A stretch of 52,279 nucleotides of DNA, taken from Acidithiobacillus ferrivorans. GTDB taxonomy: Bacteria; Pseudomonadota; Gammaproteobacteria; Acidithiobacillales; Acidithiobacillaceae. The position numbers were made by a program, and so were the translations under genes. The stretch covers positions 1 through 52,279 of the forward strand of contig DYJM01000005.1 of NCBI GenBank assembly GCA_020723125.1, in the 5' to 3' direction. Of this stretch, positions 1-52,279 are shown in pieces; the stretch's first letter is position 1, and each line of letters starts with the position of its first letter. Under the pieces are notes generated by a model that saw only the letters and a list, made by a program, of their open reading frames with translations, did not search any database and was not told where the DNA came from.

Positions 1-176
1 ATGAGTGCTTTGCCGCGACTTTTGTTCTGAGCCGTTGTTGTTCTTGGCGAAATCCAGCGCCCGTCAGGAGAGCTGTTTGAGCCCGAAGGGCGAGTTCTCT
101 CCTGACAGCAGGATGAGCCTTAGAACAACAGGCGAGGAACAACGGAGCAAAAAGCACTCATAACAACTGCCGTTAG
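1..176. repeat. MITE-like palindromic repeat, copy 1 (left end cut by window edge)
   Basis: Nearly identical to the reverse complement of 8597-8795; ATGAGTGCTTT at 1 pairs with AAAGCACTCAT near 150; internal GTCAGGAGAG...CTCTCCTGAC hairpin. Confidence 0.8.
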
Positions 177-178
177 GA

Positions 179-1276
179 TTATCGAGAGGAGAGTTGTTGG
201 AGAACCTGTTCGGGAAGCAGATTTTCCATGCAGCGATGGTGCTTGAGAGGGCATTCTCTTTTGCCGCAGGGGCTGCAGGAAAGTCCCAGACGCAGGGCCA
301 CGGCGCCGGGCGATAAGGGGGGAGTCATCTGCAGGGGGGTTGATCCATACAGGGCTATGACCCGGCTGCCGACAGCCCCGGCAATATGCATCAGACCCGA
401 GTCATTACTGACGGTGATTTCTGTCAGTGAGAGCAGGTCGATGGCTTCTGTGAGGCTGGTACGCCCACCCAGATCAAGCACTGTCGGGACTGCTTGCGCG
501 ATGGCCTGGGTGATTTCGGCGTCTTTCGGACTGCCGAAAAGCCACACTGGTCGTCCGGCCTGAGTCAGTTGCTGGGCCAGGCTGATCCAATGGCGTACAG
601 GCCAGCGTTTGGCTGGGCCGTATTCTGCTCCGGGTGCGAGTGCCACCAGCCCTGCACCGGGATTTTGGATATTCAGACGTTGCAGCGTGACGGCAAGGGC
701 AGCATGATCCACCATCAGACGCGGTGCGGGTAAATGCTTGGGTTGCGGCAAACGTCGCGGTAAACCCAGGGCCACAAAACGATCCACTGTCCGTGGCAGG
801 CGTTTTTTATCCAGGTGGTGGCGGTCATTGAGCAGCATTTTTCGGGCACTGCCGCCAAAGCCACTGCGGTTGGGAATCTGGGCCCAGTAAGGAACCAGTG
901 CCGATTTCAGGCTGTTGGGCAAACAGATGGACCAGTCGTAATCTTCTTTCTGGAGGGTTTCGGCGATACGGCGGCGTTCTTTCCAGCCCAGTTTGCCGTG
1001 GGGAATATCCAGAGGAATGCCGCGCCGCACTTCTGCCATGCGCGAAGCAACCGGCAGGCTGGCCGGCGGGGCTAGGACATCAATCTGCAGTTTGGGCCAG
1101 CGCCGGCGCATGACCTGCAATAATACTTGCGCCATGACCATGTCGCCTACCCAGGCAGGACCCACCAGCAGCAGGCGGGCCGGATCATAAGCCCGGGCCA
1201 GGCGGGTATTATGGGCGGTAAACGCGTCTTCTTCGCCGTAAGGCGGTTCGATGCTTTCCGGTAAATCCTCCGACAT
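179..1276 (-). CDS. waaF: Lipopolysaccharide heptosyltransferase II (ADP-heptose:LPS heptosyltransferase)
   Basis: LLVGPAWVGDMVMAQ N-terminus, LAPGAEYGPAKRWP, TVSNDSGLMHIAGAVGSRVIALYGSTPLQMTPP; start chosen at MSEDLPES. Confidence 0.9.
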   Translation of the reverse strand: MSEDLPESIEPPYGEEDAFTAHNTRLARAYDPARLLLVGPAWVGDMVMAQVLLQVMRRRWPKLQIDVLAPPASLPVASRMAEVRRGIPLDIPHGKLGWKERRRIAETLQKEDYDWSICLPNSLKSALVPYWAQIPNRSGFGGSARKMLLNDRHHLDKKRLPRTVDRFVALGLPRRLPQPKHLPAPRLMVDHAALAVTLQRLNIQNPGAGLVALAPGAEYGPAKRWPVRHWISLAQQLTQAGRPVWLFGSPKDAEITQAIAQAVPTVLDLGGRTSLTEAIDLLSLTEITVSNDSGLMHIAGAVGSRVIALYGSTPLQMTPPLSPGAVALRLGLSCSPCGKRECPLKHHRCMENLLPEQVLQQLSSR

Positions 1277-1278
1277 GT

Positions 1279-2043
1279 TCACTTGCCCAGAAGCATGATC
1301 AGCGCTTCCGCCATAATCAGGATGATGATGATCCATTCCAGAACGGTCTCACGATTATGGCGACTGGCAACAATCATGATTTCCAGTCCTTCATGAATGG
1401 CGTCGAGTTTTTCATCCAGGGCGCGGAAACGGCTGGTGAGTTCCAGATCGGCGGAAAGCTCCCGGGAGAGTATTTCCAGCCCTGGCGTTTCCCAGACAAT
1501 ATCCGGATTATCCAGCACCGCGAGGCGTGACAGGATTTCGGTGCGAGTCGCGGAGGTGGAGGCCAGAAAACGCAGATGACTCCCCCGGTGTCCGGGAAGA
1601 CGGCCAGTACGGGTGACCTCGGAGAGTAAATTCAAGGTGGTTTCCAGGAGAGATTCGACGGCTTCCTCGTGAAGTTCGAGGGCAAGACTTTGGGCCAGGC
1701 GCAGGGCCACCAGGAGGATGCGCTCTTCATCCAGATCCTTGAGGGTTACGCCATCCCGGCCGACGGCATCCCGCTCGCCGGTTTTGATGAATAATTCTTC
1801 GACTTTCGGGTTGCTGATGGCGGTGAACTGGGCCTGGACGCTGGCAATAATCCGCGCCTGCAGAGCCGGTCCTGCTCCAAAAAAACAAAGCACCCCGGAA
1901 CGGAACATGGCTACCCAGGCATCTCCGTCGCGGAGCAGACGGTGGGAGGGATTATTATCCACCAGATCCATGTCGAAGGTTTCGTCCCAGTTTTTCAGGG
2001 CAATATGGCGTACGGGTTGAATGGCGTGAAGAATATTACTCAT
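1279..2043 (-). CDS. RMD1/DUF155 family protein with C-terminal transmembrane helix
   Basis: Architecture typical of the RMD1 family: N-terminal FRSGVLCFFGA, late RFRALDEKLDAIHEGLEIM followed by a C-terminal TM (EWIIIILIMAEALIMLLG). Confidence 0.75.
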   Translation of the reverse strand: MSNILHAIQPVRHIALKNWDETFDMDLVDNNPSHRLLRDGDAWVAMFRSGVLCFFGAGPALQARIIASVQAQFTAISNPKVEELFIKTGERDAVGRDGVTLKDLDEERILLVALRLAQSLALELHEEAVESLLETTLNLLSEVTRTGRLPGHRGSHLRFLASTSATRTEILSRLAVLDNPDIVWETPGLEILSRELSADLELTSRFRALDEKLDAIHEGLEIMIVASRHNRETVLEWIIIILIMAEALIMLLGK

Positions 2044-2047
2044 GCAT

Positions 2048-3433
2048 TTATCCTTCGGGGAGTAATTTGCCAGGATTCAAAATGCCCTCTGGATCAAACA
2101 GTTTTTTGATGGCGCGCTGGATGCTGAGATTTTCGGGGCTGAGTTCCAGAGGTAAAAATTCCCGTTTGGTAGAGCCGATGCCGTGCTCGCCGGAAAGCGT
2201 GCCGCCCAGGCGGAGGACCGTCTGAAAGAGTTTTTGCAGACCCTGACGGGCATGGCGCATTTCCTCATGGTTTTCGGGGTGCACCAGAAAATTGACATGG
2301 AGATTGCCGTTCCCGGCATGGCCAAAGCTGACAATGTGCAGGGATTGTTCTTGGGCAATGGCTTCAATGGCTTCCAGTAAATCGCGCAGACGACTGACCG
2401 GGACGACCACATCTTCGTTGATTTTCAGAGGGGCCATGGCTTTGGTGGCTGGCGACAGGGATTTGCGCGCCGCCCAGAGCGCTGCTGTGGCCTGGGCATC
2501 TGTGGCCTCCAGGATTTCCAGATTACCCTCTCCAGCAAGGGCCTGGCGCAGGGCTTCCAACTGGGCGGGGATGGTTTCGCTTTCGCCGTCGACTTCGACC
2601 ATCAACAGCGCCTGACTGGCAGCGGGCAGGTCTGTGGCGGCGCCCATACTGCGTACGGCCGCCAGAGCATGAGGGTCCATGAGTTCCAGGGCGCTGGGTG
2701 TATGTCTTTGTGCCATGACCCGCTGGACCGCCGCGCAGGCGCTGGCGGTATTGGCATAGGCAGCGCGAAGCGTGGCTTTGGCCATGGGCAGGGGCAGCAG
2801 GCGCAGGGTGACTTCGGTAATCAGCGCCAGCGTACCTTCACTCCCCACCAGTAAACGGGTCAGATCATAACCGACCACGCCTTTGCTGGTACGCACTCCA
2901 CAGCAGAGGGTTTCCCCGCAGCCGGTGACGGCGCGCAAACCGAGCACATAATCCCGGGTCACCCCGTATTTGACAGCGTGCGGCCCCCCGGCATTCATGG
3001 CGAGATTACCACCAATCCGGCAGTAGGGACTGCTGCCCGGATCGGGAGGATAAAAAAGCCCGTCCTGGACAACATGGTCATTGATGGCGGCGGTAATCAT
3101 GCCTGCTTCTACTGTGATGCTCCGGTCTGCCGGGCTGTAATCACAAACTTCCTGCATGCACTCAAAACTGATGACGGCGCTGCCGGGTACCGGTTGCGCG
3201 CCGCCGACATTGCCCGACCCTGCCCCTCTGGGGATCAGCGGCAAATGATGGCGACGGGCGATGTGGACAATAGCCTGCACTTCTTCATGACTTTTGGGGA
3301 AAAGCACCAAGGCGGGGAGACAGCTTCCGGGGGTATCATCACGACTGTAAATGGACAGGGTATCGCTGTCATCCCGCACTCTCTCGCTGTCGAGAGCTGC
3401 ACGCAGGGCTGGAAGAATGACGGCGATGCTCAT
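2048..3433 (-). CDS. FAD-binding oxidase, glycolate/D-lactate dehydrogenase GlcD-like
   Basis: PRGAGSGNVGGAQPV FAD motif, GGNLAMNAGGPHAVKYGVTRDYVLGLRAV, GEHGIGSTKREFL, FDPEGILNPGK. Confidence 0.9.
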   Translation of the reverse strand: MSIAVILPALRAALDSERVRDDSDTLSIYSRDDTPGSCLPALVLFPKSHEEVQAIVHIARRHHLPLIPRGAGSGNVGGAQPVPGSAVISFECMQEVCDYSPADRSITVEAGMITAAINDHVVQDGLFYPPDPGSSPYCRIGGNLAMNAGGPHAVKYGVTRDYVLGLRAVTGCGETLCCGVRTSKGVVGYDLTRLLVGSEGTLALITEVTLRLLPLPMAKATLRAAYANTASACAAVQRVMAQRHTPSALELMDPHALAAVRSMGAATDLPAASQALLMVEVDGESETIPAQLEALRQALAGEGNLEILEATDAQATAALWAARKSLSPATKAMAPLKINEDVVVPVSRLRDLLEAIEAIAQEQSLHIVSFGHAGNGNLHVNFLVHPENHEEMRHARQGLQKLFQTVLRLGGTLSGEHGIGSTKREFLPLELSPENLSIQRAIKKLFDPEGILNPGKLLPEG

Positions 3434-4509
3434 GGTCGGGAATTCCGGATTTTCTGTAAGAGGGCGGTGGTGCTGCGTTCGTGCCGGAATGGAATGCTGA
3501 GCACGCGACCGCCGCGCGCCTGGACCTCGCGGGCACCGACGATGCGTTCCACCGGCCAGTCGCCGCCCTTGATCAGGACGTCAGGCTGCAGTTTTTCGAT
3601 GAGTTGCAGGGGGGTGTCTTCATCAAAAGGGGTAACGAAATCCACGGACTGCAGGGCCGCGAGTACCGCCATCCGATCGTCTTGCGGATTGATCGGGCGA
3701 TCCGCGCCCTTGCCCAGCCGGCGCACGGAGGCATCACTGTTCACGGCGACAAGCAGACAGGCGCCTTCCGCGCGGGCTTCGGCGAGATACTGGACATGGC
3801 CGCGATGCAGGACATCAAAAACCCCATTGGTGAATACCAGGGGACGACGATAATTGCAGGCCTGCCTGAGCTGCTCATGGTCGTGCAGAATCCGTCCGGA
3901 AAACGACGCGACGCCATGGGGCGGAATTGGATTTTCGGCAAAGGCTGCGTCCACATCGCTGCAAAGGGCATGAATGATGACCAGATGAACTTCCTGGATG
4001 CGCGCCGTACTGGTTTCGGGGACGCGCAGTTCAATATCCGCCGCCCCCAGCAGGCCGGCAAGTTGTCCGCCATCCCTGCCGGTCATGGCCAAGGTCCACA
4101 TGCCCCGAGTCCGGGCCGCACGGATGGCCTGCAGGACATTTTCGGAATTGCCGGAGGTACTGAAAGCCACCAGACAATCGCCGGGTCGGCCCAGGGCCTC
4201 CACCTGACGGGCGAATACTTGCGTGTAGGCAGAATCATTGGCAATGGCGGTCAAGACGCTGCTATCCGTGCTGAGGGCAACGGCGGGAAGGGCCATGCGA
4301 TTACTTTCAAAGCGGTTGACCAGCTCGGAGGCCAGATGCTGGGCATCTCCCGATGAACCACCATTGCCGCAACTCAAAACCTTTCCGCCGTTCTGCAGGG
4401 TGGCTATCAGTCTTGCACTGGCGTCGGCGAAAGGTGCAGCAAGACTCTGTGCAGCATGTTCCTTGGTGGCGATGCTGGCGCGCAAGGCGGTATTTATCCG
4501 GTTAGGCAT
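3430..4509 (-). CDS. Fused phosphoheptose isomerase (GmhA-like SIS domain) and D-glycero-beta-D-manno-heptose-1-phosphate adenylyltransferase (HldE C-terminal/RfaE2-like)
   Basis: N-terminal half: SCGNGGSSGDAQHLASELVNRF and FSTSGNSENVLQA (SIS). C-terminal half: FTNGVFDVLHRGHVQYL, VNSDASVRRLGKGADRPI, VLIKGGDW (nucleotidyltransferase). Confidence 0.9.
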   Translation of the reverse strand: MPNRINTALRASIATKEHAAQSLAAPFADASARLIATLQNGGKVLSCGNGGSSGDAQHLASELVNRFESNRMALPAVALSTDSSVLTAIANDSAYTQVFARQVEALGRPGDCLVAFSTSGNSENVLQAIRAARTRGMWTLAMTGRDGGQLAGLLGAADIELRVPETSTARIQEVHLVIIHALCSDVDAAFAENPIPPHGVASFSGRILHDHEQLRQACNYRRPLVFTNGVFDVLHRGHVQYLAEARAEGACLLVAVNSDASVRRLGKGADRPINPQDDRMAVLAALQSVDFVTPFDEDTPLQLIEKLQPDVLIKGGDWPVERIVGAREVQARGGRVLSIPFRHERSTTALLQKIRNSRP

Positions 4510-4511
4510 GG

Positions 4512-4877
4512 TCATGGGCTGGGCACTCTGAAAGCATCGCGAATCCACTCCGGCGCTGCGTCACCGTCAATGGCAATCACGTCAAACCGGCAAGGACGCA
4601 GACCATGCCGGGGATTGCGCAACAAAAAATATTCGGCAGCGCGAATCAAACGCTGCTGTTTCCGATGGTTGACGCTGGCGGCGGCAGAGCCTTGCCGATT
4701 ATGGGTGCGCTGGCGCACTTCCACGAACACCAGCGCCTCATTATCCAGTACGATCAGGTCGATTTCCCCGGAACGGCAACGAAAATTGCGCAACAGCAAT
4801 TTCAGTCCGGCCCTCAGCAGCAAAGCCAAGGCGCGATCCTCACCCTGCTGACCGAAATTTTGGCGCGGCGAAGGCAT
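4512..4877 (-). CDS. yraN: YraN/UPF0102 family endonuclease-like protein
   Basis: GEDRALALLLRAGLKLLLRNFRCRSGEIDLIVLDNEALVFVEVRQR, typical UPF0102. Confidence 0.9.
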   Translation of the reverse strand: MPSPRQNFGQQGEDRALALLLRAGLKLLLRNFRCRSGEIDLIVLDNEALVFVEVRQRTHNRQGSAAASVNHRKQQRLIRAAEYFLLRNPRHGLRPCRFDVIAIDGDAAPEWIRDAFRVPSP

Positions 4878-4885
4878 ATGTTTAT

Positions 4886-6727
4886 TTAGCTGCCGGGTTT
4901 GGGAATGGCTGGCAAAGGCACGATAGCGCCATTCTCTACTTCCATCCATTCCATGTCACGCACGATGCGGCCTCCTTTACCAAAATGTAAGGTTCCGGTG
5001 GCACCTTTGAGAGGCTGACTGAATTGTTTGGCGAGGATTTTTTCGGCAAGCTGGTAGGCATCCAGACCAAAAGCGGCCATCCGCCACTGCGCATCGCTGG
5101 CATTGGGCAGGCTCGTGTGGAGGAGTGCAGCGGCCTGTGGCTTGGTCGTGGTCGGCTGAACAATCCAGGGCATATCCACGGACTCAATTCCGGAGAGATT
5201 GTGCGCATCGCTGGGAAGGGTGGCCCCATGTAAAAGCGCCGGACTGAAAATCGGGATATGACTGTTGATGGAACGGATAGCTGTGACGGCAGCATTGGCA
5301 TTTTTGCTGTCTGCGACCAGGAAAACAAAATCATGGGTTGAGCTGGTCCCGCTGAGCAGTTGCTGCGCCTGACCATCAAGAGAATGACCAGGTAGATAGG
5401 TGGCGACTCCGGCGACGCTGCCACCCAGCTTTTTCCAGGTATCGATAAAATCGGCCTGAATGGCGGCGCCACTGGAATCCTGCGGATACATGACATAAGC
5501 CCGTCGGTAGCCTGCTGCATAGCCCTGATTGGCAATCTGACGCGCCGCAGCATCCCGACTCAGGCTGAAAGTATATAGTCCCGGTTGCTGCACCCCAGGA
5601 TCGGAACCCAGGGCAATGACCGGAGGATCTGAAGGCTTGCGCACGCCCGCCACGGCATTGATGTCCTGCGGTAACAGTGGCCCGACAAATATCTGGCAAC
5701 CTTCCTTGACTCCACGCTCAAAGAGTACGGCGGTGTAACTCGGGTTTCCGGTGCTTTGCAGCAGCTTGACGGCTGGCCCGGAGGTCAGTTGTGCCGCCGT
5801 TTCCATGCCGGCACTGAGGGCCTGAGAAAGTCCCGCATAACTACCGGTGGAGGGAAGCAGTGCACAAATACTGTCCTCCTGACTGCTGGTAGTGTCGGCG
5901 ACGTTCAGTTCGTCATGGCTGGTAAAATTGATGGGCGGGTGGTCAGGATGCGCGGCCATCCAGGCATTGATAGCGGCTTTGCGTTGATCCGGATCAGGAT
6001 TATGGCGACTGATCAGGGCAATGGCGAGCCATTCCTGTACCAAAGGATTACCACTGCGTCCCTGCCAGTTTTGAATGCGCGCCGACGAAACAGAGTCCAG
6101 AAGAGCATGAATACGCTGATGGTTTTTGTGGATGGCGGCGCCGCTGAGCAGGCTGTCCCGTTCTATCAGAAAATTCAGGGCGGTCAGTTCATGCCCTTCT
6201 TGAGTGTATAAGGTGGCAAGGGTTCCCATGGCCTCGGCCCGCACGTGCTGCGGCGTGCTGGCGATGGTCAGCAGTTCTTCCAGATTGCCTTTGGCCCTGG
6301 GTGTCTGTCCCTGATCCATCAATCCCTGGGCGCGGACCCACAAGGCCTGTCCACGTAAACCGCTATCGTCATGTTCCAGGCGCAGGACTTCATCGGCGAG
6401 GAGTACCGCTACCGGAGCTCTGTTGCCCTGCAGGGAGGCTTGGGCAGCCTTCAGCAAATACTGGAGTTGTGTCTTGCCCTGAACGGCCGCCGCCGCCTTG
6501 ATGTAGTCTTTGGCGGCTTCCAGATCATGCCCCTCTGCGAGTAACGCATCTGCCTGCCGGGCACTGGCCACTTCAGGAGGATTTGCCGCAGTGGCTACAG
6601 GAGCCGGAGCGCTACTGAGCACCGGCGCAGGCTTATGTGGCATACTCGCGCAAGCGCTCAAGGCGGCGGCGACAGCCAGGGTGGCGGTCAAACGTGGTAA
6701 CTGGAATAAACTGGTCGGCAGTTTCAT
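4886..6727 (-). CDS. lpoA: LppC/LpoA-type penicillin-binding protein activator lipoprotein
   Basis: Lipoprotein signal (LAVAAALSACAS), TPR-like N-terminal half, periplasmic-binding-like C-terminal half; divergent from rsmI and next to yraN as in other gammaproteobacteria. Confidence 0.85.
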   Translation of the reverse strand: MKLPTSLFQLPRLTATLAVAAALSACASMPHKPAPVLSSAPAPVATAANPPEVASARQADALLAEGHDLEAAKDYIKAAAAVQGKTQLQYLLKAAQASLQGNRAPVAVLLADEVLRLEHDDSGLRGQALWVRAQGLMDQGQTPRAKGNLEELLTIASTPQHVRAEAMGTLATLYTQEGHELTALNFLIERDSLLSGAAIHKNHQRIHALLDSVSSARIQNWQGRSGNPLVQEWLAIALISRHNPDPDQRKAAINAWMAAHPDHPPINFTSHDELNVADTTSSQEDSICALLPSTGSYAGLSQALSAGMETAAQLTSGPAVKLLQSTGNPSYTAVLFERGVKEGCQIFVGPLLPQDINAVAGVRKPSDPPVIALGSDPGVQQPGLYTFSLSRDAAARQIANQGYAAGYRRAYVMYPQDSSGAAIQADFIDTWKKLGGSVAGVATYLPGHSLDGQAQQLLSGTSSTHDFVFLVADSKNANAAVTAIRSINSHIPIFSPALLHGATLPSDAHNLSGIESVDMPWIVQPTTTKPQAAALLHTSLPNASDAQWRMAAFGLDAYQLAEKILAKQFSQPLKGATGTLHFGKGGRIVRDMEWMEVENGAIVPLPAIPKPGS

Positions 6728-6761
6728 GAGCAGAGTGTATGGAGAATGGAGCAGTGGTTCA

Positions 6762-7619
6762 ATGACTGAAATGCATTCCGGGCTGTTGACAATTATCGCC
6801 ACCCCCATCGGCAATCTGGAGGATCTTTCGCCACGGGCCGGACAGGCCATTGCCCATGCCGGCCTGATCCTGGTGGAAGATCGCCGTCATGCCCAGCGCT
6901 TGTTCCAGCATCTTGGTGTACAGCCCAAAACCATGGCCCTGCACGAACATAACGAACGGGCATTGGCCCCGCAAATTGCCCAGCGCATTGCCGCTGGTGA
7001 GCAGATTGCCCTGCTTTCTGATGCCGGGATGCCATTGATTTCCGATCCTGGTTTTCCCTTGCTGGCGTTGCTGCGCGAACAGCAGTTACCGGTCACCATT
7101 ATCCCCGGACCCAATGCTGCTGTAGCGGCGCTGTCCTTGTCAGGCTTGCCCAGTGATCGCTTCAGTTTTGAAGGATTCTTACCCGCCAAAGCGGGTGCCC
7201 GTCGGGCGCGTCTTGCGGCGTTGCAGTCGGAATCACGGACCATGATTTTTTATGAAGCCCCTCATCGCATTGTGTCAACCATAACGGACATGACGGAACT
7301 TTGGGGCCGGAATCGGCCCGCAGCGCTTTGTCGGGAGCTGACCAAAATCTACGAAGAATGTCTGCGCGACTCTCTGGGCGGGCTGCTGGATCAACTGTCT
7401 CAGCACCCCGATAAGGTGCGCGGCGAAATGACCCTGATACTGGGCGGGGCACCGGAGCAGGACCCCGGTGAACAGGAGGCAGATCGCTGGCTTGCCCCTT
7501 TGCTTGAGGAGCTGCCACTGACTCAGGCGGTGCGAATTGCTGAAGCGCAAAGCGGAATGGCCCACCGTCTTTTATATCGTCGCGCCCTGGCCTTGACTTC
7601 CGGGCGTGAGCCCGCTTAA
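6762..7619 (+). CDS. rsmI: 16S rRNA (cytidine1402-2'-O)-methyltransferase
   Basis: LLTIIATPIGNLEDLSPRAGQAIAHAGLILVEDRRHAQRLFQHLG, LLSDAGMPLISDPGFPLL, IPGPNAAVAALSLSGLPSDRFSFEGFLP. Confidence 0.95.
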   Translation: MTEMHSGLLTIIATPIGNLEDLSPRAGQAIAHAGLILVEDRRHAQRLFQHLGVQPKTMALHEHNERALAPQIAQRIAAGEQIALLSDAGMPLISDPGFPLLALLREQQLPVTIIPGPNAAVAALSLSGLPSDRFSFEGFLPAKAGARRARLAALQSESRTMIFYEAPHRIVSTITDMTELWGRNRPAALCRELTKIYEECLRDSLGGLLDQLSQHPDKVRGEMTLILGGAPEQDPGEQEADRWLAPLLEELPLTQAVRIAEAQSGMAHRLLYRRALALTSGREPA

Positions 7620-7632
7620 ATACGCGCTCCTG

Positions 7633-7708
<76 letters not shown>

Positions 7709-7818
7709 TATAAAACAAGCGCTTAGCGATTTTTTGCCAGGTCATAAAACTTGGACATTCGCCCGGTATCGCGCATTCCCCCTCCTGGGTCGTGGGCCGG
7801 GAGGTCAAGCGGGAAATT

Positions 7819-8205
7819 TTAAATCTGAATGATGGTATCGCTATAAAGCGCCACGAGCGCGTCATGGGTCATTAGCCGCATCGGTTCCACGAGTGCTTGG
7901 GCCACCAGAATTCGGTCAAAAGGATCTTGGTGGTGCATGGGCAAATCTTCCACTGCGACCGCGTGCTCTGCCTCCACCGAAAGAAGTTGATAGTCCGACG
8001 CCTCAAAATATCGCAACGCCTCTTGGCTGGATACGGGCATCTCTCCTCGACCTAAGGCGCGCTTGATCGCAATTTCCCAGATACTCGCCACACTGACCCA
8101 CACGCTGGCCGTCGGTGACTGAATCAGGTCACGCGCCTTCTGGGATAATTTTGGATGGTCTGTTATGGCCCATAGAGCAACATGTGTATCCAGCAGCAGG
8201 TTCAT
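7819..8205 (-). CDS. Type II toxin, VapC-like PIN domain
   Basis: LLLDTHVALWAI, SVASIWEIAIK, HHQDPFDRILVAQA, PIN acidic residues present. Confidence 0.92.
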   Translation of the reverse strand: MNLLLDTHVALWAITDHPKLSQKARDLIQSPTASVWVSVASIWEIAIKRALGRGEMPVSSQEALRYFEASDYQLLSVEAEHAVAVEDLPMHHQDPFDRILVAQALVEPMRLMTHDALVALYSDTIIQI

Positions 8206-8444
8206 GTCTCACTCATGAACAAACGGGCTACCTCATCGTTATGCATGTCGATATTGTCTGGCACTTCAAAAAGGCCCTTGGCCACACCAATCCGTTTTCC
8301 GGGTGGATACTTGGTTATCGGCACAAGTTTGGCCACAGGATGTCCATTCCTGGCAATCACGATTTCGCGCTCCTCCCCTTGCTCAATGGCCTCTACCAGG
8401 CGAGATAAGGAAGATTTGGCTTGCAGCATGTTAACAGATCGCAT
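8202..8444 (-). CDS. Phd/YefM family antitoxin
   Basis: AKSSLSRLVEAIEQGEEREIVIARNGHPVAKLVP; overlaps toxin start by 4 nt. Confidence 0.92.
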   Translation of the reverse strand: MRSVNMLQAKSSLSRLVEAIEQGEEREIVIARNGHPVAKLVPITKYPPGKRIGVAKGLFEVPDNIDMHNDEVARLFMSET

Positions 8445-8596
8445 CTGAATTCCTTTTTAAAGAAGTAACATTAGTCTAGTCTGGCTAATGAGCCTAGTCA
8501 AAGATGGGCAGTGCCCAAGCTGTATAGTGGGATCATTGATCTCTACCCCAATGCACCAAGGCTAGACGCCACAACCAGTAAGGACGTCTATTTCAT

Positions 8597-8795
8597 CCTG
8601 AAAACGGCAGTTGCCATGGGTGCTTTTTGCTCCGCTGTTCCTCGCCGGTTGTTCTATGGCTCATCCTGCTGTCAGGAGAGAACTCGCCCTGCGGGCTCAA
8701 ACAGCTCTCCTGACGGGCGCAGGATTTCGCCAAGAACAACAACGGCTCAGAACAAAAGTCGCGGCAAAGCACCCATGGCAACTGCCGTTTTCAGG
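8597..8795. repeat. MITE-like element, copy 2 (complete, 199 bp)
   Basis: 30-nt perfect terminal inverted repeats CCTGAAAACGGCAGTTGCCATGGGTGCTTT / AAAGCACCCATGGCAACTGCCGTTTTCAGG, flanked by TTCAT on both sides (candidate 5-bp target duplication). Confidence 0.88.
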
Positions 8796-8944
8796 TTCAT
8801 GCCTTGCTGCGAATTGCCGAAGAAAGAGATCGCCGTGCCCGGATCTGCGCCCGGATCTTGCCCAAGTGAACTTGGGAAACAGGGGGTATGATAGTTTTTA
8901 TAAGTCATTGTAAAAATTTTGAATAACTCTGTCAGAAAAACTAT

Positions 8945-9175
8945 TTGGCACAGGCGGTGGTCACAGTAAAACCCGGAGTATTGCCACTTGGATATATCCT
9001 CTCTTCTGAAATTGAAGCGAGATTTATTACTCTGTTGCTGGAAAGAGCCCTGCTATGCCACACCATGAGTGAACAATCCAGTCAGTTTTATCTGAAACAG
9101 GGATTTCTGGAATCCGAGCTGGATAGCACCACGCTCCTATATCCCTTGACTCGATTGCTGCGCATGATTGTTTAA
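8945..9175 (+). pseudogene. C-terminal remnant of GNAT acetyltransferase (possibly toxin type)
   Basis: Ending SSQFYLKQGFLESELDSTTLLYPLTRL resembles GNAT C-termini; no acetyl-CoA binding N-terminal part present. Confidence 0.45.
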
Positions 9176-9177
9176 GT

Positions 9178-9559
9178 GCCGTTTGTCTGCATCCCCTGCA
9201 GGGTTTCGACCAGTAATTGATCCGCCGAGTCGACACGGATGAAGCCGAGGCGTGGATATTCCAGATCACGAATCGCGAAGATGGTGATGGTCAGCGCGGC
9301 GGTGTTCAAAGCGTTCGCCGGCACCGGAAAAGGAAAACGCCAACAATAATCCCAATAGCCCGAATACGGCTCCGTTCAGTGCCCCGGAACCCCCGTCGGC
9401 CCGACTGCTCTTGCCGAGTTGCAAGCCTATAAAAACACATAAAATCAAACCAATAAACAATACCGCCGAGTACCCCCAGGGATTAAAAATTGACGGATTC
9501 ATAAAGTCCTTTGGAAACGTATGGAGAGGCCTGATTAACTTGGGAACAGTTTGCCCCAT
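9178..9559 (-). pseudogene. DUF4239/bestrophin-like membrane protein with internal deletion/frameshift
   Basis: N-terminal part ...ALNGAVFGLLGLLLAFSFSGAGERFEHRRA joins out of frame to LTITIFAIRDLEYPRLGFIRVDSADQLLVETLQGMQTNGT*; middle of the domain missing. Confidence 0.65.
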
Positions 9560-9658
9560 GCGGTGCTTTTTCGCTAGAATCCAGACAGCAAAAATGAACA
9601 GTTGGTCCGAAAGGTTACTTATTGGATGAACGCATTATCTGACCGAGGCAGGCAATTC

Positions 9659-10624
9659 ATGAAAATTCTGGTAGTGGGTGGTGCGGGTTATATTGGCAGC
9701 CATATGGTAAAACGCCTGCTTCAGGGTGGGGCAGAGGTGGTGACTCTGGATAATCTTTCTGGTGGTTATCGTGATGCAATTTGTGGTGGCGCTTTTGTTT
9801 ATGGAGATATTGCGGATACCCGGTTGCTGAATCGGATTTTCTCAACGCATTCATTTGCTGCAGTCATGCACTTTGCTTCTTATATTCAGGTGGGAGAATC
9901 CGTGCAGGAGCCTGCCAAATATTATCAGAACAATGTCAGTAATACGCTGAATCTTCTGGATGTGATGGTTGCATTTGACGTCAAAAAATTTATTTTTTCA
10001 TCCACAGCAGCGATTTTTGGTGAACCTCAATATACGCCCATTGATGAAAATCACCCCAAAGATCCCATCAATCCCTATGGACGAAGCAAGTGGATGGTGG
10101 AGCAGGCACTGTCTGACTACGATCGCGCTTATGGCCTCAAAGCGGCTTGTTTGCGCTATTTCAATGCGGCAGGGGCGGACCCTGATGGGGAGCTGGGTGA
10201 GCGTCATGATCCGGAAACGCATCTGATTCCGCTGGTACTACAGGCCGCTTCCGGGCGACGAACCCAGATCCGCGTGTTCGGGCGTGATTATGAGACCCCC
10301 GATGGGACCTGCATTCGTGACTATATTCATGTGACTGATCTGGCTGAAGCACATTGGCTGGCACTGGAACATCTTCTCGCCGGGGGCGATAGTTGCGCTT
10401 TTAATCTTGGCAATGGTAACGGTTTTTCGGTTCAGGAAGTCATTGATGTTGCCCGGCAGGTGACGGGCAAGCCCATTGCTTGTGAAGATGAAGCTCGACG
10501 TGCAGGGGACCCCGCCCGCCTGGTAGCGGACTCACGCAAAATCCGTGATCAGTTGGGGTGGCAGCCCCGCTATGCGGATCTGGCCACCATCATCGCCGAT
10601 GCCTGGCGTTGGGAGACCCGCTAA
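9659..10624 (+). CDS. galE: UDP-glucose 4-epimerase
   Basis: MKILVVGGAGYIGSHMVKRLL, SSTAAIFGEP, NPYGRSKWMVEQ, CIRDYIHVTDLAEAH. Confidence 0.95.
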   Translation: MKILVVGGAGYIGSHMVKRLLQGGAEVVTLDNLSGGYRDAICGGAFVYGDIADTRLLNRIFSTHSFAAVMHFASYIQVGESVQEPAKYYQNNVSNTLNLLDVMVAFDVKKFIFSSTAAIFGEPQYTPIDENHPKDPINPYGRSKWMVEQALSDYDRAYGLKAACLRYFNAAGADPDGELGERHDPETHLIPLVLQAASGRRTQIRVFGRDYETPDGTCIRDYIHVTDLAEAHWLALEHLLAGGDSCAFNLGNGNGFSVQEVIDVARQVTGKPIACEDEARRAGDPARLVADSRKIRDQLGWQPRYADLATIIADAWRWETR

Positions 10625-10678
10625 GGGCTCGTTCCGTGCCAAGGCAGTCAGGCGCGAGGCACTCATTGTGCATGGCAC

Positions 10679-11527
10679 TCAGGCAGCAGGGATGCAGCCC
10701 CGGGCACCGACACTACCCTCCAGTTTCTGGATGAACTCCGGCGTGTGGTGCACGTCAATTCCGTGCTTCATCTGCATTTCCAGCCCCTTTGGCGTTTTAA
10801 TGCAGTACAACAGGGTGGGAGTGGCCGTTTCTCCGGTCTGATGCAGCAGTTGGGTATTGGCCTTGACCGCTGCCTCGTCTGCGGCAGGAATATGACTCAG
10901 GGGTATGGTGCTGCCTTCTTCGGTATGCAAGTCAAAGCCTTTTTCGTTATTGGCCCAGGCTTCGGCAGGATTTTTTGCGGCGAGAATGGTTGCCGCCTTG
11001 GCCGGGCTGGAAGGCTTGAGGAAGCCGACAGGAACCACTTTTACCCGGACTTTTCCTTGGGCTACCGGTTGTTGCAGCGCTTCCCAGAGCAGATGACAGA
11101 AAATACAGTTGGGATCCATGAACACGACCATCAGCGGTCCCGAATGTCCTATGGTAAAACCCGGTGCTGCCAGGGCTGCGGGCGCAATTTTTTCGGCAGG
11201 TACTTTGGCGGGTTGCGGCAGGTACTTGTCTGCGTAATGTCCGGTGATGTTTTCCTGCTGGGCATTGACTACCGGACCCAATAACAGATATTTGTCGGAC
11301 AGCATCCATAATATGCCCTGTTGGTGCTGGTCAGTCTCAACGACAATACCCGTCAGGTTGTGGACGGGACCGGGAAAGACTTTGGTGACATGGATTTCAT
11401 TACGGAAATTTTGCTGGACCAGGTGTTCCGCCGATTTCAGATTGGAGGTGGTGAAGCTGGCGCAGCCTGCAAGCAAGAAGCCTCCTGTGAGTAATGCCAG
11501 GTTGCGAAACTGTCTGGTTAACGTCAT
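10679..11527 (-). CDS. DsbG/DsbC-like thiol:disulfide interchange lipoprotein
   Basis: Lipobox LLAGC; thioredoxin-fold active site VVFMDPNCIFCHLLW; cis-Pro region TPTLLYC. Confidence 0.8.
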   Translation of the reverse strand: MTLTRQFRNLALLTGGFLLAGCASFTTSNLKSAEHLVQQNFRNEIHVTKVFPGPVHNLTGIVVETDQHQQGILWMLSDKYLLLGPVVNAQQENITGHYADKYLPQPAKVPAEKIAPAALAAPGFTIGHSGPLMVVFMDPNCIFCHLLWEALQQPVAQGKVRVKVVPVGFLKPSSPAKAATILAAKNPAEAWANNEKGFDLHTEEGSTIPLSHIPAADEAAVKANTQLLHQTGETATPTLLYCIKTPKGLEMQMKHGIDVHHTPEFIQKLEGSVGARGCIPAA

Positions 11528-11681
11528 TTCTTATCATCCTCAGGCTGGTTTGTTGAACAGAATGTCACCATCCTAGCAAATACCCTTATCTGTCGCATCC
11601 CGATCCGTCAGAACTGATCATTCAGCGCTGCCAGGCCGGAATGGGTTGTTGCAGGGTATGGAATGGTTGCCGGAGACCGGA

Positions 11682-12263
11682 TCAAAATGAAAAAATGGCG
11701 CTTATCCACAGACCAATGCCTCCGGCAGCACTGATCCCCGCTATGGTAAACAACCACTTACGTTTGGTCAGCGCGGTTATGGAAGCCAATGATATGGCAA
11801 TTTGCAGAAAAATCATGGCAATTTCCAGATCATCATGGGGACGGTTGAGATGCGCCGACTCCCGGTTGGCCGCTTCAGATTTTTGCTCCATTTCCGTGGC
11901 GCTTTGCTTAATGCTGACTTTCTGGTGTTCATATTTTGCAATTTTCTCTTTAAAGCCGGCGGCTTTGTTCGGGGCAAGAATAATGGCCAGCTCCATCATG
12001 TGCAGCTTGGTGCTGACGGCCTGATAGTAATTCCACTGGTCAGCAGCCTTGGCCTTTTCCAAAACGGCTTCATTTTTTTGGAGCAGTACCTCATTCATCA
12101 GGTGCGTTCCCTGATAACTGACAATGGCGCCAAAAGCCGCGAGGATGGCGGTAAATATGGCGACCCACTGACTCAGGCTGTGGCGTTCTCCGCCATGCCC
12201 TTCGGCAGCATGATGAACCATTTCTTCGTGGGGGGGGTGGCTATGCAGTCCATGTCCGCTCAT
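11682..12263 (-). CDS. DUF4337 family membrane protein
   Basis: WVAIFTAILAAFGAIVSYQG, KAADQWNYYQAVSTKLHMMELA, two C-terminal TM segments. Confidence 0.75.
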   Translation of the reverse strand: MSGHGLHSHPPHEEMVHHAAEGHGGERHSLSQWVAIFTAILAAFGAIVSYQGTHLMNEVLLQKNEAVLEKAKAADQWNYYQAVSTKLHMMELAIILAPNKAAGFKEKIAKYEHQKVSIKQSATEMEQKSEAANRESAHLNRPHDDLEIAMIFLQIAISLASITALTKRKWLFTIAGISAAGGIGLWISAIFSF

Positions 12264-12366
12264 GACGTCTCCAGTTTGGTCAATCGTTGATTTGCGGCTA
12301 TGCTCATGAGATTGCCGGTTTAGGTCAAGTGCTTCGTGGCCTTTCCCGGAAACGCATTCAGGAGGG

Positions 12367-13398
12367 TTGTTGATGGTCATGCAAATACCAGCTCCCCAGA
12401 GTGAGCAGCCAGACGCCGCTACACCCGGAATGGCCGTGCTTGCAGGTGGTTGCTTCTGGTGTACTGAAGCCGTTTATCTTGCTCTGGAAGGGGTCACCCG
12501 GGTGTTTTCGGGTTATACCGGAGGAGCCCGGGAAACAGCCAATTATCGGGCGGTCTGTAGTGGTACGACCGGTCATGCCGAGGCGGTGCAGATTTACTTT
12601 GATCCGGCGCGTTTGTCATTTGGCCGGCTGCTGCAGGTTTTTTTCGCCGTGGCCCATGACCCCACCCAACGCAATCGCCAGGGGAATGATGTGGGGACGC
12701 AGTATCGTTCGGCTATTTTTGCCGTAAATGCTGCACAACGGCAGATGGCTAACGATTATATTGCAGAACTCAATGCGACAGGATTATTCGGGCAACCCAT
12801 AGTGACTGAAGTATCCCTTCTGGAGAACTTTTATCCTGCGGAGGACTATCATCAGGATTACGCCCGCCGTAATCCTGATCAACCTTATATCTGCGCGGTT
12901 GCTTTGCCCAAGGTGGAAAAATTGCGGCATACTTTTCCACAGTATTTACAGACCAAGGAGTCTTGGGAAATGCCCACTTCATCTGCAGGATATGACTTGA
13001 CCCCCATTGATGCCGATACTCGTGCCGAAATGGCCAAAGATCTGCCCGCAGAGGTGCGCCACGTGTTATTTGAGCATGGTACGGAACCGCCGTTTTGTGG
13101 AGGCCTACTTCATGAAAAGGAGGCCGGTAACTATGTGTGTGCGCTTTGTAGTCTGCCCCTGTTCCGCTCGGCCAACAAATTTGACTCAGGAACCGGCTGG
13201 CCCAGCTTTTGGGAGCCTTTCGCCCCAGATCATATCCGTGAACTGACTGACACCAGCTATGGCCGGGTGCGTACGGAAATCCGCTGCGCCCGCTGCGACA
13301 GCCATCTGGGGCATGTATTTCCCGATGGGCCTGAACCCACGGGCCTGCGTTATTGCCTCAATTCCGCCGCCCTCCGGTTTGAACCCGAGGCAGGATGA
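12367..13398 (+). CDS. msrAB: Fused peptide methionine sulfoxide reductase MsrA/MsrB
   Basis: Msr[19 protein letters not shown]; Msr[57 protein letters not shown]. Confidence 0.95.
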
Positions 13399-13462
13399 GC
13401 CCGAGAACAACAGGCAAGGGATATTGGAGCAAAAAGCTTCCTGGCTAAGTGCCGTTTTCAGG
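13390..13462. repeat. MITE-like element, half copy 3
   Basis: GCAGGATGAGCC-GAGAACAACAGGC...GAGCAAAAAGC...GTGCCGTTTTCAGG matches the right half of copies 1 and 2. Confidence 0.8.
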
Positions 13463-16400
13463 ACGAATGAGTGCCTGGTTTTCGGGAAGGTTGTCGTGCG
13501 TGGCCGCAAAGTTGTCGGCCATTTTCTTTCTGAGTCGAGTGATTTCTTCGGGGCTATGTTCGCGAGCAATGCAGGCATGGTAGGCCTGATGGGCCTTTGC
13601 GAGTGCGGAGTCCGCGAGACCGTGGGCATCCAGATATTTTCCCAAACGGCAACGATGAGCATCATCCAGGCAGGGAAGCTGACCAAGAATCGCGGGCGCA
13701 GTCTGATATAAGTTGTCGAATTGCAAATGCGAGGCGTAAGCGCCCAACAGGGTCTTAGGCTGATTATTTTGTGGCTGCGGCGTCCAGGCCTGAAGCCAGG
13801 GCAGCAATGATTCTTCGGGCATGGGCCGCGCAATGGCGTAGCCCTGAACGCAGTCAACACCGAGAACAGCCAGAGCGTCCAGGGTCTCCGGCGTTTCCAC
13901 CCCCTCGACCACATAACGCGAACCCATGGACAAGGCCAATGCGGCAACACTGCCGACAAAAATCAGATCGCCGGGTTGCTCGGGAATCCCCCGGACCAGA
14001 CCTTGGTCCAGTTTGACTTCATCAACGGCAATTTCTTTCAGGCGCAACAGCGAGGCGTAGGCGCTACCCACATCATCCAGAGCAATACGAACCCCCAATG
14101 AGCGAATGGTGGCGATTTTTTCCTGGGCCAGTTGCAGGGATAAAAAATCGCCATTTTCGAGAATTTCCAGGGTCAATTGTTCAGGTGCCAGCGCACTGTC
14201 GGCCAGAATGTCCTGCAATTCAGGCAGAAAATTGACTGCAAAGAGAGCGTCCGGGGGAAGGTTAACCGCGACTTCCAGCGTATACCCGGCAAGATGAAGC
14301 TGTTGTGCTGTTTGGGTGGCAGAACGCAGCATTCTGTTGGTGAGCATTTGCGCTGCCTTGTTGTCCAGATGGGGAATAAACGTGTCGGGAAGAATAATCT
14401 CTGTGCCTTGCCGCAGGCGGGCGAGGGCTTCAATGCCAATGATTCGACCCGTTGCCAGATGCAGAATCGGTTGGTAATAAGCAATCAGGCCCTCATCCTG
14501 CTGAAGCAGTGTTAAATACGGCAGATTGCTTTCTCCAGAAAACACTTCTTCTCCCTGGAAACTGGCCCAAAAACGGTTGCGTTCTGCTTTATTGGCTTTG
14601 GCGACATACAGCGCCTGATCAGCATGACGCAGCAGTATTTCGCTGTCCCCTTCATCAAAGGGAAAAATGGTAATGCCCAGACTTCCGCCGATTTTGACGG
14701 TGATATTGCCGGGAAGAACATAGGGTCTTTCCAGCGCCTCGGATATCCGGAACATCACTTTTTCAACATCTTCCATGTGCTGGATATTTTCCAGAATCAA
14801 AGCAAATTCATCACCTCCGACCCGGGCCACAAAATCTGTCTGCCGAAGTGCCTGCCCAAGTCGGGTAGCGACTTTTTGCAATAAGACATCGCCGGCGGCA
14901 TGACCATACTGGTCGTTGACGGGCTTGAAATCATCCAGGTCAAGCATGCAGATGCCCAACAATTTTTCTTCACGCTGGGCGCGCTGGATGGCCTCGGGGA
15001 TTCTATCCAGAAGGGCCACCCGATTGGGCAAGCGGGTCAGGGCATCATGACGCGCCATCCAGCTCTGGGTGATGCGTTCCTGATCAATGCGTTTTTTGAG
15101 ATCCATTTCATCCAGGCCGTAACCAATCAGTTTGCCTACCCGGGCAAGCGTGCCGAGGATTTCCTGGTCGAAAATGTTCTTTTCGCTACTGGTAACACCA
15201 AGAATGGCCCAGATTTGCCCGTTACGCCGAATCGGGATGGCAGCAACGCTGGCCCAATTTTGTTGTTCCATCAGATTATGTTGGGCACTCAAAGCGGGAT
15301 CACTGCGGTAATCATTGCGGTATTGCAGGTGTTCAGATTGCCAGGTATCGCGCAAGAGGCTGGGACGGTCTGAAAATAGCTGGATGCCCAGACTGCCGAG
15401 AATCCCACTCCCGTCACCCGCACCTGCAAGAGCCTGGAAACGGCCAACCGGATCGGGCTTCATGACGTAAGCAGTTTTGAACAGGGTTCCTTCCACAATG
15501 TGATGGCAGGTTTTGCGGAACATCTCGGTTTCGGAGCGGGCCCGGATCAGAATGTCGCCTTCGGCGAGAAAAGCCCGATAGAGGCTATTCAAGCGATCGA
15601 TGCGTATTTGTTGTTGATGACGAGCAATGGCGATACCCAACATGATGGCAAGGTGTCGTATGAGGTTTTGGCGATCGGGGGCACGAAAAAACCCAGGAAT
15701 CTTGCTGTACAGACCAATTGTGGCATAAGGCTTGCCATTGACCTTGACGGGAATGGTTACATTGGAGCGCCAGCCATATCTTTGGGAGGGTTCCTGCCAG
15801 GGGGCTGTGATCGGATCGCTTAGCCAGTCGTCGACATAAACAATTTCGCCGCTGCGCCAGGCTTTTCCGGCGGGTCCCTGGCCGTAAGGACTATCGTCCA
15901 GACGAATCTCAACACTATCCAGGTATTCCTCCATTGCTTCACCGCTGACCTGATCGCGGAGCAGGTGAATGCCATCTTCAGAATGGCCGATCCATGCACC
16001 ATCCAGGCCGGAAATGGTCATCAACTTGTTGATCATCTGCCGCACGCTTTCTTCCGGAGTTGCATCGCTGATCAGCAGTAGATCAATTTGTTCCAGAATT
16101 TTGCGCTCTTCCTGGGCGACGGATTCCATACCTTGTAATTGCCGGGCCAGATCGGTGGCGAGTTTTTGCAGCAGATATCCGCGTAATTCCGGGGTGTCTT
16201 TAAAAAAGGGATTGAGCAGCTCCAGCAGGCTGTCGCTGTAAAGGGCCATACTGTTGATCAGCCATTCACTTTGAATACCCATTAAAGCGTGAATTTTACC
16301 AATTTCCTGTGATCGCAGCTCAAGATCATTACCATCGTCCGGAAGAAGCAGCGACAGCGAGTGCTTGCATTGTTCCGCTTTCAGTCGGGAGACTCTTTCA

Positions 16401-16561
16401 TTACCCAGACGCTGCAGCACAACCTCTAATTCGGGGTATTCCGCTATTTTTGCATAAAACTGCTCTACCGCCTGGGTAATGGCGGCCGTAAAATCGGCTT
16501 GCCGATTCTGCAGCAGTGAACTGAGTAAGTTACGGGATTTAAGGGAGAATGGATTGGACAT
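13445..16561 (-). CDS. Globin-coupled, two-GAF, GGDEF-EAL cyclic-di-GMP protein with CZB-like C-terminal region
   Basis: N-terminal RLKAEQCKHSLSLL...IGKIHALMGIQSEWLINSMALY (globin sensor); two GAF-like regions; LRQTDFVARVGGDEFA; YYQPILHLATGRIIGIEALARL, LDDVGSAYASL, VVEGVETPE; C-terminal DDAHRCRLGKYLDAHG...KAHQAYH. Confidence 0.88.
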   Translation of the reverse strand: MSNPFSLKSRNLLSSLLQNRQADFTAAITQAVEQFYAKIAEYPELEVVLQRLGNERVSRLKAEQCKHSLSLLLPDDGNDLELRSQEIGKIHALMGIQSEWLINSMALYSDSLLELLNPFFKDTPELRGYLLQKLATDLARQLQGMESVAQEERKILEQIDLLLISDATPEESVRQMINKLMTISGLDGAWIGHSEDGIHLLRDQVSGEAMEEYLDSVEIRLDDSPYGQGPAGKAWRSGEIVYVDDWLSDPITAPWQEPSQRYGWRSNVTIPVKVNGKPYATIGLYSKIPGFFRAPDRQNLIRHLAIMLGIAIARHQQQIRIDRLNSLYRAFLAEGDILIRARSETEMFRKTCHHIVEGTLFKTAYVMKPDPVGRFQALAGAGDGSGILGSLGIQLFSDRPSLLRDTWQSEHLQYRNDYRSDPALSAQHNLMEQQNWASVAAIPIRRNGQIWAILGVTSSEKNIFDQEILGTLARVGKLIGYGLDEMDLKKRIDQERITQSWMARHDALTRLPNRVALLDRIPEAIQRAQREEKLLGICMLDLDDFKPVNDQYGHAAGDVLLQKVATRLGQALRQTDFVARVGGDEFALILENIQHMEDVEKVMFRISEALERPYVLPGNITVKIGGSLGITIFPFDEGDSEILLRHADQALYVAKANKAERNRFWASFQGEEVFSGESNLPYLTLLQQDEGLIAYYQPILHLATGRIIGIEALARLRQGTEIILPDTFIPHLDNKAAQMLTNRMLRSATQTAQQLHLAGYTLEVAVNLPPDALFAVNFLPELQDILADSALAPEQLTLEILENGDFLSLQLAQEKIATIRSLGVRIALDDVGSAYASLLRLKEIAVDEVKLDQGLVRGIPEQPGDLIFVGSVAALALSMGSRYVVEGVETPETLDALAVLGVDCVQGYAIARPMPEESLLPWLQAWTPQPQNNQPKTLLGAYASHLQFDNLYQTAPAILGQLPCLDDAHRCRLGKYLDAHGLADSALAKAHQAYHACIAREHSPEEITRLRKKMADNFAATHDNLPENQALIRPENGT

Positions 16562-16619
16562 GCTTTCCTGTGGGGTTTTTCTGAAGTGGGTAGTGGATCA
16601 TGAGCAGTCTATGCGGCTT

Positions 16620-18593
16620 TCATCTGTACCAATTAGCTGAATTTTGCAAAGCTGACAAGAGGCCGCTCATGCGCAGGGTTCTGCGGGTAATGGCCTGTTG
16701 CAGACCGGCTTGCGGGGCAAATAAGCTGAATTTCTCGCGAGCCCGGGTAATGGCTGTATATAACAGTTCCCGGCGGATTACCGCGCTATCCTGCGGCGGC
16801 AGAATCAGCGCCGTGTGCTGGAACTCTGAACCTTGGGATTTGTGCACGGTCATGGCCCAGGCGCTTTCGCTGTATTTGAGGCGGCTGGGGAGTATGGCGC
16901 GGGGCCGTGGGTCGTTGCCGGGAAAGTAAACCCGTAACTTGCCTTGCGGATCGGGGAGAGCAATACCGATGTCACCGTTGCTCAGCCCCAGCTGGGGATC
17001 ATTGCGGGTAATCAGGGCGGGGCGTCCGGCATACCAGAGCCCCTGGGTTTTGAGGATGCCGGTTTCCTGCAGATGGTCTTCAATGGCCTGGTTGATTCCG
17101 GCAACGCCCCAGGGCCCCTGGCGCAGGGCGCAAAGCAGGCGGAATGCACCATATTGTTCGAGAATCTGTTGTACCCAAAGGGCGTGTTCCTCAATATTTT
17201 TGCCGCCCCCCCGGCGGATATTTTCCCAGAGTGGCCGGTAGCCTGAGTGGCTGTCCGCCAGTTGCAGGATCTGCGCAATTTCCGGGGCCTCGTACCATTG
17301 GAGCACGGCTTCCTGGTGGAGTGTCTGGATAGCCAGGGATGTTTGTCCCTGTTGCACGGCGTCAGCCAGCGCGCCAATTCCGACGTTAAAGCGATGACTG
17401 CGTTGCAGTCGCACCACTCCGCTGGCAAGTGGATTGGTAGATCGGCGGTCTGCCTCCAGCGTGCAGTCGCAAGTCTCCTCCAGCCAGGTGCAGGTTGCAC
17501 TGTCGTAGGACCCGGTATGATTGCAAAGATCGGCAAGTACCGCGCCCGCCTCGACGGAAGCCAACTGGTCCTGATCTCCCAGCAAAATCAGTTGGGCATG
17601 TTCGGGTAGGGCACGCAACAGGGCGGCCATCATTTCCTGATGAATCATGGAGGCTTCATCGACGATCAGCACATCCAGATCCAGGGGGTGCTGGCGGTCA
17701 TGGCGAAAGCGGCGGGTTCCGGGACGTGCACCGAGCAGGCTGTGCAGGGTGCGCGCCGGGCCGATGCGCGCAAAGGCGGTCGCCAGATTCTGTTGACCCA
17801 GCGGCGGCAACTGGGCAATGGCGTTGTGCAGGGATTCATTGATGCGCACGGCGGCCTTGCCGGTAGGTGCGGCGAGCACGATCCGCAACGAAGCACTGTT
17901 GTGCTGCGCCATGAGCAGGGCCATCAGGCGCGCTGCTGTGTAGGTTTTGCCCGTACCCGGGCCACCCGTGATGATGGTGAAGCGGCCACGCATGGCCAGC
18001 GCACAGGCAATTTTCTGCCAGGGAAGATTTTCCGGCGAACCTGAAGTGTCAGCGGGGAAAAGCTGTGCCAGCAGCGGTTTCAGTATTTCTGCCGGGACGG
18101 GATTGAGCGCCCTGCGACTGACCTGTTCTGTCAGTGTCCGGGCGATGCACTGGGCATCGCGCCAGTAGCGCCGCAGATACAGACAGCCCTGATCCAGTAC
18201 CAGGGGTGTTTCGCTGTCGTCGTCCTCAGCTTTTGGATGGATACGATCCCTGTTCTCCACCACCTGGCAAGTGCTGAGAATATCCATCCATTGTTGCGGC
18301 TGGGGCCATGCGGCGAGGATATGGCGCAGTTCTGAGATCCGTTCCGGTGGCCCGCTGAGAAAGCGCTCGGGCTCATGCAGAAAAAGGTCGAGCTGCAGAC
18401 AGGTATGTCCTTCGCCTTCCAGGCGGGCGAGCAGTGCTGCCGCCAGCGGCAAGAGGGCCGGTGCCTGGGGTTCCAGGCTGAGCAGAAAACGCGCAAAACT
18501 CAGATCGAGGGCTCGCAACCATTGCGCTTCCGTCCAGTCTTGCAAAAGCTGGAGAAGGGCTTCGGGATTGGTATGACAAGTGGCCTGACTCAT
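16620..18593 (-). CDS. recD: Exodeoxyribonuclease V subunit alpha (RecD)
   Basis: ITGGPGTGKTYTAARLMALL Walker A, LIVDEASMIHQEMM, AMTVHKSQGSEFQHTALILP, LYTAITRAREKFSLF. Confidence 0.95.
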   Translation of the reverse strand: MSQATCHTNPEALLQLLQDWTEAQWLRALDLSFARFLLSLEPQAPALLPLAAALLARLEGEGHTCLQLDLFLHEPERFLSGPPERISELRHILAAWPQPQQWMDILSTCQVVENRDRIHPKAEDDDSETPLVLDQGCLYLRRYWRDAQCIARTLTEQVSRRALNPVPAEILKPLLAQLFPADTSGSPENLPWQKIACALAMRGRFTIITGGPGTGKTYTAARLMALLMAQHNSASLRIVLAAPTGKAAVRINESLHNAIAQLPPLGQQNLATAFARIGPARTLHSLLGARPGTRRFRHDRQHPLDLDVLIVDEASMIHQEMMAALLRALPEHAQLILLGDQDQLASVEAGAVLADLCNHTGSYDSATCTWLEETCDCTLEADRRSTNPLASGVVRLQRSHRFNVGIGALADAVQQGQTSLAIQTLHQEAVLQWYEAPEIAQILQLADSHSGYRPLWENIRRGGGKNIEEHALWVQQILEQYGAFRLLCALRQGPWGVAGINQAIEDHLQETGILKTQGLWYAGRPALITRNDPQLGLSNGDIGIALPDPQGKLRVYFPGNDPRPRAILPSRLKYSESAWAMTVHKSQGSEFQHTALILPPQDSAVIRRELLYTAITRAREKFSLFAPQAGLQQAITRRTLRMSGLLSALQNSANWYR

Positions 18594-21500
18594 GATGCGC
18601 GTTCTCCGGACGCAAACAACTGGTCCATCTCTTCAACCAGTGCCGGATTGGCGGGCAGATGAAGGATTCCGCGTTGCGGTCCTTCCAGTCCGCGCAGATA
18701 GAACAGGAGGGTTCCCCCCAAATGTGCCTGCGGATCGTAATTCCTGCCCAGACGCTGCTGCAGTAAGCGGTGCAGGGCCAGTTGATAAAGACTGGCCTGC
18801 AGTTCATAACGATGTTGCAGGGTCTGCTGCTGCATGGCCTGTTCATGATAATCCTGATCCTCGCTGCCGAGGACATTGGATTTGTAATCCATGACAAAAT
18901 ATTGACCGGCATCAGCAAATACCAGATCCATGAAGCCGCGCATCATGCCGTGGACAACGCGATCCGGCAGACGCGGCCGCTGCATGCCGGGAAGCATCTG
19001 GTCGGTGCAGAGCTGGTCCAGTTCCCGGCTGCGCAGTGCGGCGCTGGGAAACCAGAAAGCCATTTCACTCTGATAGTGCTGCAGGTTTTCCAGGCTCAGG
19101 CCGGATGCCGTGAGGGGCGTCCGGACGATGGCTTGCAGCCATTCCAGGGTGCCTTCTGCCCAGTCGGACAGACCCGCCTGTTCACAGGCCTGGGCGATAC
19201 GTGAAGCGCTGCCCTTTTGCAAAACAGTGGCGAACCCTTGCCCGGCGAGCGTTTGCAGTTGGTCATGGAGGAAAGTTCCGGCACGCATTCCCTGTGGGTA
19301 GTGGTGCCAGATGTCCCCTTGGTGGGCACGTCGTGCACTGGGCAGGGCAGATGGGGAAAGATCACGCACCAGCAGGGAAAAACTGCCTACTCCCCAGGTT
19401 TTATCGAAGTGACCATGATAATCGGGAATCCGGCTTTGCGTATTGCTGGTGCTGGCGACCAAGGGGGTAACCGGGATTTCTGTAGACAGGGGGTGGAGCT
19501 GGAGGTTTTCCCTGAGGATGGCATTTTGCTGGAGGCGCTTGAGCAGCTCGGGTAAGGCCATATTATGGCGCTGCTTCCCCAGCAGATAGGCGATGGCGCT
19601 GTGATCAAAAATGGGCGATTTAGCCGAGCTGGGTTCCGCCAGTCCCAGGAAGAGGGCATATTCCGCACGGGTCAGCGCCACGTACAGCAGGCGTAAATCT
19701 TCCTGCAGGCGGGCGCGTTCCGTCGCCTCTGAGTCGCCCCGCTCCCAAATAATCTGCGCTGCGCCACCCCCTTCGATCTGAATTTGATAATCCTCCCCCT
19801 TTTCCTTCTTGTAAGTGGCAATAAATGGCAGAAAAACCAGAGGGTATTGCAAGCCTTTGGCGGCGTGGATGGTGACCACCCGAATCAGCTCGGCATCACT
19901 TTCCAGGCGGAGAATGTGGGCATCACTCTGATCATGCTTGGCGGCGATGGCCTCGCGCAGAAAATGAATCAGCGCCTCAGGTCCTTCGCGGGTGGCGCTG
20001 GCGCTTTGCAGGAGTTCGCCAAGCTGAAGAAGATTGCTCAGGCGCCGTTCTCCATCAGGGTGGCGCAGCAGCTTTCGGGCTATGGCAAAGCGGTGGATGC
20101 TGTGATGCAACATGGCCAAAACGCCCTGACGCCGCCATCTGCGCGACAAGTCCTGAAAACTGGCCAGTTGTTCTTCCCAGGCATTTTCATCCCGATTGAA
20201 AGCATCCAGTTCCTGATGGGACAAGTCGAGCAGCGGCAGGGCCAGAGCGACGCGCAGGCGTTGGGTGTTTTCCGGATCGGCAACGGCTTCCAGCCAGAGC
20301 AGCAGATCTTGTGCTTCGGGAGTATCATATACAGATTGTTTTTCCGCGAGAAAAACACTGCGCACGCGCCGCCGTTGCAGGGCTTCGCGGATACAGGCCG
20401 CCTCATGACGGTCACGCACGAGAATGGCGATGTCTCTCCCGCTTACCCGGCGTATTTGCTCAGCGTTTTCCCGGCGAAAACCGGTTTCAGGGTTGCTGAG
20501 TATCTGGACAATGCATTCTGCTGCCTGTTCGGCGGCATGGTACAAATAATCCGCTTTGTTGAGGGGTTTTGCAGCGGCCCAGATGGTCAGGGCGGGTCCG
20601 GGTTGCTTGCTGAGTTGCCAGTAGGCGTTTTTGCCATTGGCTCGGACGGGCCAATAGGGCAAGGGATTGTCCGCACCCCCTTTGGCATAGGCAAAGGCGC
20701 CTTCGGATAGTTCTGCTTCGGCTTCGCCATAGAGCGCATTGAGCGCGGCTACCAGTGGCTTGCTGGAGCGGAAATTGGTGTCGAGCTGATAGTGCCGGCC
20801 TGCGGTCAGGCGTCGTGCCTGCAGATAACTCTGGATGTCGGCGCCGCGAAATCGATAAATGGACTGCTTGGGATCACCAATGAGCAGCAGGAGGCGCTCG
20901 GGGGTGTTGCTTGCCGTGGCGTAAATGGCGTCGAAAATCCGGTATTGCAGGCTGGAGGTATCCTGAAATTCATCGACCATGGCCACCGGATACTGGCTTT
21001 GCAGACGGCTTTTGAGTTGTTCGGCACGGGCCGGGTCACTCAGGGCGTCGGCGAGGCGGCGTTGATAATCGTGAAAGCTGACCTGATGATGCATGGCCTT
21101 GAGGGTTTCCAGGCGCTGCTGAATCCAGGTGGCAGCATGACTTTGAATGTCATGATGAATTTTTTGGAATTGCGCTTTGAGGGTCTCCAGTTCGTCAAGA
21201 ACGGCTTCCAGTATCCGGGCCGAAGACGGTGCTGCAATGGATCGTCCTTTGTTGCAGTTTTCCTGGAGGCTGCTGGCGCAGAGTAACTGACATTTCTCCA
21301 GATTGCCGGGCAGGATTTGTTCGGGGTTATCCAGCCATTTCTGCAAGGCCTCGAAAACCGCTTCCATGGTTTCGGGTTTGTATTTTCCGCCATTGAGGGG
21401 GTTGGCTGCCTTGGGGCCGTTCAGGATCTGGAGGATGTAGTTACGCAAGTCTGCCTGCTGATCAGACCAACGTTGTTTTAAGGATGCAAGCTGCTGCTGC

Positions 21501-22183
21501 AGCGCTGATAGAGTTTGCGAAAGCAGTTCCTGCAGTGTTTGTGTGGGTTTGTCAAAAGTTGCGCCATTACCGAGCAGAGGGACGATTTTGCTTTGCACCT
21601 GATCGGGATCGGCAAAGACTCCCAGCAAGGGGGTCAGCAGGTGTTCCGGGAGCGGATATACTTCCTGCCGCCAGAAGTCGCGGATGGCATCGGCGCGGAG
21701 ATCATTGTCGTCCTGCAGCAGGTTTTCGCGCGGATCACTGCCGGTCAGAAAAGCGTGTTCGCGCAGGCTGCGTTGGCACCAGGCATCAATGGTGAAAATG
21801 GCACTTTGGTCCATGGCATCAGCGGCCAGAGACAGTCGCCAGGCGGCATGCTGACGTGCGGCTGGTTCTGCATAGTCCTCCAGCAATTTCTGCAAAAATG
21901 GATCAACCGGCTGCTGCTCCGGATCACGAAAATACGCGGCCGCTTCCTGCAGACGCTGGCGGATCCGTTCTTTCAGTTCCTGGGTGGCGGCCCGGGTGAA
22001 GGTCATCACCAGTATGTTTTCGGGGAGTAGCGGCATCAGCACGGGCTGACCAGCCTGCCCATGACCGAGAATCAGGCGCAGGTACAATGCCGCAATGGTC
22101 CAGGTCTTTCCGGTGCCGGCACTGGCTTCGATGAGACGACTGCCCCAAAGCGGCATTTTCAGGGGATCCAGTGGCGTACTCAT
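18590..22183 (-). CDS. recB: Exodeoxyribonuclease V subunit beta (RecB)
   Basis: LIEASAGTGKTWTIAALYLRL, VDEFQDTSSLQYRIFDAIY, LLIGDPKQSIYRFRGADI, C-terminal nuclease VMDYKSNVLG. Confidence 0.96.
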   Translation of the reverse strand: MSTPLDPLKMPLWGSRLIEASAGTGKTWTIAALYLRLILGHGQAGQPVLMPLLPENILVMTFTRAATQELKERIRQRLQEAAAYFRDPEQQPVDPFLQKLLEDYAEPAARQHAAWRLSLAADAMDQSAIFTIDAWCQRSLREHAFLTGSDPRENLLQDDNDLRADAIRDFWRQEVYPLPEHLLTPLLGVFADPDQVQSKIVPLLGNGATFDKPTQTLQELLSQTLSALQQQLASLKQRWSDQQADLRNYILQILNGPKAANPLNGGKYKPETMEAVFEALQKWLDNPEQILPGNLEKCQLLCASSLQENCNKGRSIAAPSSARILEAVLDELETLKAQFQKIHHDIQSHAATWIQQRLETLKAMHHQVSFHDYQRRLADALSDPARAEQLKSRLQSQYPVAMVDEFQDTSSLQYRIFDAIYATASNTPERLLLLIGDPKQSIYRFRGADIQSYLQARRLTAGRHYQLDTNFRSSKPLVAALNALYGEAEAELSEGAFAYAKGGADNPLPYWPVRANGKNAYWQLSKQPGPALTIWAAAKPLNKADYLYHAAEQAAECIVQILSNPETGFRRENAEQIRRVSGRDIAILVRDRHEAACIREALQRRRVRSVFLAEKQSVYDTPEAQDLLLWLEAVADPENTQRLRVALALPLLDLSHQELDAFNRDENAWEEQLASFQDLSRRWRRQGVLAMLHHSIHRFAIARKLLRHPDGERRLSNLLQLGELLQSASATREGPEALIHFLREAIAAKHDQSDAHILRLESDAELIRVVTIHAAKGLQYPLVFLPFIATYKKEKGEDYQIQIEGGGAAQIIWERGDSEATERARLQEDLRLLYVALTRAEYALFLGLAEPSSAKSPIFDHSAIAYLLGKQRHNMALPELLKRLQQNAILRENLQLHPLSTEIPVTPLVASTSNTQSRIPDYHGHFDKTWGVGSFSLLVRDLSPSALPSARRAHQGDIWHHYPQGMRAGTFLHDQLQTLAGQGFATVLQKGSASRIAQACEQAGLSDWAEGTLEWLQAIVRTPLTASGLSLENLQHYQSEMAFWFPSAALRSRELDQLCTDQMLPGMQRPRLPDRVVHGMMRGFMDLVFADAGQYFVMDYKSNVLGSEDQDYHEQAMQQQTLQHRYELQASLYQLALHRLLQQRLGRNYDPQAHLGGTLLFYLRGLEGPQRGILHLPANPALVEEMDQLFASGERAS

Positions 22184-25100
22184 GGGTAGTGTTCCACTTC
22201 CAGTTTTTCCAGCCAGTCGGCAAAAGGATGGTACAGGGCTTCGGCATATTCCTGAAAGCCCCACTGGCGCGGCCCACAGCGCTGGCTGCTCAGGCGGGCA
22301 AAATCCGGATAGTCCCGGGCCAGGCCGGGATAACGCTGTACTTCTCCGTCGCTACGCTGATTCCCTTCATAAATGACAGCGGGGTTGGCGTTGTGTAATG
22401 CGGCAACCGCAGTTTTCAAAGTGACGGGCAGGGGCTGGAGGAGGCCTTCTGCCCAGAAATCCAGCAGTTCTTTGAGAATGTCGGAGGCATTTGCAATGGG
22501 TTGGGTGCTGTGGATCATGGCATCCCTGCCCAGCACAATGGCGCGGCTGGCAATACCCAAATCTGCGGCCAATAATTGCTGTATCCATATATCCGCCATT
22601 TTGTCAGCCTGAATCTGGTTTTTATCATTGAGCAGGCGACTGGCACGGCACTGCAGAAAAGCCCGATGCTGGTCGGCATCCAGATACAAAGGCGGCAGCC
22701 AGTCATCCAGCAGCACATGCCCCGCTTCATGATAAAGCGCGTGGCGTTGCTGCTCGGGCTGCCAGCTTGGCTTCAGGGCCTGCCAGGCCTTGAGGATGGG
22801 TTCAGCGTTGCTGCGCAGCGCCGCCGCCTGTCTTTGTCCCGCAATCCCGAAGGCATAATGACCGCTGCGCAGTTGTGCGGCGATTTTTTGTTTCACGATG
22901 GGCAGCAGCTTTTCCGTGGATTGCACAGTTGTTGCCGCTTCCAGTACGTCGTTAAGCAGACTGTATTGATCCAGTCCATTCAGTACAAAAGTTTCATCGT
23001 CTTCGCTGTCAGCCGGCGCATCCCCAAAAAATGTATCGAGACGCTGCCGGTAAAAGGCGCGTGCCGGACAACGGAAAAATTCGATGAAATCTTTCAGGGT
23101 TCTGGTTGCTGTTTCCGGAACGGGAAGTGCCGGAACGGGCTGGGTCTGATTAGCTCCGGCCTCTTCTTCCGGATCAGGAAACCATTCGCGCGCCCAGGTA
23201 TGGTGTTTTTGTGGATGCTCCAGATATTTCCGGCTGAACGCCTGCAGCGGGTGTTCCTGGGTGATGCGGCGGAGCAGGCGGTTTTTTTCGGGCACGGGGT
23301 CATCGGCGGGATATTTATCCGGCCAGCCCCTGGCGATGGCATCGCGCAACTGGCTGATCATCAATGCCGGTTGACGCGGCTGGTTGTTGCGCGGGTCCCG
23401 ACCCGTCCAGCTGATATACAGAATTTGCCGTGCCGCCAGCAGGGCTTCCAGCATCAGGTAATGATCATCATCCCGGCGTGAACGGTCACCCGGACGACTC
23501 ATGCCCGCCAGGGCCATCAAATCATAATCCGGGCGCGGAGTGCGACGCGGATAGTCTTCCTCGTTCATGCCCAACAGGCAGATCATGGCGAAGGGAACCG
23601 CCCGCATGGGTAACAAGGTGCAGAAGGTGACCCCACCACCGAGAAAATGGCGATGCAATTCCGGCAGCTTGAGCATGTCCAGCCAGTTGGCGCGAAATAC
23701 TGCCAGGGGCAGGTCTTCGGCAAAATCCGCCAGGGCACAATCTTCCAGCCACTGCTGCAGGGCGGCGTCCAGTTGTTGCATGATTTCAGCATCATCTGCA
23801 TCTTCGGCACTGAAAAAATCGGCGAGCAACTGCCGGGCTGCTGCAGCCCAGGCCTGCGGATGCCGCGCGGTGCCCAGCGCCTGCTGCCAGTTTTCCAGAC
23901 GTTCCAGCATCTGATTGAGAGGGCCCAGCAGTGCCGCGTCGAGCCCGCCAACTTCGCCGTAGGCCTCGATATGGGCGAAGTGACTGTCATGGCCATTGGC
24001 ATAGCCGAGATTCAGCCGCTGCAGGGCAAAAGCGCCGGTATTTTGCGCGCCGCAGTAGGACATACCCAATGCGTGGCGATGTTCTGCCGATAAACCCCAG
24101 CGCCACCCGGATTCTTCAAGCCAGGATTCGAGCAGGGGCAGGTCCTCGGTTTCCATGCCAAAACGCCGACGGAAGGCCGGGCAATGCAGCAGATCACGGA
24201 TTTCACTTTGCTGACAGCGCTGCTCCGGTAATTGCAGCAACCAGTCCAGCGCCTGCAGCAGGGGGGATTCTTCCCGGGCCTGCAAATCCACAATATGGTA
24301 AGGAATATAGCGCGCATCTTCGCGATCGTACTGATCAAAAGTGGCGCGAATCAGCGGCGCAAAGCGGCCGATTTCCGGGACCATCACAATGATATCCCGA
24401 GGCTGCATGGAACCGGTGGCAAGATGGTCCAGTAGCTGGTCATGGAGAACCTGCAACTCGCGCAGGGCGCTGTGGGCGACGTGAAAAACGATGGAATGGT
24501 CGCTTTCGCAGACCGGCTGACAGTGTTCCGGAGTAATGACTTCCTGCTCGCGGATCAGTACCTGCAGTTGCCTGAGCAGGGTCTCGCCCCGGTCTTCGCT
24601 GAACAGGTCAATACGCGGGATGGCCAGCGCGCTTTGTCTGGCTTGGGTATCATCCCATTGCTCCAGCATGTTCAGAAAATCCCGACCCTGGCGACCCCAT
24701 TGGGCGAGTAATACATTACATTCACTGTGCAGGTTTTCGGGCGCTATTTGGCTGAGGTCCCGATCCTGGCGCAGGGGCTGGCGGCGGCGTTCGCGGCGGA
24801 GCAGTTCCCGCCCTGAAATGATGTCTCCCCAATAAAAGCGGCAGGGATTGGGTACTGCGAGAATCACCTGCACGCTTTGCCCCAGTGCCGCCAGGGCGCT
24901 CAGGCTTTGTTCGGGCAGGGTGGCCGCCCCGAACAGGACGACCCGGCGGGGCAGGGCCGGAAGCGGTGTTACTCCGTTTGTCATGGCCTTTATGAAAGCC
25001 TGGTGCACTTCGGCCCGGCCCATGACGGCGCTTGGATTCTGTAGCAGCAGATCCTGCTGGACAGCCTGCCAGAGCCGCGACTGCCAACGCTGATCTGCCG

Positions 25101-25659
25101 GTATGCTGACGATTTGCCCCTGCGCGCTGCGCAACGTATCCCGGCCCTCCGCCCAGTCCTGCAGCCAGTCACTGCGATAAACCTGATATTGGTCGAAAAG
25201 ATCGGCAATTTGCGCGGCCATCTGCCAGCGGCGTTCCATGGCAGTGCTGCCGTTGCCGTTGAGATAATGCTGCAGGGGGGCAAAATCAGGGGCGGAGAGC
25301 AGTTTCGGAAGCAGTCGCATCAGTCGCCAGGTCAGTGCTGGCTTATCAAGAGGTGAACGGCTGGCGACCTGCTCCCGGCCCAGTACCCGGACGTAACTGT
25401 CCCAGAGAAAACGTCCCGGCAGCATGACCTTGACGGCCGCACAAATCCCCTCGTGCTCTGCCAGGGTCCACTGCAGCCATTCGGCAATGCCGTTACTCTG
25501 GACCAGAAAAATCTCTTCTTCGAGAGGCTGCAGCGGGTGATTGCGCAGCCATTCGAGGACAGCATCACGGAGCCATTCCAGACGGTCGCCCTGGAGGACA
25601 ATAAAACCGGGCTCCAGGGAGTCGGCCGAACTGTCAGTCAGGTAAGCTTCGGCGCTCAT
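22180..25659 (-). CDS. recC: Exodeoxyribonuclease V subunit gamma (RecC)
   Basis: LVQSNGIAEWLQWTLAEHEGICAAVKVMLPGRFLW, VTFCTLLPMRAVPFAMICLLGMNEEDYPR, located 5' of recB. Confidence 0.95.
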   Translation of the reverse strand: MSAEAYLTDSSADSLEPGFIVLQGDRLEWLRDAVLEWLRNHPLQPLEEEIFLVQSNGIAEWLQWTLAEHEGICAAVKVMLPGRFLWDSYVRVLGREQVASRSPLDKPALTWRLMRLLPKLLSAPDFAPLQHYLNGNGSTAMERRWQMAAQIADLFDQYQVYRSDWLQDWAEGRDTLRSAQGQIVSIPADQRWQSRLWQAVQQDLLLQNPSAVMGRAEVHQAFIKAMTNGVTPLPALPRRVVLFGAATLPEQSLSALAALGQSVQVILAVPNPCRFYWGDIISGRELLRRERRRQPLRQDRDLSQIAPENLHSECNVLLAQWGRQGRDFLNMLEQWDDTQARQSALAIPRIDLFSEDRGETLLRQLQVLIREQEVITPEHCQPVCESDHSIVFHVAHSALRELQVLHDQLLDHLATGSMQPRDIIVMVPEIGRFAPLIRATFDQYDREDARYIPYHIVDLQAREESPLLQALDWLLQLPEQRCQQSEIRDLLHCPAFRRRFGMETEDLPLLESWLEESGWRWGLSAEHRHALGMSYCGAQNTGAFALQRLNLGYANGHDSHFAHIEAYGEVGGLDAALLGPLNQMLERLENWQQALGTARHPQAWAAAARQLLADFFSAEDADDAEIMQQLDAALQQWLEDCALADFAEDLPLAVFRANWLDMLKLPELHRHFLGGGVTFCTLLPMRAVPFAMICLLGMNEEDYPRRTPRPDYDLMALAGMSRPGDRSRRDDDHYLMLEALLAARQILYISWTGRDPRNNQPRQPALMISQLRDAIARGWPDKYPADDPVPEKNRLLRRITQEHPLQAFSRKYLEHPQKHHTWAREWFPDPEEEAGANQTQPVPALPVPETATRTLKDFIEFFRCPARAFYRQRLDTFFGDAPADSEDDETFVLNGLDQYSLLNDVLEAATTVQSTEKLLPIVKQKIAAQLRSGHYAFGIAGQRQAAALRSNAEPILKAWQALKPSWQPEQQRHALYHEAGHVLLDDWLPPLYLDADQHRAFLQCRASRLLNDKNQIQADKMADIWIQQLLAADLGIASRAIVLGRDAMIHSTQPIANASDILKELLDFWAEGLLQPLPVTLKTAVAALHNANPAVIYEGNQRSDGEVQRYPGLARDYPDFARLSSQRCGPRQWGFQEYAEALYHPFADWLEKLEVEHYP

Positions 25660-26461
25660 GGCGGCTCACAAAGTCGATCATCTGCAGATCCAGCATCTGG
25701 CGCAGGAGCCCCTGCATTTGCTCGGCAACTGTTTGCGCATTCCCGTCAATCTTTCCGTGCTCCAGCCAATGCTGGAAAACGGCGCTTCCAGATTGCGGGT
25801 CTGCATCCAGACTGACCAGTATTTGCAGGCTCAAGGCATCAGGCTCCAGCATCTGGACAGCGTCGTCCCGATCCCGATAAAGGTACAGGGAAACCGGATT
25901 CGGGTCGAGAACGGGGGCTGCGGAGAAGCTTGGCCGCAGTATCAGTTGCTGGACAGGATAGGCATACCGAACCAGCGCATGAACCGGATTCAGCCGTAGC
26001 GGGGTGGTCCAGGGATCCTGCGCTGCTGATCCGCTGTGCTCGGGGACTGTGTCGGTCTGGGCCACACCCAGAGCCAGTTCCAGCCATTCCAGGTGCGCCA
26101 GTTCCAGAGCATAAGGCAGATCCTGCTGAAGACGTTGCGGATTTTGGCTCAGATAGGCCATAAACTCATCGGGAATCTGGCGAAAAAACGGACTGCGACA
26201 GGCATGTTCAGCAATGAACGTATCTCGCCAGCGCAGATATCGGGCTTCACCCAGGCAGCGAATCCACAGAGGAAAGCAGGCACGCAGGGCGGCATCAAAA
26301 TTACCCACCAGCAGTTCCCGGTAAAGTTCTAGCGCTTGGGCATCCATAAATCCTGGAGGGGGTTGCTGGACCGGATTGCGCAGATGGGCAGTCAGTATCC
26401 TGAGCCGGTCCGGTTCATTGGGCGTATCAGACATCTGCATGGGCTGCTGTTTGCTGTGCAA
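25634..26461 (-). CDS. DUF2063 family protein (HvfC/BufC-like RiPP maturation partner)
   Basis: LYRELLVGNFDAALRACFPLWIRCLGEARYLRWRDTFIAEHACRSPFFRQIPDEFMAYL, directly 3' of the DUF692 gene. Confidence 0.85.
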   Translation of the reverse strand: MHSKQQPMQMSDTPNEPDRLRILTAHLRNPVQQPPPGFMDAQALELYRELLVGNFDAALRACFPLWIRCLGEARYLRWRDTFIAEHACRSPFFRQIPDEFMAYLSQNPQRLQQDLPYALELAHLEWLELALGVAQTDTVPEHSGSAAQDPWTTPLRLNPVHALVRYAYPVQQLILRPSFSAAPVLDPNPVSLYLYRDRDDAVQMLEPDALSLQILVSLDADPQSGSAVFQHWLEHGKIDGNAQTVAEQMQGLLRQMLDLQMIDFVSRHERRSLPD

Positions 26462-27272
26462 TTTTTCGGGCCTCGCGCAATAAATCCGTCAGGGGCGGGA
26501 TTTGGTTATCCCATTCCAGCAGAGTGGGCTTGGGGCCAAATTGCTCCCGACTGTGTTGCAGCAGTTTCCATACGGCAGGGTCCACAGCAGCATCGTGGGT
26601 ATCAATCAGCCAGCCGTTCACATGCTGCTGGTGTCCGGCGATGTGTTGATAAGCGATGCGTTCTGCGGGCAAACACTGCAAAAATTCCAAAGCATCGTAG
26701 TGATGATTGCAACTGTTCACATACAGGTTGTTGAGGTCCAATAACAGCTCGCAGCCGGATTTTGCCAGCAGCCCCAGAAGAAAGTCCTGCTCGCTCATGG
26801 TGCTGTGTGTGTAATCACCATAGTAGGCCGTGTTTTCGATAATCAAGGGCATTTTCAGGAAATCCTGGACCTGCATCACCCGCTGGGCGACATATTCCAG
26901 CATTTCTTCCGTCAGCGGCAGGGGCAATAAATCGTAAAGTTGACCCCGGTCGGAGCAAAAAGCCAGATGCTCGCTGTAGTGCTGAATGCCGTGCTCTTGC
27001 ATGAAGTCGCCCACGGCTTCCAGGAGATCCATATCGAGCGGTTCCGGCCCGCCGATGGACAGGGAAAGACCATGACAAATAAAAGGATATCTATCCGTCA
27101 ACTGACGGAGCTGCTGTTCCGGGCGGCCACCAAAGCCAATCCAGTTTTCCGGAGCCAGTTCAAAAAAACGGATATCACTCTGGGCAAGGGCCAGTAAGTC
27201 GTCCAGAAACTCCCTGCGCAGGCCAAGGCCAATGGCATTTTCAGGCAGATTGGTGCCATGGGTTCCCGGCAT
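26427..27272 (-). CDS. DUF692 family multinuclear non-heme iron oxidase (HvfB/BufB-like)
   Basis: GLGLRREF, FFELAPENWIG, HGLSLSIGG, HYSEHLAF, IENTAYY, LLLDLNNLYVNSCNH, HIAGH, WLIDTHDAAV, LLEWDNQIPPL. Confidence 0.93.
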   Translation of the reverse strand: MPGTHGTNLPENAIGLGLRREFLDDLLALAQSDIRFFELAPENWIGFGGRPEQQLRQLTDRYPFICHGLSLSIGGPEPLDMDLLEAVGDFMQEHGIQHYSEHLAFCSDRGQLYDLLPLPLTEEMLEYVAQRVMQVQDFLKMPLIIENTAYYGDYTHSTMSEQDFLLGLLAKSGCELLLDLNNLYVNSCNHHYDALEFLQCLPAERIAYQHIAGHQQHVNGWLIDTHDAAVDPAVWKLLQHSREQFGPKPTLLEWDNQIPPLTDLLREARKIAQQTAAHADV

Positions 27273-27337
27273 TTATGCGGCTTCGGGCAGCGCTGAGTGG
27301 GCTGACGTGGGCTTCATAAACGACGGGGGCGCTACAA

Positions 27338-27682
27338 TCAGGAATGCGTGATCGGCATGTGCATTTTTTCCATGGTTTTTTTGCCGCATTTTCCGTCATG
27401 GGCCTTGATGGCAGATTTACTGACGCAATTTGCCTCCTTCGCCTTGGCGTTATTTGCAGTTTTGGGGGGCATCCTGTTCATGTTTTTTGAGCAATTGCCT
27501 TCCTGTTGACCTTTGCCCATCATCTGCGAGCAATTGCCTTCATTTTTGGCGCTACTGCCCATCATGGCAACTGGCTGCAGGGTCGCCGTGCCGGTGGTAG
27601 CGGCAATGGCGGTTGCCGGCAATGCCGCCATGGACAAAGCAAAAGCAGAACCAAGTGCAGTAGAAATATAGGTTTTTTTCAT
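27338..27682 (-). CDS. Secreted Cys-motif peptide, HvfA/bufferin-like putative MNIO substrate
   Basis: Sec signal MKKTYISTALGSAFALSMAALPATAIAA; four spaced Cys motifs EGNCS, EGNCS, EANCV, DGKCG; immediately 5' of DUF692. Confidence 0.78.
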   Translation of the reverse strand: MKKTYISTALGSAFALSMAALPATAIAATTGTATLQPVAMMGSSAKNEGNCSQMMGKGQQEGNCSKNMNRMPPKTANNAKAKEANCVSKSAIKAHDGKCGKKTMEKMHMPITHS

Positions 27683-27760
27683 GACAACTCCTCAACAAGG
27701 TGGGCTTTTAGGGGACAGGCCATGATGACGCCCACCCGCGGTTTGACTAAGAGCAATCTC

Positions 27761-28168
27761 TCACAGCACATGAAATCCTGCAACTTTATGGTGAATAAAG
27801 GTAACCTGGATCAGGACCTGCTGGCCGCTGGCCATGGTCAGGCGCCATATTCCGCTTTGGTATTTTCCTTCGTTCAGGGTGGTCACATAATTCGCCGTCC
27901 AGTGTTTTTGCAGGTCCAATTTTTCATCAAGTCCAGCAGCCATTTCCTTAAAGCTTTGCGCTGAGGCTGCTGTCGTGAACTGGGTATCTGCATTTTCTGT
28001 CCAAAGGCTGAAATCCTTGTGAACCAGAGCCGTCATCAGACGCTCAAATTGTTTCTGGCTATGGTCCGGCGCTGAAATGCTGCAGTCGCCGGAACTGGCC
28101 GCCCATGCATTCTGAAAAATAAACGGCGAAGTGCTGCACAGTAATATCAGTAAGGCTCTTTTCAGCAT
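27761..28168 (-). CDS. Secreted hypothetical protein
   Basis: Signal peptide MLKRALLILLCSTSPFIFQNAWA followed by compact soluble domain; no confident family. Confidence 0.6.
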   Translation of the reverse strand: MLKRALLILLCSTSPFIFQNAWAASSGDCSISAPDHSQKQFERLMTALVHKDFSLWTENADTQFTTAASAQSFKEMAAGLDEKLDLQKHWTANYVTTLNEGKYQSGIWRLTMASGQQVLIQVTFIHHKVAGFHVL

Positions 28169-28199
28169 CCTGTTTTCCTTTATGTTACAGAGAAGAAGC

Positions 28200-28745
28200 T
28201 TACCAGCGACCCCATGGCCAATATCCCCAACCGGGTCCGTACCATCCGGGAAAGAAACCAAAGCCGGTGCCGACAAAAACCTGTTGCTCCACCTGTGCAC
28301 GAGGCGGTTCTATAGGCCATAAATACACGGTACTCGCTGCCAGTTTGGGATAGGTATAACTGAATTGACCCACATCATGGCGCTCAGTGCCGGTAATCAT
28401 TCCGATAAAAGTGACCTCACGGTCGGGTCGATAAAGCATGGGATCATAAAAACCGGGGGCACAGGCCACAAAGCGACCAATATGCGCCTCACCTTCTTCG
28501 GACCGGGGCCTGCCATCATTGCGCAGGGGTTCACCCAGTACGGTAAAGCAGGTTTGTTGCGTTTCGGGTCGGGTTTCAATGATTTTGCCGCCCCAGCGAA
28601 CCTGATGACCATTGAAAGTGCCGCTTTGTGCGGCGACAGGGGTGATGTTCGGGAAAGTACCGCTGACCGGGGTGACCGTGGCGCAACCGGAAAGGCAGGC
28701 GGCACCGATCAGGGTGGTCCAGAAAGCCAGGCGTTGCTTCGTCAT
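28200..28745 (-). CDS. Slp family outer-membrane lipoprotein
   Basis: Lipobox CLSGC; VRWGGKIIETRPETQQTCFTVLGEPL; PDREVTFIGMITG; C-terminal aromatic/Gly tail. Confidence 0.82.
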   Translation of the reverse strand: MTKQRLAFWTTLIGAACLSGCATVTPVSGTFPNITPVAAQSGTFNGHQVRWGGKIIETRPETQQTCFTVLGEPLRNDGRPRSEEGEAHIGRFVACAPGFYDPMLYRPDREVTFIGMITGTERHDVGQFSYTYPKLAASTVYLWPIEPPRAQVEQQVFVGTGFGFFPGWYGPGWGYWPWGRW

Positions 28746-28836
28746 GATTTTGCTCCGCAAAAATGAGACTGACCCGCATATTGACCGACACGACCTTGGA
28801 TTGGTTCCAAGCCTGCCCAAGCTCCTGGATTCTAGC

Positions 28837-29205
28837 TTAACGGGAAGTTCCCGGTCTACCGTCGTTGCTTTTGCTCCGACTCCCCCAGTAGCTGACAACA
28901 AACAGAATGACGGCCATGACCAGTTCCTGCGCAGCCGGGATCAGCCAACCTCTGGGCCAGGACTGAAACAAAACCATGGCAATGGTCAGCACACCGAGGA
29001 GAATCATGACTCCGGCCAGACGCGACAGTACCGTAAATACATTTTTAGCGGTGAATACGCCGATGCCGCGATGAACGCCGATTCCGCGCAGAAAGCTGTC
29101 CAGTTTTTGCGGTGAAATCAGATAAACCAGTGCCAGGACCAGAAAGGCAAGGATGCCCAGTGCAATGATGACTCCAATGATACTCATGATATTGACCATG
29201 GGCAT
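28837..29205 (-). CDS. Small membrane protein, three to four predicted TM segments
   Basis: MPMVNIMSIIGVIIALGILAFLVLALVYLIS...; hydrophobic segments; start uncertain. Confidence 0.55.
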   Translation of the reverse strand: MPMVNIMSIIGVIIALGILAFLVLALVYLISPQKLDSFLRGIGVHRGIGVFTAKNVFTVLSRLAGVMILLGVLTIAMVLFQSWPRGWLIPAAQELVMAVILFVVSYWGSRSKSNDGRPGTSR

Positions 29206-29305
29206 GACGGCTCCTCCATGTGGATTCTTCCTGAACAGTATACCCCATCTGACCATATCCCGAGCCAAAAGTTGGTTCCATTTTCAATGAGTACCCATCC
29301 CCATC

Positions 29306-30559
29306 TTACAAATCCCCCCAATCCGGTTCAGCCAGACGGTATTGATCATTTTCATATTGATAGCGCCGTTCCCAGGGGCGCGGAGTGAGTTCCTCCCCGG
29401 TCTGCTTGATAGCCAGCACCTGGTGCAATGCCGACCAGTTGCGCCAGAAGGCATAAGCGCAACCTGCCATATAAATGGCCCAGATCCGATAGCGCTTATC
29501 CCCGACCATGGCGATAGCCTCGTCCTTATGCGCTTCCAGACGGTCTACCCAATGAATCAGGGTTTGGGCATAGTGTGGACGCAGATTTTCGACATCAATC
29601 ACCTCAAGATTCTGTCCAGCCATATCCCGGACGACGCGCCAGAGGTGAGGAATTTCCCCATCGGGAAACACGTATTTATCCATGAAATCACTGCCGGAAT
29701 GGTGCCCCCCCTCGTCGTCCTGCTGGCTCGCGGTAATGCCATGATTCATGACCCAACCGCCTTCCTTGAGCACCCGGTTGATGACCTCAAAATACTCGGG
29801 TAACTTGGCCCGACCCACGTGTTCAAACATCCCGACGGATGACACCTTGTCAAAGTAATCGCGTTCGGGAATATCGCGGTAGTCCTGCAGACGAATTTCT
29901 ACCCGATCGGCGAGGCCTTCCTTTTCAATGCGCTCTTTGGCAAAGGCAAACTGTTCTTCACTGAGGGTAACGCCCACCCCGTGTATGCCATAGTGTTTGG
30001 CGGCCCAGGTCAGCAGGCCGCCCCAGCCACAGCCAATATCCAGGAGTTTTTCACCAGGTTGCAGATGGAGTTTGCGGCAGATGTGATCCAGTTTCTGCTC
30101 CTGGGCAACATCAATATCTTCCTTGCCGGTTTTGAAATAGCCACAGGAGTACACCATGTTGCGATCCAGCCAAAGCCTGTAGAAGTCGTTGGAGACATCG
30201 TAATGATAGTGAATGGCTTCCCTGTCCTTGGCTTTGCTGTGTAAGGCCTTGTGGAGAATGCCGGTTTTGGGCCTTTTGGCCGGAAATGCGTCACTGAGGC
30301 CTTCGGCAACAGCAAGAATGTCCTGGTAGCGCCCTTCAATGCCGATGTCTCCTTCTACATAAGCTTCGCCCAATACGTCCAGGGCACTGCCGGTGAGGAG
30401 CTGGGTAATGATCTTTGCAGATTTGATCTGCATGGTGACCAGTATGGATTCATCGAAAGCATATTCGTGGCCATCCCAAAAAATGACCCGTAAGGGCAGC
30501 GCCTTGCCATTGAGGCCTTTTTTGACATGATCCAGAAAGGTGGTTCGCAAGTCTTTCAC
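29306..30559 (-). CDS. cfa: Cyclopropane-fatty-acyl-phospholipid synthase
   Basis: HYHYDVSNDFYRLWLDRNMVYSCGYF, LLDIGCGWGGLLTWAAKHYG, VSSVGMFEHVGRAKLPEYF. Confidence 0.93.
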   Translation of the reverse strand: MKDLRTTFLDHVKKGLNGKALPLRVIFWDGHEYAFDESILVTMQIKSAKIITQLLTGSALDVLGEAYVEGDIGIEGRYQDILAVAEGLSDAFPAKRPKTGILHKALHSKAKDREAIHYHYDVSNDFYRLWLDRNMVYSCGYFKTGKEDIDVAQEQKLDHICRKLHLQPGEKLLDIGCGWGGLLTWAAKHYGIHGVGVTLSEEQFAFAKERIEKEGLADRVEIRLQDYRDIPERDYFDKVSSVGMFEHVGRAKLPEYFEVINRVLKEGGWVMNHGITASQQDDEGGHHSGSDFMDKYVFPDGEIPHLWRVVRDMAGQNLEVIDVENLRPHYAQTLIHWVDRLEAHKDEAIAMVGDKRYRIWAIYMAGCAYAFWRNWSALHQVLAIKQTGEELTPRPWERRYQYENDQYRLAEPDWGDL

Positions 30560-30697
30560 GTAACAACTCCTTTAATTAGCAAGTGAAATAGTTTCGAGCC
30601 CTCTACCGAGGCCCAGGCGCCCTGACTTGATTATAGAACATTCAATTTTCGTCCATTTTGCACGCCGTGCGAATTCGGGAGACGGAATCCACCCCAT

Positions 30698-32812
30698 TTA
30701 ACGGGTTCCGGCACCGGCAACAATGATCAGCACCACCACCATGGCGACGAGGATGTAGCTGGCATAAGTGTTTACATGTCCTTTATGCATTCTGGCGAGG
30801 CGACTCGCGATGTACAGGGCCATGCGAATGCCGGGCCGGATGACCAGGCGTTCGGAGATATTGGTAATGACCTGATGATAACTGCGGGTCAGCACAAAGG
30901 CGCCGTGGCGTTTTTCGTTTTCTTCGATCAGGGGATGAAAAAATCCCTGAAACACCACGCGTACCGGCGCAGCAAAGGTGGTGGCGGTGTAGGTCATTTC
31001 CGGACGCAGGCGGGTCAGTCCGGCATCCCACAAAGTATTTCGGGTGACCCGGCGCTGGCGTATTACACGGACCAGAATCCAGACGCTGCCAAGCATCAAT
31101 ACCAGTACCACGAAGGTGAGCAAGGTGGACATGGCGTAGACCACAGGGGCAGGGGTTTGATCGAGATGCATCACGACCAGACTGCGCAAGGGCAGGAATG
31201 CTGCGCCCAGGCTGGCCCCGATGGGGTCCAGGGCATGGCGGACAGCCATGGGAACCTGGCTGGGAATATGGAAGAAATCAGGCACCAGAGAAGCCGTGGG
31301 ATTCGTCCCCAGCAGGGTGGCCGCCAACCTGGACAAGACCGGGATGACCAGGGTGGCTGCCAGGCCCAGCAACAAAGCCAGCAGTGCCAACAATCCCATG
31401 GGCAGCACGACGCTGAGGGGCGCTTTTTTGGCATTGGCAGCCTGGGGGGAGCGCGGCAGCCCCATCAAGGCACTCCCGGGGAGCATGATAAAGCAGGTCA
31501 GGGCGAGCCCGGAGGTCAGTGCCAGCAGGGCCCCGGAGAGCGCGAAGGTGATGCGCACGGGGATATCCGGTATTTCGACGACGCGTAGCAGGGATTCCAG
31601 CAATAACCATTCACTGACAAAACCGTTAAAAGGCGGGAGTGCGGCAATGGCAAAAGCACCGACAAGAAAAAAGCTGCCCAGAGCCGGCAGGCGTTTCATC
31701 AGCCCACCCAGTTCATCCAGGTTATGCGTGCCGGTGCTGGCGTCAATGCCACCCGCGCCCAGAAACAGCAGGGTCTTGAAGGTGGAATGGTTGATCATGT
31801 GATACAGGCCTGCCACCATGCTGGCCCCGCCGAGCAGGGGATGCCCATAGGCGGCGAAGGTCAGGCCGGCGCCAATACCAGCGGTAGCAATTCCCATGTT
31901 TTCCACCGAACTCTGCGCCAGCAGACGTTTCATGTCTTTTTCAACGAGCGCATAGATAATGCCGATGAGTGCAGTGAGCGCGCCGCTGCTGAGAATAATC
32001 AGGCCGAGATGCGGTTGATGCAGAGCAATGGGGGCGTCGATACGCAAAAAAGCATACAGTCCCAGATTGAGCGTGGCACCGGAGAGAATGGGTGAGGTGG
32101 AGCGCGGTGCGGTACCATGGGCTGCAGGTAACCAGACATTGAGGGGAATGATGCCGGCTTTCATGCCAAATCCGAAAAAGGCCAACAAGCCCGCGACCAG
32201 CAATAACTTGGGAGACATTTCCGGAACCGCATGGGCAATTCCGCTCAGTTGTGGCGTTCCTGCGGCAGAAGCAAGCAGCAGCAGGCTCACCAGACCGGCC
32301 AGACTACCCAATTCAGAAAGCGCGAGGGTGAGCAGGCCTGCGGCCACCGGTTTGCTTTGCCGGGTTTCAAAGGTGATGAGACCCCAAATAGCCAGTGCGG
32401 CCAGTTCCCAGCAAAAAATGAACGCAACAATACTGCCGGCCAGGAAAAAACCGATCATGCCGGCTAAGGTCAGCATGGCGATGGCCAGAAAAAGGCCACG
32501 TCGTCCAGATGTATACAAGTTGGCATCGCGCGTCACAAAGGGAATGGCAACGGCAAAAACACTGGAGGTGATGAGTATGAGCAGCCCTCCCAGTGGCGTT
32601 TGCACAAAAGTAAACGGGCCAATGATGGGTAGGCTGAGGGTAATCAGTGGCAGGCTCTGCCCTGCGGCAATGGCCATGACCCCCTGGATGCCCGCCAGCA
32701 CGCAGGCGCTGCTCATCAGCAACCAGGCCAGCAGGGCCGGAATCCGGCGGCCGGGAATCAGTGCCAGTAATGGGCCAGCGGCAAAAAGCAGGTAAGCAAT
32801 GATGTAAAGCAT
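30698..32812 (-). CDS. Ehr-like cluster A: HyfB/NuoL-like proton-conducting membrane subunit
   Basis: GAGLTFAAYGHPLLGGASMVAGLYHMINHSTFKTLLFLGAGGID, GMKAGIIPLNVWLPAAHGTAPRSTSPILSG. Confidence 0.88.
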   Translation of the reverse strand: MLYIIAYLLFAAGPLLALIPGRRIPALLAWLLMSSACVLAGIQGVMAIAAGQSLPLITLSLPIIGPFTFVQTPLGGLLILITSSVFAVAIPFVTRDANLYTSGRRGLFLAIAMLTLAGMIGFFLAGSIVAFIFCWELAALAIWGLITFETRQSKPVAAGLLTLALSELGSLAGLVSLLLLASAAGTPQLSGIAHAVPEMSPKLLLVAGLLAFFGFGMKAGIIPLNVWLPAAHGTAPRSTSPILSGATLNLGLYAFLRIDAPIALHQPHLGLIILSSGALTALIGIIYALVEKDMKRLLAQSSVENMGIATAGIGAGLTFAAYGHPLLGGASMVAGLYHMINHSTFKTLLFLGAGGIDASTGTHNLDELGGLMKRLPALGSFFLVGAFAIAALPPFNGFVSEWLLLESLLRVVEIPDIPVRITFALSGALLALTSGLALTCFIMLPGSALMGLPRSPQAANAKKAPLSVVLPMGLLALLALLLGLAATLVIPVLSRLAATLLGTNPTASLVPDFFHIPSQVPMAVRHALDPIGASLGAAFLPLRSLVVMHLDQTPAPVVYAMSTLLTFVVLVLMLGSVWILVRVIRQRRVTRNTLWDAGLTRLRPEMTYTATTFAAPVRVVFQGFFHPLIEENEKRHGAFVLTRSYHQVITNISERLVIRPGIRMALYIASRLARMHKGHVNTYASYILVAMVVVLIIVAGAGTR

Positions 32813-33549
32813 CAGGGCTGTTCCTCCAGAGCGGCAGGTGTCACGCGCCCGACCAGGCTGAGCAAGCCATGAATAATGGCCAGCGGCGGTGGTGGGCAGC
32901 CAGGCAACCACAAATCTACCGGGACAATTTTTTCCAGCCCGCCTGCACAGGCAAAGCTTTCACCAAATACCCCGCCATGGATGGCGCAGGTCCCCATGCC
33001 CATGACCCGTTTGGGTTCAGGCATGGCCGCGTAAGCCTTGCTGATGGCCGTGCGCATGGCGTCGGTAATCGGACCGGCAACCAGCAGGACATCGGCATCG
33101 CGGGGTGTTGCGGTCACGAAAATACCGAGGCGATGGAGGTTGTAGGGCGGCGCATCAATGAGGCGGACTTCATTGACACAGGCTCCGCAGGCCCCGGCAT
33201 CTACGTACAGCACCTGAAGAGAGCGCGTGAAACGTGATTCCAGAGCAGGCCGGGCAGCAGCGCTGGGAGCCCCCCAACTGAAATCCGTGCTCCACGGCAG
33301 GGCATTATCGCCGTGGCGGCAGCGTTGGCAATGAATACAGTGGGAAAAATCGACGGCGACGCCATCCCTCCCCGCCTGACTAACAGCTTTCAGTGCCTGG
33401 GTGGGGCAAGCTGCAGCAATTTCCTCAGCATGCCCAGTCTGTAGGGCGCAGGGACGACCCGGCGTAATGCCGGCGCTGTCTTCTGCACCATCCGGCCAGG
33501 CGGTCGTGGTGATTCCCCGTTGCAATCCATAATATGGCCAGAAGCTCAT
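32812..33549 (-). CDS. Ehr-like cluster A: NuoB/HyfI-like small subunit with degenerate N-terminal ferredoxin-like segment
   Basis: YVDAGACGACVNEVRLIDAPPYNLHRLGIFVT, MGTCAIHGG, LPGCPPPPLAIIHGL; N-terminal CIHCQRCRHGDN lacks the fourth Cys of a standard 4Fe-4S motif. Confidence 0.87.
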   Translation of the reverse strand: MSFWPYYGLQRGITTTAWPDGAEDSAGITPGRPCALQTGHAEEIAAACPTQALKAVSQAGRDGVAVDFSHCIHCQRCRHGDNALPWSTDFSWGAPSAAARPALESRFTRSLQVLYVDAGACGACVNEVRLIDAPPYNLHRLGIFVTATPRDADVLLVAGPITDAMRTAISKAYAAMPEPKRVMGMGTCAIHGGVFGESFACAGGLEKIVPVDLWLPGCPPPPLAIIHGLLSLVGRVTPAALEEQP

Positions 33550-35120
33550 CAGCGATCGTTCTCCGCAATGGACAGGCCCCAGGTGGCCAGAATGATGGGA
33601 AAATCCTGAAATGCCGCGCCTTCAATGGCTCTTTCAAAAGCATGCCAGTTGCGAAAACCCGGAGTACCAAGGCGCAGGCGGGTGATCGTGCCGTCCCCGG
33701 TGCAGCGTAGCCAGTGAAAGGTGGCACCGGAAGGCGCTTCCACCCAGGATAGGGCATGGCCTTCCTGAATCGGGCAAGGGCTTTGCACTGGCCCTTCTGC
33801 CATAAAAGGCAGCAAGTCCAGAATGATTTTTACGCTGATCCGGCTTTCGGCAAAAAATATGCGCAGTCTCGCGTAGCCATCCCCTTCCTGTTCTACAGGA
33901 ACATCCGGTGACAGGAATACATATTGGCCGTAAGGCAAATGGCGGCGCAAATCAATGCTTCTGCCGGAAGCCCGGGCAATGGGGCCGACTACGCCATATA
34001 TCCGCGCCAATTCATTACTCAGAGTCCCCATTTCCTCGATGCGGTCGAGAAAGCTGGAACTGCCTTCCAGATGTTTTTCCAACTGCTGCATGCGTTGGTC
34101 CAGTTCTGGCAGCGTTTGTCTGAGCAGCTTGATCTTGCCTTCATCCAGGTCTTCGCGCAGACCGCCGGGTGTCAATACCCCAAAAAAATACCGATGTCCG
34201 CAGAGTCGGGCACTGAGGCGCAGCAAGTCTTCGACAATTCCCTGGGCCAGCGCCTTGGCTACAGACAGTGCCGTGGACCCGGCAATTTCCGCAATATTCG
34301 CAGCGTGGTGACGGATACGTTCCAGTTCTGCAAACACGATGCGCAATTGTTGGGCGCGGGTGGGTATCTGACAGGCAGCGATCTGCTCCAGTGCCTGACA
34401 GTAAGCCCAAGCATGGGCAAAGGCGGCAGCGCCGGCAAAGCGTTCAGCCAGGAGCAAGCCCTGATCCACCGTGCGACCTTCGGCGATTTTTTCGACACCG
34501 CGATATTTGTAAAACAGGCGGGTATGCAAGTAGCGAATCTGTTCACCGGGGGTTTCCAGCAGCCAAAGGCCGGATTCGTTGAAATCTCCCCAGACGGGAC
34601 CGACGGGAAAGACCATGGCCCCCTCTTCCTGCAAAAGACGGGGGGGTGCCCAGTCCGCTCCAGAGCCATGCAGATCGGGACGATGTTTCCCGTCAAAACT
34701 GCGGCGCATGGGATCAAGGCCTTCCGGCCAGTCATCATCATGCAAGACAAAATCGCCCAGAAAGGGATGCCCGCTGAAACGCAGGCCATATAAATCCCAG
34801 GCCTCCCGTTCATGCCAGTCAGCGGCATGCACCGTATCGCTGATAGCCGGTAATTCTGTGCCCGCCGGAGCCTCTACTTTGAGCTCAATCAGATTGCCGG
34901 TGGCGGGCAGATAAAAAAGATAATGCACGCTCAGTGCATCTGCACTTTCTTCAACCAGAAGGGTGGCAAATTCAGCCTCTTCCTCTTCCATCAGATGGCG
35001 GGTCAGTGCCGGTAGCTGTTCTGCAGAACAAAGCAACTGCAGCCATTGTTCGGAACGCTTCTGCATCTGCAGGTTGGGAATACTCTGCAGCCATTCCTGC
35101 AGTGTCTTTGGAATGCTCAT
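33549..35120 (-). CDS. Ehr-like cluster A: NuoCD/HyfG-like large subunit without NiFe ligands
   Basis: NuoC-like N-terminus; KYRGVEKIAEG, ERFAGAAAFAHAWAYCQALE (no CxxC), C-terminal LATWGLSIAENDR (no DPCxxC). Confidence 0.87.
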   Translation of the reverse strand: MSIPKTLQEWLQSIPNLQMQKRSEQWLQLLCSAEQLPALTRHLMEEEEAEFATLLVEESADALSVHYLFYLPATGNLIELKVEAPAGTELPAISDTVHAADWHEREAWDLYGLRFSGHPFLGDFVLHDDDWPEGLDPMRRSFDGKHRPDLHGSGADWAPPRLLQEEGAMVFPVGPVWGDFNESGLWLLETPGEQIRYLHTRLFYKYRGVEKIAEGRTVDQGLLLAERFAGAAAFAHAWAYCQALEQIAACQIPTRAQQLRIVFAELERIRHHAANIAEIAGSTALSVAKALAQGIVEDLLRLSARLCGHRYFFGVLTPGGLREDLDEGKIKLLRQTLPELDQRMQQLEKHLEGSSSFLDRIEEMGTLSNELARIYGVVGPIARASGRSIDLRRHLPYGQYVFLSPDVPVEQEGDGYARLRIFFAESRISVKIILDLLPFMAEGPVQSPCPIQEGHALSWVEAPSGATFHWLRCTGDGTITRLRLGTPGFRNWHAFERAIEGAAFQDFPIILATWGLSIAENDR

Positions 35121-36601
35121 GCGGGGACCTCCAGCATGAGCGCCGCTTCATGCACCAGATGGAGCAAGGGTGCCGGGAGATAAAAGCCAAAAACAAACAT
35201 CGGAATGAAGGCTATGGCCATGGCCGCCAGACTGCTGCGCGGAATCTTGATGGTCGGCGCGCTGTGTTGTTCCGGGATATTGTCCGAGGCACCAAAAGCA
35301 ATCCGCGTAGCCTGATAGGCAAGGGCAATAAAAGCGATAACAATAAATGCGGTTAACAGGCCGGTAGGCAGATACTGACCACTGCTGTAACCCGTATAGA
35401 GAATTTCGAATTCCGACAAAAAGAGGGCAAAGGGTGGCGCGCCGGCAATGGCCAGAGTACCGAGCACCAAGGCCCAGCCGGCAGCGGGAGAACGACTGAT
35501 CAAACCCCTTGCTTTGGCAATTTCCTGGGTTCCAAAAATAATCCCCGCCAAACCCGCTGCAAAAAAGCAGAAGGACTTGGTAAAACCATGGGCAAATAGC
35601 TGATAGACCGTTCCCTGTTCATGCACAGCGGCACCAATTCCGCAGGCGGTGAGGATGATGCCCATGTGTTCGATGGTGGAATAGGCAAACATTCTCTTGA
35701 AGTCGTGCACCTGTATTAACATGAATGCAGCGCTGCCCACCGTAATGAGACCGGCAGTCATATACCAGGCGGCCGGGTCATGAATACCCGGATTTGCCGC
35801 CAGCGCTGGATAGATGCGGAGCAGCATATACAGGGCAGCACTGGTTTCCACTCCGGACAGAACCGCACAGACAGAGGCGGGAGCCTGACTATGCGCATCC
35901 GGGAGCCAGGTGTGCATGGGCACCAGACCCGTTTTGGCACCAAAACCAATCAGCCACAGGACAAAAGCCAGGAGCAGGAGAGGGGTGGAGATATGCGGTG
36001 CGGCGCGCAGCAGGCCATTCCAGGTGGGTGCCTGGCCGGCTGCATGGGTTCCGTAGTACAGCATCAGGACACCGAGCAAAGCAATCATGGCACCCATGCT
36101 GGTCAATGCGACATATTTCCAGGCCGCTTCCAGCGCTTCCGCGCGATCCTCATAAGCCACCAGAAAAGCAGAAAATACCGTGGTTAACTCAATGGCAATC
36201 CACATCAATGCGAGGTTGGCAACCAGTGGAACGGCCAGAATCACCAGAGCGAATACATTCATCAACGGAAAATATTGACGATAGCGTGGTTCGGCTTCGT
36301 CGCTGGCCTGTTCCTGCTGTCTGGCCCATAAATACCCTATGGCATAGAGGGACGACGTGAAATAAACAAAGCAGACCGGGAGCAAATACAGGGCACCCAA
36401 CGCGTCCAGGGCAAACAGGCCATCGCTGGCATGGATCGGACCCTGGGCCTCGACATGCCAGGCTGCGCTGGTCCCTAAAAGCAGGGTGATGAAAGCCGCA
36501 AGGACACTGAAGTAAGGTGCTGCCCACCGATTGAGCAGCGCCAGCAGGGCGCCGGACAGGGGCACCAATAAAATAAGGACGGGCAAGCAGTCAGCGTTCA
36601 T
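35117..36601 (-). CDS. Ehr-like cluster A: HyfF/NuoN-like proton-conducting subunit
   Basis: GFGAKTGLVPMHTWLPDAHSQAPASVCAVLSGVETSAALYMLLRI, MFAYSTIEHMGIILTACGIG. Confidence 0.88.
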   Translation of the reverse strand: MNADCLPVLILLVPLSGALLALLNRWAAPYFSVLAAFITLLLGTSAAWHVEAQGPIHASDGLFALDALGALYLLPVCFVYFTSSLYAIGYLWARQQEQASDEAEPRYRQYFPLMNVFALVILAVPLVANLALMWIAIELTTVFSAFLVAYEDRAEALEAAWKYVALTSMGAMIALLGVLMLYYGTHAAGQAPTWNGLLRAAPHISTPLLLLAFVLWLIGFGAKTGLVPMHTWLPDAHSQAPASVCAVLSGVETSAALYMLLRIYPALAANPGIHDPAAWYMTAGLITVGSAAFMLIQVHDFKRMFAYSTIEHMGIILTACGIGAAVHEQGTVYQLFAHGFTKSFCFFAAGLAGIIFGTQEIAKARGLISRSPAAGWALVLGTLAIAGAPPFALFLSEFEILYTGYSSGQYLPTGLLTAFIVIAFIALAYQATRIAFGASDNIPEQHSAPTIKIPRSSLAAMAIAFIPMFVFGFYLPAPLLHLVHEAALMLEVPA

Positions 36602-37271
36602 GGAGTTTATCCAGTGTACCCACCCGGGTAGACCCTGTGACCCGGCGAATACTGCGAATGAGCAAACCGATGACCAGGGCGACAATCGGCACATCGACGG
36701 CTGCGGCAATTTCGGCAATAACCGTCAGGTTGTGCACAATGGCTATGGATCCAAAAAAGGCGCCGTTTTCCATGATGAGTAAGCCCATCAATTGCGCAAC
36801 ACTTTCCCGACGCAGGGCGACCGTAAATGCCCCCCAAAGCACCATGATCAATCCGGTCGGCAGATTGATGGCCGCAAAAGGCACCCCATGCAGGGTCGGC
36901 AGTACTGGCGCTACCGCAAACCAGCCAACCAGAGCGAGCAGGGCGGCAACCAGAACCGAGGCAGGTATTCCCATGGCCTGATCTACTTCGCGGCGACCAT
37001 ATACCTCTTCGCCGGCTGCCCAGCGCAGTACCAATGGAACGGCAATGACTTTGGTCGTGAAGGTGATCAGCGCCACCCAGAGCAGGTTGACCGCTTGCAG
37101 GGCGTAAGCCAGTGCCAGAGCAGATGCGGTCAGAGCGCTGGCCTGCCACATGAAAAAGCGCAGGGAGGCCAGCATCTGCCGGGACACCATGACTCCCAGT
37201 CCGAATATCACAAAAAGAGCCGCTATCGAGCCGTCAATGCTCAGCATGATGGCGCTGACCGGGGCCATCAT
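36591..37271 (-). CDS. Ehr-like cluster A: HyfE-like subunit
   Basis: Multi-TM protein with LMGLLIMENGAFFGSIAIVHNLTVIAEIAAAVDVPIVALVIGLLIRSI (NuoK-like segment). Confidence 0.82.
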   Translation of the reverse strand: MMAPVSAIMLSIDGSIAALFVIFGLGVMVSRQMLASLRFFMWQASALTASALALAYALQAVNLLWVALITFTTKVIAVPLVLRWAAGEEVYGRREVDQAMGIPASVLVAALLALVGWFAVAPVLPTLHGVPFAAINLPTGLIMVLWGAFTVALRRESVAQLMGLLIMENGAFFGSIAIVHNLTVIAEIAAAVDVPIVALVIGLLIRSIRRVTGSTRVGTLDKLHER

Positions 37272-38230
37272 GCGATGCCTACCAGGCGGATGCTGACCGC
37301 AAACAGACAAATGACAAAGGCTACGGCCAGGAATTCAGAAATACGGAACAGTCGCAACTTGGCGAGGGTGGTTTCCACCAGCGCCAGCACAATCACAAAA
37401 GCCAGCAGTTTCAGGAGCACCAGCCCCATGGCAGAGAGCACGGCGGGCCACTGGGTCGTGGCGGCCAGACCCCAGGGCGTGACGAGCACATTCACAAAAA
37501 TCAGGGCCAATACCATGAGCTTGCTGGCCCCTCCCCATTTCATGAGAGCCGCGCTGCTGCCCGAATATTCCAGTCCCTTGGAATGACCAATCATGGCAAT
37601 TTCCACTTTTCCTGCCGGACTGTCTACCGGAATGCGTCCTTCATCCGCCAGAATCAGCAGGAAAAAAGCGAGAATGACCATGAGGTGTGTGGGTTGCAGC
37701 ATGTTGCTCCAGGAAGCACCCCAGGTGGCATTCACAAAGTAAGGAATGGTGCTGTTGGCCACATAAGACACACTGAAAAACACCATGATGAAAACCGGTT
37801 CCGCCAGAAAACCCACCATATGCGTTCGGCTGGCCCCTACAGCCGCATAGATATTGCCCGTATCCATGCCCGCCAGGGCTACGAAAAAGCCGGCAACCGC
37901 CATGAGGAAGCCTACGGCCACCATATCACCCATGAAGGCAAAAAACAGAGGATAAGCCGTGAACGCAGGAATCAGCAGAACCACGAAAATGGGCATCACA
38001 AAAGCAACAATCGGGGCGAAGCGAAATACCCAGGTGGACTGTTCTGAAACCACTTCATCCTTGCCGAACAGTTTCCAGATGTCGCGATAAGTCTGCCAGA
38101 TGCTGACCCCGCTTTTACCCTGAATATTTTCTTCGATACGGTGCAGTACACCTTCCACCAGAGGAGAAAACACCAGAATAAAAGCCACCTGCCCGAGATT
38201 CAGGACGAGGTGCGTCCAGATGGGGGTCAT
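37268..38230 (-). CDS. Ehr-like cluster A: NuoH/HyfC-like membrane subunit
   Basis: SIWQTYRDIWKLFGKDEVVSEQSTWVFRFAPIVAF, GFLAEPVFIMVFFSVSY, DEGRIPVDSPAGKVEIAMIGHSKGLEYSG. Confidence 0.88.
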   Translation of the reverse strand: MTPIWTHLVLNLGQVAFILVFSPLVEGVLHRIEENIQGKSGVSIWQTYRDIWKLFGKDEVVSEQSTWVFRFAPIVAFVMPIFVVLLIPAFTAYPLFFAFMGDMVAVGFLMAVAGFFVALAGMDTGNIYAAVGASRTHMVGFLAEPVFIMVFFSVSYVANSTIPYFVNATWGASWSNMLQPTHLMVILAFFLLILADEGRIPVDSPAGKVEIAMIGHSKGLEYSGSSAALMKWGGASKLMVLALIFVNVLVTPWGLAATTQWPAVLSAMGLVLLKLLAFVIVLALVETTLAKLRLFRISEFLAVAFVICLFAVSIRLVGIA

Positions 38231-38673
38231 GACAAGCCTACCTTGTAGCCCAACAACGCCAGAATATCACCGATTCCCATGAGCCCCAGCGCCCATTTCC
38301 AGCGGGCGCCCTGCACCCATAGCCCCAGAGTGAGGCCAACGCCCATCAGCGTCATATTGGCAGCAACCAGGGGGAGGTAAATCAGGCGCGGGAACAACAC
38401 CGCGACGCTGAGGGGAATGGCAGCGCCGACCACCAGTTCCTCAATGCCATGAACAGCTGCCCCTGCGTGCTCTATGGCCTGAAGGAGGCCCTCCAGGTCA
38501 ATGTTATCCCCCTCGACGTTGATCAGGGTGCCGACCGTCTCCTGATCGACCTCTTCTACAGAAATGTTGAAGCCCTCCACGCCGCGCACCCGGTCTATAG
38601 CGACGGCTATATCGCTCAGGCTGGGTTGGGCAAAGGCCTTGTCAACATCCAGTACAACGCGGCGAATACGCAT
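38227..38673 (-). CDS. DUF211 domain fused to C-terminal membrane segment
   Basis: MRIRRVVLDVDKAFAQPSLSDIAVAIDRVRGVEGFNISVEEVDQETVGTLINVEGDNIDLEGLLQAIEHAGAAVHGIEELVVG (DUF211-like) followed by hydrophobic C-terminus. Confidence 0.75.
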   Translation of the reverse strand: MRIRRVVLDVDKAFAQPSLSDIAVAIDRVRGVEGFNISVEEVDQETVGTLINVEGDNIDLEGLLQAIEHAGAAVHGIEELVVGAAIPLSVAVLFPRLIYLPLVAANMTLMGVGLTLGLWVQGARWKWALGLMGIGDILALLGYKVGLS

Positions 38674-38941
38674 GAGAACTCCTTGGTTTATGAAGCACCC
38701 ATTCAATATCGTCAATGACATTCTGCCACGAACAGGGATGCTGATAGTGTCCGATAAATTCACAGCCAGTTGTCGGAGGTTTTTTGTGAAACCGGAGTTT
38801 GGGAATTGCAGGGATAACATGGGCGGTACCATTGCTGCAAATCCAGAGATCTACGCCGACCTTAGGATATTCTTCGGTCTTTCTTAAGACTCTGTCGGTG
38901 AGACTTTCCATGGATTGTTTGAGCGCAACGAGTTGACCCAT
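38642..38941 (-). CDS. Hypothetical protein, 99 aa
   Basis: ORF MGQLVALKQSMESLTDRVLRKTEEYPKVGVDLWICSNGTAHVIPAIPK..., overlapping the DUF211 gene start; same operon direction. Confidence 0.5.
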   Translation of the reverse strand: MGQLVALKQSMESLTDRVLRKTEEYPKVGVDLWICSNGTAHVIPAIPKLRFHKKPPTTGCEFIGHYQHPCSWQNVIDDIEWVLHKPRSSHAYSPRCTGC

Positions 38942-39175
38942 AGTCAGATCCCCGCAACCCTGTATGTTGTTTTAATTGTTATGATGGATAATTTTGTTAA
39001 TTCAAAAATAATCAAACTGCCTCCCACATGCCAAATAATATTTGGATTCATGTAGAAGTCATCAGCCACAATGGCGGTTATTTGGTGGACTTCATCACCA
39101 TGACAATTATTTTATTGTTATGCAGTTAATCCGTCAAGTTTTCTCCCTGTTTTGTTTTCTGTTTTTTATAGATTT

Positions 39176-39562
39176 TTAAGATATTCGAGCAAGATTTTCT
39201 TGTGCCGAAACACGTACTGCGTGGGCCGGATGTTTACTTAGCTTCTCGAGTGCCCGGTTTTTTTCAGGCCCCGCAGGCAAATGATCAATGGCATTGAGAA
39301 TGGCCATGCCCTGAACCACATCAACGGGATACTCCAGGGCACACTCAGCCAGAGGGCCGGCAGCCTCTGGATGTTGTTGATTGGCGAGACTGAGTATGGC
39401 CCCCATTCTTACTTCCGAATGGGGATTTTTGAGTGCCCAGATCAAACGATCATAATAAGGGGTTTGCCGTTCCCAGGCCTCAATGTTGCGTCCACAAGCC
39501 GGACAATTCTCCACTCCGATTGGGATTTCAGCGAAGCAGAGCGGGCAGTAATGATGATTCAT
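39176..39562 (-). CDS. Zinc-ribbon plus HEAT-like repeat protein
   Basis: YCPLCFAEIPIGVENCPACG zinc ribbon; LIWALKNPHSEVRMGAILSLANQ and KLSKHPAHAVRVSAQENLARI repeats. Confidence 0.72.
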   Translation of the reverse strand: MNHHYCPLCFAEIPIGVENCPACGRNIEAWERQTPYYDRLIWALKNPHSEVRMGAILSLANQQHPEAAGPLAECALEYPVDVVQGMAILNAIDHLPAGPEKNRALEKLSKHPAHAVRVSAQENLARIS

Positions 39563-39876
39563 GCGCAGCCGCAGTCAGCTTCCCAGCGCAGAATATGATT
39601 GCCGGGTACCAATTCGAGCAGGTGGGGCATGACCGCATCGACGGTCTCCGGTTCGTCGAAAAACTCCAGTACCAAGGGCAGATGCACATTCAGGCGCAAT
39701 ACATCATCGGCATGAACCACGCCCTTGCTGCCAAAGCCGGCAATACCCCGGAATGCGGTGACCCCATGCACCTTGTACTGATCGTGGAGCATACGAAATA
39801 TCTCCTCCATCAAATTGTGGCCATCGTGTTTATCACCCTCTTTGATGTAAATACGGACTACGGAAACGTTGGTCAT
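39559..39876 (-). CDS. DUF190 family protein
   Basis: VRIYIKEGDKHDGHNLMEEIFRMLHDQYKVHGVTAFRGIAGFGSKGVVHADDVLRLNVHLPLVLEFFDEPETVDAVMPHL. Confidence 0.88.
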   Translation of the reverse strand: MTNVSVVRIYIKEGDKHDGHNLMEEIFRMLHDQYKVHGVTAFRGIAGFGSKGVVHADDVLRLNVHLPLVLEFFDEPETVDAVMPHLLELVPGNHILRWEADCGCA

Positions 39877-39890
39877 GATTCTCTCCTCTC

Positions 39891-40268
39891 TTAAATACTG
39901 CGGGATATCCAGGCACCGGCAAATGCCGCTGCTACACACAGGAACAGTGAAGAAAACATATAGAGCAAACCTTTCAGTGCTTCGCCGTTTTCAAAAAGAA
40001 CCAGAGTCTCCAGGGAAAAGGTCGAGAAGGTGGTATAAGCACCCAGGCCCCCGGTAAGCATGCCTGTACGCAATTCCGGACTGAGAGAAATGCGTTCGAG
40101 GGTTTCAAAAAAAAGGAAACCCATGATGAAGCAGCCCATGACGTTGATACTCAGGGTTGCCCAGGGGAAATCACGCCCGAATACCGTTTGTACCAGCAGA
40201 GTCTGTCCATATCGTGCCCAGGCACCCAAAACGGCAAATACGGCGATGAAGCCGAAAGTGGCAAACAT
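39891..40268 (-). CDS. crcB: Fluoride channel FluC/CrcB
   Basis: GFIAVFAVLGAWARYGQ, FPWATLSINVMGCFIMGFLF, LRTGMLTGGLGAYTTFSTFSLETLVLFENGE. Confidence 0.95.
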   Translation of the reverse strand: MFATFGFIAVFAVLGAWARYGQTLLVQTVFGRDFPWATLSINVMGCFIMGFLFFETLERISLSPELRTGMLTGGLGAYTTFSTFSLETLVLFENGEALKGLLYMFSSLFLCVAAAFAGAWISRSI

Positions 40269-40285
40269 TTTTACTCCTTACTCAA

Positions 40286-42250
40286 TTAAATATAAAAAAC
40301 ACTCGCAAAAATAATGATGAGCAGTACTCCGATATAGGCCAGATAGGCATTCAGTGAACCATTTTGCAAGGCCAGTCCCAGGCGATCACTCAAGATTTGC
40401 ACAAAGCGCACCACTGGACGAAATAACCAGGGGCCAAATACCGGGGCCTGACTGTAATCAAAATGCAGTTCACGCACGAAATAACTTCTTTCACTGTGGC
40501 TTTTCCGGGTATTGGTGCGGGGGCGGTAGACAAAGCTGTAGAATTCACGCAAAGCATTGGAAAAAGCCAAAGCCGTGACTGCATTATTGGCCGGTATCTG
40601 GCGCAACCCATGTCCCCAGACTGGCACCCGCCCGCGCCCCTGACGAAGATGACTCCAGCCCAGCATGGCTAATGGAATCAGGGATAGTAGCAGTCCCATC
40701 AGGAGCAGCAGCGGTGGTGAAATAAAGGCAAAATGAAAACGCAGAGGGATCAGGATCGGTCCTTTCACCATACTGGACAGGGCGGCGGGAACAGCGGGCC
40801 AGTTATCGTCGGCGAGAAAGCCGAGGGTCCAGGGCAGTGCTGCAGCATACCCCAGAACCAGCAGGCCCAAAGCAAGAATGGGCCAGCGTCCGGCAATGCG
40901 GTGTTGATTTTCCTCGCGACCCAGTAAACCCAGGCCGAAGACCTTGATCATGGTGGCCAGGGCGATGGCGGCAGTCAGTGCCAACCCCGCTCCACCCAAA
41001 GCCAGGGTGACTCTGGCGGCAGAACTGGTCAGATGAAAATCCTGAAAGACCGTCTGGAATAAATACCATTCTCCCGCAAACCCGGCAGTAGGCGGCATCG
41101 CGGCCAGGCTCATGGCACCCAGCAGTGCGCCGATGCCCAGGGTCCAGGGCGCGAGTGCCAGCACCCGGCTCTGGGCAATGGCATAGTCTCCACGTACGCT
41201 GGCAACCCGGTCGGCGCTGAGCATCATGCTGCCCTTGGCCAGGCTGTGACCGCCCAGATGAATGAGACCTACGGTCCAGGCCAGGGTACTGAGCATATTC
41301 AGACCGTCAGCCCGGAACAGGGAGGCGGCGCCCAGCGCGACGACCGCTAATCCGGCGTTTTCTGCCGTGGAAAAAGCCAGCAGACGGCGCCAGTCTTCCT
41401 GCTGAAAGGCATATAAAATGGCCAGAATAGCGGTGATGGTGCCCAATGCAACCAGTAAAATACCGGTGCCGGTGGCGCTGCTCCGGGGTAACCAGTCAAG
41501 CATGGCCCGGCCCAGGGCAAAATAGGCCACATTGAGGATGATGCCGGATAATAATGCTCCCGATGCGCCACTGCCACTACTGTAGGCACCGGGATACCAC
41601 TCGTAGAAGGGCAAAATACCCAGCTTGGCACCGAAGCCAATGATGAACAGAATGGCAATGCCAAAGGCCGCTGATCCATAAGTTGCCCAGGACCCCGCCC
41701 AGGCCGTAAATTCAGTATTCTTGGCTCCCAGTAAGAGCAGGCACAGCAACAAAGCGACGGCGCCAATCTCGAGCAGAGCGAGCATATACAAATTGGATTG
41801 ACCGCTTTTTTCACGATTCTGCAGCCCATCGGCAAGGAGCATGATGGCGCCGCCAAAACTCAAAAATTCCCAGGCAATCAGAAAGGCGATCCCTTCCTGT
41901 AAACCGGCAACGCCGAGACTTCCCAGTAAAGCGAGCCCTGCCCCGGACATCCAGATGCCGGGATTTTTGGCGCGGCTGGGGGAAAGGAAGGCGGCCAATG
42001 CGGCGAGTCCACCCCAGAAGACCAGCCAGGCAGCAGCCGCCTGCAGGTGCCAGGTCACGGGAATGCTGCCCAGGGACCAAAGCTGTCCAGTGTCAGGACC
42101 AGATCCTGCAAGCAGACTGAGAACGCTGCCCAGCAGTATCGCCACGCTGCCGAAAATGAGGGCAATCCGTGCGCCTAAACTCAGGCGCAGCAGACCAAGG
42201 ATAATGGCGAGAACGAAAAGCAGTGCGCCCAGCAGGAAACTATCGAGCAT
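40286..42250 (-). CDS. Ehr-like cluster B: HyfB/NuoL-like proton-conducting subunit
   Basis: GFGAKLGILPFYEWYPGAYSSGSGASGALLSGIILNVAYFALGRAML, LLAFSTAENAGLAVVALGAA. Confidence 0.87.
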   Translation of the reverse strand: MLDSFLLGALLFVLAIILGLLRLSLGARIALIFGSVAILLGSVLSLLAGSGPDTGQLWSLGSIPVTWHLQAAAAWLVFWGGLAALAAFLSPSRAKNPGIWMSGAGLALLGSLGVAGLQEGIAFLIAWEFLSFGGAIMLLADGLQNREKSGQSNLYMLALLEIGAVALLLCLLLLGAKNTEFTAWAGSWATYGSAAFGIAILFIIGFGAKLGILPFYEWYPGAYSSGSGASGALLSGIILNVAYFALGRAMLDWLPRSSATGTGILLVALGTITAILAILYAFQQEDWRRLLAFSTAENAGLAVVALGAASLFRADGLNMLSTLAWTVGLIHLGGHSLAKGSMMLSADRVASVRGDYAIAQSRVLALAPWTLGIGALLGAMSLAAMPPTAGFAGEWYLFQTVFQDFHLTSSAARVTLALGGAGLALTAAIALATMIKVFGLGLLGREENQHRIAGRWPILALGLLVLGYAAALPWTLGFLADDNWPAVPAALSSMVKGPILIPLRFHFAFISPPLLLLMGLLLSLIPLAMLGWSHLRQGRGRVPVWGHGLRQIPANNAVTALAFSNALREFYSFVYRPRTNTRKSHSERSYFVRELHFDYSQAPVFGPWLFRPVVRFVQILSDRLGLALQNGSLNAYLAYIGVLLIIIFASVFYI

Positions 42251-43031
42251 ATTGGCCTCCTGTTACTTTTTGCGGCATGCGTTCTACCAGAAGCAGCAGG
42301 GCATGAATGAGTGCTGCCGGATTGGGTGGACAACCCGGCAGCCAGATGTCCACCGGGAGAATGCCCTCCAGTCCGGATCCGCTGGCATAACCCTCATCCA
42401 TGGGCGCGCCTGAGACGGCACAGGTGCCGGTAGCCATGACACTACGGGGTTCGGGCATGGCTTCCCAGGTGGCCAGCAGCACGTCATGCATGGGTGCAGT
42501 TACGGGTCCCGTGACCATCAGCAGGTCGGCAAAACGCGGTGAGGGCGTAAAGAAAATGCCCAGTCGGTGCAAATTATAAAAGGGATTGTCCAGCGCACTG
42601 ATTTCGGACTCACAGGCATTACAGGACCCGGCATCCACATGGCGAATGTGCAGACTGCGGCGCTGGCTGGCCGCAATGCGTTTCCGCAGGTCTGCGGCCT
42701 CAGCACTTTCCAGTGCCGCTGACCAGATCAGATCACTGCGCTGGCGCACGCCAAAAGCCCAGTCGCAGGAACTTTGCATGGCCCCCTCCGGGCATTCCTC
42801 CACGCAACGCTGGCAGACAATACAGCGCCCGTAATCGATCACCGGTTCGCCATCCACCTGATGAATGGCATGAGTGGGGCAGCTCTCCACACAAAGATCA
42901 CAACCGCTGCGGCAGGCCGCAATATCCAGACGCGGCATTCCCAATACCCCTTCCTGACCATCGGGTCCACTTTGGGGCCAGCGGGTAGCGGCTTTACCGG
43001 CTTTAAGTCCTGTCCAGGTCCATAATGGCAT
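42240..43031 (-). CDS. Ehr-like cluster B: NuoB/HyfI-like small subunit with intact 2x[4Fe-4S] ferredoxin-like N-terminus
   Basis: CRSGCDLCVESCPTHAI and CIVCQRCVEECPEGAM; HVDAGSCNACESEISALDNPFYNLHRLGIFFT, GTCAVSGAP, LPGCPPNP. Confidence 0.9.
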   Translation of the reverse strand: MPLWTWTGLKAGKAATRWPQSGPDGQEGVLGMPRLDIAACRSGCDLCVESCPTHAIHQVDGEPVIDYGRCIVCQRCVEECPEGAMQSSCDWAFGVRQRSDLIWSAALESAEAADLRKRIAASQRRSLHIRHVDAGSCNACESEISALDNPFYNLHRLGIFFTPSPRFADLLMVTGPVTAPMHDVLLATWEAMPEPRSVMATGTCAVSGAPMDEGYASGSGLEGILPVDIWLPGCPPNPAALIHALLLLVERMPQKVTGGQYAR

Positions 43032-43040
43032 GATTTTCTC

Positions 43041-44534
43041 CTAGCGGTCGCAACCGGCAATGGTGAGGCCGAAGCTCGCTTCGTTAATGGCGTAATCCAT
43101 CATGTTGGTACCGTGCACCGTCAGTGGAAACACCCGCCAGTTGGAAAACGAGGGTGATTTGATCTTGACCCGTTGCAGGCGTCCATCCTCAATGCGGACG
43201 GCGTAAATCAGCGTACCGCGCGGGGTTTCGGCCCAGCCCAGGCCCTGCTGTGCTCCGCCTGGCACGTCGAATTCCGTATGCACAGGGCCAGCCTTGAGAC
43301 GACCCGAAGCCTGTACCAGCAGGGCAATGGCTTCCCGCAGGGCTTCCCCACGGACCTCGCTACGGGCCATGGCATCACCTTTCTGGCGCACCGGCACGTT
43401 GAAACGTAATTTGTGGTAAGCCGCATAAGGATGGTCCCGGCGCAAATCGCGATCGAGCCCGGAAGCGCGGGCGACGGGACCGGTAGCCCCCTGATCAAAA
43501 GCGGCACTTGGCGAAAGTACGCCGGTGCCCATCAGACGATCCAGGTGGGTCGCCGTTTGCTGCAGCCGATCCAGATAAGCCTCGCCTTCATCAATGATGG
43601 GCTCCAGGGCATGGGCCAAATGCTCGGCCTGCAAGTCCCGGCGGAGCCCACCTACCCGCAGCAGGCTACGTAAATAGCGGGAACCCGTTAATTCTCCGGC
43701 GAGTTGTTTGACTTTTTCTTCCATCAGGAAACCGGTGGCGGCACCGACTTTGAGGGTCGTGGTTTTGGACAATTGTCCGAAATAGTGAAAATGGTTATAG
43801 AGACGCTCCAATTCCACGATTATCACCCGCAGCAGTTGCGCCCGGGGCGGGACTTCAATGCCCCAGGCATTTTCAACGGCCTGACAATAGGCGAGAGCAT
43901 GGCAGGCACTGCCCACTCCGGAAACCCGCTCGGCCAGGTAAACACTGCGCTGCGCGTCCTGGCCGGCAAAGCGGGCTTCCATGCCCCGGTGCTTGAAAAA
44001 CAGGCGCGGATGGTAGTGAAGAATGGCCTCACCAATATAGGAATAGTGAAATTCACCAGTTTCCACCACATCAGCCCGCACCGGCCCCCAGTACAAATCC
44101 TGCACCTGATCCCCCTGCACTTCGGGCATGGTGGGGGGCTGGTAAAGGCCGCTCAGGTGACCTGAACGGCCGTTTATGCCGAGGGGTGGCTGGGGGATGC
44201 TGAAACCTTCGTGAATGATCAGGGGGAAGGGTTCGGGGTGCCCGGTAAAATGCAGACCACCCAGGTCCTGCATTTCCCGTTCGTACCAGCCCAGGAGCGG
44301 TACAAGTGCTGCGAGCGAAGGAATGGTATCCGTGTCGCGTAATTCCAGCAGGACAAATTCGGGATTGTCTTTCTGGCTCAACAAATAACGCACGACGCAT
44401 TGCTGCCCTTCCCAGTCATGCCAGGCCATGAGGAAACGCATCCGCTGATCCAGGCATTCCTGAGCGACTGCTGCAAGCTGCCCCGCAGTGACAGAGCGAA
44501 TGCTGCAATGATTCATGGGACTGTGCATATTCAT
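43041..44534 (-). CDS. Ehr-like cluster B: NuoCD/HyfG-like large subunit without NiFe ligands
   Basis: FFKHRGMEARFAG, AERVSGVGSACHALAYCQAVENAWGIEVPPRAQLLRVIIVELERLYNH; C-terminal EASFGLTIAGCDR; no CxxC pairs. Confidence 0.88.
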   Translation of the reverse strand: MNMHSPMNHCSIRSVTAGQLAAVAQECLDQRMRFLMAWHDWEGQQCVVRYLLSQKDNPEFVLLELRDTDTIPSLAALVPLLGWYEREMQDLGGLHFTGHPEPFPLIIHEGFSIPQPPLGINGRSGHLSGLYQPPTMPEVQGDQVQDLYWGPVRADVVETGEFHYSYIGEAILHYHPRLFFKHRGMEARFAGQDAQRSVYLAERVSGVGSACHALAYCQAVENAWGIEVPPRAQLLRVIIVELERLYNHFHYFGQLSKTTTLKVGAATGFLMEEKVKQLAGELTGSRYLRSLLRVGGLRRDLQAEHLAHALEPIIDEGEAYLDRLQQTATHLDRLMGTGVLSPSAAFDQGATGPVARASGLDRDLRRDHPYAAYHKLRFNVPVRQKGDAMARSEVRGEALREAIALLVQASGRLKAGPVHTEFDVPGGAQQGLGWAETPRGTLIYAVRIEDGRLQRVKIKSPSFSNWRVFPLTVHGTNMMDYAINEASFGLTIAGCDR

Positions 44535-45994
44535 GGCTGCACCATAAAGGCCTGTTGGAAAAATCCCCACAAGCCACTGGGCCACCAAAGTCCCAGTACC
44601 AGTACAGGAATCAGGGCCAGCCACATGGGCAGGCTATTCCACAGGGATAACTTGAGCGTGGGCACTTCATCGGGTTCCGGTTCCGGGCCCCAGATCATGC
44701 GCCGGAAATGATTCATGAAGGCCGTGAAGATGAGAATGAGCAGAATGGCCATCACCCAGACTGCCCAAGGGTTGGGGCTGAGAATGCCACCCCGCAAAAT
44801 GGTCAGTTCCGATAAAAACAAGCCGAAGGGCGGGGCTCCGGTAATAGCCACGGCACCCAGTAACCAGAGAGCACCCGTCACCGGATAGTAGCGCAGTACC
44901 TGACGCATTTTACTCATGTACTTGGTGTCGTAAGCTCGCATCATGTTGCCCGCCCCGAAAAACATCAGGGATTTATTCATGGAGTGATTGACCATGTGAT
45001 ACATGGCTCCGGCGAAGGCAATGGGGCCACCAAAGCCGAAACCAATGGCCAGCACCCCCATATGTTCCAGGGAAGAATAGGCCAGCATGCGCTTGGCGCC
45101 ATCCTGACGAACGATAAACATGCCTGCCACAAAGAGGGACAATACGCCCAGTACCAGCAGTGCAGTGTGCCCCATGAGGCTGTAACCACCACTGTCGACA
45201 ATGGATAAAAACCGGTAAATCCCCAGCAGGGCAATATTGAGCAAAGCACCGGAAAGCATGGCGGACACCGGGGCCGGACCTTCGCTATGGGCATCTGGAA
45301 GCCAGGTGTGCATGGGGGCGAGACCCACCTTGGTGCCAAAACCCACCAGCGTCAGGAGAAAAGACAAAAACAAAAGGGTTTCGGGAACCTTGGGGGCGAC
45401 TTCACGGAGATTGGCCCAGGTCAGGGCATAAGTCGGACCGAGGACGAAGGTGCCTCCCCAGTAAAACAGGATAATACCCAACAGGGCCAGGGCCAGACCC
45501 GCAGAAACGACGATCAGGTACTTCCAGGCCGCTTCGATGCATTCGGCTTCTTTCTCGAAACCCACCAGAAAAGCGCTGACAATGGTCGTGAAATCAATGG
45601 CAATCCAGAAAATGCCGGGATTGTTCATCAACGGTGCAATGAGCATGGTCAAGGCAAAACCCGCCTGCAGGGCGTAGTATTTGTGCAGTCGGGGCTTTTC
45701 TTCGGGCAGCAGGCGCATGTAGCCAATGGCGTAAATGGACGCCAGCAGGTAGACCAGGCCCACGCAAAACAGCACCCAGGCCCCCAGAGGGGTCAATAAA
45801 ATGTACTGCGCCCCGGTGACCAGAGCCTTATCGGGAACAGCCACGAGAATCGTTAGAGTCAGGCCGAAAACCGCTATGGAAGTCAGCAGGTTGAGATATT
45901 CAGCCAGATGTGGCCGACGCAGGGCCAGCATCAGAATGATGGCGACGGCGGGGATGATCCAGAGTGCGGCAATCAGCGCAGCAAAATTCACCAT
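44531..45994 (-). CDS. Ehr-like cluster B: HyfF-like proton-conducting subunit
   Basis: GFGTKVGLAPMHTWLPDAHSEGPAPVSAMLSGALLNIALLGIYRF, MLAYSSLEHMGVLAIGFGFGG. Confidence 0.9.
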   Translation of the reverse strand: MVNFAALIAALWIIPAVAIILMLALRRPHLAEYLNLLTSIAVFGLTLTILVAVPDKALVTGAQYILLTPLGAWVLFCVGLVYLLASIYAIGYMRLLPEEKPRLHKYYALQAGFALTMLIAPLMNNPGIFWIAIDFTTIVSAFLVGFEKEAECIEAAWKYLIVVSAGLALALLGIILFYWGGTFVLGPTYALTWANLREVAPKVPETLLFLSFLLTLVGFGTKVGLAPMHTWLPDAHSEGPAPVSAMLSGALLNIALLGIYRFLSIVDSGGYSLMGHTALLVLGVLSLFVAGMFIVRQDGAKRMLAYSSLEHMGVLAIGFGFGGPIAFAGAMYHMVNHSMNKSLMFFGAGNMMRAYDTKYMSKMRQVLRYYPVTGALWLLGAVAITGAPPFGLFLSELTILRGGILSPNPWAVWVMAILLILIFTAFMNHFRRMIWGPEPEPDEVPTLKLSLWNSLPMWLALIPVLVLGLWWPSGLWGFFQQAFMVQP

Positions 45995-45997
45995 GGC

Positions 45998-46678
45998 TTA
46001 ACCCACCAGCTTTTGCAGGCCACGGCTACTGGTTGTACCGGCATGAGTCTGGAGGAATCGGACCAGCATGCCGAAGGCCATGACGATTGTCAGCAAATCA
46101 AAGATGATCACCAGCTCAAGCAGGGCGGGCATACCTGGAACCAGAATCTGTGAGCCCAGAAATATCCCGTTTTCGATGACCAGCAAGCCAAGAATGTGAC
46201 TGATGGCTTCCGAACGCAAAATCATCATCAAAAAGCCGATGAGTTTCAGGCTGAACATGCAGGTCAGGGCCAGTACGGCAATATTGTCGGTCAGATGAAG
46301 GGCAACACCCAGTTGCCGGGATACCTCATAGGAAAAAATCACCAGTGCGGCACCGAGAATCATGCTGGAAGAAGGCTTCAGCAGGGGGGTGAATTCGCGC
46401 CGAATATCCAGTCTTTTGACCAGCCGGAGGACCAGATAGGGTAAAAAGGTGCCCCGAAACAAGGCCGTCAATGCGGCAATAATATACAGCTCGGGATAAT
46501 GTCCATAGTAGCCAATGGATGCAGAAATGGCCGCAATGGTCCAGGATTCCGCCGCAAAAGCATAAACATGATTTTTCAGCCAGTGTGAAGCGAGCATGAC
46601 AAAAGAAAAAACCAGCGCGAGGATCGCCAGCAGGCTGAATAATGAGGTGGCCAGCGGACCGAGATGAAATATCAGCAT
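45998..46678 (-). CDS. Ehr-like cluster B: HyfE-like subunit
   Basis: ISHILGLLVIENGIFLGSQILVPGMPALLELVIIFDLLTIVMAFGMLV, multi-TM. Confidence 0.85.
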   Translation of the reverse strand: MLIFHLGPLATSLFSLLAILALVFSFVMLASHWLKNHVYAFAAESWTIAAISASIGYYGHYPELYIIAALTALFRGTFLPYLVLRLVKRLDIRREFTPLLKPSSSMILGAALVIFSYEVSRQLGVALHLTDNIAVLALTCMFSLKLIGFLMMILRSEAISHILGLLVIENGIFLGSQILVPGMPALLELVIIFDLLTIVMAFGMLVRFLQTHAGTTSSRGLQKLVG

Positions 46679-46687
46679 GGGTCGCTC

Positions 46688-47629
46688 CTATAGTTGGTCG
46701 GCAACAATGGCCAATACGGCAAAAAGAAAAGACAGCGCCAGGGGTTCCTGATAGCGATAAAAGCGCAGACGGGACTGCATGGTATCGACACCCACCATCA
46801 GCAGGCCGATCACGCCGTATTTGGCCAGGATGACCAGTATGGCCAGGAGCACTGACGGAAAGCTGCCAGTGGTGGACAAACCCCAGGGAAACAGAAATAC
46901 ATTGAGAAAAATCGTGTATAAAATGAACTGTTTCATCCAGCCCGCCCATTTCAGCAGAGCCAGCAGGGGACCGGAATATTCCAGGATGCGCGCCTCATCA
47001 ATCATGTAGATTTCATAGGGGATCGTGGAATGGATGGGCAAGCGGTCAGTTTCCACGGTCAGCAGAATGAAAAAAGCCAGAATCAGGAAAATATGGGCAG
47101 GACTCCAGTAGGCTACCGGATTTTTGGCCAACAGATGATTGGCGACAAAAGGCAGCATGGAATGGTCCAGAAAAGTGATGCCTACAAATACCAGGATCAG
47201 CGTCGGTTCGGCGAGAATGCCGAGCATGACGGCGCGGCTGGAACCCAGGCCACCGAAGGGCTGGCCGGTATCCAGGCCGGCCAGCAGGATAAAAAAGCTG
47301 CCCAGGGTCAGAATCAGCCCGCCCCCCAGAATGTCGCCCATGTCCGAAAGCGGCAGGGGGAAGTTGGTCAGCACCGGAATGAGCATCGGCACGATGAGCA
47401 TGGCGGTGAACGCAACCACGGGTGCCCAGAAGAAAACCCAGGTGGCAGATTCGGGTACCAGCAACGACTTGTTGAACAGTTTCCAGAGGTCCCGATAGGG
47501 CTGGAAAATGGAAGGTCCCTGGCCGCGCTGAACACGCTCTTCCATAGTGGTGATAAAACCATGCAGCAGTGGTGCCAGAAACATCACAGTGAGCACCTGC
47601 CCGCACTGCAGGACGACGTCGCCGAGCAT
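46688..47629 (-). CDS. Ehr-like cluster B: NuoH/HyfC-like membrane subunit
   Basis: SIFQPYRDLWKLFNKSLLVPESATWVFFWAPVVAF, LGILAEPTLILVFVGITF, ETDRLPIHSTIPYEIYMIDEARILEYSG. Confidence 0.9.
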   Translation of the reverse strand: MLGDVVLQCGQVLTVMFLAPLLHGFITTMEERVQRGQGPSIFQPYRDLWKLFNKSLLVPESATWVFFWAPVVAFTAMLIVPMLIPVLTNFPLPLSDMGDILGGGLILTLGSFFILLAGLDTGQPFGGLGSSRAVMLGILAEPTLILVFVGITFLDHSMLPFVANHLLAKNPVAYWSPAHIFLILAFFILLTVETDRLPIHSTIPYEIYMIDEARILEYSGPLLALLKWAGWMKQFILYTIFLNVFLFPWGLSTTGSFPSVLLAILVILAKYGVIGLLMVGVDTMQSRLRFYRYQEPLALSFLFAVLAIVADQL

Positions 47630-47813
47630 AGCTTCCCCTTATAAGTATAACTTATAGCCTAAAGATCCCCGACTTCCCAGTCGAGATCAGTAGGAGTCAT
47701 TAGCCTATAAAGGCGGTTATTGGGCGGAATCCATCGCCATAATTTGTGTTGATGATAAGCAGAGACTGAAATCGGGTCAAGAGCGTTTTTAGGTTTATGC
47801 AAGACGCCATCAT

Positions 47814-48032
47814 TCAGGGCTGTCCGTCGGCCTGATAAATGGCATGAGGACTGATGAAGCGGCTCAGGCGCCGGGCGAGACTGGCGGCAAGCGGGACGCC
47901 CTTATCCAGCGCCTCGGAGTTCAACAGGATAACAATGGTATCTTTAGTTTTGGGAGCGTAGATGGCTATGGATTCGAATCCGGCCTGACGGCTGGCATTG
48001 CCAACCCAACCCAACCCAACCATGGTTGACAA
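47814..48032 (-). pseudogene. C-terminal fragment resembling a beta-lactamase-family serine hydrolase
   Basis: GWVGNASRQAGFESIAIYAPKTKDTIVILLNS resembles the C-terminal strand region of class C-type hydrolases; no catalytic SxxK or YxN part in window. Confidence 0.4.
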
Positions 48033-48133
48033 ACGATCCCCAGCGATACTGTACGGGACTCGTTGTTTGTCCAGATGCCGGGAACTGCGGATACGCCGCC
48101 AGTATGTGATTATATTAAGGGATAAAATGAGGT

Positions 48134-49354
48134 TTAGAATGCCCAGTGCCCGGAAATGAAAAAGGCTGCCTGCAGGACGAGGGCAGCCATTTCCGTGCCC
48201 AGAAGCGGAAGCACCCAGGTTTTACGGACGGTGCTTTGATATATCCAGCCAACTGCCAGAAACAGGGGCAGATTGATATAAAGCAAGCGGTAAGTGGAAA
48301 CCGGTCCCTGTGCTGCCCCCTGAAACCATAAATAAGCAAAAACCAGGGGAAGGCTGATGGCGAGTAAGGCCCATTGGCGTTTCCACCATAAAATCCCCAG
48401 AGCAACAAAATTAGCCAGCAAGATCATGGCATTCATGAAAAAGTAAACACTGCGGGCAGGATTCAGCACTGTCGGTTCCAGCAATAATGCATGGACTAGC
48501 GGCGTATAGTCTCCTCCCCACAAGGGAAATAGTTCGACAATATTTCTCAGTTTGTCCAGAGGCGATAAATGGCCAATATAGGGACCATGGGCCACTACAA
48601 AGGCAAAAGGTGTCTGGAATAAATACCATTGGTAGGCCATGAATACACCCAGCCCGTTGCAGGCGATTATTCCCAGGCTTATCACCTTGAATATAGAAAT
48701 GAGCGCACGGTTTTGTCTGTCCGCCCAAACGCGCCCCAGTAAAACCAGCCATATTCCGAAAGCGAAAAAAACCATCAACGGTCCGGAAGCCGCGCCGATT
48801 CCCGCCCAGAAAGCGGCCTGAAATGGACGTTGTTGACGGAGCGCAATCAGTGTGGCGATGGCCAGACAATTCATCAAGGATGTCGGATAGGCGCTGATGA
48901 AAAAAGCGGCGGCAGGATACAGTGCGTAACTCAAAGTGGCAAAAGCGGCGCTATCGGGTTCCAGCCAGTCCTTGGCAAGGCGCTGAAATAACAGCACCGA
49001 GAGTAGTCCAAAAAAGATGGCCAGCCCTATGCCAATGGCGGGAATAGGGAAAGGCAGGATGAAACTGAGGCCTTTGCAGAGAGCCGGATATAAGGGGAAA
49101 AATATGATGTTTTGACCAAAATCGGCATGCGGTATGTAGCTGTACCCGTGCGTGGCAATGTCCACATACCATTTGGCATCCCAATTGATCAAAGCCTCGG
49201 CAATGGATCCGGAAACGGGATCCAGACCACGGCTGAACAAGTAATAACCCATCCAGGTTCCGCCATAGATGGCCAGGGCACTGAGAAAAATGCTGCGGAG
49301 CAGCCAGAGCCTGTGCTTATCGGTCTTGTGTGCAGATGAGGATGATTCCGACAT
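48134..49354 (-). CDS. PIG-V-like membrane mannosyltransferase/glycosyltransferase
   Basis: INWDAKWYVDIATHGYSYIPHADFGQNIIFFPLYPALCKGLSFI; multiple TM segments; LLYINLPLFLAVGW. Confidence 0.72.
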   Translation of the reverse strand: MSESSSSAHKTDKHRLWLLRSIFLSALAIYGGTWMGYYLFSRGLDPVSGSIAEALINWDAKWYVDIATHGYSYIPHADFGQNIIFFPLYPALCKGLSFILPFPIPAIGIGLAIFFGLLSVLLFQRLAKDWLEPDSAAFATLSYALYPAAAFFISAYPTSLMNCLAIATLIALRQQRPFQAAFWAGIGAASGPLMVFFAFGIWLVLLGRVWADRQNRALISIFKVISLGIIACNGLGVFMAYQWYLFQTPFAFVVAHGPYIGHLSPLDKLRNIVELFPLWGGDYTPLVHALLLEPTVLNPARSVYFFMNAMILLANFVALGILWWKRQWALLAISLPLVFAYLWFQGAAQGPVSTYRLLYINLPLFLAVGWIYQSTVRKTWVLPLLGTEMAALVLQAAFFISGHWAF

Positions 49355-49484
49355 AGGCTTTAATTCTATTTTTACAGGATCAGGGAATCAGACCGAGTCC
49401 CTTGACCTACAGGAGATTTTTGATTCGCAACTGGATATTTTCGTGACTATATCGGGTTAAACCAAAGTGAACAACCAATGATTT

Positions 49485-49799
49485 TCAGGAGGCGTCCAAC
49501 AGATCGGGCGCGCAATGATGCAGGGTTTCCTTGAGCATGACAAAATAGCGTTGGTAGCGCGTGAGTTCATGATCCATCAGCAGCATCTGATCCATTATGG
49601 CATCGGGCCTTTCTTCAGGCAGGCGCTGCATGATTTCCTGCCATTGGCTGTTGATGAACTGGTGACGTTCCTCCAGAGCATTCAGTAAATCATCCAGATC
49701 AGGATTTTTTACGGAATGCGTGGAGGGATGAAGTTCGGCGGCGAGGCCGAGTAATTGCGTTGATTTCATGGGGGCTGTTTTCAAGGAGCTTGATTTCAT
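49485..49799 (-). CDS. Hypothetical helical small protein
   Basis: ORF with ALEERHQFINSQWQEIMQRLPEERPDAIMDQMLLMDHELTRYQRYFVMLKETL; start uncertain. Confidence 0.5.
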   Translation of the reverse strand: MKSSSLKTAPMKSTQLLGLAAELHPSTHSVKNPDLDDLLNALEERHQFINSQWQEIMQRLPEERPDAIMDQMLLMDHELTRYQRYFVMLKETLHHCAPDLLDAS

Positions 49800-49885
49800 G
49801 ATGTTGGCCTTTTTGAATTGAAATTTTTTCGTTCATCTGCAGCCTTTATGACTGTTGTAGAGTGGAAAAGTTGCGCTTGGTTACA

Positions 49886-49921
49886 AAAAAACCGGCCGCG
49901 CCGAAGCAGCGACCGGTTTTG
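49886..49921 (-). terminator. Rho-independent terminator downstream of cydB
   Basis: AAAACCGG-C-CGC...GCG-A-CCGGTTTT hairpin with a T-tract on the minus strand, just after the cydB stop. Confidence 0.8.
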
Positions 49922-49935
49922 TCAGCAAGCCACTA

Positions 49936-51030
49936 TCAGTGGGCGCCGTAGACGCTTTTTTTAGTGAAGCGACCGCGGAAGACCCAGATCTGATACCAGT
50001 TATACATGATCATGACTGGCACAAAACCGGTCATGAACAAGGTAAACACTGCCATGGAATTGGCTGGATTGGATGCCGCATGGATAGTCCATGTACCCGG
50101 GACAATATAGGGAAACATGGTTGCCCACATGGCCGCCCAGAGTAGAACCACTACCCCTTCGCCCCAAAGCAGCGCAATAAAATCATGTTGCATGGAGTGG
50201 TTGGTCATGGATTTGAAGGCGAAGAACAGGACGATGACAAACCAGATAGCCCAGATCCACCAATTGGGACCGGTCCACTTGGCAGCGGCCCAAGGGAAAA
50301 TGGCATAAGACCAAACCAGGGTGATGACAATCGCTATTAACGCCAGATAGGAGAACAGGTTGGTCCAGGACTTGGCGCGTTCATGAATCACGTCGCCCGG
50401 TAAAAAGCGGGCACAGAGAAACAATCCTCCCGCCAGACCGGCGGCAATTACCGCACCAAAACCCGTCCAGATGGAAAATGGGGTCAGGAAGTCCAGGGCA
50501 CCCCCCGCATAGTGAAGTACGGGTGTGGTGAAGCCCCGATCAGCAATGCCACTCATGGCAATGCCGGATTTCAGGGGAAAACCCTGTAATGCTGCGCCTA
50601 GAGCGACACCTGCGAAAAATGGCGCGACCAGACTGCCGATGGCAAAAGCCCAGCCCCACAGACGTTTGCTGCTGCGGGCATGAATATGAAATTCAAAAGC
50701 CACAGCCCGGGAGATGATGCCCCACAGAGCCAACATCAGGGGAATCATCAGGAAGTTGAAGGCAGACCCGTAAACCAGAGGGAAAGCACCAAACAAGACA
50801 CCGCCAGCGACTACCAGCCAGGTCTCGTTGCCATCCCAGAAGCCCGCCATGGACGCCATGATGGCACCACGTTCTTCTTCATCCTTGGAGAACAAGGCAA
50901 AAATACCGGCGCCGAGATCAGCCCCGTCCAAAGCGATATACAACAAAAACATCAGCCCAAGTATCATCCACCACCAGGTGGAGAGGGCAGATACGATACG
51001 AACAATATCTGAACTAAGATTCATGCTCAT
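49936..51030 (-). CDS. cydB: Cytochrome bd ubiquinol oxidase subunit II
   Basis: LYIALDGADLGAGIFALF, GFWDGNETWLVVAGGVLFGAFPLVYG. Confidence 0.96.
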   Translation of the reverse strand: MSMNLSSDIVRIVSALSTWWWMILGLMFLLYIALDGADLGAGIFALFSKDEEERGAIMASMAGFWDGNETWLVVAGGVLFGAFPLVYGSAFNFLMIPLMLALWGIISRAVAFEFHIHARSSKRLWGWAFAIGSLVAPFFAGVALGAALQGFPLKSGIAMSGIADRGFTTPVLHYAGGALDFLTPFSIWTGFGAVIAAGLAGGLFLCARFLPGDVIHERAKSWTNLFSYLALIAIVITLVWSYAIFPWAAAKWTGPNWWIWAIWFVIVLFFAFKSMTNHSMQHDFIALLWGEGVVVLLWAAMWATMFPYIVPGTWTIHAASNPANSMAVFTLFMTGFVPVMIMYNWYQIWVFRGRFTKKSVYGAH

Positions 51031-51092
51031 TACTCCGGTGACTTATTCAATTGGGGAAGGAGGAATGGATTCCTCCTTCTGATCCGGGTCTG

Positions 51093-52279
51093 TTAACGAT
51101 CCGAGTGCATCATGGGCTTGTGGGCGAAAGTCGGTGCAACATGCCCGCCCCCCGCTTGCGCAGCATCATGATCTTCACCGTGATGCTGAAACAAGGTATC
51201 GGAGTGTGGGATGCCATCGACACCTTTCTGTATGACGCGCGTGAAGAAGTACCAGGCGCCGGACCAGACCACCAGCTCAAAAATGATGTAACCGGCAAAC
51301 CAGACAATTTCTTGCGCCACGCCCATGTTGCTGACCCCTTCGTAGGTCCGCATCAGGTCGAATACCACCCAGGGCTGACGACCGATTTCCCGAACCCACC
51401 AACCCGTCCAGATGGCCAGATAAGGGAGGAAGCCCGAGAACACCACCGCACGCAGAAACCAGGGATTTTTACGTAATTCCAGGGCGTTCATTTTGCCACG
51501 CATGCGCAGCCAGTTGCCCCAAAGAGCGACAAAAAACAGGAAGAAACCGATGGCCACCATAACCCGGAAGGCATAGAAAGGTACCCATACATTGGGGCGT
51601 TCGTTTACCGGAAACTGATCCATCCCTTGTACCGGGCTGCTCCAGGTATGGGTTTCCAGGAGACTCAGCACATGCGGAATTTGAATGGCGAACAGATTTT
51701 TCCCGGCCTCTACGTCTGGAATGGCAATGAGGTTCCAGTCGGTATTAGGTTTTCCGTTCGGCAGGTAGGTGTGGAAGTGTCCTTCCATGGCCGCCAGTGA
51801 AGTAGGCTGAGTTTTTGCAACGTCCTGTCCAACACTGTCACCAATAAAAATCTGCAGAGGAGCCACAATCAACAGGGCCAATAAAGTAGGTTTCAAAAGT
51901 TTAATGAAGAGGTCCGCATTACGATTCTTGAGGACGAACCATGCACTCACCGATGCGAATACAAACAACGCCAACTCTACAGTGGCCACCCACATGTGAG
52001 GAAAGCCCCAGACGAAATTGTCATTGAGAATGGCATGCCACCAGTTGGTCACCTGGAACAGTCCATCTTTCAACACAACGCCATCAGGCGTCTGCATCCA
52101 GGAGTTGGCGACCAGAATCCACATGGCGGACAGACTCGAAGAAAGACCCACGTTGAAGGTGGCAAACAAATGCATGCCTTTGCTGATTTTGCCCCAGCCA
52201 AACACCATCAGGCCAATGAAGCCAGCTTCATACATGAAGGCAGTGATGGTTTCGAAGCCAAGGATATTGCCGAAGAAGG
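51093..52279 (-). CDS. cydA: Cytochrome bd ubiquinol oxidase subunit I (partial; N-terminus beyond right edge)
   Basis: FMYEAGFIGLMVFGWGKISKGMHLFATF, GHFHTYLPNG, WVREIGRQPWVVFDLMRTYEGVS; ORF open to the window end. Confidence 0.95.
   Translation of the reverse strand, partial: FFGNILGFETITAFMYEAGFIGLMVFGWGKISKGMHLFATFNVGLSSSLSAMWILVANSWMQTPDGVVLKDGLFQVTNWWHAILNDNFVWGFPHMWVATVELALFVFASVSAWFVLKNRNADLFIKLLKPTLLALLIVAPLQIFIGDSVGQDVAKTQPTSLAAMEGHFHTYLPNGKPNTDWNLIAIPDVEAGKNLFAIQIPHVLSLLETHTWSSPVQGMDQFPVNERPNVWVPFYAFRVMVAIGFFLFFVALWGNWLRMRGKMNALELRKNPWFLRAVVFSGFLPYLAIWTGWWVREIGRQPWVVFDLMRTYEGVSNMGVAQEIVWFAGYIIFELVVWSGAWYFFTRVIQKGVDGIPHSDTLFQHHGEDHDAAQAGGGHVAPTFAHKPMMHSDR

Follow-up and report, generated by a model that had tools for sequence, protein, structure and literature searches.

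Ehr complexes share the architecture of group 4 hydrogenases and complex I, with the NiFe ligands missing. Their function in comammox Nitrospira and Margulisbacteria was described as unknown, with formate dehydrogenase as a proposed partner (PMC10284858, PMC6349859), and they have so far been without a settled function. Genes for a 'formate hydrogen lyase' were noted under fluoride riboswitches in 2010 and read as a real formate hydrogenlyase (Weinberg 2010, PMC2864571), and a review also names formate hydrogen lyase in the fluoride riboswitch regulon (PMC11139923). From Acidithiobacillus, a hyfBCEFGI core cluster (PMC7735108, PMC2621215) and the hyf genes of A. caldus (PMC3826726) have been published.

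Our window, a 52,279-nt stretch of an Acidithiobacillus-type genome, holds two adjoining six-gene operons of complex-I/Hyf-like type, termed A and B, on the minus strand. They probably encode ion pumps that aid survival of fluoride rather than hydrogenases, because the metal site is missing and each cluster is preceded by a fluoride-sensing RNA. One clade of Ehr-type complexes is hereby tied to a defined signal, fluoride; a literature search for Ehr complexes tied to fluoride returned no such paper.

Two operons headed by fluoride riboswitches

Both clusters encode nuoH-hyfE-hyfF-nuoCD-nuoB-hyfB in the same order on one strand, as originally predicted down to their coordinates, with intergenic gaps of -11 to +9 bp inside each six-gene cluster. 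Several listed open reading frames started too far upstream, and starts were corrected for B nuoCD (44534), A hyfB (32812) and A hyfF (36601). The units reach past the six core genes to include riboswitches, crcB, DUF190, DUF211 and a cyclopropane-fatty-acid (CFA) synthase:

47752..47780, minus: sigma-70-like promoter of operon B, TTGACC-17-TATCAT (consensus match only; -10 ends 5 nt before the riboswitch)
47684..47747, minus: fluoride riboswitch heading operon B (RF01734, 55.1 bits, E 3.3e-13)
46688..47629, minus: B nuoH-like membrane subunit (PF00146)
45998..46678, minus: B hyfE-like membrane subunit (by position and HyfE homology in relatives; without a Pfam match)
44531..45994, minus: B hyfF-like antiporter-type subunit (PF00361; NCBIfam HyfF)
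43041..44534, minus: B nuoCD/HycE-like large subunit without NiFe ligands (frame open from 44624, ATG at 44534)
42240..43031, minus: B nuoB, carrying a HycF-like ferredoxin domain and 12 Fe-S cysteines
40286..42250, minus: B hyfB-like antiporter-type subunit (PF00361)
39891..40268, minus: crcB (Fluc fluoride channel), operon B (PF02537)
39559..39876, minus: DUF190 (PII-like fold family), operon B (PF02641)
39176..39562, minus: zinc-ribbon and HEAT-repeat protein (PF13646; recurs after B-crcB-DUF190 in relatives)
39109..39137, minus: sigma-70-like promoter of operon A, TTGACG-17-TAAAAT (consensus match only)
39046..39108, minus: fluoride riboswitch heading operon A (RF01734, 56.5 bits, E 1.1e-13)
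38227..38673, minus: DUF211 and TM protein, opening operon A (PF02680; start 38673)
37268..38230, minus: A nuoH-like membrane subunit (PF00146)
36591..37271, minus: A hyfE-like membrane subunit (PF00420, weak, below cut-off)
35117..36601, minus: A hyfF-like antiporter-type subunit (PF00361 and alignment)
33549..35120, minus: A nuoCD/HycE-like large subunit without NiFe ligands (profile search and alignment)
32812..33549, minus: A nuoB, one cluster (Cys IV-VII) left in the ferredoxin domain, all four proximal Cys retained
30698..32812, minus: A hyfB-like antiporter-type subunit (PF00361 and alignment)
29306..30559, minus: CFA synthase, 138 bp past A hyfB

In both operons, a predicted promoter is followed directly by the riboswitch (RF01734, E ~1e-13), and the whole genome contains only these two RF01734 matches, one heading A and one heading B. 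A search of the transcribed strand downstream of each riboswitch revealed no intrinsic terminator. The riboswitch leaders were absent from the earlier description of the two clusters.

Among relatives, a riboswitch lies just before nuoH in 70 of 71 assessable B loci, drawn from Proteobacteria, Acidobacteria and Actinobacteria. Since our riboswitch model R1 drew in part on loci that it later scored, Rfam's own model was applied as an independent check; it was run on 12 B loci and agreed each time. Family C, a NiFe-less sister family that serves as a matched negative control, had a riboswitch in 0/27 loci (Fisher p 3e-23 for B versus C, kinship among loci being ignored). With a regulatory association that is near-perfect across three phyla, a role of A and B in the fluoride response is almost certain.

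Large subunits without a NiFe site

Both complexes share with E. coli formate hydrogenlyase and hydrogenase 4 the subunit set H-E-F-G-I-B and a HycF-like ferredoxin domain, which in A and B is fused to NuoB. The nearest solved sequence and fold for the B large subunit (AF2 model, pLDDT 91) is HycE (7z0s), which, together with the naming of formate hydrogenlyase among fluoride-riboswitch genes, would fit the published reading of a genuine formate hydrogenlyase or group 4 hydrogenase serving a fluoride-induced metabolic shift. However, alignment with E. coli HycE (RVCGICGFAH...LDPCYSCTDR) shows that all four NiFe cysteines are replaced in A (ERFAGAAAF...SIAENDR) and in B (ERVSGVGSA...TIAGCDR), bearing out both the motifs and the loss of NiFe coordination described in the original prediction, and in families A, B and C the four are missing from every relative collected. 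Both large subunits stop exactly at ..DR, as NuoD does, and have no C-terminal processing tail of a hydrogenase precursor. A PF01924 search of the genome (listed as 100% complete) found no HypD maturation protein, and neither operon contains a gene for formate dehydrogenase (FdhF) or a HycB partner. Furthermore, A and B fall outside the true hydrogenases in our tree, and an authentic NiFe member (L336, with CGIC) has no riboswitch. A functional formate hydrogenlyase is therefore extremely improbable here, and the earlier suggestion of NiFe-less, Ehr-like complexes is supported. Very probably, the 'formate hydrogen lyase' of the fluoride regulon represents the same genes as this clade under their annotated name. 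The standing view of fluoride riboswitches controlling formate hydrogenlyase fails for this clade. When E. coli HycE was used as a query in Gammaproteobacteria, the matches were mostly NiFe-less relatives.

Unlike respiratory complex I, A and B have no NuoEFG input module nearby, as had been claimed, while two ordinary complex I sets are encoded elsewhere in the genome (C27, C104). The quinone-site His and Tyr of NuoD are also missing, with GPLHPGTHG and DRMDY of Aquifex NuoCD aligning to GPvraDvvE and ERvsgv.

Charged residues (Arg, His, Glu, Asp) that surround the emptied catalytic region of the large subunit are invariant. Combined with fluoride regulation, this would suit a direct fluoride or HF exporter, in which the emptied cavity binds F-/HF and the antiporter arm expels it. 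Such a function is, however, without precedent, CrcB of the same operon already exports F-, and B can disappear while crcB stays, making an exporter very unlikely.

A fluoride-switched clade and its neighbours

In a tree that covers HycE/HyfG of E. coli, NuoCD and families A, B, C and M, the fluoride-switched complexes form one clade (26/27 rows) with branches A, B and M, outside the true group 4 hydrogenases. A and B resemble Ehr complexes in architecture, missing NiFe ligands and antiporter-type subunits, but make up a clade of their own that is controlled by fluoride riboswitches and accompanied by crcB and DUF190. Within this clade they diverged anciently and are mostly found separately, adjacency being limited to the Acidithiobacillaceae plus one or two further genomes, which argues against the original inference that the side-by-side pair forms a two-module system. 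A survey for A in 399 Pseudomonadota at a strict cut-off matched only its own genome, so A is rare in this sample.

Of 80 B loci, 49 contain crcB and 47 contain DUF190. Their being chance neighbours of B is ruled out by the cross-phylum counts. The same islands contain riboswitch-led genes for enolase, CLC, a MutS-like protein and CFA synthase, with pyrophosphatase alongside. CFA synthase comes after B-crcB-DUF190-ZnHEAT where A is absent, and is riboswitch-led in L210/L211. The regulon differs from its published description in comprising a NiFe-less clade of three branches tied to crcB, DUF190 and CFA synthase. Most loci examined in Acidithiobacillaceae without B show a riboswitch, then nuoH or hyfB scars and an intact crcB; B has been repeatedly lost with crcB retained, so B is not essential for fluoride resistance.

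Family C, found elsewhere in this genome, is a separate NiFe-less clade beside the RuBisCO genes cbbM-cbbQ-cbbO in Acidithiobacillaceae, with a short nuoB that is masked by a false overlapping open reading frame. Because of this cbbM neighbourhood, the published Acidithiobacillus hyf core cluster, likewise a NiFe-less Hyf-like complex of this genus, most likely corresponds to C, which lacks the riboswitch. The original prediction had proposed a module that supplies carbon or electrons, or else a general role in acid-pH homeostasis with no link to fluoride. The acidophilic host, the paralogous family C adjoining the cbb genes and the association of A. caldus hyf with carbon fixation and carbonic anhydrase (PMC3826726) are consistent with it. 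Yet C forms its own clade and lacks riboswitches, whereas in nearly all the genomes examined, spanning three phyla, A and B come with fluoride riboswitches and fluoride-related neighbours, and we regard this proposal as highly improbable. Since the RuBisCO neighbourhood is that of C, A and B are riboswitch-led and crcB follows B, a RuBisCO or CO2-supply link for A and B is ruled out. Of the earlier reading, pH homeostasis comes close to our best interpretation, while inorganic carbon or electron supply is not supported.

Ion-path residues, Fe-S clusters and a proposed function

At low pH, HF diffuses into the cell and dissociates, and CrcB releases F-. HF entry with F- exit amounts to a net inflow of protons, so that the cytosol is acidified and the proton-motive force run down. 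This leak provides a testable rationale for a dedicated pump, and we consider it reasonably probable that A and B, which diverged long ago, are both NiFe-less Ehr-type complexes of the fluoride stress response, acting as proton pumps that offset the HF leak. Binding of F- to the leader RNA would switch the operon on, and outward proton translocation through the HyfB/HyfF/NuoH arm would repay the leak; CFA synthase may additionally tighten the membrane.

Ion translocation as the output of A and B is likely, judging from sequence conservation: the pump residues are intact, in line with the earlier suggestion of ion pumping. E128, K209, H335, K339 and E394 of B HyfB (TM5 Glu, TM7 Lys and partners) are invariant in 71/71 sequences, as is TM7 Lys222 of HyfF in 77/77, with TM8 Lys replaced by Asn and, in B, HyfF TM5 Glu by Asp.

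Both nuoB genes encode an N-terminal HycF-like ferredoxin domain. Electrons passing from this domain to the proximal [4Fe-4S] cluster may drive pumping in B, the same probably being true of proteobacterial A; on conserved ligands, redox drive in B is somewhat favoured. A Mrp-like cation/proton exchanger that works independently of redox, its Fe-S arm being structural or regulatory, is rather unlikely, as all 12 Fe-S cysteines, the predicted ligands of three clusters, are invariant in 76/76 B proteins, which is difficult to account for if no electrons are transferred, and the ligands retained in A are precisely those of one ferredoxin cluster and of the proximal cluster. Such an exchanger would nevertheless match Na+/H+ antiporters being the next commonest riboswitch-associated class after exporters (PMC11139923), and the loss of proximal cysteines with retention of the membrane arm in some relatives.

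Redox drive is indeed not universal in the clade, as the proximal cluster has been lost in some relatives. It is conceivable, although doubtful, that a complex-I-type machine was recruited once into fluoride defence and that in some lineages it became redox-free, functioning on its own as an ion exchanger or even as a pump for HF/F-. These complexes bear on acidophile bioleaching, organofluorine degradation and complex I relatives with reduced or no redox cofactors. M. branderi and L323 have lost all four proximal-cluster cysteines, and a single one is gone from each of the further actinobacterial relatives L324, L326, L327, L330 and L331; several of the relatives with such losses are riboswitch-led.

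Paired operons without a NiFe site

The window is contig C195 in a 2.4 Mb Acidithiobacillus-type genome and carries two adjacent Ehr-type clusters, A and B, each a complete nuoH-hyfE-hyfF-nuoCD-nuoB-hyfB set with intergenic gaps of -11 to +9 bp. A 13.5 kb Rfam riboswitch search detected two fluoride riboswitches, with a predicted -10 box no more than 5 nt from the start of each.

Clusters A and B and their leaders
47684-47747: fluoride riboswitch B (Rfam), directly upstream of B nuoH
46688-47629 (nuoH) down to 40286, minus strand: cluster B, six genes
39046-39108: fluoride riboswitch A (Rfam), upstream of DUF211 and A nuoH
37268-38230 (nuoH) down to 30698, minus strand: cluster A, six genes

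Beyond its six-gene set, operon B extends, at gaps of at most 17 bp, into crcB, DUF190 and a zinc-ribbon/HEAT gene. DUF211 is the first gene of operon A and a cyclopropane-fatty-acid (CFA) synthase gene lies 138 bp downstream of the A unit. A whole-genome search revealed no fluoride riboswitches beyond these two leaders. By eye, consecutive RecC-, RecB- and RecD-like genes occupy 16620-25659, followed by a likely MNIO (DUF692) peptide-modification set at 25634-27682, comprising a small Cys-rich secreted precursor, a DUF692-like protein and a partner.

The originally quoted large-subunit motifs are correct: all four NiFe cysteines are substituted in both A and B, and both proteins end at ..DR, lacking a processing tail. 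Since these subunits are also the only PF00374 matches in the genome, and HypD was not found there, a NiFe hydrogenase is not expected in this organism. The model of the B large subunit (pLDDT 91) has HycE as its nearest match, but its catalytic cavity is devoid of NiFe residues, and of quinone-site residues as well. Two ordinary complex I gene sets are also present (L064, on G000:C104, and one on G000:C27), one with a fused nuoCD.

Distribution and descent of the fluoride-led complexes

Scanning an A+B profile over 84,980 species genomes yielded 213 relatives, the best 80 of which are all type B, in Acidithiobacillus, Acidiferrobacter, Thiomonas, Nitrobacter, Labrys, Ancylobacter, Dyella, Acidobacteria, Acidithrix and others. 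A riboswitch lies upstream of nuoH on the same strand at 70 of the 71 B loci with a judgeable leader (median distance 47 nt); at the sole exception, L184, it lies 1.3 kb upstream. These 80 loci include crcB (49/80) and DUF190 (47/80), and enolase (a classical fluoride target), CLC, MutS-like pairs and CFA synthase are also riboswitch-led within B loci, with pyrophosphatase in the same islands. On a Burkholderia cenocepacia conjugative plasmid (L292, NZ_CP073671.1), B sits within a fluoride island with seven riboswitches, containing pyrophosphatase, HAD, DUF190, the B complex, CrcB, CLC and dynamin. In Acidithiobacillus ferruginosus, enolase was seen by eye adjoining the B operon on the opposite strand (L166, 5282-6577).

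Type A, too, is led by a riboswitch of its own in Acidithiobacillus species and in four further gammaproteobacterial genomes (in L126 detected only by R1, a model built partly from loci later scored), as well as in one Xanthobacteraceae MAG and at four actinobacterial loci. In four Acidithiobacillaceae A has no riboswitch of its own, but it lies downstream of operon B and shares its strand.

In large-subunit trees A, B and a third NiFe-less family, C, are each monophyletic, with A and B as sisters and E. coli HycE/HyfG outside. With Actinobacteria and plasmids added, fluoride-led complexes form one clade including a third branch, M, with support of 91/98, under the customary 95 mark; the fluoride-led label requires 2 changes, versus 14 in shuffles. 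Family C occurs in many Gammaproteobacteria, adjoins cbbM-cbbQ-cbbO in Acidithiobacillaceae, and served as a negative control: none of its 27 loci has a fluoride riboswitch, nor does L336 (CGIC), the sole authentic NiFe member found.

Comparison loci
L063 (G000:C76), about 7040-14200: family C complex of this genome, beside XRE-cupin, cbbO, cbbQ and cbbM, no fluoride riboswitch
L279, L281-L284, L288, L290, L291: B-deletion scars (nuoH fragments or hyfB 3' end) lying between an intact fluoride riboswitch and crcB

Acidithiobacillaceae lacking B mostly show a lone riboswitch, then such remnants, then intact crcB, indicating that B was deleted from the operon several times; a recognisable scar is absent at a few examined loci, such as L286 and L287.

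Residues bearing on mechanism and a possible role

Across 76 B NuoB proteins none of the 12 Fe-S cysteines varies, and the same invariance holds in B for HyfB E128, K209, H335, K339 and E394 (71/71) and HyfF K222 (77/77). A NuoB retains the four proximal cysteines and, in its ferredoxin domain, exactly Cys IV-VII, the ligands of one of two clusters. Among actinobacterial relatives, one proximal cysteine is gone in L324, L326, L327, L330 and L331, and all four in L323 and L296; the latter, a riboswitch-led complex adjoining enolase and DUF190 on Mycobacterium branderi plasmid NZ_AP022607.1, is possibly a redox-dead complex I relative. Outside the fluoride clade, the Hyf-like complexes L293 (Allomeiothermus silvanus plasmid pMESIL01, 3996-11171), L334 and L337 likewise have a NuoB lacking most or all proximal cysteines.

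HF entry together with F- exit via CrcB constitutes an electrogenic proton leak. Alongside the observed anatomy, regulation by position, distribution and residue conservation, the simplest job we infer for these complexes is that, induced by fluoride, they would pump outward and so counter this leak. B is likely redox-driven, with a presumed electron donor and acceptor, but redox-poor relatives imply that redox drive cannot be the whole story. A review ties fluoride to acidification and loss of pmf (PMC11139923).

The crcB RNA motif has been associated with 'formate hydrogen lyase' since 2010 (PMC2864571), and the review still takes the riboswitch-associated enzyme as true FHL (PMC11139923). 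Our literature search, partial in coverage, found no paper recognising these as NiFe-less Ehr complexes. Judged by its carbon-fixation neighbourhood, the published Acidithiobacillus hyf cluster is most likely family C.
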